Source of the DNA: Tetracentron sinense
Taxonomy: Eukaryota > Streptophyta > Magnoliopsida > Trochodendrales > Trochodendraceae
Length of the DNA: 64,000 nt
Assembly: GCA_015143295.1 (NCBI GenBank)
Contig: CM026559.1
Span: 17,188,826 to 17,252,825 of the forward strand
Reading direction: 5' to 3'
In this document: positions 1-64,000 of the stretch, piece after piece
How positions within the stretch are numbered: the stretch's first letter is position 1
How the letters are laid out: every line of letters begins with the position of its first letter
Made by a program: the position numbers and the translations under genes
Notes under the pieces: generated by a model
Told to the model about the DNA's origin: nothing
The model's input: only the letters and a program-made list of their open reading frames with translations
Database searches by the model: none

Positions 1-1
1 G

Positions 2-1810
2 CATGAAAAGAATTACCCCACTCATGACTTAGAACTCGCCGCAGTTGTGTTTGCATTGAAGATTTGGCGACATTATCTTTATGGGGAACAATTCGAGGTA
101 TTCACAGATCATAAAAGCCTTAAGTATTTGTTTTCCCAGAAAGAGTTGAACCTGAGGCAAAGAAGATGGGTAGAATTTTTGAAAGACTATGAGTGCTCCA
201 TTCAATACCACCCGGGCAAGGCAAATGTAGTAGCCGATGCTCTTAGCCGGAAGCCTACTGGACTTTTGGCGCATATGATGCTGAAGGAGTGGAGATTGCT
301 GGAGGATGCATCCAACCTCGACATCAGTTTTAGTCTCCCTACCTATGGGCCGGTAATGGCTAGCATCACAGTTAGGCCATTTATGTTGAGCATGATCCAG
401 GAGTTGCAGGAAATGGATGCCGAACTACTTTCTTGCCGAGACAAGTCAGTTAAAAGTGGCAGTAAGGACTTTACGGCGAGGGAAGATGGAATTATCACTT
501 TCAAGGGAAGAGTATGTGTCCCAGCCGATGAGAAGCTTAAGCGAGAAATCTTGTACGAGGCTCACCGGTCCAAGTACACCGTTCACCCCGGGGGTACCAA
601 AATGTATAGGGACTTGAAGAAGCATTTTTGGTGGCGAAACATGAAGCGAGAAATAGCGGAGTATGTGTCTAAATGCTTGGAGTGCCAACAAGTCAAAGCC
701 GAACACAGGAGACCGGCTGGACTTTTGCAGTCCCTCCCTATTCCCGAGTGGAAATGGGAACATATCTCTATGGACTTTATCGTGGGATTGCCGAAGACGG
801 TCAAGAAGACCGATGCTATATGGGTAGTTATTGATAGACTCACGAAGTCCGCTCATTTCTTACCGTACCGGACTACATTCAACTCCAATCAGTTAGCAGA
901 GCTATACATCAAGGAAATAGTCCGATTACACGGGGTGCCAGTGAGTATTGTGTCGGATAGAGACTCAAGATTCACATCCAGGTTTTGGAAAAGTTTTCAA
1001 GGTGCAATGGGCTCCCGATTAGACTTTAGCACAGCTTTCCACCCACAGACCGACGGGCAAACCGAGAGGGTGAATCAGGTTATTGAAGATATGCTCCGAG
1101 CATGTATGCTAGACTTCAAGGGAAGTTGGGAAGATCACCTACCTTTGGTGGAATTCGCTTACAACAATAGTTATCAAGAAAGCATACAAATGGCGCCTTT
1201 CGAGGCTTTGTACGGAAGAAGTTGTAGATCCCCGTTGTATTGGGATGAAGTGGGAGAAAGAAAGATTTTGGGCCCCGAGTTAATTGAACAAACCGCGGAT
1301 AGGGTCAAGCTTATCCGGGAGAGGTTGAAGACCGCACAAGATAGACAGAAAAGCTATGCCGACAACCGAAGGAGGGATCTTGAATTCCGAGTCGGTGATT
1401 TTGTGTTTGTAAGGATTTCACCGACCAAAGGTGTTATGCGATTCGGGAAGAGAGGCAAGCTTAGCCCGAGATATGTGGGTCCGTTCGAGATCATTACTCG
1501 AGTTGGCGAGGTGGCTTACCGTGTTGCTTTGCCCGCTCACATGGCGGCGGTCCACAACGTGTTTCATATCTCCCAGCTTCGGAAGTACATCCCGGATCCT
1601 TCTCACGTCATCGAGCTTGATCCGGTTGAGATTCGAGAGGATCTCACTTTGGTTGAGAAGCCGGTTCATATTTTGGATCGAAGAGACCAAGTACTTCGCA
1701 ACAAGACTATTCCGCTAGTTCTCGTGCGATGGCAACATCACGCTCGAGAAGAGGCTACATGGGAACGTGAGGCCGAAGTCAAGGCGAAGTACCCCGAGTT
1801 GTTTGAATGA
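2..1810 (+). CDS. pol: gypsy pol, partial: RNase H, integrase, chromodomain-like tail
   Basis: The frame is open from the window edge. It begins inside RNase H ([21 protein letters not shown]) and passes the H-H-C-C zinc finger of integrase ([18 protein letters not shown], then CLECQQ). It then covers the integrase core ([31 protein letters not shown]). It ends in the chromovirus tail ([19 protein letters not shown] ... EEATWERE ... YPELFE). In this family the polyprotein is cleaved by its own protease and the tail is thought to guide insertion into heterochromatin. Up to about base 720 it matches copies B and C only moderately; beyond that it is almost identical to them, which suggests a mosaic. 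Confidence 0.93.
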
Positions 1811-1907
1811 TTTTATGTATGACTTGTAATTTTGTTTCAAATTGTTATGCTAAGTTGTTTAAATTGTAAAGCACGCATTGAGCAAATTTCGAGGATGAAA
1901 TTTTTGT

Positions 1908-1920
1908 AAGGGGGGGAGAA
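1908..1920 (+). other. polypurine tract of copy A
   Basis: An uninterrupted run of A and G (AAGGGGGGGAGAA) lies directly before the TGTAGC start of the LTR. This is where plus-strand cDNA synthesis is primed in LTR retrotransposons. Confidence 0.85.
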
Positions 1921-2132
1921 TGTAGCACCCCAGACTTTTTCATCCCTAATGAATACCACCTTCATAGCTAATTGGCCGTTTTTATAGTCTAATTAATAAA
2001 TAAGGGAGAAATCGGAAATTTCGAAACGTCAGAAATGTTCGTTTTCGAAAGACGGATCCAACGCAAGTTGAATCGTCGAAATCCGACAAGCGAGTCAAAA
2101 GATATGGTCAAAACAGTCCAGACATACAGAGC

Positions 2133-2319
2133 ACCGATCGCTCGGTCCAATCAGCGATCGATCGGTCCATAACCGATCGATCGGTAGCTATCGCACGGTC
2201 AGAAATTTTGTATGGGGAAATTTTCCAGAGAGTGAGTTTTTGACTGATCGATCGGTCATAAACACCGATCGCTCGGTAGGTAACCGATCGATCGGTCATA
2301 ACCACCGATCGCTCGGTCT
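2133..2319. promoter_or_regulatory. palindrome array ACCGATCG(A/C)TCGGT
   Basis: Seven or so copies of a self-complementary 14-mer, ACCGATCGATCGGT or its one-base variants with GCTC in one arm, are spaced by 5-60 bp. Every copy is centred on TCGA or its variant and is rich in CpG. The position, upstream of the transcribed part of the LTR, suggests a promoter element; this is an inference. Confidence 0.75.
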
Positions 2320-3284
2320 TCGCATTTTTGCAGAAATTTCAGTAAGGGCGTTTTCGTCTTTTGGGTGTTAAACCCTTACCCATAAGGGTTTGCTCGACCC
2401 TTTGAGGCCTCACTTACAACATTTGAGAGATTTGGGAGATAAGAGAGAAGAGAAAAGGGTTTCCTAAACCTAGGTTGCTTTTGGAGAAGAAATCAAAGGG
2501 GTGAAGACCCTAGATCGTCCCCAAGCACGTTTTCTTCACGATTTCAACTCAAGCTCATGTGGAGGTGCATTCTCCAAGCTAGGGCAGCACTCACTCACGT
2601 TTTGAAAGAGGTTTCTTCCCCCAACTCAAGTCCCCTTCAAGCAAAGGCTTCCTCCTTCCAAATAGAGCTTCTATTTCAAGGTTTCTTCAAGATCAAACCT
2701 TGATCTAAGGTTAGTACACCCTACTAACTTACCCTAGCAATAAATCTAGGTTTTCCTTATGAAATGTGATTTATGCTATTATGTTTGCCTCCCATATGAA
2801 ATGTATCATCTCCTATGAACCTAAATAAGATAAGAAAAAGGTATGGATGTGTGTGGGTGTTGATGTGGCGATTGGATGCCGAGGTGTATGTTGGGTGATG
2901 TGTGTGATGGAAATGGTGGATGGGTACTTTACCAATCATGAACATACCTTGATTTTTGGATGGAAAGTAGGCACTAAAAAGAAGAAGATGAATCATTAAG
3001 GAACCTTGCATGCTATGTGTTTGACAAAATGCCTAAACTAGGAATAAATGACATAAATGAAGAAAATGAAAGTAGACCTTATGCATGTGTTCTTATGAAT
3101 GATGAACTATTCAAATGCCACGTAGATTACTCAAATTCCTATATGGTTATACTGTGGATTGAATTGCTATACACTACTCTTCATGTCACATTGTCATCAT
3201 GATATTACAAGTGCTACACACACCACACATGCATGCATGAAACCGGTTTTTCCAAGATTGTAATTGTATATGATGAATCAAGAT

Positions 3285-3958
3285 CATGACAAGGAGGTTG
3301 GTAGCCCAAGGAAGGGTGCTAGCCTCTGGCTCACAAGAGAAATGAAACAAGAACATGACAAGGAGGTTGGTAGCCCAAGGAAGGGTGCTAGCCTCTGGCT
3401 CACAAGAGAAATGAAACAAGAACATGACAAGGAGGTTGGTAGCCCAAGGAAGGGTGCTAGCCTCTGGCTCACAAGAGAAATGAAACAAGAACATGACAAG
3501 GAGGTTGGTAGCCCCAGGAAGGGTGCTAGCCTCTGGCTCACAAGAGAAATGAAACAAGAACATGACAAGGAGGTTGGTAGCCCAAGGAAGGGTGCTAGCC
3601 TCTGGCTCACAAGAGAAATGAAACAAGAACATGACAAGGAGGTTGGTAGCCCAAGGATGGGTGCTAGCCTCTGGCTCACAAGAGAAATGAAACAAGAACA
3701 TGACAAGGAGGTTGGTAGCCCAAGGAAGGGTGCTAGCCTCTGGCTCACAAGTGAAATGAATCAAGAACATGACAAGGAGGTTGGTAGCCCTAGGAAGGGT
3801 GCTAGCCTCTGGCTCACAAGAGAAGTGAAACAAGAACATGACAAGGAGGTTGGTAGCCCAAGGAAGGGTGCTAGCCTCTGGCTCACAAGAGAAATGGAAC
3901 AAGAACATGACAAGGAGGTTGGTAGCCCAAGGAAGGGTGCTAGCCTCTGGCTCACAAG
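3285..3958 (+). repeat. tandem array, ten 69-bp units, inside LTR
   Basis: About 9.8 units of 69 bp are nearly identical to one another. Each has a hairpin-capable core (GAGG...GTAGCCC / GGGTGCTAGCCTC) followed by CTGGCTCACAAG. Because 69 is a multiple of three, several frames stay open on both strands, giving spurious ORFs of up to about 250 codons with a 23-residue period. No sign of a real protein was seen. Confidence 0.95.
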
Positions 3959-4203
3959 TATACGAGTCAAGAACAAATCAAGACATGAAATACAAGACAA
4001 GACACGATACACATACATGATTTGACCGAGACACGAAAAGGGTTTCCGAGACATGAGTTTTACCGAGGTTTTTGCATTCATACACGCATGTCAAGATATG
4101 GCTATGTATCTTATGCTTTCACTATTGCTTTAAATTAATATCTTGTATTGCTCACTATTGTTATGCTTTCGCTATTGTTATGGTTAGCTAGTAGTTTGTA
4201 CTC

Positions 4204-4224
4204 GCTGAGTATTCCATGCTCAGC
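4204..4224 (+). other. conserved LTR hairpin
   Basis: The arms GCTGAGTAT and ATGCTCAGC pair over nine positions (one G-T pair) around a TCC loop. The same hairpin stands before the acidic ORF in every gypsy LTR family in the window except LTR-5, where it has decayed. In LTR-3 the arms (CTGAGCAT/ATGCTCAG) pair perfectly. Confidence 0.8.
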
Positions 4225-4233
4225 CGTACTTTT

Positions 4234-4374
4234 ATGTCGGCAGGTACTGTGGATGTCCTCGACCCCGAGCCTTGGGTCGAGGAGGAGTATGTAGAGGAGA
4301 GGGAGCCACCTATCCCATGGCAGTCTCAGGAGGATGGGGACTTGGATGTGTGGCCATACCTCGACTACTGTTGA
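4234..4374 (+). CDS. LTR-encoded acidic peptide, 46 aa (copy A)
   Basis: This small ORF begins MSAGTVDVLDPEPWVEEEY and ends LDVWPYLDYC. The ATG chosen is the one conserved in other LTR families (ATG-TCG-GNA-GGT), 10 bp after the hairpin; an in-frame ATG inside the hairpin (4216) would add six residues. Against copy C, codon changes are spread over third positions and there are no out-of-frame indels, as expected of coding sequence. No known family was recognised. The peptide is strongly acidic and shows no signal peptide or membrane segment. Confidence 0.55.
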   Translation: MSAGTVDVLDPEPWVEEEYVEEREPPIPWQSQEDGDLDVWPYLDYC

Positions 4375-4651
4375 GAGGAGAGGGTTAGAGAGTTCCTTTT
4401 TGTATTTTGATAGGTGGGCATGTCCACCTTTACTTTGATTGTATTTGGTATATGTTAACTTGGAATACTATTTGGAGTTATAGAAGAAAAGAAAAAGTTG
4501 GCTTATGCTTCCGCACTTATGTTTAGTTTCCGCGCTCTGATTTTCATTGAATTATATTATGTTTAGCCTCTTGCATTATTTGACAGGTACACGTAGTCAC
4601 CTCTAAAGTATCCCTTAACTCCTAGGGGGTATTTTGGGGCGTGACAGTAGA

Positions 4652-5283
4652 GGTCTGAGAAACCCTTCTAGGGCTTTTTCCATTGTTCCTCATAGATCTT
4701 TAGTAATCCCTCCTTTTTCAATCATCCTAGAGAATGCAAGTATAGATCTATTCTTTTGATCTTGCATTGTGTGATCTCAGATCTGTATGAGATCCCTCTA
4801 GGGTTTGAAGCTTTCTAAATTGATTCACAACCCTACACTTTGTGTGTGTGTCCGGTGTATGATCCGGAGCCTTCGTGGAAGGAGATCGATCGTGTGTGAT
4901 CGTGGTGTTGAAGTAGCTTGAGAAGAATTGGTCGGTTAGGAACCGAAGCTGCTACAGCGGAGATCGAACCTGCTGGTTCGTGGAAATCAAGAGTAAGATT
5001 CTGTACCTAGGAACGTCGAGTCTGGTTTGGGTAAGGTCTTGTCTTGTACTTGAATTCTTCTTATAGTGAAGTTTGTTGCTGGACGAGGTCCCGTGGTTTT
5101 TTCCCGTAAGGGTTTTCCACGTAAAAATCTGGTGTATTTGATTTGTGTGGATTGTTTGTGTGAATGGTTTATTGATATCTAATCTAATTAGATAAAAAAT
5201 TAAAAATTGGTTAGAAGTTCTTAGATAGACCTATTCACCCCCCCCCCTCTAGGTCATAGAGATCATTGATCAGAGTAATTTCA
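4652..5283 (+). repeat. SIRE-type copia LTR, 3' part
   Basis: This matches, in reverse complement, the leader half of the SIRE-1 LTRs at 19232 and 38690 and ends with the same GTAATTTCA. No primer site follows (one would read TTGGTATCAGAGC), so it is a 3' or solo LTR. Its upstream part lies beyond copy A, which inserted into it at GTAGA (4647-4651). Confidence 0.85.
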
Positions 5284-5870
5284 CTAGCCATTGAAAACTA
5301 GTCATTACATGATTTTCCCGTAGGCACTCGTCGACGAGTGAGTGAAAACCAGGCTTGAGTTGTCGATGAGTGGGAACAGAAGGTATTGCATTATTTCTGT
5401 TCTTTCACTCGTCGACGAGTCCCTTGTACTTGTCGACGAGTCTACTGAATTTTTTCAATAAACTCATCATAATGAGACCAATTTGAAGGGAATCATGCTA
5501 GGACCCTTAGGCATTCAAAATAATATTATTTTAATCATTTTTAGGGTCTTAGATTGATGTACAAATTATACTAAGTCTCCTAGGGTCTATCTAGGTAAAC
5601 TTTGAGCAATTCTTTTCCAATGTCTTAAGGACGTTTATAAGGTCCTAGACATTCTTTAACTAAGACACTAGTCTTCATTGAGTGATGATCTTCTTTCTTG
5701 GTTTGTGGAGTTTCACTCTTGATGGATCTTCATGGATTGTCTTGAGCTCTTGAAGCTTTTTCCTTTGAAGGACTAATACTTGAACTTCTGCCTTGATGAA
5801 CTTGAATGGTTGAACTCTTCAATTCTTCATGACTTAAAAGATAATCTTAGTATTCTTTTTCTCTGAAATT
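5284..5870 (-). repeat. copia-like LTR fragment with CGTCGACG palindromes
   Basis: Three copies of ACTCGTCGACGAGT or close variants lie at 5324-5441. They are followed by a stretch whose layout (GCTTTTT...CTTCAA..., leading into TCTTGAGCTC) resembles the U3 of the SIRE LTRs read on the minus strand. Its promoter-side half was replaced where the preceding SIRE-type LTR inserted. The outer boundary near 5870 is approximate. No gene was seen. Confidence 0.5.
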
Positions 5871-6694
5871 TTACATTCTAAATGGAATAATTAGTATCAT
5901 AAAGTTTATTCCATTATTGTGTTATTATCGAAACTATTAAGGGTACTTAGAGTTGTAACCTTGAGGCTAACAATCTCTTCCATTTTCTGGGAAGATAAGA
6001 CTATTTCCCCTTTTTGGAGAGAAAGTCTGATCCTCCTAGGTTTCTCAAAAAGGAAAATCAATTTGCAGTCATTTAAAAAGGACTCTCATCCGTATGGTTT
6101 CTCTAAGATAAGAGAAATTGGCTGTCTTGGACAGATGGCCCTCTCTAAGGAGAGTTGGCCTCTTTTGATTTCCTAAAAAGGCGAAAGTCAAAGGGGAGTC
6201 CAAAGAGGACTCTTCAAAAGATATAAAAGGAGTTTCTCACAAGAAACTCCCAGTAATACACAAATATACGTGAAAAACACAAGAACGAAGAAGAGAGAGA
6301 AAAAGAGCTTTCTTTTCTTTTTGTAGGAACAACAGCAACCAAGGAGGAAGAAAAAGGATCTCTCACTAAATAGAGAATACCACGTGAACCCCCAGTTTGG
6401 CCACCTCTCTTTTCTTTCTTTTGATGCTAAAACATTTATGAGGTATCTTGTAACACATACATGGGATCTGGGCAACCCCATTGAATAAATAAATACTTTA
6501 TTCAAATATTTTGTTCTTCTTTTCTCTTCTTCTTAATTAGTGGTTCTTTCCCAAATCGGGAAGGTAATTAATAGTCTGAGTTTACTCAGATTGGAAGGAT
6601 AATCTCCTACAAAAAATAATAAACTCCATACAACAATGGAGTAATCTAACTGCAAGATTCAAAAGGTCAATCATAAAAAGACCAACTGAAATTT
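5871..6694 (+). other. spacer with LTR-like promoter signals
   Basis: No coding sequence was found. A TATA-like box (GATATAAAAGGAG, about 6220) is followed 260 bp later by AATAAATAAATA (about 6484), the spacing expected of a short LTR with promoter and poly(A) signal. TG...CA ends and a target duplication could not be settled, so the identity stays open. Confidence 0.3.
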
Positions 6695-7275
6695 GTGTGT
6701 ACAAAAGCTAAGTTCTTACCTACAGGTGGTAGGCTCATTCTTATAAAACATGTTTTGTCTTCTATTCCTACTCATCTTTTAGCTGGGATTCATGTCCCTA
6801 AAGCTATTGCTATCCTCATTGACAGATCTATGGCTAAATTTTTTTGGAATAATAGGAATGATTCTAAAAAACGTCATTGGAAAAATTGGAATTCTTGTGC
6901 TCTCCCAACTTCTGAGGGTGGGTTGGGTATCAAAAAAATGCATGAATTTTCTTTAGCCTTTAAAATGAAACAAGCTTGGAAACTCTACCAATCTGATAAT
7001 CTTTGGTTAAAATTTTTTAAATCTAAATATCAAATCAATCATATTTGTTATGCAAATTCTCCTCATGGATCTTCTAAAACTTGGATGAATATTACTCAAT
7101 TTTGTAAGGACAATGTGGTTTGCAAGTCCACTGCTTTAATTGGTGATGGCTCGAAAATCAATTTTTGGCTTGTTTGTTAGTTTGGGACTGATCCTCTTAT
7201 TGTTAACACTTCTACTACTCCTTATATTTTTCCTTCAATCTCGGATATGCTTGATAGTAATGGGCGATGAGATTT
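6695..7275 (+). pseudogene. LINE ORF2 fragment (C-terminal to reverse transcriptase)
   Basis: The translation includes KFLPTGGRLILIKHVLSSIP, SMAKFFWNN, HWKNWNSCALPTSEGGLGI and GDGSKINFW. These are hallmarks of the stretch after the reverse transcriptase palm in plant L1-type LINEs, leading toward the zinc-knuckle region. The endonuclease and catalytic RT parts are absent. An in-frame stop occurs at about 7180, after which related sequence continues to about 7275, so this is a dead 5'-truncated or excised fragment. No poly(A) tail was found. Confidence 0.85.
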
Positions 7276-8636
7276 TAGCCTTGTTTTTTTATTATTTATC
7301 TGATTCTCTTAAGATTGATATTAGAAATGCAGGTTTTTTTTACCTCTGACACTAGTGATTCTTTCATACCAAATACGGGATTTTTAGGGTTTCAACCCCT
7401 TGGGCTATAAATAGAGGCCATTTTTGGGGGATTTAGGTTAACACTAAGTTTAAGAGAAACTTTCGGAGAAAAAGAGAGAAAGTTAGGGTTTTAAGAAGGG
7501 ATTTTCTTGTGTGATCAAGGTTGGAGCTTGGATTTAATTCTTCAAAGCTTGGATCCTTCTTTGAAGCTTGGATCTCACCTTCTCAACCTTTCTCAAGCTT
7601 TTCTCCAATCCAAGAGATAAGAATATTCTACTATCTAGCTTTGTTATGGAACAACTATTGAAAAAGAGGATTGAATGTATGATGTTGAATGGGATTTTAC
7701 AAATACACTCTACTAGATGATTTTATTATGATTCAATGTATGAATAAGAGTTTTTAAGATTTAGGGTTTTTCAATAAAAGGATAAATATGTTTATACTTG
7801 TATATGATTGTGATTATCCTCCAACGAACGATGATTCTAAGTATGATGTTGATGAAATAGGCTTAATGGCCAAGATTTTGGTGATGTAATGCCATGAATG
7901 AAATTGTTCCATTTTTTTATAATTGTCCAAGTATACTATGATGCTAATATGTCTTGTATGAACCCGTATGCAATGTTTGAAGCTTTCCATATTTATTATG
8001 ATACTCACAAGCACTCCACACACTCTATGTTTGACATAACCGAGGTTTTCTTACAAGCATGGTATTTCAAGAATCATAAGAAGGATTTTTCAAAACAAAT
8101 TTCATTAAAAAAAGCATAAGTGCATAAGCATTGACAAGGCCAAACTTTGGTTGGTATTTCTAAGATCGGTTACCTCATACTCACAAGGATCAAGTCTAAG
8201 ATCTTGCATAAGTTTCAAGGATCATAAGTCTCGCAAGGCTTCTAAGAACTCATAAGAAATATATAAGTCTAAGATCGGTTACAAAGCTCACAAGGTCCAT
8301 AAGTGCTCACAAGCTCCATGGATCATGTCTAAGATCTTGCATAAGTCTCCAAGGATCATAAGATCACAAGGAACTCATAAGAACTCGTAAGCTCACAAGG
8401 AACTCATAAGAACTCACAAGGCTCATAAGCATTCATAAGAACTCATATGGAATGTACAAGGTGTTTTGTTGTCCACGAAAGATAAGACTTGACGAAAGGT
8501 TTTCTATGATGGGTTTTAAGCATGAAGTTTATCAATGGTATTCCTTTAAGTATTTGCATGTGATATTATTGTCATTATAGCATTGTTAGATAGTGGTTTG
8601 TACTCCCTGAGCATTTCATGCTCAGTCGTATATTTT

Positions 8637-8780
8637 ATGTTGGCGGGTTAGTTCGACATCTGTGATCCCAGTCCGTGGGTCGAGGAGGACTACGGCGAGG
8701 AAGAGTCGGCAGAGGCTCAGCCAGAAGAGGATAGGAACCTTGACGGTGGCCTTATCTTGGATACAATTGAGAGTGAGTGA
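8637..8780 (+). pseudogene. homologue of LTR acidic ORF in LTR-3
   Basis: This lies after a hairpin at the conserved place. The segment reads FDICDPSPWVEEDYGEEE and keeps the PWVEE(D/E)Y core. It appears broken. It differs enough from the copies in A-C to be an independent family version. Confidence 0.5.
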
Positions 8781-8854
8781 GTGAGAGAGAGACTATATTT
8801 GTATTTTAGATGAGTGGGCATGTCCACTCTTGTTTTAGGTTATTATTGTACAAA

Positions 8855-8859
8855 CTTAG
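8855..8859. other. TSD of copy B (CTTAG), left; right copy at 19083-19087
   Basis: CTTAG flanks copy B perfectly on both sides. Reading across it joins TACAAACTTAG to AATACTGATCACG, which matches the uninterrupted LTR order AACTTGGAATACT in other families. Confidence 0.95.
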
Positions 8860-9137
8860 TGTCACGCCCCAAAATAACCCCTAGGAGTTAAGGGATACTT
8901 TAGAGGTGACTACGTGTACCTGTCAAACCATCCTGTAATGCAAGAGGCTAAACATAACATCATACAATGATAATCAGAGCGCGGAACTAAACATAAGTGC
9001 GAAAGCATAAGCCAACTTTTTCTTTTCTTCTATTACTCCATATAGTATTCCAAGTTAACATATACTAAATACAATCAAAGTAAAGGTGGACATGCCCACC
9101 TATCAAAATACAAAAAGGAACTTTCTACACTGTCCTC

Positions 9138-9278
9138 TCAACAGTAGTCGAGGTATGGCCACACATCCAAGTCCCCATCCTCTTGAGACTGCCATGGGAT
9201 AGGTGGCTCCCTCTCCTCTACGTACTCCTCCTCGACCCAAGGCTCGGGGTCGAGGACATCCACAGTACCTGCCGACAT
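9138..9278 (-). CDS. LTR-encoded acidic peptide, 46 aa (copy B, 3' LTR)
   Basis: Same product as in copy A, with core DPEPWVEEEYVEER. The conserved ATG follows the LTR hairpin. The function is unknown. Confidence 0.5.
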   Translation of the reverse strand: MSAGTVDVLDPEPWVEEEYVEEREPPIPWQSQEDGDLDVWPYLDYC

Positions 9279-9553
9279 AAAAGTACGGCTGAGCATGGAA
9301 TACTCAGCGAGTACAAACTACTAGCTAACCATAACAATAGCGAAAGCATAACAACAGTGAGCAATACAAGATATTAATTTAACGCAATAGTCAAAGCATA
9401 AGATACATAGCCATATCTTGACATGCGTGTATGAATGCAAAAACCTCGGTAAAACTCATGTCTCGGAAACCCTTTTCGTGTCTCGGTCAAATCATGTATG
9501 TGTATCGTGTCTTGTCTTGTACTTCATGTCTTGATTTGTTCTTGACTTGTATA

Positions 9554-10020
9554 CTTGTGAGCCAGAGGCTAGCACCCTTCCTTGGGCTACCAACCTCCTT
9601 GTCATGTTCTTGTTCCATTTCTCTTGTGAGCCAGAGGCTAGCACCCTTCCTGGGGCTACCAACCTCCTTGTCATGTTCTTGTTTCATTTCACTTGTGAGC
9701 CAGAGGCTAGCACCCTTCCTTGGGCTACCAACCTCCTTGTCATGTTCTTGTTTCATTTCTCTTGTGAGCCAGAGGCTAGCACCCTTCCTTGGGCTACCAA
9801 CCTCCTTGTCATGTTCTTGATTCATTTCACTTGTGAGCCAGAGGCTAGCACCCTTCCTTGGGCTACCAACCTCCTTGTCATGTTCTTGTTTCATTTCTCT
9901 TGTGAGCCAGAGGCTAGCACCCTTCCTTGGGCTACCAACCTCCTTGTCATGTTCTTGATTCATTTCACTTGTGAGCCAGAGGCTAGCACCCTTCCTTGGG
10001 CTACCAACCTCCTTGTCATG
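9554..10020 (-). repeat. tandem array, seven 69-bp units
   Basis: Units are the same as in copy A, with two alternating spacer variants (ATGAATCAAGAA and ATGAAACAAGAA types, minus strand). Each unit can fold as a hairpin between GAGG and CCTC arms. Confidence 0.93.
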
Positions 10021-11002
10021 TTCTTGATTCATTTCATATACAAATACAATCTTGGAAAAAACCCGGTTTCATGCATGCATGCGTGCTTGTGTGCTTGTCA
10101 ATAGTGGTAATCATGATGACATACTTGAACGGGCGGATCACATGACTATGGCATTTCAATCCTTAACATAGTGGTATGAAAATTTAGGCAACATATAGCA
10201 CATTTGAGCAATTTATCATTTCTAAGAACAATTACACAATTTCTATTTCCATTTTCTTCATTAAGTCCATTTATCCCTTGTTTAGTCATTTTATCAAACA
10301 CATAGCATGCAAGGTTCCTTAATGGTTCATCTTCTTCTTTTTAGTGCCTACTTTCCATCCAAAAATCAAGGTATGTTCATTATTGGTAAAGTACCCATCC
10401 ACCATTTCCATCACACACATCACCCAATATACACCTCGGCATCCAATCGCCACATCAACCCCCACACACATCCATACCTTTTTCTTATCTTATTTAGGTT
10501 CATTGGAGATGATACATTTTATATGGGAGGCAAACATAATAGCATAAATCACATTTCATAAGGAAAAACCTAGATTTATTGCTAGGGTAAGTTAGTAGGG
10601 TGTACTAACCTTGAATCAAGGCTTGATCCTTGGTAGGGGCCTTGATTGAAGCTCCAACTTGAAAGATGAAGCCTTTGCTTGAAAGAAGCTTGAGTTGGGG
10701 AAGAAACCCCTTTCAAAAACGTGCTTGGGTTGCTGCCCTAGCTTGGAGAATGAGTCCCCACACGAGCTTGAGCCTTGAACTTGAAGCAACTCGAGTTGGG
10801 GTGAGCTAGGGTTCTTAAACCCCTTTGATTTCTTCTCCAATGGAAAACCCTAGTTGCAAATCCCCTTCTCCTTTCTCTCTATCTCTCAAAATCCCTTAAG
10901 TTCTGTGAATGAAGCCCTAAAGGCTCGAGCAAGCCTTAAGGAGGAAGGGTTTAACCCCCAAAAGACGAAAAAGCCCTTAATGAAAATTCTGAAAAACACG
11001 AA

Positions 11003-11190
11003 GACCGAGCGATCGGCGGTTATGACCGATCGATCGGTTGCCTACCGAGCGATCGGTGTTTATGACCGATCGACCGGTCAAAAACTCACTCTCTGGAAAA
11101 TTTTCCCATACAAACTTTCTGACCGCGCGATAGCTACCGATCGATCGGTTATGGACCGATCGATCGCTGACTGGACCGAGCGATCGGTCT
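11003..11190. promoter_or_regulatory. palindrome array ACCGATCG(A/C)TCGGT
   Basis: Seven or so TCGA-centred palindromes. At 11089-11150 an adjoining block that is not palindromic (CTCTCTGGAAAA...CATACAAA...GCGATAGC) closely matches the copia SIRE-1 LTRs. Confidence 0.75.
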
Positions 11191-11400
11191 TCTGTATGTC
11201 TGGACTGTTTTGACCATATCTTTTGACTCGCTCGTCGGATTTTGACGATTCAACTTGCGTTGGGTTCGTCTTTCGAAAATGAACATTTCTGACGTTTCGG
11301 AATTTCCGATTTCTCCCTTATTTATTAATTTGACTACAAAAACGGCCAATTAGCTACGAAGGTGCCATTCATTAAAGACGAAAAAGTCCGGGGTGCTACA

Positions 11401-11413
11401 TTCTCCCCCCCTT
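11401..11413 (-). other. polypurine tract of copy B
   Basis: On the minus strand AAGGGGGGGAGAA directly precedes the TGTAGC of the 3' LTR. Confidence 0.85.
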
Positions 11414-11510
11414 ACAAAAATTTCGTCCTCGAAATTTGGACAATGCGTGCTTTACAATTTAAACAACTTAGCATAACAATTTGAAACAAAATTACAAGTC
11501 ATACATAAGA

Positions 11511-14500
11511 TCATTCAAACAACTCGGGGTGCTTTGCCTTGACTTCGGCCTCACGTTCCCATGTAGCCTCTTCTCGAGCGTGATGTTTCCATTGCACGAG
11601 AACTAGCGGAATAGTCTTGTTGCGAAGTACTTGGTCTCTTCGATCCAAAATATGAACCGGCTTCTCAACCAAAGTGAGATCCTCTCGAATCTCAACCGGA
11701 TCAAGCTCGATGACGTGAGAAGGATCCGGGATGTACTTCCGAAGCTGGGAGATATGAAACACGTTGTGGACCGCCGCCATGTGAGCGGGCAAAGCAACAC
11801 GGTAAGCCACCTCGCCAACTCGAGTAATGATCTCGAACGGACCCACATATCTCGGGCTAAGCTTGCCTCTCTTCCCGAATCGCATAACACCTTTGGTCGG
11901 TGAAATCCTTACAAACACAAAATCACCGACTCGGAATTCAAGATCCCTCCTTCGGTTGTCGGCATAGCTTTTCTGTCTATCTTGTGCGGTCTTCAACCTC
12001 TCCCGGATAAGCTTGACCCTATCCGCGGTTTGTTCAATTAACTCGGGGCCCAAAATCTTTCTTTCTCCCACTTCATCCCAATACAACGGGGATCTACAAC
12101 TTCTTCCGTACAAAGCCTCGAAAGGCGCCATTTGTATGCTTTCTTGATAACTATTGTTGTAAGCGAATTCCACCAAAGGTAGGTGATCTTCCCAACTTCC
12201 CTTGAAGTCTAGCATACATGCTCGGAGCATATCTTCAATAACCTGATTCACCCTCTCGGTTTGCCCGTCGGTCTGTGGGTGGAAAGCTGTGCTAAAGTCT
12301 AATCGGGAGCCCATTGCACCTTGAAAACTTTTCCAAAACCTGGATGTGAATCTTGGGTCTCTATCCGACACAATACTCACTGGCACCCCGTGCAATCGGA
12401 CTATTTCTTTGATGTATAGTTCTGCTAACTGGTTGGAGTTGAATGTAGTCCGGTATGGTAAGAAATGAGCGGACTTCGTGAGTCTATCAATAACTACCCA
12501 TATAGCATCAGTCTTCTTGACCGTCTTCGGCAATCCCACGATGAAGTCCATAGAGATATGTTCCCATTTCCACTCGGGAATAGGGAGAGACTGCAAAAGA
12601 CCTGCCGGTCTCAAATGCTCCGCTTTCACCTGTTGGCACACCAAACACCGTGCCACATACTCCGCAACCTCCCTCTTCATGTTTCGCCACCAAAAGTGAC
12701 TCTTGAGGTTCCGATACATCTTTGTCCCTCCGGGATGCACTGTATACTTAGACCGGTGAGCCTCGTCCATAATCTCTCTCCGAAGGTCTACATTGGCTGG
12801 GACACAAAGTCTTCCCTTGAATGTAATAGCACCTCGGCTAGTGAGAGAGAAGTCCGTACTACCCTTGGCCACTTCCTTATCCCTGAAAGCCAACAAGTCA
12901 GTGTCTGTGGCTTGATACTCCTGGATCAAGTCTATAAGGTACGGCCGAACTGTAACATTTGCCAAAACCGGACTGCGGACAGAATCGTTCACACTGATGT
13001 CTAGATTTGCCAAATCGTCTAACAGTCTCCATTCCCGCACCAACATGTGAGCCAACAACCCCGATGGTTTCCTACTCAGAGCATCTGCCACCACATTTGC
13101 TTTTCCCGGGTGATATTGGATAGTGCACTCGTAGTCCTTTAAGAACTCAATCCAACGCCGTTGTCGTAAGTTTAACTCTTTTTGGGAAAAGAGATACTTG
13201 AGGCTCTTGTGGTCCGTGTACACATAGAACTCCACCCCGTATAGATAATGTCGCCAAATTTTAAGTGCAAACACGACCGCCGCAAGCTCCAAGTCGTGAG
13301 TGGGGTAGTTCTTTTCATGCTCTTTCAACTGCCTTGATGCATAGGCAATGACCTTCTTGTGTTGCATTAGGACACACCCGAGTCCAACATGCGAGGCATC
13401 GCTGTACACCTCATACCCAAAAGGTCCAGATGGCACAGTAAGGACAGGGGCAGTGGTGAGGCATTTCTTCAACTCTTGGAAACTTACTTCACATCGGTCA
13501 CTCCAACTGAACTTTGCATTTTTCCTTGTCAAGTAGGTGAGAGGTGCAGCCAAACTGGAGAATCCCTCCACAAATCTCCGGTAGTAGCCTGCCAATCCGA
13601 GGAAACTACGTATCTCCGTGACGCTCTTGGGCCTCTCCCAACTCATGACTGCCTCAACCTTGGCTGGATCTACAGAAATGCCCTCGGCCGACACCACATG
13701 TCCAAGAAATGCGACCTTCTCTAACCAGAACTCGCACTTACTCAATTTGGCATATAGCCTATGCTCTCTCAACATCTCCAGAGCGAGGCGGAGGTCTCGT
13801 GCGTGATCTTCCCGTGTCTGGGAATACACCAAAATGTCATCAATGAATGCAATCACGCATCGATCCAAGTAAGATCGGAACACCCGGTTCATCAAATCCA
13901 TGAATGCCGCCGGTGCATTCGTCAGCCCAAAAGGCATGACAAGGAACTCGTAATGCCCATACCGAGTCCTGAAAGCCGTCTTCTGAACATCTTCCGCCTT
14001 GATCCTTAATTGGTGATACCCCGATCTAAGATCAATTTTGGAGAAGAATCTCGCTCCCTTCAGTTGGTCAAACAAGTCGTCTATCCTTGGCAAGGGATAA
14101 CGATTCTTGATAGTTACCTTGTTCAAGTGACGGTAGTCTATACACATCCTCATAGACCCGTCCTTCTTCTTCACAAAGAGAACCGGAGCTCCCCACGGAG
14201 AGACACTTGGTTGGATGAAACCAAGTTGTTGTAACTCCTCAATCTGCTTCTTTAATTCTTCAAGCTCTATAGGGGCCATTCTATATGGTGCCCTTGAAAT
14301 CGGAGCGGTACCCGGAGCAAGCTCTATAGCGAATTCAATCTCTCTATCAGGAGGTAATCCGGGAAGTTCTTCCGGGAACACATCTAAGAACTCACTCACA
14401 ACTGGAATAGCCGATGAGTTTTGAGCTTCTGGGTGTGCTATACTCAAGGCTGCGAGGCGAGCAATGTCCCTCTCTCTTAATCCTCGGAAGTGAAAAGGCT

Positions 14501-14831
14501 TACCCCCTTCCGGCTTGAAATTCACCATCTTTTCAAAACACGCAACATGCCCGTGATGGCTTGCCAACCAATCCATACCAAGAATGACGTCAAAGTCTAA
14601 ATCTTGGAAACCCAGGACGATAAGGTCGGCTAACAATTCATTCTCCCCCACTTGAACCACACTATCCCTGAATACCTTATCCGTATCAACCGACTTGCCG
14701 AGTGGAGTTGCAATGGTCAACTCCCGCTCCAACGGAGTAGCCTCAGTCGAAAAGCCCTTTGCAAAACTTGGGGAGACAAAAGAGTGAGTAGATCCTGTGT
14801 CTATCAACACTCGAGCGAGACACTCGTTCAC
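11511..14831 (-). CDS. pol: gypsy pol: protease, RT, RNase H, integrase, chromodomain-like
   Basis: An open frame of 1106 codons. Domains in rough order: aspartic protease ([12 protein letters not shown], near residue 9); reverse transcriptase ([19 protein letters not shown], near 215; FIDDILVYS, near 330); RNase H ([11 protein letters not shown], near 480). Integrase follows, with an H-H-C-C finger (HRSKY...CLVCQQ) and core motifs [18 protein letters not shown] and GQTERVNQ. Last is the chromovirus tail ([31 protein letters not shown]). It makes cDNA and inserts it into the genome. No strong ATG is needed if pol is read from a spliced gag-pol mRNA; the exon would begin at 14842. Confidence 0.95.
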
Positions 14832-14842
14832 TAATAAAGCGC

Positions 14843-14977
14843 CTGTGTGATTAAGTAACTAATATAAGTAGATTTCAAATAATAACAAGCATCATACATA
14901 GGTAACCCTTAGTATAGAAACTCACAAAGCAAACCATAGAAATTTTACACAATTTAAATTCTAGAATTCGTGCGTAC
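14843..14977 (-). other. intron-like interval between gag and pol (135 bp)
   Basis: On the minus strand it has a CAAG|GTACGC donor and a TCACACAG|GC acceptor. It is AT-rich and has TATACTAAG, a plausible branch-point region, about 45 bp from the acceptor. The gag stop lies inside it, so an unspliced RNA would give gag alone. The same borders occur in copies C and D at nearly the same length. Splicing between gag/protease and RT is known in Ogre elements; use here is inferred. Confidence 0.55.
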
Positions 14978-16214
14978 CTTGCACGACATCGTCGGATGCA
15001 CGTGCGTCTCTCTCGGATAAGGCAAAGACTCGGCCCTGTGTGGCTGGGCGAGGAGGCCGGGTAGACTGTGAGGCCCTCGAAGCCTGAGAAGAGCTAGGCT
15101 GAGATGTCTGCCTAATCGGGGGCCTGCTCCCCGAAGACTGAGCTGGCAACAGACGTCGGGGACAATCCCGAATCATGTGGCCCTGGTCGCCACAATGAAA
15201 ACAGCCTCCTGTAGCCTTCCGACATTCCCCTGCTGGATGCCTCCTTCCACAAAGGGTGCAGACATCATGTGAATAAGTGGGAGGAGTATAACCTGTAGCC
15301 TGAGTCACTACGGGGCGAGGAGCATACGAGGTAGCCGGGCGAAAAGCCGGTGGAGTAAAAGGGCGGAGAGCCTGTGGTGCCGAGTACATCCTCTGTGACT
15401 GAGCCGGCCCTGCGAACTGATAAGACATAGTCCTAGCTCTCTTCTCCCCTGAATTACTAGACTGTCCCTTCTCTATTCCTCTTCTCTTAAAGAACTCTTC
15501 GGAATTCGACTCGGCCAACAATGCCTTGTCCACAACTTCTGAATATGTCTCATGTCGGAACATTGAGACACGATCCTTGAGGTAGGCCTTCAACCCCCTC
15601 TCGAATTTCCGGGCCTTCATAGCCTCGGTAGCTATCATGTGTGGAGCAAATCGAGATAGCTCTGAGAACTTGGCTTCGTAAGCCGCTACAGACATATTAC
15701 CTTGCTCCAAGGTAATAAATTCAATTTCTTTCTTTTCTTTCATCCCAACCAGAAAGTATTTCTTGTAGAAAACGTCCAAGAATTCTCCCCATGTCCATTC
15801 TTGGCCTTGCCGGGTCAACTCTCGGGTCCGAAGTGCAGACTTCCACCAATGGTCGGCCTCGCCTTCAAGCATAAAGGCAGCCCATGTGACCCTCTCTACT
15901 TCCGTAGGTGCCAAAACCGAGAATATCTTCTCAAGTTGCCGAATCCAACCCTCGGCAATAAGTGGATCAATGCTTCCACAAAAAGTTGGAGGCCTCATCC
16001 TCCGGAAAGCTTCTATCCCGGCTTGGGCTCGATTAGGAGGAGCCGGTATAAGTGCCGCATTAGGCGGGGTGGCCGGTTGCCTTGCCGCCAACATAGCCAA
16101 GGTCTCGGCTATGGATGCGAATGCTTGGGCAAAGTCGGGTTGATCATTACCCGATGGAGCATCACCTCCATTACCCCTCGTGTTGTACCCGCGACCCCGA
16201 GTATTGCGTCTCAT
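14961..16214 (-). CDS. gag: gypsy gag
   Basis: 417 codons from ATG at 16214 (MRRNTRGRGYNTRG). The central part is the Retrotrans_gag capsid region (FCGSIDPLIAEGWIRQLEKI, WAAFMLEGEADHWW, MSVAAYEAKFSELSRFAP). A low-complexity Pro/Ser/Gln stretch follows, with two zinc knuckles, CTLCGRRHPAGEC (CX2CX3HX4C) and CFHCGDQGHMIRDC (CX2CX4HX4C). The protein forms virus-like particles and binds element RNA. A TTG-initiated extension is open upstream, but the ATG is preferred because it is kept in copies C, D and E. Confidence 0.93.
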   Translation of the reverse strand: MRRNTRGRGYNTRGNGGDAPSGNDQPDFAQAFASIAETLAMLAARQPATPPNAALIPAPPNRAQAGIEAFRRMRPPTFCGSIDPLIAEGWIRQLEKIFSVLAPTEVERVTWAAFMLEGEADHWWKSALRTRELTRQGQEWTWGEFLDVFYKKYFLVGMKEKKEIEFITLEQGNMSVAAYEAKFSELSRFAPHMIATEAMKARKFERGLKAYLKDRVSMFRHETYSEVVDKALLAESNSEEFFKRRGIEKGQSSNSGEKRARTMSYQFAGPAQSQRMYSAPQALRPFTPPAFRPATSYAPRPVVTQATGYTPPTYSHDVCTLCGRRHPAGECRKATGGCFHCGDQGHMIRDCPRRLLPAQSSGSRPPIRQTSQPSSSQASRASQSTRPPRPATQGRVFALSERDARASDDVVQGTHEF

Positions 16215-16525
16215 GATTTCTCCTGAGAACGACAATACAACATGAGTCTAACTTGGATACGCATTTAGTACAATTTCGCAATTCACTTAATACATATTCA
16301 TCAAGCACATTTAATAAGTACAACACAAATAATGTACACATGGTATATAACACAATAGCATAACATACAATCCGTGTTCCTAGCGTAGGACTCTATGTTC
16401 GGTTGAAGTTCAACCCATTTTGACTAAGACTAACTTGTTAGTCTACACTTGGAATACAACTCTCTAAGGTGATTCTAATACCTTGTTCAATCATCTAAGT
16501 GACCCTATGGACTCTAATGCCTAGA

Positions 16526-16537
16526 GCTTTGATACCA
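16526..16537 (-). other. primer binding site, initiator Met tRNA (copy B)
   Basis: The minus strand reads TGGTATCAAAGC four bases inside the 5' LTR end. It is complementary to the 3' end of plant initiator Met tRNA with one difference from the usual TGGTATCAGAGC. Confidence 0.9.
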
Positions 16538-16819
16538 CTACTGTCACGCCCCAAAATACCCCCTAGGAGTTAAGGGATACTTTAGAGGTGACTACGTGTA
16601 CCTGTCAAACCATCCTGTAATGCAAGAGGCTAAACATAACATCATACAATGATAATCAGAGCGCGGAACTAAACATAAGTGCGAAAGCATAAGCCAACTT
16701 TTTCTTTTCTTCTATTACTCCATATAGTATTCCAAGTTAACATATACTAAATACAATCAAAGTAAAGGTGGACATGCCCACCTATCAAAATACAAAAAGG
16801 AACTTTCTACACTGTCCTC

Positions 16820-16960
16820 TCAACAGTAGTCGAGGTATGGCCACACATCCAAGTCCCCATCCTCTTGAGACTGCCATGGGATAGGTGGCTCCCTCTCCTC
16901 TACGTACTCCTCCTCGACCCAAGGCTCGGGGTCGAGGACATCCACAGTACCTGCCGACAT
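16820..16960 (-). CDS. LTR-encoded acidic peptide, 46 aa (copy B, 5' LTR)
   Basis: Identical to the 3' LTR version. In a transcript started in this LTR it would be a small upstream ORF about 600 bases before gag. Confidence 0.5.
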   Translation of the reverse strand: MSAGTVDVLDPEPWVEEEYVEEREPPIPWQSQEDGDLDVWPYLDYC

Positions 16961-17235
16961 AAAAGTACGGCTGAGCATGGAATACTCAGCGAGTACAAAC
17001 TACTAGCTAACCATAACAATAGCGAAAGCATAACAACAGTGAGCAATACAAGATATTAATTTAACGCAATAGTCAAAGCATAAGATACATAGCCATATCT
17101 TGACATGCGTGTATGAATGCAAAAACCTCGGTAAAACTCATGTCTCGGAAACCCTTTTCGTGTCTCGGTCAAATCATGTATGTGTATCGTGTCTTGTCTT
17201 GTACTTCATGTCTTGATTTGTTCTTGACTTGTATA

Positions 17236-17702
17236 CTTGTGAGCCAGAGGCTAGCACCCTTCCTTGGGCTACCAACCTCCTTGTCATGTTCTTGTTCCAT
17301 TTCTCTTGTGAGCCAGAGGCTAGCACCCTTCCTGGGGCTACCAACCTCCTTGTCATGTTCTTGTTTCATTTCACTTGTGAGCCAGAGGCTAGCACCCTTC
17401 CTTGGGCTACCAACCTCCTTGTCATGTTCTTGTTTCATTTCTCTTGTGAGCCAGAGGCTAGCACCCTTCCTTGGGCTACCAACCTCCTTGTCATGTTCTT
17501 GATTCATTTCACTTGTGAGCCAGAGGCTAGCACCCTTCCTTGGGCTACCAACCTCCTTGTCATGTTCTTGTTTCATTTCTCTTGTGAGCCAGAGGCTAGC
17601 ACCCTTCCTTGGGCTACCAACCTCCTTGTCATGTTCTTGATTCATTTCACTTGTGAGCCAGAGGCTAGCACCCTTCCTTGGGCTACCAACCTCCTTGTCA
17701 TG
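17236..17702 (-). repeat. tandem array, seven 69-bp units
   Basis: Same seven units and the same order of variants as in the other LTR of copy B. Confidence 0.93.
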
Positions 17703-18684
17703 TTCTTGATTCATTTCATATACAAATACAATCTTGGAAAAAACCCGGTTTCATGCATGCATGCGTGCTTGTGTGCTTGTCAATAGTGGTAATCATGATG
17801 ACATACTTGAACGGGCGGATCACATGACTATGGCATTTCAATCCTTAACATAGTGGTATGAAAATTTAGGCAACATATAGCACATTTGAGCAATTTATCA
17901 TTTCTAAGAACAATTACACAATTTCTATTTCCATTTTCTTCATTAAGTCCATTTATCCCTTGTTTAGTCATTTTATCAAACACATAGCATGCAAGGTTCC
18001 TTAATGGTTCATCTTCTTCTTTTTAGTGCCTACTTTCCATCCAAAAATCAAGGTATGTTCATTATTGGTAAAGTACCCATCCACCATTTCCATCACACAC
18101 ATCACCCAACATACACCTCGGCATCCAATCGCCACATCAACCCCCACACACATCCATACCTTTTTCTTATCTTATTTAGGTTCATTGGAGATGATACATT
18201 TTATATGGGAGGCAAACATAATAGCATAAATCACATTTCATAAGGAAAAACCTAGATTTATTGCTAGGGTAAGTTAGTAGGGTGTACTAACCTTGAATCA
18301 AGGCTTGATCCTTGGTAGGGGCCTTGATTGAAGCTCCAACTTGAAAGATGAAGCCTTTGCTTGAAAGAAGCTTGAGTTGGGGAAGAAACCCCTTTCAAAA
18401 ACGTGCTTGGGTTGCTGCCCTAGCTTGGAGAATGAGTCCCCACACGAGCTTGAGCCTTGAACTTGAAGCAACTCGAGTTGGGGTGAGCTAGGGTTCTTAA
18501 ACCCCTTTGATTTCTTCTCCAATGGAAAACCCTAGTTGCAAATCCCCTTCTCCTTTCTCTCTATCTCTCAAAATCCCTTAAGTTCTGTGAATGAAGCCCT
18601 AAAGGCTCGAGCAAGCCTTAAGGAGGAAGGGTTTAACCCCCAAAAGACGAAAAAGCCCTTAATGAAAATTCTGAAAAACACGAA

Positions 18685-18872
18685 GACCGAGCGATCGGCG
18701 GTTATGACCGATCGATCGGTTGCCTACCGAGCGATCGGTGTTTATGACCGATCGACCGGTCAAAAACTCACTCTCTGGAAAATTTTCCCATACAAACTTT
18801 CTGACCGCGCGATAGCTACCGATCGATCGGTTATGGACCGATCGATCGCTGACTGGACCGAGCGATCGGTCT
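18685..18872. promoter_or_regulatory. palindrome array in 5' LTR of copy B
   Basis: Counterpart of 11003-11190. In the minus-strand sense it lies upstream of the leader that begins with a CT-rich stretch near 18540. Confidence 0.75.
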
Positions 18873-19087
18873 TCTGTATGTCTGGACTGTTTTGACCATA
18901 TCTTTTGACTCGCTCGTCGGATTTTGACGATTCAACTTGCGTTGGGTTCGTCTTTCGAAAACGAACATTTCTGACGTTTCGGAATTTCCGATTTCTCCCT
19001 TATTTATTAATTTGACTACAAAAACGGCCAATTAGCTACGAAGGTGCCATTCATTAAAGACGAAAAAGTCCGGGGTGCTACACTTAG

Positions 19088-19126
19088 AATACTGATCACG
19101 TATAGAAATGAAATTTTAAGTTTACG
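19088..19126 (+). repeat. LTR-3, second piece
   Basis: The piece AATACTGATCACG...AAGTTTACG continues LTR-3 after copy B and corresponds to the AATACT...GTTTACGCTTCCG stretch of other LTRs. It ends in TTACG (19122-19126), the left target duplication of copy D; the right copy is TTATG at 49556-49560. Confidence 0.8.
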
Positions 19127-19231
19127 TGTTGCGTCCCAAAACCCACCCAAGGAGTTAGAGTGAATCTTGGACGACTTATTATGACCTACATGACTTGCTT
19201 GACAAACCATCCTACAAACCCTCAGAGTATA
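19127..19231 (-). repeat. 3' LTR of copy D, end piece
   Basis: The first 105 bp of this LTR in window order. It matches 47283-47390 of the 5' LTR and stops at GTATA (19227-19231), the target duplication of SIRE-1. Confidence 0.88.
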
Positions 19232-20447
19232 TGAAATTACCCTAATCGATGATCTCTATGACCTAGAGGGGGGGTGAATAGGTCTATCTAAGAATTTCTA
19301 ACTAATTCTAATTTTTTCAAATTATTATTTTAGAAATCAATAAACAGATCACACCAACAATCCACACAAATCAAACACAGAAGATTTTTACTTGGAAAAC
19401 CCTTACAGGGAAAAACCACAGGACCAAGTCCAGCAACAAACTTCACTATGAGAAGAACTCAAGTACAAGACAAGACCTTACCCAAACCGGACACTACGTT
19501 CTTAGGTACAGAATCTTACTCTTGATTTCCACGAACCAGTCAGTTCGTTCTCCGCCATAGCAGCTTCGGTTCCACACCGACCAAATTTTCTCAAGCTACT
19601 TTAATACCACGATCACACACGATCGATCTCCTTCCACGAAGGCTCCGGATCATACACCGGATACACACACAAGGTGTAGGGTTGTGAATCAATTTAGAAA
19701 GCTTCAAACCCTAAAGGGATCTCATACAGATCTAAGATCACACAATGCAAGATCAAAAGTATAGATCTATACTTGCATTCTCTAGGATGATTGAAAGAAG
19801 AGGGATCAATAAAGATCTATGAAAAAGAAAGGAAAAAGCCCTAGAAAGGTTTCTCAGACCTCTACTCTTTCAAAAATAAACAAAGATACGAATTAGGTCT
19901 CCAAAAAATTGTTTATATAGGGTTTAGAAAAGAGTCCAGAAAAATAAAAATTTTGTTTACGAGGATTGATCGATCGGTGCTTATAATCGATCGCTCGGTC
20001 CAAAACCAATCGATCGGTATTCACATCGAGAGATCGGTTAAATATTAACTCTCTAGAAAAATACCCCATACAAATTTTTTGACCAGTCGATAGCCACCGA
20101 TCGCTCGGTAGGCCACCGATCAATCGGTCTCAACACCGAGCGATCGATTGAGACAAAATTTCAGCTAAAACATTTTTCTTTTATTTTTGTTTGATTCAAA
20201 TAAGACCAAAAGTCTTTGTTAGGCTTAAAACTATCCTCCTAGGTATGTTTAGAGTTATCTAAGTCAAATCCAACCTAGGTAGGGGTCTCTAAGTCCATTA
20301 CTTGTCTAGATCCGGTGTAAAAAGCTTTTTCTTCAATTTCTTCACTCTTCTTGAAGCTTTAGCTCTTCTGACAAGTTGAACAAGACTCAACACATATGAC
20401 CTATCTAATGATCACGGAATTTGCCAACACCTAGTTAGGGATTTATA
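19232..20447 (-). repeat. 3' LTR of SIRE-1 (1216 bp)
   Basis: On the minus strand it runs to GGGTAATTTCA at 19232. TATA box CTATATAAAC lies near 19912-19921, about 45 bp downstream of the palindrome array. Compared with the other LTR it carries about 20 bp more in the array. Confidence 0.92.
19962..20150. promoter_or_regulatory. palindrome array in SIRE-1 3' LTR
   Basis: About seven copies of ACCGATCGATCGGT variants, the same motif as in the gypsy family of copies A-C. Segment 20049-20110 aligns with gypsy copy B 11089-11150 outside the palindromes as well. Confidence 0.75.
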
Positions 20448-20462
20448 ATCTCCACCTTTGGC
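20448..20462 (-). other. polypurine tract of SIRE-1
   Basis: The minus strand reads GCCAAAGGTGGAGAT directly before the LTR. A second purine run (AAAAAGGGGGAGAGTA, near 20828-20843, minus strand) lies further upstream, as is common in SIRE elements. Confidence 0.7.
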
Positions 20463-21411
20463 AATTCCGGGACAAAACAAGACTAACTCACATACTAGGT
20501 TCAATTTTTCCCAAATGATTCAAAAATGGAAAATTTGACCTTTACATGACTCAATACCAAAAAAAATTTCATGACACTTCAACTTGTCATGTTTCACCAA
20601 AGTATGAACCTGTTTGCCTGCACAAGCTCAACCAAAAACCTGTGAAGCATGGGAAATAATATCCAAAGAAAATAGAGCATCATCCATAACAAGTTTATCC
20701 ATAACAGGTTCATCCATATATCATATCCAATCCATATACAATATAAATGATATCATATCCAATCCATACACAATATAAATGAATATCATATCCATTCCAT
20801 ATACCATCATCTATCACAAATACCTACTCTCCCCCTTTTTGGCTCGAAATGCCAAAGGCGGAATAGGTATAAAAGAATTAAGAAAAAATCAGTATATGAG
20901 ATGAGATAACATAAAATCAGAGTAAAATATCAAAAATCATCTCATATCAAATATCAAACACCATCCATAAGCATTCAAGTCAAGAACATCTAGAAGTGGT
21001 TTGTACTAAGTACAACCAATACAAAATACATCCAATGACTCAAAATAACACTAGGACTACAGTAAACTCCTAAATATAAAAGTGAAACATAAGGAGTATC
21101 CTAGTACATCAAACTAACTATCACTCCTCATCATTAGAAGTGAGATGGGACTCATAATATGCTCTAAAATCACGAACATCTCGCTGTACACCTAGCACTG
21201 TTGCATCGAGTGATCCAAGTCGACCACGGATCTCTGTGGTGAAATCCTGTTAAGATGAAATATGAGTCTTGAGATCCATCTACATCTCTCTCATCATCCT
21301 GGCAAGATCATCAATCGAGGCTGGAGGAGGATGTGATGACCCGGTACCAACGTCTACTTCCTCATCAATATATCGAACTGACGCATGTGAGAAACTCTAA
21401 GCTATGGTCTT
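20463..21411 (-). other. SIRE-1 3' untranslated stretch
   Basis: AT-rich with no coding sequence recognised. A short tandem duplication (TATCATATCCAATCCATA-type, about 20718-20810) and the second purine run are the only structures seen. Confidence 0.6.
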
Positions 21412-21873
21412 TTAGTTGATTGGACCCTTCGGAATTCGAGTAGGAACACCAGGAGGAGCAATGACCCATTGAGAACCAAGGAGTTTAGTGATCAGGGAAC
21501 CAAATGGAAGGGCTCCAACTACAGTTTGAGTTTGATGGGCTTGAATCATCAAATCAATAATGTGTGCGGCAAGATCAATATCATGTCCACGAAGAAGACT
21601 GAACAAAAATCGTGCTCTATCTTCCCTAAGGTCTGCAGTATGAACCTTTGGGTGGATATTGGCACTCATTACTAGGTTTACAAGTCTTGCATCCCTAATG
21701 AGTTTAGACACTTCAATTAGGGAGCCAACCCAAAGTTTAGTAGCACCACAAAGAAAGGTGACTACATTGTTCATAGATTCTTTATCCTCATCATTCTTAT
21801 ATTTATAAGGATAATAAGCATCTGGAACTCGAGGACAACCAAGAAATTTAGCAATCACATTAGGATTTATCAA
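21412..21873 (-). CDS. extra ORF of SIRE-1, putative plant transposon protein domain
   Basis: 153 codons on the element's sense strand, between RT-RNase H and the 3' LTR, where SIRE elements carry an additional (env-position) ORF. Motifs FLGCPRVPDAYYPY, VNLVMSANIHPKVHT, RARFLFSLLRG, IDLAAHIIDLMI and ALPFGSLITKL resemble the 'putative plant transposon protein' domain often found in such ORFs. No signal peptide or membrane segment was seen. It is probably an incomplete fossil. It may have its own promoter (22190-22251). Confidence 0.6.
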   Translation of the reverse strand: MINPNVIAKFLGCPRVPDAYYPYKYKNDEDKESMNNVVTFLCGATKLWVGSLIEVSKLIRDARLVNLVMSANIHPKVHTADLREDRARFLFSLLRGHDIDLAAHIIDLMIQAHQTQTVVGALPFGSLITKLLGSQWVIAPPGVPTRIPKGPIN

Positions 21874-22189
21874 AACAGATTTTTCTAAAGCTCGAGATTT
21901 GAAAGACTAGGTTTTAGAGTTGATTTCAAAAAAATTTGAGTAAAATTCTTGGACCAACTGAATAGGATCAGGACCGGATAAAGTGAGAATATTAAAGCCA
22001 TGGAAGAACAAACGATGCTCTAGGTTTGGAAAATCAACACAGACCAAGATAAGATGAAGACTTACCTTTCACGAATTTGAAAATCCCTGAGATTTGAAAA
22101 GAGTGACCGAAATCAAGATTTGGAAGATGGGAGACCGAGAGATCGCTCTGGAGATTGATGAACAAGTGTATATAAAACATACCAAATGA

Positions 22190-22251
22190 GGGTTTTATAC
22201 CCTGTTCACGATAGACCGATCGATCGGTCCATAATACCGAGCGATCGGTGG
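22190..22251 (-). promoter_or_regulatory. candidate internal promoter of SIRE-1
   Basis: On the minus strand two palindromes (ACCGATCGCTCGGT, ACCGATCGATCGGT; 22215-22251) are followed by CGTGAACAG and GGTATAAAACC (22190-22201). The LTR promoter of the same element has the same order: palindromes, CGTGAACAG, TATA box. The extra ORF starts about 320 bp downstream. Confidence 0.5.
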
Positions 22252-23434
22252 TTTGGAAAATTTTTTATAAAATTTTGACTTAAAACCATTTTTCTCCCCC
22301 TCAACCAAAGTTAGGTTTAAACTCATTTTCACCTCAAAATTACCTAATGACCATGCACTTATGCAATCATTTATTTCATCAAAATCATAAAGAATATTCA
22401 CCCAAGAATTTATATTACATAATAGCTATGAACAAGGATTATGTAAACAACTTTTAGTTTCCATAAGTGATCAATTATGATTTTTGCATCAAATTCACAA
22501 TTAGAGTCAAGAAACACTCAGAAGTAATGTGTGTGTTATATTAAAAATTCATAATATGACTTTGAGGATTGGTTTCATCTTCAACACAAGATTTTGACAT
22601 TATAGCATAAAAGGTACTCTAGAATGTTCAAAAACTAGAATTAAAACCAAGAGACATCCATAGAATTATGATGAGCAATGTTTACCCCACATTTGACCAA
22701 TAAAGTCATTTCATTTTACAGTCAAATTGTACTCATTATGAAAATTCTTTTTGAGTACATTTTATCAGTTCTTTGGCCACTGGTGACTTTCACACAAGTG
22801 AGATGGTAGCCCTCTCTAATGGCAGTGGGGGCTTTCACTCTAACAACCCATATAGATACCTACATTCTGTCTAGGTAGCCATTACTCATTATTTACATCC
22901 ACTAGAAGCTATCACACAAACTCACAGGTAGTCCTTTCCGTGTCAATAATTTTTATAACTAGGGGGCTCACCTTATGGAATTTTAATCACATTGGTTATA
23001 CTAGATTTGATTAATCTAGGGAACCATATGGTATAATATTAGAATCTATAAATAGGAACTAATATCATCTCAAGAATCAGTTAGAGTGCATGTGCAACAC
23101 ATAACATCTTTGTTTACTCAACTCTAATTGAGATTGGTGATCATGATCATGATCATTTTAAATCACAAGATAGAACTAATAGTTGAACTATCCTTATTTA
23201 CTCAATCCTATGGAAAATTTAACCTTGGAATTAGTATTCAATTATGATTTCAAGGAAATAAATTTATGCATAAAGATAGGAGAGAAGGACATACAAACAC
23301 ACAATTTTTTGCAACATTTTTCAATTTTTTGAATGTTTTTGGATTTTTATGAATTAAAGAAAACAAAAATAAAAAATAGCTCTATGACATAAATGAAACA
23401 AGAAGAACACATAGACTATAAAGAAAGCACACCA
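22252..23434 (-). other. SIRE-1 interval between RT-RNase H and extra ORF
   Basis: 1.2 kb of AT-rich sequence with no gene recognised. A long untranslated interval at this place is usual for SIRE elements with an extra ORF. Confidence 0.55.
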
Positions 23435-24670
23435 TCACTCAACTCTGCACAAACCAATGAATTTCATAAGGAACTCAAACCTAAGGGAATCTAAGGGTTT
23501 TGTGAGAATGTCTGCAAATTGTTTCTCTGTTTGGACATACTCAATACACACAACATTTTGCTCAACTAGATCACGAATGAAGTGATGCCTAATGTCAATG
23601 TGTTTTGTGCGAGAATGTTGAACGAGATTTTTTGAAATATTGATAGCACTTGAATTATCACAATACACAGTCATAGTGCTTTGTTCAATCCCGTAATCAT
23701 GCAACATCTGCTTCATCCACAGAAGTTGAGTGCAATAACTGCTAGCTGCTATGTACTCAGCTTCGGCAGTGGACAATGAAATTGAATTCTGCTTTTTGCT
23801 AAGCCAAGCAACTAAGCAGTTTCCAACATAGAAACACCCTCCAGATGTGCTCTTCCTATCATCAGCATTTTCGGCCCAGTCGGCATCGGAATATCCAACT
23901 ATTGTGGCATTGGTATCAAAAGAATACCAGAGGCCAAATGATAGAGTTTCACTCACATAACGAATGATACGCTTGACTGCAAGCAAGTGAGACTCTTTTG
24001 GGCTCGCTTGATAGCGGGCACATGCTCCAACACTAAAGGCAATGTCTGGTCTAGTGGTAGTTAGGTAGAGCAAACTACCAATCATGCTTCTATAAGAAGT
24101 TTGTTCAACATCCTTGCCTGAAGCATCTTTAATAAGTTTTGTAGTAGAACTCATAGGAGTCCTTGCATGCTTAGCAGAGCTCATGCCAAATTTCTTCACC
24201 AGATTTTTAGCATATTTGATTTGAGATACTGAGATCCCAGAATCTAATTGCTTGATCTGAAGACCAAGGAAGAAACTCAGCTCACCAACCATGGTCATTT
24301 CAAATTCATTTTTCATTTGTTCAGCAAATGAAAGAGCATGTAAGTCTAATATGGAACCAAACACAATGTCATTAACATATATCTGGGCGATGACAATATC
24401 ACCTTTCACATTCTTTATGAAAAGGGTTCTGTCTACTCCCCCTCTCAAAAATCCATTTTCCAAGAGATAAGTAGTCAACCTCTCATACCAAGCTCTTGGA
24501 GCTTGCTTTAAACCATAGAGGGCCCTTTTTAACTGATAGACTTGATCAAGGTGATGTGGATCTTCAAACCCTTTTGGTTGTTCCTCATAAACTTCCTCCT
24601 GTAGAATGCCATTCAGAAAGGCACTCTTAACATCCATTTGAAAAAGCTTGAATTTCATATGGCAAGCCAC
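23435..24670 (-). CDS. pol: copia reverse transcriptase - RNase H (SIRE-1)
   Basis: A 411-codon open stretch. Motifs: LFQMDVKSAFLNGILQEEVY, QPKGFEDP, LKRALYGLKQAPRAWYERL, GELSFFLGLQIKQ, YRSMIGSLLYLTTTRPDIAF, GYSDADWAENADDRKSTSGG, WLSKKQNSISLSTAEAEYIA, HIDIRHHFIRD, FADILTKPL. These follow the RVT_2 and copia RNase H order and are closest in style to SIRE/Maximus. The protein copies element RNA into cDNA. The N-terminal part of the RT domain continues upstream of the listed start. Confidence 0.92.
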   Translation of the reverse strand: MACHMKFKLFQMDVKSAFLNGILQEEVYEEQPKGFEDPHHLDQVYQLKRALYGLKQAPRAWYERLTTYLLENGFLRGGVDRTLFIKNVKGDIVIAQIYVNDIVFGSILDLHALSFAEQMKNEFEMTMVGELSFFLGLQIKQLDSGISVSQIKYAKNLVKKFGMSSAKHARTPMSSTTKLIKDASGKDVEQTSYRSMIGSLLYLTTTRPDIAFSVGACARYQASPKESHLLAVKRIIRYVSETLSFGLWYSFDTNATIVGYSDADWAENADDRKSTSGGCFYVGNCLVAWLSKKQNSISLSTAEAEYIAASSYCTQLLWMKQMLHDYGIEQSTMTVYCDNSSAINISKNLVQHSRTKHIDIRHHFIRDLVEQNVVCIEYVQTEKQFADILTKPLDSLRFEFLMKFIGLCRVE

Positions 24671-26273
24671 AACTAGAAGAATTCTGATTGATTCTAGCTT
24701 GGCAACAGGAGCAAAGGTTTCGTCGAAGTCAATGCCTTCAATTTGGGTGTATCCTTATGCAACTAACCTAGCCTTATTTCTTATGATAGTACCTTTTTCA
24801 TCAGATTTGTTCTTGAAAATCCATTTGGTACCTATCACATTTGTATTGTTAGGCCTAGGTACTAAATACCAAACATCATTCCTAGTAAACTGAAGTAACT
24901 CTTCTTGCATTGCATTTATCCAATTATCATTTGCAAGGGCTTCAGCTACATTCTTGGGTTCAAAAGATGAAGTATAGCAAATCTAGCTAACTTCATTTTC
25001 AATTTGTTTCCTCGTTCCCACTCCACTTTCAAGATCACCAATGATATCAGTGGAGGTGTGAGGACTCATGACCCTAGGATGTGTAGGTTTTAATGGAGAT
25101 GATTGCTTAGTAATAAGTGGAGTTGAAGCAGTTTCAACATTTTCATTTTCAGCACTTTCATCATCCTCAAGTTGCACATTTTTAACACCGAAGTCATCCA
25201 CAACTACATTGATGGACTCCATAATTGTAGAAGTTCTCAAGTTATACACTTGATAAGCTCTACTATTGGTGGAATACCCAAGAAATATCCCTTCATCACT
25301 CCGGGATTCAAATTTGCCCAGTTGCTCTCTATCCTTAAGGATATAGCATTTACTTCCAAATTCTCGAAAGTACTTGACATTGGGTTTTTTGTTATTCTAC
25401 AACTCATATGGGGTTTTCCTTGTTCCAGGCCTTAGAAAAACTCGATTAACAATATAGCAAGCAGTATTAACTGCCTCAGCCCAGAAATGAGAAGCTAGAT
25501 TGTTGCTATGAAGCATAACTCTAGCCATCTTTTGGAGAACCCTGTTCTTCCTCTCCACAACACCATTCTGTTGAGGTGTAATGGGTGCAGAAAATTCATG
25601 TTTGATACCTGACTCACCACAAAAGTCGTTGTACTTAGAGTTTTCAAACTCCTTTCCATGATCACTTCGAATTCTAGTGATTGGGCATCTTTTCTGAATT
25701 TTTATTTTTCAAGCAAATACTTTTGAAATTTTCAAAAGCATCGGATTTCTCTCTTATAAATTCCACCCATGACATTCTGGAGAAATCATCAACCATGACT
25801 AGGATGTATCGCTTTCCGCCTAGGCTTTCAGTTCTTGTAGGACCCATAAGATCCATATGAATTAATTCCAGTGGATGTGAAGTGGCAATACTAGAAGTCT
25901 TCTTATGTGGGGTTCTAATTTGTTTACCAATCTAGCATGGCCCACACACAGCAGTAGAAGGCTTTCCTAGTTTGGGCACACCTCTCACAAGCTCTTGCTT
26001 TGAGATTTTGCATAGGTCTTTGATTCTTCGGTGCCACAGATCAACCTCCTCAATTTTAGCCCTATTACAGACATTTGAGGGATTAGAACTAGGGATTAAG
26101 CCGTAGCAATTGCCAGTGGTTCTCAACCCTTCTAGAACACACTTACCTTTACCATTAATGACTAGGCATTTATTTTGGGTAAAGTGCACAGCATGGTTAT
26201 CATCACATAGTTGACTTATGCTAATCAAATTAGCTTTCAGTCCTTCAACAAATAAGGCATTTTTCAATTTTAA
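24671..26273 (-). pseudogene. pol: copia integrase region and RT start (SIRE-1)
   Basis: Minus-strand pieces show the GAG-pre-integrase domain (LKANLISISQLCDDNHAVHF, VDLWHRRIKDL, CGPC), the integrase core (MDLMGPTRTESLGGKRYILV, DDFSRMSWVEF) and the acidic linker before RT (PRVMSPHTSTDIIGD). The region is broken in several places. It stops at copy C, whose left LTR begins at 26274. Confidence 0.85.
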
Positions 26274-26485
26274 TGTAGCACCCTGGACTTTTTCATCCTT
26301 AATGAATAGCACCTTCGTAGCTAATTGGCCGTTTTTGTAGTCTAATTAATAAATAAGGGAGAAATCGGAAATTTCGAAATGTTAGAAATGTTTGTTTTCG
26401 AAAGACGGATCCAACGCAAGTTGAATCGTCAAAATTCGACGAGCAAGTCAAAAGATATGGTCAAAACAGTCCAGACATACAGAGC

Positions 26486-26670
26486 ACCGATCGCTCGGTC
26501 CAGTCAGCGATCGATCGGTCCATAACCGATCGATCGGTAGCTATCGCACGGTCAGAAATTTTGTATAGGGAAATTTTCCAGAGAGTGAGTTTTTGACCGG
26601 TCGATCGGTCATAAACACCGATCTCTCGGTAGGCAACCGATCGATCGGTCATAACCACCGATCGCTCGGT
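26486..26670. promoter_or_regulatory. palindrome array in copy C 5' LTR
   Basis: About seven ACCGATCG(A/C)TCGGT copies in the same order as in copies A and B. Confidence 0.75.
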
Positions 26671-27660
26671 CTTCGCGTTTTTTTGCAGAAATTTTAGTAA
26701 GGGCGTTTTCATCTTTTCGGTGTTAAACCCTTACCCATAAGGGTTTGCTCGACCCTTTGAGGCCTCACTTACAACATTTGAGGGATTTTGAGAGATAGAG
26801 AGAGAAGAGGAGAAAGCTCTAACCTAGGGTTTGGTTTTGAGAAGGAAATCAAATGGGGTTTAAGAACCATAGCTCACCCCAACTCGAGTTGCTTCAAAAT
26901 CGAGGCTCAAGCTCGTGTGTGTGAATCATTCTCCAAGCTAGGGCAGCAATCCAAACACGTTTTTGAAAGGGGTTTCTTCCCCAACTCAAGTCTCCTTCAA
27001 GAAAAAGGTGTTCTTCTTTCAAGTTGGAGCTTCAATCAAGGTTTCTACCAAGGATCAAGCCTTGATCTAAGGTTAGTACACCCTACTAACTTACCCTAGT
27101 AATAAATCTAGGTTTTCCTTATGAAATATGATTCTTGTTAGTATGTTTTGTTCTTTACAAAATGTGTTATCTATAATAAATATAAACAAGATAAAGAAAG
27201 GGTAGGGATGCTTGGATGGAGGTTGGATACGGCGATTGGATGCCGAATGTGTGATGTATGATGTGTGGGTTGTGGATTGGAAAATGGAGGATGGGCATAG
27301 TACAAATAACAAACTTACCATTGTGTGATTGAATGGAAAATATGCATTTAAAAGAAGGAGATAAACTACTAAGGAATAATGTATGAAAGTGTTTGACAAA
27401 ATACCTAAACTATGAATAAATGATCTCAATGAAGAATATAGAAATGGGTTTTATGCATGCGTTCTTATAAATGATAGATTGATCAAATGTTATGCAAACT
27501 ACTTATGGTACCTATGTTCATATCATGAATTGAATTAAAATGTCATATTTTGGTTATTCCCACTATCATGATTGTCACTATGGACACGTACACGAGCACG
27601 CATGATAGCATGAACCGTGATTTCAAGAGCATGTGCATATAATAAACAACAAGAAAATAT

Positions 27661-27911
27661 TGCATGTCAAGGAGGCTGGTAGCCCAGGGACATTCGGGTG
27701 CTAGCCTCTGGCTCACAAGTGCATTGCATAACAAGGAGGTTGGTAGCCCAGGGACATTCGGGTGCTAGCCTCTGACTCACAAGTTCATTGCATAACAAGG
27801 AGGTTGGTAGCCCAGGGACATTCGGGTGCTAGCCTCTGGCTCACAAGTGCATTGCATATCAAGGAGGTTGGCAGCCCAGGGAGATTCGGGTGCTAGCCTC
27901 TGGCTCACAAG
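27661..27911 (+). repeat. tandem array, four units of about 64 bp
   Basis: Unit: CAAGGAGGTTGGTAGCCC, AGGGACATTCGGGTGCTAGC, CTCTGGCTCACAAGTGCATT. The arms GAGG..GTAGCCC and GGGTGCTAGCCTC pair. The right LTR of the same element has five units. Confidence 0.92.
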
Positions 27912-28199
27912 TTACAAGATGGAGGTTTACAAGATGATGATCATGCATTCATGCATGCACGCATATATGATTTCTACGAGGCATACCGGGACATGACAGG
28001 GGTTTTCAAGCATGAGTTTTATCGGTGTTTTCGCATTCATGTACGCACATCAGGATACTTGTATTGTGTTATGCCCTATACTGTTTCTTTGTGATGTTTC
28101 TATTACTACTTGTATGATATTACTATTGTGTGTTTTATTATTGTTATGGTCTGCTAGTAGCTTGTACTCGCTGAGTATTCCATGCTCAGCCGTACTTTC

Positions 28200-28340
28200 A
28201 TGTCGGTAGGTACTGAGGGAGCCCTCGACCCGGAGCCTTGGGTCGAGGAAGAGTATATAGAGGAGAGAGAGCCGGCTATTCCATTACAGTCTCAGGCGGA
28301 CCGAGACCTCGATGCGTGGCCATACCTCGACTACTGTTGA
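28200..28340 (+). CDS. LTR-encoded acidic peptide, 46 aa (copy C, 5' LTR)
   Basis: Begins MSVGTEGALDPEPWVEEEY and ends LDAWPYLDYC. Against copies A and B about half the changed codons are synonymous. The function is unknown. Confidence 0.55.
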   Translation: MSVGTEGALDPEPWVEEEYIEEREPAIPLQSQADRDLDAWPYLDYC

Positions 28341-28619
28341 GGGGAGAGTATGAGAGGGTCTTGTGTATTTTGATAGGTGGGCCTGTCCACCTTAGACTTA
28401 GACATGTCTTGTATTTATGTTAACTTGGAATACTATTTTGGATAATCAGAAGAAATGAAAATTTGTTTACGCTTCCGCATATATGATAGCTTTCGTACTC
28501 TGATTATCGTTGTTAGTACTGTATTTTATCTTGTGCATTACAGGATGGTTTGATAGGTACGCAGTGTGACACCTAAAATATCTCTAAACTCTTAGGGGGT
28601 ATTTCGGGGCGTTACAGAG

Positions 28620-28631
28620 TGGTATCAGAGC
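28620..28631 (+). other. primer binding site, initiator Met tRNA (copy C)
   Basis: TGGTATCAGAGC, an exact match to the usual plant initiator-Met site, lies three bases after the LTR end. Confidence 0.95.
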
Positions 28632-28942
28632 TCTAGGCATTAGAGTCCCTAGGGTCACTTAGATGATTGAACAAGGTATTAGAATCACCTTAGAGAGTTG
28701 TATTCCAAGTATAGACTAACAAGTTAGTCTTAGTCAAAATGGGTTGAACTTCAACCGAACATAGAGTCCTACGCTAGGACCACGGATTGTATGTTATGCT
28801 ATTGTGTTATATACCATGTGTACATTATTTGTGTTGTACTTATTAAATGTGCTTGATGAATATGTATTAAGTGAATTGCGAAATTGTACTAAATGCGTAT
28901 CCAAGTTAGACTCATGTTGTATTGTCGTTCTCAGGAGAAATC

Positions 28943-30196
28943 ATGAGACGCAATACCCGGGGTCGCGGGTACAACACGAGGGGTAATGGAGGTGATGCTC
29001 CATCGGGTGATGATCAACCCGACTTTGCTCAAGCATTCGCATCCATAGCCGAGACTTTGGCTATGTTGGCGGCAAGGCAACCAGCCACTCTACCTAATGC
29101 GGCACTCATACCGGCTCCTCCTAACCGAGCCCAAGCCGGGATAGAAGCTTTTCGGAGGATGAGGCCTCCAACTTTTTGTGGAAGCATTGATCCACTTGTT
29201 GCCGAGGGTTGGATCCGGCAACTTGAGAAGATATTCTCGGTATTAGCACCTACTGAAGTGGAAAGGGTCACATGGGCCGCCTTTATGCTTGAAGGTGAGG
29301 GCGATCATTGGTGGAAGTCTGCACTTCGGACCCGAGAGTTGACTCGGTAAGGTCAAGATTGGACTTGGGAGGAATTCTTGAAGGTTTTCAACAAGAAGTA
29401 TTTTCCGGTCGGGATGAAAGAAAAGATGGAAGTCGAATTCATTACCTTGGAGCAAGGTAATATGTCCGTAGCGGCTTATGAAGCCAAATTTTCGGAGCTA
29501 TCTCGATTTGCTCCACACATGATAGCGACCGAGGCTATAAAGGCCCAGAAATTTGAGAGGGGGTTGAAGGCCTATCTCAAGGACCGAGTCTTGATGTTTA
29601 GACATGAGACATATTCCGAAGTTGTTGATAAAGCACTATTGGCCGAGTCGAACTCCGAGGAGTTCTTCAAAAGGAGAGGAATGGAAAAAGGACAGTCGAG
29701 TAGTTCAGGGGAGAAAAGAGCAAGGATGAGCTTGTATCAGTCTGCAGGGCCGGCTCAGTCACAGAGGATGTATTCAGCACCACAGGCTCCCCGCTCTTTT
29801 GCTCCACCGGCTTTTCGCCCGGCTACCTCATATGCTCCTCGCCCCGCAGTTACTCAGGCTACGGGATATGCTCCGTCCTCCTATTTGCATGATGATTACA
29901 CTCTTTGTGGGAGGAGGCATCCAGCGGGAGAATGCTGGAGAGTTTCAGGAAGTTGCTTCCATTGTGGTGACCAAGGCCACATGGTCAGAGATTGTCCCCG
30001 GCGTCAATTGCCAACTCAGTCTTCAGGGTGCAGGCCCCCGATTAGGCAGACATCTCAACCTAGCTCTTCTCAGGCTTCGAGGGCCTCACCGTCTACACGG
30101 CCTCCTCGCCCAGCCACACAGGGTCGAGTTTTCGCCCTATCAGAGAGAGACGCATGTGCATCCGACGATGTCGTGCAAGGTACGCACGAATTCTAG
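28943..30196 (+). pseudogene. gag: gypsy gag (copy C), broken
   Basis: Starts at ATG 28943 with MRRNTRGRGYNTRG, as in copy B. It carries the capsid region (FCGSIDPLVAEGWIRQLEKI, MSVAAYEAKFSELSRFAP) and two zinc knuckles (second: CFHCGDQGHMVRDC). The stretch just before the ATG reads TATTGTCGTTCTCAGG and resembles a 3' splice site. Confidence 0.88.
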
Positions 30197-30311
30197 AGTT
30201 TAAATTGTGTAAAATTTCTATGGTTTGTTTTGTGAGTTTCTATACTAAGGGTTACCTATGTATGATGCTTGTTGTTTGAAATCTACTAATAGTAGTCACT
30301 TAATCGCACAG
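30180..30311 (+). other. intron-like interval between gag and pol (132 bp)
   Basis: GTACGC donor after GTGCAAG, and CGCACAG acceptor before GCGCTTT. TATACTAAGG lies inside. Counterpart of 14843-14977. Confidence 0.55.
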
Positions 30312-33300
30312 GCGCTTTGTTAGTGAACGAATGTCTTGCCCGAGTGTTGATCGACACAGGATCCACTCACTCCTTTGTGTCGCCTAGTTTCGCAAAGGGA
30401 TTTTTGACTGAGGCTACTCCGTTAAAGCAGGAGTTGACCATTGCAACTCCACTCGGCAAGTCAGTTGATACGGACAAGATATTCAGGGATAGTGTGGTTC
30501 AAGTGGGGGAGAATGAACTGTTAGCCGATCTCATCGTCCTAGATTTTCAAGACTTGGATTTTGAAGTCATCTTAGGGATGGATTGGTTGTCAAGCCATCA
30601 CGAGCATGTTGCGTGTTTTGAGAAGATGGTGAATTTCAAGCCGGAAGGGGGTAAGCCTTTTCACTTCCGAGGATTAAGAGAGAGGGATATTGCTCGCCTC
30701 GCAGCCTTGAGTGTAGCAAACCTAGAAGCACAAAACTCCTCGGCCATTCCGGTCGTGAATGATTTCTTGGACGTGTTTCCGGAGGAACTTCCCGGGTTAC
30801 CTCCGAATCGGGAGATTGAGTTCGCTATAGAGCTTACTCCGGGCACCGCTCCGATTTCAAGAGCCCCATATAGAATGGCCCCGATAGAGCTTGAAGAATT
30901 GAAGAAGCAAATTGAGGAGTTACAACAACTTGGTTTCATCCAACCAAGTGTGTCACCGTGGGGAGCTCCGGTCCTTTTTGTAAAGAAGAAAGACGGGTCG
31001 ATGAGAATGTGTATAGACTACCGTCAGTTGAACAAGGTAACTATCAAGAATCGTTATCCCTTGCCAAGGATCGATGACTTGTTCGACCAACTGAAGGGAG
31101 CGAGATTCTTCTCCAAGATTGATCTTAGGTCGGGGTATCATCAGCTAAAGATCAAGTCGGAGGATGTTCTGAAGATGGCTTTCAGGACTCGGTATGGGCA
31201 TTACGAGTTCCTTGTCATGCCTTTTGGGCTGACGAATGCACCGGCGGCATTCATGGATTTGATGAACCTGGTGTTCCGATCTTACTTGGATCGATGCGTG
31301 ATTGTATTCATTGATGACATTTTGGTGTATTCCCAGACACGGGAAGATCACGCACGAGACCTCCGCCTTGCTCTGGAAATGTTGAGAGAGCATAGGCTAT
31401 ATGCCAAATTGAGTAAGTGCGAGTTCTGGTTAGAGAAGGTCGCATTTCTTGGACACGTGGTGTCGGCCGAGGGCATTTCTGTAGATCCAGCCAAGGTTGA
31501 GGCAGTCATGAGTTGGGAGAGGCCCAAGAGCGTCACGGAGATACGTAGTTTCCTCGGATTGGCAGGCTACTACCGGAGATTTGTGGAGGGATTCTCCAGT
31601 TTGGCTGCACCTCTCACCTACTTGACAAGGAAAAATGCAAAGTTCAGTTGGAGTGACCGATGTGAAGTAAGTTTCCAAGAGTTGAAGAAACGCCTCACCA
31701 CAGCCCCTGTCCTTACTGTGCCATCTGGACCTTTTGGGTATGAGGTGTACAGTGATGCCTCGCATGTTGGACTCGGGTGTGTCCTAATGCAACACAAGAA
31801 GGTCATTGCCTATGCATCAAGGCAGTTGAAAGAGCATGAAAAGAACTACCCCACTCACGACTTGGAGCTTGCGGCGGTCGTGTTTGCACTTAAAATTTGG
31901 CGACATTATCTGTACGGGTTGGAGTTCTATGTGTACACGGACCACAAGAGCCTCAAGTATCTCTTTTCCCAAAAAGAGCTAAACTTACGGCAACGGCGTT
32001 GGATTGAGTTCTTAAAGGACTACGAGTGCACTATCCAATATCACCCGGGAAAAGCAAATGTGGTGGCAGACGCTCTGAGTAGGAAACCATCAGGGTTGTT
32101 GGCTCACATGTTGGTGCGGGAATGGAGACTGTTAGACGATTTGGAAAATCTAGACATCAGTGTAAATGATTCTATCCGCAGTCCGGTTTTGGCAAATGTT
32201 ACAGTTCGGCCGTACCTTATAGACTTGATCCAGGAGTATCAAGCCACAGACACTGACTTGTTGGCTTTCCGGGATAAGGAAGTGGCCAAGGGTAGTACGG
32301 ACTTCTCTCTCACTAGCCGAGGTGCTATTACATTCAAGGGAAGGCTTTGTGTCCCAGCCAATGCAGACCTTCGGAGAGAGATTATGGACGAAGCTCACCG
32401 GTCTAAGTATACAGTGCATCCCGGGGGGACAAAGATGTATCGGAACCTCAAGAGTCACTTCTGGTGGCGAAACATGAAGAGGGAGGTTGCGGAGTATGTC
32501 GCACGGTGTTTGGTGTGCCAATAGGTGAAAGCAGAGCATTTGAGACCGGCGGGTCTTTTGCAGTCTCTCCCTATTCCCGAGTGGAAATGGGAACATATCT
32601 CTATGGACTTCATCGTGGGGTTGCCGAAGACCGTTAGGAAGACCGATGCTATATGGGTAGTTGTTGATAGACTCACGAAGTCCGCTCATTTCTTACCGTA
32701 CCGGACTACATTCAACTCCAATCAGTTAGCGGATCTATACATCAAGGAAATAGTCCGATTACACGGGGTGCCAGTGAGTATTGTGTCGGATAGAGACCCA
32801 AGATTCACATCCAGGTTTTGGAAAAGTTTTCAAGACGCAATGGGCTCCCGGTTAGACTTTAGCACCGCTTTCCACCCACAAACCGACGGGCAAACCGAGA
32901 GGGTGAATCAGGTTATTGAAGATATGCTCCGAGCATGTATGCTAGACTTCAAGGGAAGTTGGGAAGATCACCTACCTTTGGTGGAATTCGCTTACAACAA
33001 TAGTTATCAAGAAAGCATACAAATGGCGCCTTTCGAGGCTTTGTACGGAAGGAGTTGTAGATCCCCGTTGTATTGGGATGAAGTGGGAGAAAGGAAGATT
33101 TTGGGCCCCGAGTTAATTGAACAAACCGCGGATAGGGTCAAGCTTATCCGGGAGAGGTTAAAGACCGCACAAGATAGACAGAAAAGCTATGCCGACAACC
33201 GAAGGAGGGATCTTGAATTCCGAGTCGGTGATTTTGTATTTGTGAGGATTTCACCGACCAAAGGTGTTATGCGATTCGGGAAGAGATGCAAGCTTAGCCC

Positions 33301-33643
33301 GAGATATGTGGGTCCGTTCGAGATCATTACTCGAGTTGGCGAGGTGGCTTACCGTGTCGCTTTGCCCGCTCACATGGCGGCGGTCCATAATGTATTCCAT
33401 ATCTCTATGCTCCGGAAGTACATCTCGGATTCTTCTCATGTCATCGAGCTTGATCCGATAGAAATCCGAGAGGACCTCACTTTAGTTGAGAAGCCGGTTC
33501 ATATTTTGGATAGGAGAGATCAAGTGCTTCGCAACAAGACTATTCTGCTAGTCCTCGTGCAATGACAACATCATGCACGAGAAGAAGCCACGTGGGAGCG
33601 TGAAGCCGAAGTCAAAGCAAAGTATCCCGAGTTGTTTGAATAG
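30312..33643 (+). pseudogene. pol: gypsy pol (copy C), broken
   Basis: Protease ([12 protein letters not shown]), RT ([29 protein letters not shown]), RNase H ([12 protein letters not shown]), integrase ([29 protein letters not shown]) and the chromovirus tail ([19 protein letters not shown]) are all present at full length and in the usual order. The sequence is a few percent different from copy B. Confidence 0.9.
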
Positions 33644-33722
33644 ACTTGTGCATATGGCTTGTCATTTTGTTTTGATTTTGTGCATGTATGTATCGTCCAA
33701 ATTTCGGGGATGAAATTTTTGT

Positions 33723-33735
33723 AAGGGGGGGAGAA
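33723..33735 (+). other. polypurine tract of copy C
   Basis: AAGGGGGGGAGAA directly precedes the TGTAGC of the right LTR. Confidence 0.85.
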
Positions 33736-33947
33736 TGTAGCACCCTGGACTTTTTCATCCTTAATGAATAGCACCTTCGTAGCTAATTGGCCGTTTTTGT
33801 AGTCTAATTAATAAATAATAGAGAAATCAGAAATTTCGAAATGTTAGAAATGTTCGTTTTCGAAAGACGGATCCAACGCAAGTTGAATCGTCAAAATTCG
33901 ACGAGCGAGTCAAAAGATATGGTCAAAACAGTCCAGACATACAGAGC

Positions 33948-34132
33948 ACCGATCGCTCGGTCCAGTCAGCGATCGATCGGTCCATAACTGATCGATCGGT
34001 AGCTATCGCACGGTCACAAATTTTGTATAGGGAAATTTTCCAGAGAGTGAGTTTTTGACCGGTCGATCGGTCATAAACACCGATCGCTCGGTAGGCAACC
34101 GATCGATCGGTCATAACCACCGATCGCTCGGT
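33948..34132. promoter_or_regulatory. palindrome array in copy C 3' LTR
   Basis: About seven TCGA-centred palindromes, as in the left LTR. Confidence 0.75.
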
Positions 34133-35122
34133 CTTCGCGTTTTTTTGCAGAAATTTCAGTAAGGGTGTTTTCGTCTTTTGAGTGTTAAACCCTTACCCAT
34201 AAGGGTTTGCTCGACCCTTTGAGGCCTCACTTACAACATTTGAGGGATTTTGAGAGATAGAGAGAGAAGAGGAGAAAGCTCTAACCTAGGGTTTGGTTTT
34301 GAGAAGGAAATCAAATGGGGTTTAAGAACCATAGCTCACCCCAACTCGAGTTGCTTCAAAATCGAGGCTCAAGCTCGTGTGTGTGAACCATTCTCCAAGC
34401 TAGGGCAGCAATCCAAACACGTTTTTGAAAGGGGTTTCTTCCCCAACTCAAGTCTCCTTCAAGAAAAAGGTGTTCTTCTTTCAAGTTGGAGCTTCAATCA
34501 AGGTTTCTACCAAGGATCAAGCCTTGATCTAAGGTTAGTACACCCTACTAACTTACCCTAGTAATAAATCTAGGTTTTCCTTATGAAATATGATTCTTGT
34601 TAGTATGTTTTGTTCTTTACAAAATGTGTTATCTATAATAAATATAAACAAGATAAAGAAAGGGTAGGGATGCTTGGATGGAGGTTGGATACGGCGATTG
34701 GATGCCGAATGTGTGATGTATGATGTGTGGGTTGTGGATTGGAAAATGGAGGATGGGCATAGTACAAATAACAAACTTACCATTGTGTGATTGAATGGAA
34801 AATATGCATTTAAAAGAAGGAGATAAACTACTAAGGAATAATGTATGAAAGTGTTTGACAAAATACCTAAACTATGAATAAATGATCTCAATGAAGAATA
34901 TAGAAATGGGTTTTATGCATGCGTTCTTATAAATGATAGATTGATCAAATGTTATGCAAACTACTTATGGTACCTATGTTCATATCATGAATTGAATTAA
35001 AATGTCATATTTTGGTTATTCCCATTATCATGATTGTCACTATGGACACGTACACGAGCACGCATGATAGCATGAACCGTGATTTCAAGAGCATGTGCAT
35101 ATAATAAACAACAAGAAAATAT

Positions 35123-35439
35123 TGCATGTCAAGGAGGCTGTTAGCCCAAGGACATTCGGGTGCTAGCCTCTGGCTCACAAGTGCATTGCATAACAAGGAG
35201 GTTGGTAGCCCAGGGACATTCGGGTGCTAGCCTCTGACTCACAAGTTCATTGCATAACAAGGAGGTTGGTAGCCCAGGGACATTCGGGTGCTAGCCTCTG
35301 GCTCACAAGTGCATTGCATATCAAGGAGGTTGGTAGCCCAGGGACATTCGGGTGCTAGCCTCTGGCTCACAAGTGCATTGCATATCAAGGAGGTTGGCAG
35401 CCCAGGGAGATTCGGGTGCTAGCCTCTGGCTCACAAGTT
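35123..35439 (+). repeat. tandem array, five units of about 64 bp
   Basis: Same units as 27661-27911 with one more copy, so the array changed length after insertion or during reverse transcription. Confidence 0.92.
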
Positions 35440-35725
35440 ACAAGATGGAGGTTTACAAGATGATGATCATGCATTCATGCATGCACGCATATATGATTTC
35501 TACGAGGCATACCGGGACATGACAGGGGTTTTCAAGCATGAGTTTTATCGGTGTTTTCGCATTCATGTACGCACATCAGGATGTTTGTATTGTGTTATGC
35601 CCTATACTGTTTCTTTGTGATGTTTCTATTACTACTTGTATGATATTACTATTGTGTGTTTTATTATTGTTATGGTCTGCTAGTAGCTTGTACTCGCTGA
35701 GTATTCCATGCTCAGCCGTACTTTC

Positions 35726-35866
35726 ATGTCGGCAGGTACTGAGGGAGCCCTCGACCCGGAGCCTTGGGTCGAGGAAGAGTATATAGAGGAGAGAGAGCCG
35801 GCTATTCCATTACAGTCTCAGGCGGACCGAGACCTCGATGCGTGGCCGTACCTCGACTACTGTTGA
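35726..35866 (+). CDS. LTR-encoded acidic peptide, 46 aa (copy C, 3' LTR)
   Basis: Same frame as the 5' LTR version, with residue 3 Ala instead of Val. Confidence 0.5.
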   Translation: MSAGTEGALDPEPWVEEEYIEEREPAIPLQSQADRDLDAWPYLDYC

Positions 35867-36150
35867 GGGGAGAGTATGAGAGGGTCTTGTGTATTTTGAT
35901 ATTTTGATAGGTGGGCCTGTCCACCTTAGACTTAGACATGTCTTGTATTTATGTTAACTTGGAATACTATTTTGGATAATCAGAAGAAATGAAAATTTGT
36001 TTACGCTTCCGCATATATGATAGCTTTCGCACTCTGATTATCGTTGTTAGTACTGTATTTTATCTTGTGCATTACAGGATGGTTTGATAGGTACGCAGTG
36101 TGACACCTAAAATATCTCTAAACTCCTAGGGGGTATTTCCGGGCGTTACA

Positions 36151-38620
36151 TTTGGTATGCCTGGTGAATCGATGATACCCTTCCCTTTAACTAACGACTT
36201 GCTTCCATCACCAAAAGTTACAGTCCCATCTGGACAGTCCTCAAATTGAGTAAAAAGGGACTTGTTACCTGTCATATGCCGAGAACACCCACTGTCGAAG
36301 TACCACATTTCTATGTTTTGGGCTTTCAAGGCAGTATGAATGACAAAGCACTTAAGGTCATCCTTTCTCATATACACAGTTTTTAAACTTTGTTTAGACA
36401 TTGGAATATTGTTCTGTGTAGTAGAGACCTTTTTCTTTTTCGACCTTCTAGACCTCTTTCTGTTATGTTCAGTTATAGCATTTTGATTTGTCACATTCTT
36501 TCCTCTTGAGTAATCATAAGGAGTGAATGGACCATTTTCAGTTCTAGACATTTGAGCAATCCTTTTGACATCTTCGCTCAAAATTCTAGATTTTTCAGCC
36601 AGAACTTGAATCTGCATTTGAAGATTCCCTTGACTTTGATTTTGGTTCCATGAACCATTTCGGGGAGCTCTCCTAAACGCATTACAGTTAGGTCGAATGT
36701 GACATCTCACACCACAAAAGTGACAAGTGGGTATGAATCTAGGTAGAGGAGGAGGATTTCTTCTTAATGGAATTTGATTCCTCACAACATTCACCCTAGG
36801 AGCTGCATTTCTAGGCTTTACAACATTTGTATAAGCCATAGTACTTGATGTTGAAGGTAAATTCACTTTAGGATCAGAATGAATTGGTTCAAACACTGCA
36901 CTAGCCATTGTACCAACAACTAAAGGACCAGCTGGTGTGTCAGCATGTCCTATCGAGGATCTATTAGAATTTGATCCATATTTTCTAACTAATTCATCTA
37001 GGCAGCTAGTGTTTCCAAACATTCTTACTTCTTTCTCAAGAGTATAGACCTTCTGAATCAAGCCAGTCTTGTCTTTAAGGGTTATATGATGTTCTTTTTT
37101 AAGAAATTTCACCTTATCAACAAGAGAATCTTTTAAAGATTCCAGCTCCATTAACAGAGTCTTTGACTCTTCAACTTCTTTCAAGGAAGTGTCTCTTTCA
37201 ACTTCTAATTTTCTGACTACATTAGTCAATAAGACATTTTCTTCCAAAAGATAATGAACTTTTTCAACAAAAGTCTCTTTCTCTTTTTCAAGCTGACTAA
37301 CTAGAGCACTCTTCTCCTTTGCTTCTAGTTTACAAGTATCTCTTTTATTTTGAATGATTTTGAGTTTTTTGCTCAAAGAGATTTTTGCTTTCGTCAGCTT
37401 CAAACTTTCAGAATACAACTTATCATAAGTTGTTTTCAAATCTTCGTCACTTTCAGAGTCAGTATGACTCTTCTCAGTGTCTCTACTAGACTCAGTATGA
37501 ATACTTTCATCACTTCTATCCTTCTCATCAACCACTGAGGAAGTCTCAAGAATCCCAAAAAGGGATACAGTGAAAGCAGTATGATGATCAGTTTCTTCAC
37601 TTGAAGAGGAACTATCAAATTCTTCATTCTCGGAATCACTGTCATCCCAACAGGCATTCATCACCTTGCCCTTACTTTTCTTCTTGTTAGGACAGTTAGG
37701 TGAAATATGACCGAAGCCATGGCATTCATAACATTGAGTACCTTGGGATTTCTTGTCGCCACTCTTGGAATTTTTCTTGTTTTCCCAGGGCTTAGACTTT
37801 GACTTCTCAAAAGATTTTCCTCCTTGTTTGGGATTGAATCTCTTCTTTGTTCTAAAAAATTTTCAAAATTTTTTAACGAAGAGAGCCATTTCTTCCTCAT
37901 CCATCTCTCCATCACTGTTATCCTCATCCAAAGATTCCTTGATAGATTTCAAGGCTAAAGATTTGGTCTTCTTGGATGGTCGAAGATTGAGTTCATAAGT
38001 TTGGAGTGAACCAACTAATTCTTCAATCTTCAAAGAGTCAACATTTTTACTCTCTTCAATAGCAGTGACCTTGGGTTGAAATCTCTCAGGTAGAGATCTA
38101 AGGACTTTTCTAACTATCTTGGACTCAGTTAATCTTTCACCTAAGTTGAAACTATCATTGACAATGTCACTAAGTTTTGCATAAAATTCATCAAATGTGT
38201 CATCGTCTTCCATTTTCAAATATTCAAATTTGGGGGTTAACATTTGGAGTTTTGAGATTTTAACAATGGTGGTACCCTTATGGGTGATCTCAAGAATGTC
38301 CCATGCCTCCTTTGCTATTTCACATGAAGACATTCGTTTGAATTCCTCAGCGGTGACCGCAGTAAAGATAGCATTGAGACCTTTAGTATTCCAACCACTT
38401 GTCTCAAGCTCTTCTCTGGTCCATTCATTAGAATATTTGACGACAGTCAAATCACCTACAGTTTTCACAGGCGTAGTCCACCCATTTTGAATAGACATCC
38501 AAATTCTCTCATCAATTGATTTGAGAAAGGCTCTCATACGAGCTTTCTAATATGCATAATTATTCCCATCGAACAGTGGGGGACGAGAGACTGAACCGCC
38601 CTCTCTGAGAGTACTATAAT
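36151..38620 (-). pseudogene. gag: copia gag and protease (SIRE-1), broken
   Basis: The minus strand begins near REGGSVSRPPLFDGNNYAY and carries the UBN2-type gag (MRAFLKSIDERIWMSIQNGW, FEYLKMEDDDTFDEFYAKL, VRKVLRSLPERF). A coiled-coil-rich middle (LEKEKETFVEKVHYLLEEN) and a zinc-knuckle region with CHFCGVRCHIRPNC follow. The aspartic protease start is MWYFDSGCSRHMTGNKSLF. This long gag with a heptad-like middle is typical of SIRE/Maximus. Copy C begins right after GKGIIDSPGIP. Confidence 0.88.
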
Positions 38621-38675
38621 CACAGAGTAAAATATACAGGATCACACTCAAGGATTTAGTCTTAAAGGTGAACCC

Positions 38676-38687
38676 GCTCTGATACCA
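38676..38687 (-). other. primer binding site of SIRE-1
   Basis: The minus strand reads TGGTATCAGAGC two bases from the LTR end; initiator Met tRNA. Confidence 0.93.
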
Positions 38688-38689
38688 AT

Positions 38690-39885
38690 TGAAATTACCC
38701 TGATCGATGATCTCTATGACCTAGAGGGGGGTGAATAGGTCTATCTAAGAATTTCTAACCAATTTTAATTTTTTCAAATTATTATTTTAGAAATCAATAA
38801 ACAGATCACACCAACAATCCACACAAATCAAACACAAAAGATTTTTACGTGGAAAACCCTTACGGGGAAAAACCATGGGACCAAGTCCAGCAACAAACTT
38901 CACTATGAGAAGAATTCAAGTACAAGACAAGACCTTACCCAAACCGGACACTACGTTCTTAGGTACAGAATCTTACTCTTGATTTCCACGAACCAGTCAG
39001 TTCGATCTCCGCCGTAGCAGCTTCAGTTCCACACCGACCAAATCTTCTCAAGCTACTTCAATACCACGATCACACACGATCGATCTCCTTCCACGAAGGC
39101 TCCGGATCATACACCGGACACACACACAAGGTGTAGGGTTGTGAATCAATTTAGAAAGCTTCAAACCCTAGAGGGATCTCATACAAATCTGAGATCACAC
39201 AATGCAAGATCAAAAGTCTAGATCTATACTTGCATTCTCTAGGATGATTGAAAGAGGAGGGATCAATAAAGATCTATGAAGAAGAAAAGAAAAAGCCCTA
39301 GAAGGGTTTCTCAGACCTCTACTCTTTCAAAAATAAACAAAGATACGAATTAGGTCTCCAAAAAGTTATTTATATAGGGTTTAGAAAAGATTCTAGAAAA
39401 ATAAAAATTCTGTTCACGAGGACCGATCGATCGGTGCTTATAACCGATCGCTCGGTCCAAAACCGATCGATTGGTATTCACACCGAGAGATCGGTTAAAT
39501 ATTACCTCTCTGGAAAAATACTTCATACAAATTTTTTGACTAGTCGATAACCACCGATCGATCGGTCTCAACACCGAGCGATCGGTTGAGACAAAATTTC
39601 AACCAAAACATTTTTCTTTTATTTTTGTTTGATTCAAATAAGACCAAAAGTCTTTGTTAGGCTTAAAAAAATCCTCCTAGGTATGTTTAGAGTTATCTAA
39701 GTCAAATCCAACCTAGGTAGGGGTCTCTAAGTCCATTACCTGTCTAGATCCGGTGTAAAAAGCTTTTTCTTCAATTTCTTCACTCTTCTTGAAGTTTTAG
39801 CTCTTCTGACAAGTTGAACAAGACTCAACACACATGACCTATCTAATGATCACGGAATTTGCCAACACCTACTTAGCGATTTACA
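38690..39885 (-). repeat. 5' LTR of SIRE-1 (1196 bp)
   Basis: The minus strand starts TGTAAATCGC (39885) and ends GGGTAATTTCA (38690). TATA box CTATATAAATA is at 39367-39377. Differs from the other LTR at roughly 40-50 sites. Confidence 0.93.
39421..39587. promoter_or_regulatory. palindrome array in SIRE-1 5' LTR
   Basis: Six copies of ACCGATCGATCGGT variants, 44 bp upstream of the TATA box on the minus strand. The block at 39506-39566 matches gypsy copy B 11089-11150. Confidence 0.78.
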
Positions 39886-40087
39886 ATATATACAAAAGAA
39901 GACAAAATAGCGGAAGCATAAACTAACATGGCACAGCGGAAGTCTAACAAAAACCTCTATGTATATATATATGATCCAAGTTTTTATACAAAAATGTAAA
40001 CAAAAGAAAGTTGCGCCGCACATGCCCGCCAAAATACATGGGTACATACTCTCTCATTCTCACCCACACTCACTTAGAATCTACTAC

Positions 40088-40210
40088 CTAATAATAGTCC
40101 TCTACATGAGGCTTCTCAGCAAGGACCTCCTCAACGTACCCTTCTTCCTCCCATGGACTGAGAGGACATATGTCAAAAGGAGCGGGCGTTCCACTAACAC
40201 CTACCGACAT
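40088..40210 (-). CDS. LTR-encoded acidic peptide, 40 aa (copy D, 3' LTR)
   Basis: Begins MSVGVSGTPAPFDICPLSPW, then EEEGYVEEV, and ends VEDYY. Same start signature and PW-acidic core as the 46-aa version, but the C-terminal half differs. The other LTR of copy D has a corrupted version at about 47582-47703. Confidence 0.45.
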   Translation of the reverse strand: MSVGVSGTPAPFDICPLSPWEEEGYVEEVLAEKPHVEDYY

Positions 40211-40544
40211 CAAAAGTATAACTGAGCATGGAATACTCAGCGGGTACCAAATACTAGCCAACAATCATAGCATAATAATAACAGAATAAAGCAAGAAACA
40301 GTTCATATAATGGATAGGAAAGTAAACGGTTTATATTTCATGCCTGCATCATATCAATGTCGAAAAAACTATTGAAAACATCATGTGCTTGACTTGACTT
40401 AAAATACTCTTTTCGTGTTTGAAAACTTATCTTGTCATGTTCTATCTTACTTGTCTTATCGTGTCGTACGTGTCTTGTCATGCGTGTCATGTCATGTTCT
40501 TGCTTCTACTCATACTTGCTTGGAAACTTAACATGCTCATGTAA

Positions 40545-40677
40545 CTTGTGAGATGCGCTTGTGAGGGAGGGTGGTATAGATCCCCCTCTTTCAATGAGAT
40601 GCACTTGCAAGGGAGGGGAGACCCCTCTTTTCAATGACATGCATTTGTGAGGGAGGGAGGTTTAGAACCCCCTCTTT
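40545..40677 (-). repeat. hairpin-unit array in copy D 3' LTR
   Basis: Three units of about 50-60 bp, each with CTTG(T/C)(G/A)AGGGAGG...CCCCTC that can fold as a GAGGG/CCCTC hairpin. It occupies the same relative place as the 69-bp array of copies A and B but is not alike in sequence beyond CTTGTGAG. Confidence 0.7.
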
Positions 40678-41572
40678 TGCATAGTGCAATAAAGTAAACA
40701 TGCATTCTTCTTGTTCTTGTCAAAAGCGAGGCAAAACATATCGTAAGATATGCCCTACCTCTCATACCAACCCTTACGGTTGGCCTTGTCATGGTGCTCA
40801 TGAATCGAGAATAAAACCCTTGTCTTGAAAACTCAGTAAACCATGTCATGCATGCCGTGCTTGTGGTTTCGTGTACATGTTATCACTTGGAATTAAACAT
40901 GACATATAAAGTTCGATAACACATGAAATAGCATTCGTTTCACTCCGAGTAATATTCTCGCCATTATATAAAAGCGTATAAATTTATACATGCATTTCTA
41001 GAACTAATTTTTCACCTTGGAATTTCATCAAACACTTGGTGTGTACATTATGGTTAAAGCCTATATCTTGATTTTCTAGATGGATTATCGCTCATGACAT
41101 ACATGTGTATTCATTATTGGTATATTGTCCATCTCATTTCATTCATCACAACACAACATCCATATGGCCTTTTAGTCACTAAATCCATCTTATATCATGT
41201 GAAACATTTAGGTGAAAGTAAGGAAATAGTGAAGCATAGCAAAAAAGGGAAAAAAAATGTGACGAGGAGGGTAGCACAAGGTACTGACCTTCAATATGCG
41301 AGGAAAACCCTCACAATCGTGAATGGAGTCGCTACCGAACTTGGAGAAACTCCCTTGCTTGATTTGGGGAAGATCACTCATGATCTTGACCTCCTTCTTC
41401 TTCAATCTCAAACCCTCTTGGCAAATCCCCAATCTCTCCTCTCTTCTTCTTCTCTAATCTCTCTTAGGTCTTCTTTAGTTTTAGGGTAAGCCATAAACCC
41501 CCAAAGATAAGCCCTATTTATAGGCAAATGGTAGAAACCCTAAAAATCCTGAAATAAAATTCTGGGTTCACG

Positions 41573-41762
41573 ACCTACGATAGGTCGTAGGTTCTCTACG
41601 ATCGATCGTAATCTTCTACGATTGGTCGTAAGTTTCTACGATTGGTCGTAACGTTTACAGAGAGTTTTGGCCATTTCTGAGATTCTACAATTGATCGTAG
41701 ATTTTCTACAATCGATTGTAACTTCACCTACGATCGTTCGTTGGGTCTGTACGATCCTTTGT
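41573..41762. promoter_or_regulatory. palindrome array TACGATCGATCGTA, copy D 3' LTR
   Basis: About seven copies of CTACGATCGATCGTA variants, again centred on TCGA. A CGTGAAC stretch and TATA box lie next on the transcribed side, as in SIRE-1. Confidence 0.72.
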
Positions 41763-42117
41763 AACTCTTGCAGAAATTTTCTAGATTTCCCGTTTTCGTA
41801 TTTCGGCCATAACTTTTGACTCATTCGTCGGATTTTGACGATTCAACTTGCATTAGATTCTTCATTCGAAAAGAAACAGTTTTGGTGTTTTAGAATTTTC
41901 AAATTCCTCTTTATTTATTGATCAAATTGCCCTTAAAATTAACTAATCCGCAATTGGAGTTCAGTAAACCAGATTTTTAACATATCCGACTTAGGAATCC
42001 CACTTCTTAGCACTTAAAGTTCTTTAAAATTTCTCAATTCATAGAAATGGAAGAATACAAAGGCTTAAAGCCTTGGCATGGGTTCCAATACATGGAAAAA
42101 AGTTCTGGGGTTCTACA

Positions 42118-42131
42118 TCCTCCCCCCCTTA
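42118..42131 (-). other. polypurine tract of copy D
   Basis: The minus strand reads TAAGGGGGGGAGGA before the LTR. Confidence 0.8.
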
Positions 42132-42207
42132 TAAAAATTTCATCCACGAAATTGGACGATACATGCATTACGAAACCAAAACAGAATTACATGACACATA
42201 CAAAAAC

Positions 42208-45200
42208 CTATTCGAACAAGTCTGGGTATTTCGCTTTGACTTCGGTCTCACGCTCCCATGTAGCCTTTTCTCGAGCATGTTGTTGCCATTGTACAAGAAC
42301 CAACGGAATAGTCTTGTTGCGAAGCACTTGATCTCTCCGATCCAATATCTGAACCGGCTTTTCAACCAGCATGAGATCCTCTCAGATTTTCAATGATTCC
42401 AAGTGTATGGCATGCGAAGGGTCTGAAATGTACTTTCGAAGCATAGACACTTGGAAAACATTGTGAACCGCTGCCATATGAGGTGGAAGAGCTACCCGGT
42501 AAGTAACTTCTCCAACTCGCGTGATAATCTCAAAGGGGCCGACGTACGGACGACTGAGCTTACCCCGTCTGCCAAATCTCTTAATCCCCTTGCTAGGAGA
42601 TACCTTCACAAAGACTTGATCCCCAACTTGGAATTCCAAGTTCCTGTGGCGAGTGTCAGCATAGCTCTTTTGAGAATCTTGAGCAACTTTTAACCGATCC
42701 CCAGATGATCTTAACCTTGCTCGCAGTTTGCTCAATCAACTCAGGACCCAACACTTTCCTCTCTCCCACATCATACCAGTAGAGAGGAGACCTGCAACTC
42801 CTTCCATATGAGGCCTCAAATGGTGCCATCTGGATGCTCGCCTAGTAGCTATTATTGTAGGCGAACTCCACCAAAGGCAAATGTTCTTCCCAACTATCTT
42901 TGAAGTCTAACATACATGCCTGAAGCATATCCTCGATAATTTGGTTTACCTTCTCAGTTTTTCCATCCGTCTGTGGATGAAAGGCAATGCTAAAATCAAG
43001 TCGGGAACCCATAGCGCTCTGAAAGCTCTTCCAGAACTCGGATGTGAATCTTGGATCCCGATCTGACAATGCTGACTGGCACCTCGTGCAACCAAACCAC
43101 TTCCTTGATATACAATACCGCCAACTGGTTTGAGTTAAACGTAGTCCGATAAGGTAAGAAGTGCGCAGACTTTGTCAAATGGTCTACTACAACCCATTTT
43201 GCATTCGAGTTTCTTGCCGTCCTTGACAAGTCAACGATGAAGTCCATGGAGATGTGCTCTTATTTCCACTCGGGAATAGGGAGAGACTGTAATAGACCCG
43301 TCGGTCGCATGTGTTTTGCTTTCACCTACTGGCACACCAAGCACTGTGCCATATGCTCTACAACATCTCTCTTCATGTTTCACCACCAAAAGTGCCCCTT
43401 GAGGTTCCGGTACATCTTCATACCCCCAGGATGCACTATATACTTTGAATGGTGGGCTTCATCCATAATCTCCCGCCTCAATTCTGTATCTGCAGGGACA
43501 CACAGTCTTCCCCTGAATGTGATAGCACCTTGGCTAGTCAGAGAAAAGTCTTCACTGCCCTTGGCAACTTTCTTGTCCCAGAAAGCCAACAAGTCAGTAT
43601 CTGAGACCTGCAACTCTCGGATCCGATCTATGATGTATGGCCGAACCGTGATATTCACCATCGCTAGACTACAGACGGAAGCATTGACACTGATGTCCAT
43701 ATTTGCCAAATCTTCTAATAGCTTCCATTCCCACACCAACATGTGAGCCAACAACCCTGGAGGTCTTCTACTCAAAGCGTCAGCCACTACATTTTCTTTG
43801 CCCGGGTGGTATTGGATGGTGTATTCGTAATCTTTCAAAAATTTCATCCAACGCCGTTGCCGTAAATTCAGCTCCTTTTAGGAAAAGAAGTACTTGAGGC
43901 TCTTGTGGTCCGTGAACACATATTACTCTTCCTCGTAAAGGTAATGTCACCAAATCTTGAGTGCGAACACCACTGCAGCAAGCTCTAGGTCATGCATAGG
44001 GTAATTCTTTTTATGCTCAGTTAATTGCCTTGATGCATAGGCAATGACCTTCTTGTGCTGCATGAGAACAACCCAAGCCCGACGTGCGAGGCATCACTGT
44101 ACACCTCATAACCACCACGCCCGGATGGCACTATAAGGACGGGGGCCATGGTAAGCCTCTTCTTCAGCTTCGTGAAACTGATCTCGCACTTATCGCTCCA
44201 TATAAACTTGACATTCTTCCTTGTCAGATAAGTGAACGGCCCTGCAATGCTGGAGAACCCCTCTACAAATCTCTGGTAATAGCCTGCCAACCCAAGGAAG
44301 CTACGGATCTCTGTAACACTCTTGGACCTCGCCCAACTCATGACTGCCTCTATCTTCTTTGGATCTACCGAGATGCCCTCTGCAGATACAACATGGCCAA
44401 GGAATGCCACTTTTTCTAGCCAGAATTCATACTTGCTTAGTTTGGCATATAGCCTATGCTCTCTTAACATCTCTAGAGCGAGGCGGAGGTCTCGTGCGTG
44501 ATCTTCCCGTGTCTAGGAATACACCAAGATATCATCAACGAACACAATCACACATCGATCCAAGTATGGCCAGAACACCCGGTTCATTAGATCCATAAAG
44601 GCTGCCGGCGCGTTCGTGAGACCGAAAGGCATCACTAAGTACTCGTAATGCCCATATCGAGTCCTAAATGCAGTTTTGGGAACATCTTCCACCTTGATCC
44701 TCAACTGGTGGTAACCAGATCAAAGGTCAATCTTAGAGAAATACTTTGCTCCTTTTAGCTGGTCGAACAAATCATCAATCCTGGGCAACGGATAATGGTT
44801 CTTCACAGTGACCTTGTTCAACTACCTGTAATCAATGCACATACGCATAAAGCCATCTTTCTTCTTGACAAATAGCACCGAGGCACCCCATGGTAAGACA
44901 CTTGGTCGAATGAAACCAAGGCCTTGCATCTCCTCCAATTGAGTCTTCAACTCCTTAAGTTCAATCGGGGCCATCCTGTATGGAGCCCGAGAGATGGGAG
45001 TTGTGCCTAGTGCAAGGTCGATCATAAATTCAATCTCCCTGTCTAAGAGAAACCCTGGTAACTCCTCTGAAAATACATCCAGAAATTTACATGACCGGAA
45101 TAGTTTTAAGAGTCCTTTGCCTCGGGGTTCGCTAGATTCAACACCGCAAAGCGGGCGATATCTCTACTTCTCAACCCCTGAAAATGAAATGGCTTCCCTT

Positions 45201-45530
45201 CCACCGGCTTGAAGAGTACCATCTTCTCAAAGCAAGCCACATGCCTATGATGAGCTGTTAACCAATCCATCCCTAAAATGATGTTGAAATCCTAGAATCC
45301 AAGGACGATGAGATCAGCTGCCAACTCGTAGCTTCCAATTTGAACTGTACTGCCTCTGAAAATGCTATTTATTACCACTTTCTTGCCGAGAGGAGTCGAA
45401 ACGAATAACTTTGATTCCAGTTTACTAGGCTTTGTGGAAAAGCCTCGGGAAAAACTCGGTGAAACAAATGAATGAGTAGACCCGGTATCAATCAACACAT
45501 GAGCCAAACATTCATTGACTAATAAAGTTC
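42208..45530 (-). pseudogene. pol: gypsy pol (copy D), decayed
   Basis: Minus-strand pieces in order: protease ([20 protein letters not shown]), RT ([23 protein letters not shown]), RNase H ([29 protein letters not shown]), integrase (HHSKYIVHPGGMKMY, ISMDFI..., HPQTDGKTEKVNQIIEDML) and chromovirus tail (YPDLFE). About 70-80% like copy B by eye. Many breaks. Confidence 0.88.
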
Positions 45531-45665
45531 CTAAAATTATAACTAGCTAAGTCAATCCAAGCATCAACATCATATGTATAGATATATATAACATGCCATA
45601 TATGTACACAAAGAATAAGGCATAATAAGACAATCATGGATAATCGAATAACTCTAAACGCGTAC
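45531..45665 (-). other. intron-like interval between gag and pol (135 bp)
   Basis: The minus strand has GTGCAAG|GTACGCG and AATTTTAG|GAAC. The length equals that in copy B although the interior sequence is mostly different. Confidence 0.55.
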
Positions 45666-46923
45666 CTTGCACTACATCATCCGATGCAAGTGCATCACCC
45701 TCTGTCAAAGAAAATCTCGCCCCTGATTTACCTGGTGAGGTGGAGGTGCAGACCGTGTAGGCTGGGAGGATGCCTGGTATGATCCTGCTGGGCGGACTGG
45801 GGGCCTATTCCCTTGAGACTGGCCTGACAAATGCCGACTAGGGCAATCTCTAATCACATGGCCCTGGCGACCACAGTGGAAACATCCATCCGATGCCTTC
45901 TAGCAATCTCCTGCAGGGTGCCTTGGGCCGTAAGACATGCAGACCTCATATGTGTAGGTTAGAGGGGCCGGAGGTGGAGCATACCTTGCTGCCTGAGGTG
46001 CAATGGGCCATGGAGCCGGAAGAGCCTGAGGTCGTGGTGCCTGAGGCGCATACTACTGTGGAGCTGGAGGTGCATAAGATGGTCTCTATAGTGGTACTGG
46101 CCACACATACTGAGGTGGTGCTGGCCAAGTATACTGATAAAGGCCAGTCTGGGCCCACCTCTCTGGAGGTGCTAAACTACTGGATTGGCCTCTCGCCAAA
46201 TCCCTCTTCTTAAATACGGCCTCAAAGTTGGTCTTGATCAACAAGGCCTTGTCCACCACTTCAGGATAAGTGGCGTGCCTGAAGGCCGAGACTCTCTCCA
46301 TGATGATGTCTCTGAGCTCTTGATCAAACCTTCTTGCCTTCATCGCCTCAGTGGTGATAATTTAAGGCACGAATCTCGAGTGTTTTGAGAACTTGGCCTC
46401 ATATGCGGCCATAGTCATCGAACCCTATTGGAGGTTGATGAACTCCTTCTCCTTCTTTTCCCGAGCTCCAACCAGGAAGTACTTCTTGTAGAAGATATCA
46501 AGTCCATGGTTGACCTTGCCTGGTCAAATCTCATGTCCTCAAGGTGGACAAACACCAATAGTGGGCCTCCCCCTCTAACATGAAAACAGCCTATGCCACT
46601 CTTTCTTCTTCTGTGGGCAAGATGACCACAAAGATCTTCTCCAACTGGAGGATCTAAGCCTCTACAACAAGAGGGTACACACTCCCATGGAATGATGGAG
46701 GCCTCATTCTCCAAACTGCCTCAACCCTAGCTATGCAATGTACTAGTGCTGCAGGCGGTGGAGTAGGTGCTGCCAATGAGGGAATAGTCTGTCTAGCCGC
46801 CAGTATGGCTAGTGTCTCAACAATAGAGCCTAAGACCTAAGAGAGGTCCGGTTGCTCATCCTCATCCCGAGAAGAAGAGGAAGCTCTAGTGTGTGGTCCG
46901 CGACCACGTGTGCCCCACCTCAT
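45666..46923 (-). pseudogene. gag: gypsy gag (copy D), decayed
   Basis: Minus-strand pieces show capsid-region remnants (MKARRFDQELRDIIMERVSA, FRHATYPEVVDKALL) and a zinc knuckle (CFHCGRQGHVIRDC type, near 45870), starting at an ATG near 46923 followed by RWGTRGRG. Many breaks. Confidence 0.78.
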
Positions 46924-47266
46924 GACTAAAGGCCTGAGAACAATAGCACCACATGAGTCTAACTTGGAACCACAATTTATCGCATTGATTCAATTTTCAT
47001 AATAGAGCAATCAATAATAGTATAGTACCATCATATTCATCACACCAAGTCATCAAAGTATTTATAATATTATACTTTGGTGTTCTAGCTTCCCTAAGAC
47101 CCGTACTTGGTTAAGGCAATCATTTTAGACTATGACTAAAGTTTAGTCTTACACTTGGAACATGACTCGCTTCTGACTTACTTCCTTCCTAACTTGCTTC
47201 CTGACATATGCTCTTGTCAAGCCATGGTATCAGATTCTAAGTGAACCTACAAGACCTAAAGCCTAA
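46924..47266 (-). other. copy D leader between primer site and gag
   Basis: No gene. The minus strand next to the gag ATG reads GCTATTGTTCTCAGGCC, the same 3'-splice-site-like motif as in the other gypsy copies. Confidence 0.55.
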
Positions 47267-47278
47267 GCTCTGATACCA
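47267..47278 (-). other. primer binding site of copy D
   Basis: The minus strand reads TGGTATCAGAGC, four bases inside the LTR end. Confidence 0.93.
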
Positions 47279-47282
47279 CTTC

Positions 47283-49555
47283 TGTCCCGCCCCAAAACCC
47301 ACCCTAGGAGTTAGAGTGAATCTTGGACGACTTATCATGACCTACATGACTTGCTTGACAAACCATCCTGCAAACACTCGGAGCATATACAAAAGATGAC
47401 AAAATAGCGGAAACATAAACTAACATGGCACAGTGGAAGTCTAACAAAAACCTCTATGTATATGTACATGATCCAAGTTTTTATACAAAAATGTAAACAA
47501 AAGAAAGGTGTGGACATGCCCGCCAAAATACATGGGTACATACTCTCTCATTCTCCCCCACACTCACTTAGAATCTATCACCTAATAATAGCCCTCTACA
47601 TGAGGCTCCTCAGCAGGGACCTCCTCAATGTACTCTTCTTCCTCCCATGGATCGGGAACACATATTTCAAAAGGAGCGGGCACTCCACTAACACTACTGA
47701 CATCAAAAGTACGACTGAGCATGGAATACTCAGCGGGTACCAAATACTAACCAACAGTCATAGCATAATAATAACTGAATAAAGCAAGGAGCAATTCATA
47801 TAAAGGACAGGAAAGTAAACAGTTTATATTTCATGCTTGCATCGTATCAAAGTCAGAAAAACTCTTTAAAACATCATGTCTTAACTTGACTTAAAATACG
47901 CTTTTCGTGTTTGAAAACTTGTCTTGTCATGTTCTGTCTTACTTATCTTGTCGTGTCGTGCGTGTCTTGTCATGCGTGTCATGTCATGTTCTTGCTTGTA
48001 CTCATGGTTGCTTGGAAACTTAACATGCTCATGTAACTTGTGAGATGCGCTTGTGAGGGGGGGTGGTATAGAACCCCCTCTTTCAATGAGATAGACTTTC
48101 GAGGGAGGGGAGACCCCTCTTTTCAATGAGATACATTTGTGAGGGATGGTGGTTTAGAACCCCCTCTTATGCATAGTGCAATAACGTAAACATGCATTCT
48201 TCTTGTTCTTGTTCTTGTTTTTGTCAAAAGCGAGGCAAAACATATCGTAAGATATGCCCTACCTCTCATACCAACCCTTACGTTTGGCCTTGTCATGGTG
48301 TTCGTGAATCGAGAATAAAACCCTTGTCTTGAAAACTCGGTAAACCATGTCATGCATGTCTTGCTTGTGGTTTCATGTACATGCTATCACTTGGAATTAA
48401 ACATGACATATAGAGTTTGGTAACACATGGAATAGCATTTGCTTCACTCCGAGTAATATTCACACCATTATATAAATGCGAATAAATTTATACATGCATT
48501 TCTAGAACTAATTTTTCACCTTGGCATTTCATCAAACACTTGGTGTGTATGTATGGTTAAAGCCTATATCTTGATTTTCTAGATGGATTAACGCTCATGA
48601 AATACATGTGTGTTCATTATTGGTACAATGCCCTTCCCATTTCATTCATCACAACACAACATCCATATGGCATTTTATTCACTAAATCCATCTTATATCA
48701 TGTGAAACATTTAGGTGAAAGTAAGGAAATAGAGAAGCATAGCAATAAAGGGAAAGAAAATATGACGAGGAGGGTAGCACAAGGTACTGACCTTCAATAG
48801 GCGACAAAAACCCTCACAATCGTGAATGGAGTTACTACCAAACTTCGAGAAACCCCCTTGCTTGATTTGGGGAAGATCACCCTTGATCTTGACCTCCTTC
48901 TTCTTCAATCTCAAACCCTCTTGGCAAATTCCCAATCTCTCTTCTTCTTTAATCTCTCTTAGGTCTTCTTTAGTTTTAGGATAAGCCATAAACCCCCAAA
49001 GATAAGCCCTATTTATAGGCAAAGGGTAGAAACCCTAAAAATCCCGAAATAAAATTTTGGGTTCACGGCCTACAATCGATCGATCGTAACATTTACAGAA
49101 ATTTTTGGCTATTTCTGAGATTCAAAGATCGATCGTAGACTTTCTACGATGGATCATAACTGCACCTACGATCGTTCGTAGGGTCTATACAATCGTTTGT
49201 AACTCTTGCAGAAATTTTCCAGATTTCCTGTTTTCGTATTTCGGCTATAACTTTTGACTCGTTCGTCGGATTTGGACGATTCAACTTGCTTTGGATTCTT
49301 CATTCGAAAAGGAACATTTCTAGCATTTTAGAATTTTAAAATTCCTCTTTATTTATTGACCAAATTGCCCTTAAATTTAACTGATCAGTAATTGGAGTTC
49401 AGTAAGTCAGATTTTTAACATATCTGAGTTAGGAATCCTACTTCTCAACACTTAAAGTTCTTTAAAATTTCTCATTTCATAGAAATGGAAGATTACAAAG
49501 GCTTAAAGCCTTGGCATGAGTTCTAATACATGGGAAAATGTTCTGGAGTTCTACA
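47283..49555 (-). repeat. 5' LTR of copy D (2273 bp)
   Basis: Ends TGTAGAACTCC (minus, 49555) and ...GGCGGGACA (47283). Hairpin-unit array at 48036-48171. Palindromes at about 49069-49203 are fewer and more decayed than in the 3' LTR. TATA box (CTATAAATAGGG, minus strand) near 49006-49017. Confidence 0.9.
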
Positions 49556-49560
49556 TTATG

Positions 49561-49686
49561 CTTCCGTACTATTTAATGTTCTGCTATAGTATGCCTTAGA
49601 TATTTTACAGGATGGTTTGATATCGGATATAGCACATCATGCGCCAAAGTATCCCTAACTCCTAGGGGGTATTTTGGGTCGCGACA
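49561..49686 (+). repeat. LTR-3, last piece
   Basis: CTTCCGTACT... to CTAACTCCTAGGGGGTATTTTGGGTCGCGACA, the conserved gypsy LTR end. It resumes LTR-3 after copy D. LTR-3 had inserted into the gag of SIRE-2. Confidence 0.82.
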
Positions 49687-51420
49687 TGAACATTGCATTC
49701 TAGCCAATCCATCCAGAATTTTAGAATTGCTAACCAGTCTTGCTTCTCTCTCAAATTCGGTAACTTTCTTAACTAACCCATCCTTCACTTTAAGGATATT
49801 CAGAAATTCTATTTCCAAAAATCTAACCTTCTCAATAAGGTTCTCTCTCTCAGTCTTCAGTTCTAAAATAAGAGTCTTGGACTCTTCAATTCCATTCCCA
49901 GAAGTGTCTTTTTCTAGAACTTTGACCCATTCGGTCAATGCAACATTTTCTTCTTCAAGACACTCTATTTTGTTCAAAAATTCAACATTTTCTCTTTCAA
50001 GCTAAGAGAATAGAGTACTCTTCCCTTCAGCTTCTAGTTTGCAGTCATCTCTTTGAAGTTGAATTATTTTCAGTTTTTTATTCAAAGAGATTTTTGCTTT
50101 CTTCAGCTTTAGGCTTTCAAAATATAGCTTTTGATAAGCTGAATCCATATCCTCATCAAATTCAGAGTCACTTTGACTCTTTTCAACATCCTCACTGGTC
50201 TCGGTCTCATGGTCATCGTCACTTTTCTCCTTCTCATTTACCAAGGAAAGAGACTCAACAATCTCAGATAGGGAAACAGTGAAGGCCATGTGAATGGTAA
50301 ATTCTCCACTTAAGGAAGAGCCATTAGAGTGTTCACTTTCAGCCTCACTATCAGCCCATGTGGCATTCATCACATTACCCTTGATTTTCTGATTATTATG
50401 GCATTGAATTGAGATATGACATTGGATGCCACGAGATTTTTTATCTTCACCTTTAGAAGTCTTCTTATTTTCCCAAGGTTTTGACTTCGGCTTTTCACCA
50501 AATTTTCCTCCTTGTCTAAAATTAAACCTCTTATTTGTTTTCAAGAATTTTTGAAGTTTCTTAACAAATAGAGCTAATTCCTTCTCTCCCATCTCGGAGT
50601 CACTGTCATTTTCATCCAAAGTTTCCTTGATAGATTTCAAGGCCAAAGATTTATTTTTCTTGGATGGCCTAAGATTGAGTTCAAAGGTTTGGAGGGACCC
50701 CACCAATTCCTCTTTTATGGCGATAACCTTAGATTGTTTTTTTGGTGGGCCCCACAGGGCCAGATATCATGTACCTACGTCAGTAGAGTCAGCCGGTCAA
50801 AAGTTAGCTGGGCAGTGGAGCAGTTGTAAATCGTACCCCTGGGGGATTAGATCCCCAGACCTCCCCCTTGAGAGGCCACACCCCCTACCACTCACGCAAC
50901 AGGCGGGGGTGTTACATTAAATTGGAATCTCTTAGGTAGAGATCTAAGGAATTTTCTCACAATTTTAGACTCGCTCAATTTCTCAAATGTGTCATTGTCT
51001 TCCATCTTTAGGTTTTCAAATTTGGCTGTGAGCATTTGCAGCTTTAAGATCTTTATAGTAGTGGTACCCTCATGGGTAATCTCAAAAATGTCACAAGCCT
51101 CCTTTGTAGTTTCACATGAAGAAATTCATTTGAATTCCTCAGTTGTAACTGCAGTGAAGATTGCATTGAGACCTTTGGTGTTCCAACCACTATTCTCTAG
51201 CTCATCCCTGGACCAGTCTTTGGGGATTGTTATCTCACCGAGAATATTTATGAGTGTAGTCCACCTATTAACAATAGACATCCAAATTCTCTCATATATG
51301 GACTTGAGAAAGGCTCTCATTCGAGCTTTCCAGTAAGCATAATTATTCTCATCAAACAGAGGATGATGATATATAGATTCACCCTCTCTTAGAGTAGTCA
51401 TTGATCAAGGATTTTTAGAC
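49687..51420 (-). pseudogene. gag: copia gag (SIRE-2), partial and broken
   Basis: The minus strand shows REGESIYHHPLFDENNYAYW, MRAFLKSIYERIWMSIVNRW, LQTFELNLRPSKKNKSLALK, MGEKELALFVKKLQKFLKTN and a coiled-coil stretch (EESKTLILELKTERENLIEK). It is a close relative of the SIRE-1 gag, cut by LTR-3 on the left and carrying a SINE. The zinc knuckle part and everything downstream are not in place next to it. Confidence 0.85.
50737..50920 (-). mobile_element. SINE-like insertion (184 bp)
   Basis: It interrupts the SIRE-2 gag cleanly. On the minus strand it starts AATGTAACACCCCC, has a possible A box (GTGAGTGGTAGGGG) and a possible B box (GGATCTAATCCCC), and ends in CACCAAAAAAAC. ATTG flanks it on both sides (50733-50736, 50921-50924). 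Length, RNA polymerase III-like boxes and A-rich tail fit a tRNA-derived plant SINE. The boxes are imperfect, so a small DNA element is possible. GC content is higher than in its surroundings. Confidence 0.6.
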
Positions 51421-51457
51421 AAGATCACACTTAAGGGTTTAGCCTTGTAGTGAACCC

Positions 51458-51469
51458 GCTCTGATACCA
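51458..51469 (-). other. primer binding site of SIRE-2
   Basis: The minus strand reads TGGTATCAGAGC two bases from the LTR. Confidence 0.92.
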
Positions 51470-51471
51470 AT

Positions 51472-52731
51472 TGAAATATCCATGTTCAATGATTCCTTTG
51501 ACCTAAAAGAAGGTGATAGGTCTTCTTAGCAATGTCTACCAATTTTAATTTTGTTAATTTATCAATCAAAGTAATGGAAAACAAAGCAAACAAGTACGGA
51601 AAGTATAGAAGACAAGCAATCCAACACACACAAGATTTATATGTGGAAAACCCTTTCAAGAAAAACAACGGGACCTAGTACAACACTAAATCCACTATGG
51701 GAATAGTTATTAAATACAAGACTTAAATCTTACCTAACCAGACACCAAACACTATTCCTAGGTACAGATTCTCCGTCTTGTAAAACAACCACGAACTCCT
51801 CATTCGATCCCTGCAGTAGCAGCTCCAACTCCTTACCGGCCAACTCTTCTCAAAGTTTCCTACCACGATCCAAAGATCGATCTCCATCCTCGACGGCTTT
51901 GGCAACGCTAACCAAACACTCACACAGAGTTCAAACTAATTGAAGGAATAAAAAATAGCTCCAATGGGATCTCAAACAACAATGGAGATCAGTCGATGCA
52001 CATCCAATATAGAACACTTCAATCTATCATCAACTAGAGCATGAGAGAGGAGAACTAAGGGTATCCACCAAGTGGGGATTTAAGAACCCTAAAATCTTTA
52101 GAGTATTCTCTAAACTCTCTCACAAATTCCTTAGAACGAGCTAAGGGATCACCAATTAAATATCCAAGGCAATAGCACTTGCCAAAACAGAGGTTGGATG
52201 ATTTTAGAAACCAAATATACGAGGTTCGTTCGAACGGACATGAGGGGCGTTCGAACAGTCATGGGATTGGATGAATTTGGTTAAAAATGGGGTGCTAGTT
52301 AGGCTATTGGAATTTGATTTTTACAAGCCTGTTCGAACTGTCAGCTAGCCGTTCTTGGGTGTTCGAACGGCCAAACTTGGCATTCGAACGGCCTGTGCAA
52401 TTCTTGATTATTTTGCACTGCCTCCCCTGACTCAACATCCAATTTCCCTAAAAAGACCATCCAAAGGCCATTATAAATACATGGGTGAATATCTAATTAC
52501 CTAGGGTATAGGATAAAGGTTTTCTAAGTTAATTCCACCTATGGTAACCACTAGGTATCTAGGTCACTTACCATCCTAAGAGTGTGAGCGAAGGTTGAAG
52601 CCAGAATGTACTTCTCTTGAGTCTTTGGAGCTTCATCTCCACCGCACTTCATCAACCAGAGGATCAACGGCAAACTTACATTGACACCATTTTGACATCA
52701 GAATTAAGCCAATACAAATTATGACCTTACA
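51472..52731 (-). repeat. 5' LTR of SIRE-2 (1260 bp)
   Basis: Ends TGTAAGGTCAT (minus, 52731) and GGATATTTCA (51472), parallel to SIRE-1. It shares the leader layout (CCTAGGTACAGA, GATCGATCT) but has its own palindrome type. Its partner LTR and pol are not in the window. Confidence 0.85.
52224..52393. promoter_or_regulatory. palindrome array CGTTCGAACG, SIRE-2 LTR
   Basis: Five copies of CCGTTCGAACGG variants (for example CGTTCGAACGG and TGTTCGAACGGCC) at the U3 position where SIRE-1 has ACCGATCGATCGGT. Again centred on TCGA. Confidence 0.7.
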
Positions 52732-53420
52732 ACAAGTAAATTTTTAAGAGTACTAGTTATTTGGCTCACAAGAATCATAAGGAAATGAAGGGTGAAAATC
52801 GTTGGTGTTCAATATATATGTAATCTCATGGCTGATATAAGGGTTTTCAGTTAATTTTTAGTTATCTCACAAGTATATTTTTTTCTTACAAGATAAGATC
52901 TCACAAACATGATAAGTTGAGATAAGATGCTCACAAGTATGATGAATATGCTCACATGTTTTCGTACTCTGATTATGTATGTCATGTTAAGTATGTTAAG
53001 CAAAAATGTTATGAAGTTTATGATATTATTAGCTTGGACTTTATATCCATTGAACGCATTGTTGCTCTACCGATATGTTTATGTTGTTGGCAGGTGTAGA
53101 ATCCGAGTTGGTAGTTGATGTCGCGACCCAAAACCCACCTTAGGAGTTAGAGTGAATCTTGGACGACTTAATCATGACTTACATGACTTGCTTGATGAAA
53201 CCAACCTGCAAAACCCACAGAACATATACAATAGAGGATAACAGCGGAAGCATCACTATAAAGCACAGCGGAAGTCTAACAAACCTCTAAGTATATACAC
53301 ATGGTCCAAGTTTAATACCGAGGAAAACAAAACAAAGAAAGTGCGGACATGCCCGCCAAAATACATGGATATAATCACTCATGCTCACCCACAGCTAATC
53401 CACTCAGAATCTAACACCAT

Positions 53421-53540
53421 CTACTGATAACCCTCTACGGGAGGTTCCTCCAAAGGCTCCTCGACGTACTCCTCTTCCACCCATGGACTAGGAGCACAAA
53501 CATCAAATGGAGCAGCTGCTCCCTCAGAACCTACCGACAT
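53421..53540 (-). CDS. LTR-encoded acidic peptide, 39 aa (solo LTR 1)
   Basis: Begins MSVGSEGAAAPFDVCAPSPW, then VEEEYVEEPLEEPPVEGYQ. Open from the conserved ATG to a stop, in an LTR whose coding region is long gone. The hairpin lies just upstream (about 53553-53573). Confidence 0.5.
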   Translation of the reverse strand: MSVGSEGAAAPFDVCAPSPWVEEEYVEEPLEEPPVEGYQ

Positions 53541-53859
53541 AAGAAGTACGGCTGAGCATGGAATACTCAGCGGGTACTAAATACTAACCAATAGTCATAG
53601 CAAAACCATAGCAGTATAGGAAGCAGGAAGCATTTCACATATATAAAGCAGGAGCCATCAATATCATAACAAGGAATAAGGTAATTTATAATCATGCTTG
53701 TATTTCATGAAAAGCCGATAACACCCTTGAAAACACCGTGCACTTGACTTGACTGAAAATACCATTTCCGTGCTTGAAAACTTGTCATGTTTGTCTTATC
53801 TTATCGTATCATGCGTGTCATGTGTGTCATGCCATGTCATGCTTGCTTGGGAAAGTAAA

Positions 53860-54066
53860 CTACTTGTGAGGGAAGGGAGACCCTTCTTCCTAAATGCCCA
53901 TGCTTGTCATGCCGTGCCATGTCATGCTTGTATCATGCTTGGAAAAGTAAACTACTTGTGAGGGAAGGGAGACCCTTCTTCCTAAATGCTCATGTCATGT
54001 CCTTTCACTTGTGAGATGTCCTTGTGAGATGTACTTGCGAGGGAAGGGAGACCCTTCTTATGAAAA
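53860..54066 (-). repeat. hairpin-unit array in solo LTR 1
   Basis: Three units with CTTG(T/C)GAGGGAAGGGAGACCC followed by TTCTTCC or TTCTTA; AAGGG/CCCTT form tight hairpins. Units are spaced 60-115 bp. Confidence 0.72.
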
Positions 54067-54993
54067 TGCATGATTGTCTTGTCCTTGCCAAAAGCGAGAT
54101 AAAACATATCGTACGATATGCCCCACCTCTAAACCGTGTTCTTGAAAACGCCGATAAAACATGCCATGCATTCGTGCTCGTGAAATCGTGTGCATACTTG
54201 CATTTGGAATTAAATATGGCATTTGAGTAATTCATAACACATAACATCAATGATTTGAGCAATTTAATATTCATATCATTTAGGGAAAGCGAACAATCAC
54301 ACTATCATGACCCTAGCAATTTCCATAAACCTTAAACATGCATTTTCTTAATTTATCATTCATTTTATTCACCTTGGCATTTCATCAAACATAGTGCATT
54401 CATTATTTATTAACCCTACAACATGCTTTTTCTAGGTGGGTTTTACTCACATCACGTATGTATGTTCATTATGGGTACAATGCCCTCCCCGTTCATCCAT
54501 CACATCAATACACACGGCATCCAATCGCCTACATTCATCTCCATTCATCGTTTACCATTCACCATTCACCATTCACCATTCACAACCCATCTCATAATAC
54601 ATGGATGTATAAAGGAACACAAAGAAAATAAAGGGAAAGGAGAACTATAACTAGGAGGGTAGCAAAGAGTACCGACCTTGACAAAAGAGGGAAGGAATCC
54701 CCTTCCAAAATGCACGTAAGTTGCTGCCCTAGCTTGGAACACGAGCTCCACGAATGCTTGAACCGAAATCTTGAAGAAATCGGGCTTGAGGTTGATCTAG
54801 GGTTTCAAAATCCTTTGATTTTTCTCCAAAATGGAAACCTAGGTTTTGGAAAACCTTCTCCTTTCTCTCTATCTCTCAAAAGACTCTAAGGGTTGTGTAT
54901 GAACCCTCAAATGATCGGGCAAAGCCTTTAAGGTATGAGTGAAACGCCCAAAAGACGAAAACACCCTTAATGAAATTTCTGCAAAAACACGAG

Positions 54994-55180
54994 GACCGAG
55001 CGATCGGTGGTTATGACCGATCGATCGGCTGCCTACCGAGCGATCGGTGTTTATGACCGATTGACCGGTCAAAAACTCACTCTCTGGAAAATTTCCCCAT
55101 ACAAAATTTCTGACCATGTGATAGCTACCGATCGATCGGTTATGGACCGATCGATCGCTCTATGGACCGAGTGATCGGTT
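54994..55180. promoter_or_regulatory. palindrome array ACCGATCGATCGGT, solo LTR 1
   Basis: Seven copies or variants in the same order as copies A-C, including the adjoining CTCTCTGGAAAA...CATACAAA block. Confidence 0.75.
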
Positions 55181-55714
55181 ACCTACAGGTCCAGACTGTT
55201 TTGGCCATATCTTTTGACCCGCTCGTCGGATTTCGACGATTCAACTTGCGTTGGGTTCGTACTTCGAAAAGGAACATTTCTGACATTTCGGAATTTCCAA
55301 TTTCTTCCTTATTTATTAATTACACTACTTTAAAGTAAAAATGGCTACGAAAGGGTCATGCATAAATGTTAAAAGTTCGGGGCTCTACAGTTGAACATTG
55401 GGAAGAAGAAGAATACCTCAAAGAAGCAAAAAGTGATTATGTAGAAGACTAGAATCACATGGATGGATATCCATGTGATTGATTTTGAGTTATTAAACTT
55501 TTATGGATGGGTTGTAATAAGATCATTTAGTGCTGGTTTTAGGTTTAAGTTATTGATTATGAGATTATGTTGGATGATTTTAGATTCTAAGGTTCCATTG
55601 ATTATGTTATGATATGAAATTGATGACAATAATTAAAGAAATTTTTAATTTTGTTCCTCAAGATGAGCTGTCAAGATATATAATGCAGTGTTCCGAGTCA
55701 AAGTTCCACTATCG

Positions 55715-56018
55715 TTCTTTTGGTGGAACTTTTAAAAATCCTGAACATGAATATTTTGGAACAAGAGGCAAGAGTCTAATAGGATAGGGGAGGGGATTTC
55801 TAATTCTTTTACACAATGGTATATAAGATTTATTGGGCTCATTTTAATTAGACGTTCCACATGTAAGGAAATTTAAAAATCCAAATTTTTTTGTGGAACT
55901 TGAAAGTTCCATATTTGTAGAACTTTTGCACTCTATGGAATAATATAGTTCTAGACATTAAGTAAAATTAGGCGTAAAACATTGAAATTTCTAGACTTGA
56001 GAAGTTCCACCAAAAGAA
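55715..56018. mobile_element. MITE-like element (304 bp)
   Basis: A perfect 17-bp terminal inverted repeat, TTCTTTTGGTGGAACTT and its complement. The interior is AT-rich with further GTTCCA/TGGAAC pairs and no coding capacity. No convincing target duplication was found, so the superfamily is open. Confidence 0.6.
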
Positions 56019-56058
56019 TGGACCCCTAAGGATCTTGGTCGGATTTTGGGTTACGACA

Positions 56059-56973
56059 ATATTTGAATAAATTTCAAAAATTTATTGCTTGTAAATTTTT
56101 TCAAACACCTAAACTTTTAGCCTGAAACCCTTAATTTTCAAAATGCAAACCCTTAATTGACACGTGTCAATTTATGAATGGATTATGAATATTCATTTTT
56201 AAGCTATTTTAAGTATAAAAAAGTCTAATTGTACTCAAATAATTTTTTTTTGGAAAATATGAGATAAAAGTGTATTTTTAAATGGATAAGGGTATTTTAA
56301 TAATATTTTAGTCATGAGCATTTTGGTAATTTTTGCAAATGTCACAGGTATTTTGGTTACGTCTTGAAACTCCTTGAAAAAATTCCCTGGTAGGTCACAT
56401 GAAATCCTATAGGCATTGTTAGACATGATACCCAGAAAAGTCATTTAAATTGTTAGATTCTTATTAATTTGATTAATAGAGACTTCTTCTGTATCTCTTG
56501 TGTATTCATTATGGGTAATTGATCATGAGATGATCTATACAATATGAGATATCGATAAAGGTCCTTAGGATATATTGTAGGAAAGTTATGTGATTGGATT
56601 ATTACAGGCATATGTAACTTTCTAGTTCCTTATACCTTATATAGTCACAGCTATGGGTGAAGCTGGGCACTTCGCTTATATGATTGCTGAAATGTTAATA
56701 TGTTCTCAATGGTTGAGATGTAGTTTTATCTCAAACTATTGTAGTGGAGACAACACATCAGCATATGGGTGCTTAAATGTACACTAATTGATTGCATTCA
56801 ATGAGAGACCTCTTATATAAACATACTATCAAGTAGTTGGTCTCTCATTCACATTAAACAGTTTCAATGATCCTTAGATCTGATGAGTTCATCTATAACT
56901 AAATAGTAATCTGACTGTTTTGATTCCACCAAAGTAATCTCTACCTTAGGAATTACAATACAGTGATAGCTGG
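56059..56973. other. AT-rich stretch, nothing recognised
   Basis: No long ORF, no RNA gene and no repeat unit seen. The right half (56600-56970) has repeat-like wording but no borders could be set. It holds the left target duplication (GCTGG, 56969-56973) of copy E. Confidence 0.5.
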
Positions 56974-57530
56974 TGTCGCAACCCAAAATACCCCCTAAGA
57001 GTTAGGCATACTTTAGCTCGTGACCGCCGTGTCATACCATCTTGTATAACACATAAGGCTTACTTACCATCATGTGAAAGAACATACAAGGCATAATAAA
57101 TAGTGAACCTCAAAATTTCTTCAATAGAATAAGGTTCCATGTACCAGAGTAACTAGGACTAAATGAGAAACTAAACCACTTATCCAAAATCCATCCCTTG
57201 AGTTACCAACTCATGTTCGATGCAAACCTCCAAAATGAAACCCCAATTACATGCTGCTCTCCCTCAACTATAAGGCCACCTGTCCAGGCCCCTATCATCA
57301 ACATGATGTGTAGCATCCTGAACTTTTCTATATTTAATGAATAGCACTTTCGTGCCTAATTGGTCTTCCTTGTAGTCTAATTAATAAATAAGGGACAAAT
57401 CAGAAATTCTGAAATGTCAGAAATGTTCATTTTCGAAAGATGAACCCAACGCAAGTTGAATCGTCGAAATCGGACGAGCGAGTCAAAAGATATGGTCAAA
57501 ACAGTCCAGACCTGTAGAGCACTAATCGCT

Positions 57531-57665
57531 CGGTCCAGTCAGCGATTGATCGGTCCAAAACCGATCGATTGGTAGCTATCGAACGGTCAAAAATTTTGTA
57601 TGGGGAAATTTTCCAGAGAGTAGTTTTTTGACCGGTCGATCGGTCATAACCACCGATCGCTCGGT
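57531..57665. promoter_or_regulatory. palindrome array in solo LTR 2
   Basis: About five copies of the ACCGATCGATCGGT type, several with C-to-T or G-to-A changes at CpG. Confidence 0.65.
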
Positions 57666-58650
57666 CCCCGTGTTTTGCAGAAATTTTTGTAAGGGCATTT
57701 TCGTCTTTTGGGCGTTAAACCCTTACCCATAAAAGCTTGCTCGACCATTTGAACCCTCATTCACTACACTTAAAACATTTAGAGAGAAAGGGAGGAGAAG
57801 AAGAGGGTTTTCACCTAGGGTTTCCATTGGAGAGGGAAATCAAAGGGTTTGACAACCCTAGATCATCCTCAAACTTGGATTGCTTCAAGTTCAAGGCTCA
57901 AGCTCATGGGGGATCTCGTTCTCAAGCTAGGGCAGCATTCTCCAAGGTATTTCAAGAGGTTTTTCTTCCCCAAACCAAGTCTCTCTCAAGGAAAGGTTCC
58001 TCCTTTCGAGTTGGAGCTCAAATCAAGGTTCCTACCAAGATCAAGCCTTGATCTAAGGTTAGTACACCCTACTAACTTTCCCTAGCAATAATCTAGGTTT
58101 TCTATTGTAAATGGTGATTATTTATATTATGTTTTCCTTCCCTATGCATTGTATTAACTCAACAAATATAAACAAGATAAGGGAAATGGAATGGATGTGT
58201 GGATGGGAGATTGGATGTGGCGATTGGATGCCGAATGTGTAATGTATGATATGTGTGGGTTGTGAGTTGGAAATGGAGGATGGGCATTGTACAAATAACA
58301 AACTTACCCTTGTGTGATTGGATGGAAAATATGCAATTAAAATAAGGAGATGAACTACTAAGGAACAATATATGTGATGTGTTTGACGAAATGCCTAAAC
58401 TATGAAATAATGATTTAAATGAAGAAATGAAAAGGGGCCTTATGCATGTATTCTCATGAATGATGAATGGATTTAAATACCATGTTGATTTCTCAAATTC
58501 TCATATGCATATATTGTGAATTGAATGGTGATGTCATATCTCTCTTATTATCCTTATTCCATGATTGTCACGATTGACACGTACACGAGCACGCATGATA
58601 GCATGAACCAAGATTTCAAGAGCATGTGCATATAATAACCAACACGAAAA

Positions 58651-58850
58651 TATTGCATGTCAAGGAGGTTGGTAGCCCAGGGAGATTCGGGTACTAGCCT
58701 CTGGCTCACAAGAAAACCCAAAACACATATTGTCAAGGAGGTTGGTAGCCCAGGGACATTCGAGTACTAGCCTCTGGCTCATAAGAAAACCATATATCAA
58801 GGAGGTTGGCAGCCCAAGGAGATTCGGGTGCTAGCCTTTGGCTCACAAGT
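58651..58850 (+). repeat. tandem array, three units, solo LTR 2
   Basis: CAAGGAGGTTGGTAGCCC...TTCGGGTGCTAGCCTCTGGCTC units of about 60-70 bp, like copy C. Confidence 0.85.
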
Positions 58851-59151
58851 TACAAGATGCAAGTTTACAAGATGATGACAAGGCATTCATGCATGCACGC
58901 ATACATGATTTGCACGAGGCATACCGAGATATGGAAACGGGTTTTCAAGCATGAGTTTTATCGGCATTTTTGCATTCATGCATGTACATCAAGATGATAT
59001 TATTGCTCCATGTTTAATATTATTTAATTTTATGATTTTACTATTGCCTTGAATTGATGATTGGTATTGTATTACTCCTTGCGTGTTTATTATTGTTATG
59101 GTTAGCTAGTAGCTTGTACTCGCTGAGTATTCCATGCTCAGCCGTACTTTC

Positions 59152-59292
59152 ATGTCGGCAGGTACTGAGGGAGCCCTCGACCCGGAGCCTTGGGTCGAGA
59201 AAGAATACATAGAGGAGAGAGAGCCGGCTATTCCACTACAGTCTCAGGCGGATCGAGACCTCGACGTGTGGCCATACCTTGACTACTGTTGA
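59152..59292 (+). CDS. LTR-encoded acidic peptide, 46 aa (solo LTR 2)
   Basis: Begins MSAGTEGALDPEPWVEKEY and ends LDVWPYLDYC. Still open in a solo LTR with no other coding sequence. Confidence 0.5.
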   Translation: MSAGTEGALDPEPWVEKEYIEEREPAIPLQSQADRDLDVWPYLDYC

Positions 59293-59869
59293 GGGGAGAG
59301 TGCGATGTGATTTTTGAGTAGTTGTGACATTTTGACAGGTTGGCCTGTCCATCATAGACTTAGACATGTTTTGTATATATGTTAACTTGGAATACCATTT
59401 TGAGAACTAAAGAAGAAATGAAAAAGTTAGTTTAGTCTTCCGTAATTATGTTTAGCTTCCGCGCTCTGATTATCATTGTTTAATACTGTAATTATCTTAT
59501 TCATCACAGGATGGTTTGTCAGGTACGTATAGTCACACCTAAAGTATCCCTTAACTCCTAGGGGGTATTTTGGGGCGCGACATGATGATCCCAAGCAATC
59601 TCCTGCTTGAGCCTCGGTTTTGGAGAATGATCATCCAACCTGGAACCTACCGACATAACAATTCGCTGAGCATGGAATACTCAACGTATACAAACTACTA
59701 ACTAACAATGTTATAAAACATTAACATGTCATACAGAGTACAGTTCAATGGAACATATGCATAATCAGAGTGAAGGTTAAAACAATATAATAATTGCATA
59801 GTCTCGAAAAGCATCCTTTAAATCATATTAGAGTTCATACATTCACGAAACACATTTCAAATATCTTAT

Positions 59870-60490
59870 GAGTCTTATATGTCTTGTGAGTTCCTTATGA
59901 ATCTACTTATGAGTTCTTAAGAGCTTGTGCGTGGCTTATGAGATCCTTAGCTTCTTAGTACCTTACGAGTTCTTGAAAGTTCCTTATGAGTCTTATGAGT
60001 TTATTATGCGTTGCTTATGAGAGTCTTACGAGCTTATTAGCATCTTGTGAGTTCCTTATGAGATCATACTTTTCACTTATACTCATTTAGAGACAGATGC
60101 TAGTACCCGTACATATTCATAGTATACTAACATCCTCTCTTGCTTTCATGGAACAGATGATAGTCTCCGCACCTGGTCATAGTACACTAAAACATCCTTC
60201 CTTAATTCTTGGAAACATATACTAGTGCCCATACCTGGTCATAGTACACTAGATCCTTTCATATTCTTTATTTTACTTGGAGACAGATACTAGTACCCGT
60301 ACCTGGTCATAGTATACCAGTATCCTCTCATACTTACTGTGAACTTTTGAGCATTTTCTTGTGAGTCTTATGAGCTTTTATTTTCCCTTTCTTATTAACC
60401 TTTCTTGTGAGTCTTATGAGCCTTTCTTTTCTTATGAGTCTTATGAGCTTTTACTTCTTAGGAGTCTTATGAGAAACCTCTGTCATTAAC
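59870..60490 (-). repeat. degenerate arrays in copy E LTR
   Basis: CTTATGAG(T/C) recurs many times. Between 60085 and 60345 four units of about 60-65 bp carry ACTAGTACCCGTACCTGGTCATAGT-type cores, whose arms (GATACTAGTACC / GGTCATAGTAT..AGTATC) can pair. It is the counterpart of the tandem arrays in the other LTRs. Confidence 0.6.
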
Positions 60491-61519
60491 ATCATACATG
60501 TGCATAGAGTGCTTATGAGCATTATCAAATACATAGGAGCATCATAGAGATCATGGAAAGCTTTTAAACATTGAGTCACATGCATAGAGTACTTATGAGT
60601 ATCATAATTGAAAACATTAGAATAGATCATGTAATTTCACTCATGGAGTTATCATAACATATACATAGGTTACTTAGCCCCTTTTGTCAAATCATAATTT
60701 CAAGCTTACTTTTAGGTAATATCATCCTTTTGATACTTATAGTTAATACAAAAACCCATCATACAAGTGTGGTAATCATATGCATAATTTATGATTTATA
60801 GGGCAAGCAAGGAAATCATCAAGTATAATAGAATTCCAAATTTTATTTTATTCCTTCAATAGCATACGCATATAAGGCTCTATGCCTTAGTTTTCTCAAA
60901 AACATACATTAATACTCACTATTTCATTTCATTCATTTTAATACAAGGCTACAAGACTTACTTTCCTCATAACATGCAACAAAGCTTACTAACAAGGCTA
61001 TACATGCTTTACTAATTTATAAACATGAAGGAATCATAACAAGGTAGTTAGTAGATTGTTCTACCTTTGAAGGATTGATTTCTTCAATCAAGAGCTTTTG
61101 GAAAGCTTGAGGGATCAATATCCAAGCTTTGAGAAACTTGGTTGAAGCTTTGAGAAAGCTGGAACCTTAATTGAAAAACAAAACCAAAAACCCCTCTTTT
61201 GATTTAAGAATTTAAGAATCACCTTGTGTAAAAACGCCAAGCTCTAAAACACCAAAAATAGTAAAATACCAACCTTAGAAGCAATGATTTAGCTTCACTT
61301 TGGGCTGAGAAGAACGCTTTGAGAAATCAAAGCATTCTTCTTCTTCTTCTCTTCTTTAATCTCTCAAAAATCCAAGCCTAGGGTTTGAGTGGATCAATCC
61401 CACGAATTCATATCTTATTTATAGTTCTAGGGTTGCCAAGATCCCTAAAAGTCCTTTAAAATATTTTCAAATATCTTCCCAAGGTCGGTTGGAAAAGTTT
61501 TGGGTCGTTCTGCGCATGT

Positions 61520-61665
61520 AATAATCGACGAGAGGTCTCCAGTCGTCAACGAGTGGGTTGCAGTCGTCGACGAGGGGTTAAAAATCATTAACGAGTGGGT
61601 TACTTTCGCATTCTGGCAAGTTGACTCATTGACGAGTCCAAGGCACTCGGTGACGAGTGGAGACA
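61520..61665. promoter_or_regulatory. palindrome array CGTCGACGAG, copy E LTR
   Basis: Six variants of (A/C)CTCGTCGACGAG, including GTCGTCGACGAGGGG and CTCGGTGACGAGTGG. Same arm type as the copia-like fragment at 5324-5441. Confidence 0.7.
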
Positions 61666-62255
61666 GAAACTTTTTTGCGCTTTTCCTACTTTGGTATTTT
61701 GGTCATAACTTTTGACTCGCTTATCCGATTTTGACGATTTAACTTGTGTTGGATTTTTCTTCAAAAGGGATACAACTTTCATATTTTATAAATTTTCTAA
61801 TTTTTCTGTCTTCATGGACAAAATTTCCCTTGAATCTGACTGATCCGAAAATGGATTTCAGCGGCCCAGATTTTCAGCAAACTCATTTCCAGAAATCTAA
61901 CGTTTGACCCAACCTCGATTCCAAATCTGAAAAAATGATAAACATAAACCTCAAAGAGGATTTCGATATCTTTCTAATGGCTCAAGAATCACTCAATTCC
62001 AATTTCAGATGAGAAAACTAGAGTTCTCTCAAGTTGAGGGTATTTCCAAACATCCCTCTTTGCGACACTTAGAGCATTGTATACTCTAGTTTCATTTATA
62101 CCAGACACCCTAAAACACTTTCCATACACATTTTTATTCATTCACAACCTCCTTTCATTTTAGAATATAAACCCACAATTTCATTAAGACTTTAGGCCTT
62201 GAAAATACTATTAACAGCACTATTCATAGCCTACTTGGTTCCGGGGTTCTACATC

Positions 62256-62270
62256 CTCCCCCCCTTATAG
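62256..62270 (-). other. polypurine tract of copy E
   Basis: The minus strand reads ATAAGGGGGGGAGGA directly before the LTR start. Confidence 0.8.
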
Positions 62271-62529
62271 AAACTTCGCCCTCGAAATTAGTATACGCTA
62301 CGCAACCAAGCAAAAATAATTTTCCTACACTTCGGTGATGTTCAACTCAAACTTCTCAGGAAAACCCTTAATGATGCTAGGCTCGACACAATAAGATATT
62401 GAGCTTGCATCGATGAACACATGGGTTAGGCATGTGCTTTGGCATAACTACACTCCAATCATTTGCACGATAAAATCCATATCATATACAAAACATATAA
62501 ATATCATGTTATTATACACACATGTCATA
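62271..62529 (-). pseudogene. protease-like remnant and untranslated end of copy E
   Basis: The minus strand shows CLTHVFIDASSISYCVEPSI, faintly like the [20 protein letters not shown] start of gypsy protease, followed by a stop and the 3' end. An interval with GT/AG borders (62448-62556, 109 bp) stands between it and gag, shorter than in the other copies and less certain. Confidence 0.5.
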
Positions 62530-62556
62530 TTATGCAACTATCATAATTTCATGTAC

Positions 62557-63744
62557 CATGAACCACATCCATAGATGTATGGGCATCCCTTTGTGATATG
62601 GCGAAGGCTGTGCCCTGGTTTGCTTGGCGAGGTGACTGTGTAGGCTGATGGGGGTTCGAAGCCTGGTAAGACTCTTGCTGTGTGGGCAGTGGAACTGGGA
62701 GTTTGCTCCCCTGGGTTTAGGATTGTGGCTGACGGCGTGGGAAATCTCTAACTCGGTGTCCTGGATCACCACAATGGTAACATGCACCTGTGAGCGCTCG
62801 ACAATCTCCAGCCAAGTGTTTTCTCCTACAATAGCCACAAAACTTGACTATAGACGCAGACGATGCGGGCTGCTCATGTCGAGTGACTTGCGTACTAGTA
62901 GGGCAATGAGCTTGAGATGCAATAGGAGGCCTCTACGCTTGTGTAGGTCCAGAGGATTGGCACAGCCTGGTCCTCTTCTCTGGTGGTGCGGTGTCACTGG
63001 ATTGGCTTCTCATCATTTCTCTCCTTTTGACAAATTCCTCAGCATTTGTCTCTGCTAGCTGAGCTTTATCATTGACCTCCGCATAGGTCTCATGCCTGAA
63101 CATGGAGACTCAATCTCTAATATAGGCTGTCAGCCCCCTCTCGAATTTCATGGCCCTCATAACCTCGGTGGCTATCACGTGCGGAGCGAACCTCGACAAC
63201 TCAGAGAACATGGCCTCGTACTCAGCCACTGTCATGTTCCCCTGTTCCAAAGTAAGGAACTCCACTTCCTTCTTCTCTCTAACTCCTATGGGGAAATATT
63301 TCTTGTAGAAGATGTCATGAAACTCTCCCCAAGACCATGGCTCCCCTGCCTTGGTGGCATCTCTTTGCCTCATTACAGACCTCCACCAATGTTCAGCTTC
63401 ACCTTCCATCATAAAGGAAGCCCATTCAACTCTCTGCTCATCAGTACAACGAAGCGCCCTAAAGGTCTTCTCTAGCTGCATGATCCATGCCTCAGCGACC
63501 GTAGGATCCTGTAGAAAATCGAAGCCTCTAATTTCTTGAAGTCCACAAGACCTACGATGGGAGGTGTAGATGGAGGTACGGTTGCAGTAGCAGAATGAGC
63601 AGTAGGCTGCCTAGCTACCATAAGTGTCATGGCCTCAGTAATTTGCCCTAAAATCTATGTAAGGTCGGGCTGCTCACCTCCCAATGGAGTGTCCCCTCTA
63701 TTACTCCTAGTTTGATAACCACGACTCTGATTGCCACGTCTCAT
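62557..63744 (-). pseudogene. gag: gypsy gag (copy E)
   Basis: From ATG 63744 (MRRGNQSRGYQTRSNRGDT). The capsid region has MQLEKTFRALRCTDEQRVEW, ASFMMEGEAEHWWRSV, EKKEVEFLTLEQGNMTVAEY and FSELSRFAPHVIATEV. The zinc knuckle is CYHCGDPGHRVRDF-like. About 55-60% like copy B gag by eye. It is broken in a few places, but the capsid part is well kept. Confidence 0.8.
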
Positions 63745-64000
63745 GATCAATCCTGAGAACAACAACAGAACATGAGTCTACCTTAGAAACCAGTCCACTA
63801 AACATAACACATGGTACGATCACAACATATTGTGCTTAATAAGCGTATAGTATACATACGAGTATTCACATAATAGTATATGCATACAACCGATTTCCTG
63901 GCAATGATACGTTCTCAAATTCGGTTAAGACTTTAACCGATCACTGAATAAGATTAATGATTAGTCGATACTTGGAATCTGACTAACTCACGTCCGCTTA
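63745..64000 (-). other. copy E leader, to window edge
   Basis: No gene. The minus strand before the gag ATG reads TGTTGTTGTTCTCAGGATTG, a strong 3'-splice-site-like sequence also present in copies B-D. The primer site was not reached. Confidence 0.5.

Follow-up and report, generated by a model that had tools for sequence, protein, structure and literature searches.

Fifteen arrays of short palindromic sites were found in a 64-kb stretch of plant DNA (the window), in LTRs of both Ty1/copia and Ty3/gypsy retrotransposons once in the interior of a copia element and once in a fragment not assigned to an element. The palindromes are real and far above chance expectation. The arrays of the copia element SIRE-1 and of the gypsy LTRs A, B and C appear, from the alignment of the sequence between their palindromes, to be one promoter module shared by the two superfamilies. 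The array is probably a proximal U3 enhancer, made of stacked sites for a dimeric host activator and working like the RM boxes of Sireviruses – the arrays in gypsy elements would be of the same kind, with the A/B/C module inherited in common with SIRE-1. LTRs are usually viewed as evolving inside one lineage; a homologous array in copia and gypsy elements would mean that regulatory modules can cross superfamilies, and unrelated elements of one genome could thus be co-activated and co-silenced.

Retrotransposons and palindrome arrays in the window

The window consists of nested plant LTR retrotransposons. Within this one window, LTR pairs were delimited by self-comparison, and kinship among elements was judged by sequence similarity. 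The elements are:

8860..19082, minus strand: gypsy A, with LTRs at about 8860-11400 and at 16542-19082 that are 99.8% identical
26272..36150, plus strand: gypsy B, with a 5' LTR at 26272-28616 and a 3' LTR at 33734-36150
39888-42118 and 47385-49556, minus strand: the LTRs of gypsy D, related to gypsy A by similarity of internal sequence
about 19232-20446 and 38691-39883, minus strand: the LTRs of SIRE-1, a Sirevirus-like copia element, from self-comparison
Z, C, C2, E and SIRE-2: single or partial LTRs, from self-comparison

Pfam matches place gypsy A and B in Ty3/gypsy, with a strong RVT_1 in both, and SIRE-1 in Ty1/copia, with RVT_2 and Retrotran_gag_2 above the cut-off, so that Ty1/copia coding domains are present. 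Gypsy A matches gag, RVT_1, RNase H and integrase. Its rve match (21.4 bits) is below the Pfam cut-off of 32.6, and its chromodomain match (Chromo, E 7.5e-05, 23.0 bits) is just below the cut-off of 25.1. No chromo match was found by Pfam in the last ORF of gypsy B. Gypsy A and B may be chromoviruses of the Del/Tekay type, given the near-threshold chromodomain of gypsy A. Judged by its LTR identity and by the CTTAG on either side of it (8855-8859 and 19083-19087), gypsy A is a young insertion. Its internal region has no sense ORF of at least 150 aa besides gag and pol; two antisense ORFs, 12462-13004 (180 aa) and 15666-16226 (186 aa), lie within pol and gag. SIRE-2 is called copia from the DNA similarity of its internal sequence to SIRE-1, and the SIRE-2 ORF examined has no Pfam match. 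LTR E is a putative gypsy LTR – it resembles those of gypsy D, and an ORF with a gag/Ty3_capsid match lies 1-1.5 kb away. A gypsy RT/RNase H piece and the copia RVT_2 ORF, compared with viral contigs, gave no confirmed relatives.

By eye, SIRE-1 seems to be inserted in a gypsy D LTR, with D-like LTR sequence on both sides (19127-19231 and 39888-42118). Gypsy B is in turn nested within SIRE-1. LTR Z adjoins a SIRE-1-like LTR fragment (4640-5288) as if inserted there, and a further fragment, X, lies beyond. A minisatellite of about 69 bp is found in the A- and Z-type LTRs (3273-3975, 9537-10036 and 17219-17718) and is longer in Z.

The catalogue of palindromic sites comprises the following arrays:

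11004..11188, minus strand: gypsy A 3' LTR, seven ACCGA-N4-TCGGT dyads, 14-bp sites starting at 11004, 11025, 11044, 11065, 11136, 11155 and 11175 (sense start-to-start 20, 19, 71, 21, 19 and 21 bp)
18686..18870, minus strand: gypsy A 5' LTR, as in the 3' LTR
2133..2317, plus strand: LTR Z (about 1921-4645), A-type, seven sites
26486..26670, plus strand: gypsy B 5' LTR, A-type
33948..34132, plus strand: gypsy B 3' LTR, A-type
54995..55179, minus strand: LTR fragment C (54689-55389), A-type
57521..57665, plus strand: LTR C2 (57309-59582), A-type, down to five sites
19965..20148, minus strand: SIRE-1 3' LTR, seven sites, homologous to the gypsy A/B/C array
39422..39586, minus strand: SIRE-1 5' LTR, six sites, as in the 3' LTR
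22134..22249, minus strand: SIRE-1 internal boxes, sites 22236 and 22215 (21 bp apart) and a weaker third at 22134, between pol and a downstream ORF
41576..41763, minus strand: gypsy D 3' LTR, eight TACGA-N4-TCGTA dyads
49075..49201, minus strand: gypsy D 5' LTR (LTR to 49556), five sites
61541..61658, minus strand: LTR E, five degenerate ACTCG-N4-CGAGT dyads (spacing 21, 41, 21 and 21 bp)
5326..5441, no strand assigned: fragment X, ACTCGTCGACGAGT at 5326 and 5407, a variant at 5428 and a degenerate site at about 5358
52225..52392, minus strand: SIRE-2 LTR, five sites with a GTTCGAA core (spacing 21, 30, 82 and 21 bp)

There are 90 sites in these 15 arrays: 47 in the seven A/B/C-type LTR copies, 16 in SIRE-1 (13 in the LTRs and 3 internal), 13 in D, 5 in E, 5 in SIRE-2 and 4 in X. 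Every LTR copy that a preliminary description had named as bearing palindromes does bear an array, with 4-8 catalogued sites. Most copies are homologous, so the 90 sites are not independent events; the number of independent array types is six at most. The arrays of A/B/C and of SIRE-1 form a single homologous block some 190 bp long.

A scan that assumed no motif found 54 pairs of similar near-palindromic 12-mers spaced 12-40 bp apart, all of them inside the arrays. First-order Markov resampling of the window in 500-bp blocks gave 0 or 1 such pair in each of 12 replicates. When the distance was extended to at most 120 bp, 104 of the 110 near-palindrome pairs lay in the 15 arrays, which occupy 2,955 bp or 4.6% of the window. 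The other six have spacings of 80-89 bp, five at 58884-58986 in the 3' part of LTR C2 and one at 60510-60601. With at most one arm mismatch allowed, the D, E and SIRE-2 motifs had no match outside the arrays within the window, and the A/B/C motif had two (28300 and 35826).

Spacing, composition and conservation of the sites

Within clusters, sites follow one another at start-to-start steps of 19-21 bp in the A/B/C and SIRE-1 arrays, 20-22 bp in D, and 21 bp in E, X and SIRE-2; the step of the SIRE-1 internal pair is also 21 bp. Taking one representative for each of the six array types and a cut-off of 40 bp, 18 of 20 nearest-neighbour distances are 19-22 bp, the exceptions being 33 bp in X and 30 bp in SIRE-2. 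Gaps above the cut-off measure 41 bp (E), 48 bp (X), 49 bp (D), 71 bp (A/B/C), 81 bp (SIRE-1 internal) and 82 bp (SIRE-2). The naive probability that six types agree on a step is 1e-5, a figure in which the typical step of X, 21 bp, comes from one pair; it is 0.003 with the three gypsy types counted once and the internal pair dropped. The natural reading of a 19-22 bp step is two helical turns, approximately. Neither this spacing nor the position of the SIRE-1 boxes 22236, 22215 and 22134 outside the LTRs figured in the preliminary description.

Tandem duplication yields regularly spaced units, and the arrays might be neutral minisatellites, built up within each LTR by duplication of a 20-21 bp unit whose palindromy and CpG content have no significance; an ordinary repeat, of about 69 bp, is present in the A- and Z-type LTRs as well. 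Duplication would account for regularity inside one array and not for a step common to several types, and array types of different sequence are all palindromic with the same 19-22 bp step. The spacers between units are, by eye, dissimilar to each other.

Constraint was measured in all 15 pairs among six of the seven A/B/C LTR copies (the gypsy A 5' LTR was excluded). Among the positions compared, differences occur at 39 of 950 in the arms (4.1%), 18 of 380 in the centres (4.7%), 90 of 1245 in the spacers (7.2%), 425 of 3186 in the upstream LTR (13.3%) and 1013 of 4134 in the downstream LTR (24.5%). Arm divergence is lower than that of both flanks in 15 of 15 pairs and lower than that of the spacers in 13 of 15. 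In the remaining two, Z-C2 and B5-B3, arms are no better kept than spacers, as a neutral repeat would predict; in the pooled counts they are better kept despite the mutability of CpG, and we regard the neutral explanation as very improbable. Some of this apparent constraint could be the product of recent exchange or conversion – block exchange among the copies may contribute because the spacers too diverge less than the flanks, which makes the whole A/B/C array more alike than its surroundings.

In the preliminary description the centre of the palindrome was always TCGA and CpG was always present. All 90 sites do contain CpG. TCGA is central in 45 of the 90 sites and CG in 72, which rules out a central TCGA as a rule: it holds for the perfect palindromes (17 of the 90 sites are perfect 14-mers) and not for the arrays overall. 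The centres of gypsy D vary widely, with AGGA, ACGA, TCAA, CCAA and CCTA among them. The palindromes that had been given for E and SIRE-2 proved to be consensus forms, as neither array has a perfect 14-mer in its five sites; the longest palindromes from the scan are TCGTCGACGA in E and CGTTCGAACG in SIRE-2.

The A/B/C arrays repeat the outer arms ACCGA/TCGGT around a centre that is mainly TCGA or TCGC. Read in sense orientation, 39 of 40 sites have an unaltered right arm, TCGGT, and 24 of 40 an unaltered left arm, ACCGA (counts without the gypsy A 5' LTR), which makes these sites less symmetric than a strict dimer site. SIRE-2 is the converse, with GTTCGAA constant in 5 of 5 sites and variable outer bases.

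Promoter context and comparison with Sirevirus boxes

A TATA box downstream of the array, described before for SIRE-1, D and E, was confirmed in all three: TATAWA lies 45 bp past the last palindrome in SIRE-1, 53-57 bp past it in D and 117 bp past it in E, where chance would supply 0.11 per 120 bp. The SIRE-1 form, TATATAAA, stands at 45 bp in both LTRs, and TATAAATA stands at 53 bp in the gypsy D 3' LTR, 57 bp in the D 5' LTR and 117 bp in LTR E. No TATAWA occurs within 260 bp downstream in the seven A/B/C LTR arrays, SIRE-2 or fragment X. For A/B/C and SIRE-2 this counts against the enhancer reading, as do the gaps of 30-82 bp that break the spacing.

The internal boxes of SIRE-1 at 22236 and 22215 are followed 15 bp on by TATAAAA and then by an ORF:

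21415..21906, minus strand: SIRE-1 ORF in the ENV position, matching PF20167 (Transposase_32, 'Putative plant transposon protein', E 2.6e-19)

Its position makes this ORF a candidate ENV gene. It exceeds the cut-off for PF20167 only. A protein search with it returned 51 candidates, none at E 0.001 or below, and a single-sequence structure model had a mean pLDDT of 37.6 and was uninterpretable. At about 22065 a GTAAGT resembles, by eye, a 5' splice site. The 16-mer GACCGATCGATCGGTC (22214-22229) is found as well in an article about a TetR-type regulator of bacteria (PMC9210681), probably by coincidence. A Sirevirus is expected to have several copies of the polypurine tract AGGGGGAG between pol and the 3' LTR, the last of them at the LTR itself. 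SIRE-1 has exact copies at 22301 and 20836, which separate its RVT_2 ORF from the 3' LTR, and another at 24443, within the RVT_2 ORF; by eye, the LTR-adjacent copy reads AGGTGGAG, and a run of C precedes tctaggtcata close to the SIRE-1 LTR end.

The copia half of these observations has been known since 2010, as the RM boxes of Sireviruses (Bousios et al. 2010, PMC2829016). RM boxes are palindromic, high-copy, element-specific and CpG-dense, and lie in U3 before the TATA box. In ENV-bearing Sireviruses they also occur upstream of ENV, as do 77 of 79 linker boxes, and they are reported to be Sirevirus-specific and absent from classic Ty1/copia, in a dataset that is Ty1/copia by the abstract (PMC2829016). 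The arrays of SIRE-1, D and E are like them in being palindromic repeats before the TATA box in U3, and SIRE-1 alone has extra copies (22215, 22236 and the weaker 22134) before the ORF in the ENV position. Two features are unlike. The arrays here are also in Ty3/gypsy LTRs, and the CGG-CCG core present in 12 of 13 published RM boxes (PMC2829016) is replaced by the order CCG-N6-CGG in A/B/C and SIRE-1 and by others in D, E and SIRE-2. The boxes are not filed as RM boxes by sequence because that core order is missing. Six of the 13 published boxes were sought in the window. The Tnd-1 box ACAATCGATTGT has one exact copy, at 41708-41719 in a gypsy D LTR, a post hoc match that serves as a lead only; the other five have no exact occurrence.

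Bousios et al. left the binding factor unnamed and proposed that small changes alter which factor binds (PMC2829016), a suggestion close to the idea in the preliminary description that each element family is matched to one member of a dimeric factor family. The two-turn step and the changing palindromes give a concrete route to that factor. Unit spacing of RM boxes was not found in the passages of PMC2829016 searched. In the open-licence literature searched we have not seen RM-type arrays in gypsy LTRs, a homologous module in copia and gypsy, or the two-turn step, and six exact palindrome strings led to no paper on LTRs, as judged by titles and the start of abstracts.

ONSEN and other COPIA elements of Brassicaceae have arrayed inverted heat-response sites for an oligomeric host activator, which arose by duplication and were gained repeatedly (PMC5059998). 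The ONSEN units are nGAAn, for heat shock factors, and the sites here are, by eye, not nTTCnnGAAn. A heat shock element array was rejected for SIRE-2 as well, since its TTCGAA is without the two-base spacing (by eye). Among the binder families considered – LBD, ARF, DREB, MYB, WRKY, HSF and GATA, with the HSF site the one compared with the sites here – none is claimed.

Sequence shared by copia and gypsy LTRs, and possible functions

In BLAST the gypsy array and the array of the SIRE-1 LTR match in the same orientation, with 73-75% identity along about 190 bp. With the palindromes masked, the spacers of gypsy A and of the SIRE-1 3' LTR still align in register, with a score of 72 against a null maximum of 34 (z 13.0); for the SIRE-1 5' LTR the score is 62 against 40 (z 10.7; 500 shuffles per comparison). 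Masked spacers in register argue for one module shared between the superfamilies, and independent convergence of the A/B/C and SIRE-1 arrays is ruled out by them. The BLAST matches stop within about 25 bp of the array, so that what is shared is a module and not a whole LTR. The flank after the last palindrome is common to A and SIRE-1 and to SIRE-1 and D, with the score reached in 0 of 1000 shuffles for each. The A-D flank match is weaker (p about 0.013, uncorrected, which would not survive correction), and 12 of the 15 flank pairs tested were not significant.

Transfer from copia to gypsy is hinted at by the description of RM boxes across monocot and eudicot Sireviruses (PMC2829016) and by the report that LTRs of eudicot Del elements are without CpG islands (PMC4029996). 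That unlike elements can have a palindrome in common is no novelty in itself, since in maize a Sirevirus palindrome is also present in Helitrons (PMC10760457). The maize case differs in that Helitrons are not gypsy elements and that the motif alone is shared, not a homologous array with its spacers.

By eye, A/B/C, D and E have a common upstream block (AAGTTGAATCGTCAAAATC...GAGTCAAAAG, differing in E), behind which the array occupies the same slot with a different palindrome in each. A kept slot with a changed palindrome in related gypsy LTRs fits a putative change of bound factor. LTR E and fragment X have a common arm type, ACTCG/CGAGT. With a crude mask, the alignment of their surroundings reached 31 on one strand, where the best shuffle reached 27, and 26 on the other, where the best shuffle equalled it. 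The matching of each element family to one factor was overstated in the preliminary description: one inherited module is common to the A/B/C gypsy elements and the copia element SIRE-1, and the arm type of gypsy E recurs in fragment X.

An extension of the shared-module reading, which we hold to be quite improbable, is that Sireviruses have served time and again as donors of promoter modules to gypsy elements of their own genome. The donor to A/B/C would have resembled SIRE-1, that to D would have borne a Tnd-1-like box, and that to E would have been like X. The palindrome would then be an address read by a dimeric factor that diversifies fast and that the ENV-position gene of the Sirevirus may provide in trans, and copia and gypsy elements with the same address would be switched on together.

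In the enhancer reading that we prefer, each array would offer five to eight sites in U3 to a dimeric, sequence-specific DNA-binding protein encoded by the host. Sites mostly about two helical turns apart would allow the dimers to stack on one face of the DNA, and the stacked dimers would activate the LTR promoter. SIRE-1 would use a second set of boxes ahead of its ENV-position gene. The promoter module would have crossed between Ty1/copia and Ty3/gypsy, and a change of palindrome in a kept slot would be a change of bound factor. A dimeric factor had been suggested before, and it fits the TATA position in SIRE-1, D and E, the two-sided arm changes between families, the arm constraint and the two-turn spacing; the proposed one-to-one pairing with families is the part that goes too far.

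The CpG content of the arrays bears on another explanation. Measured in 12 of the 15 array stretches, CpG observed/expected lies at 1.25-2.08, against 0.63 in the window and 0.34 in the rest of LTR A. The 120 most CpG-rich 200-bp windows merge into 11 regions, of which nine contain A/B/C or SIRE-1 LTR arrays; the two without an array are 1421-1621 and 33191-33471, and the arrays of D, E, X and SIRE-2 are absent from these regions. When the other A/B/C copies are compared with gypsy A, its CpGs are retained in 91 of 99 comparisons inside sites, 8 of 15 in spacers and 0 of 5 at site edges, with 46 of 69 in the upstream and 18 of 25 in the downstream flank. A CpG-rich LTR block is common to the arrays and to Del gypsy LTRs, where a variable CpG-rich block in the 5' part was proposed to serve silencing evasion (Cruz et al. 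2014, PMC4029996); CpG islands are found there in monocots and not in the eudicot Del group. Words starting in palindrom or tandem do not occur in the main text of that paper.

Such CpG density and retention could mean that the arrays act in anti-silencing or in methylation sensing, the latter an idea of the preliminary description too: a factor would keep the LTR unmethylated, or would bind only unmethylated CpG-dense sites, in the manner of VANC, an element-encoded protein that removes methylation. VANC targets in VANDAL elements are likewise dense, family-specific and tandemly accumulated, and may occur in an unrelated element (PMC5735166). Like the sites here, they are noncoding motifs that diverge together; unlike them, they have one orientation and an element-encoded binder, and VANDAL are not LTR elements (PMC5735166, PMC10398659). 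The SIRE-1 boxes do stand before the element's own extra ORF, which would suit a self-made factor. Since gag and pol are the only sense-strand ORFs of at least 150 aa inside gypsy A, such a factor would there probably come from elsewhere, and the SIRE-1 ORF has its PF20167 match only, no homologue in one protein search and an uninterpretable model. We judge this explanation, too, to be quite unlikely.

The main rival to the enhancer reading, and itself unlikely, acts at the level of RNA: in the genomic RNA, the 3'-terminal U3 would fold into hairpins that serve small RNAs as templates or targets, a role that has been suggested for the Sirevirus palindromes of maize. Five of the 15 arrays were folded, and all fold better than dinucleotide shuffles (z -7.4 in A, -5.7 in the SIRE-1 5' LTR, -3.8 in the D 3' LTR, -5.6 in E and -5.2 in SIRE-2; 0 of 200 shuffles as good in each). 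In maize, an excess of small RNAs on Sirevirus palindrome clusters is reported in PMC10760457, citing Bousios 2016. Any palindrome array folds, so these z-scores do not separate the causes, and position before the TATA box and two-turn spacing have no RNA reason. Both readings may hold, with sites that are needed for transcription being exploited by the host for silencing; an argument from element need and host exploitation is made in PMC10760457. Mismatches between the arms are of G-U type in 22 cases and of A-C type in 10, counts in which inherited copies recur and one site of X stands out of register; sorted by hand into separate events, the mismatches come to about 16 G-U and 10 A-C.
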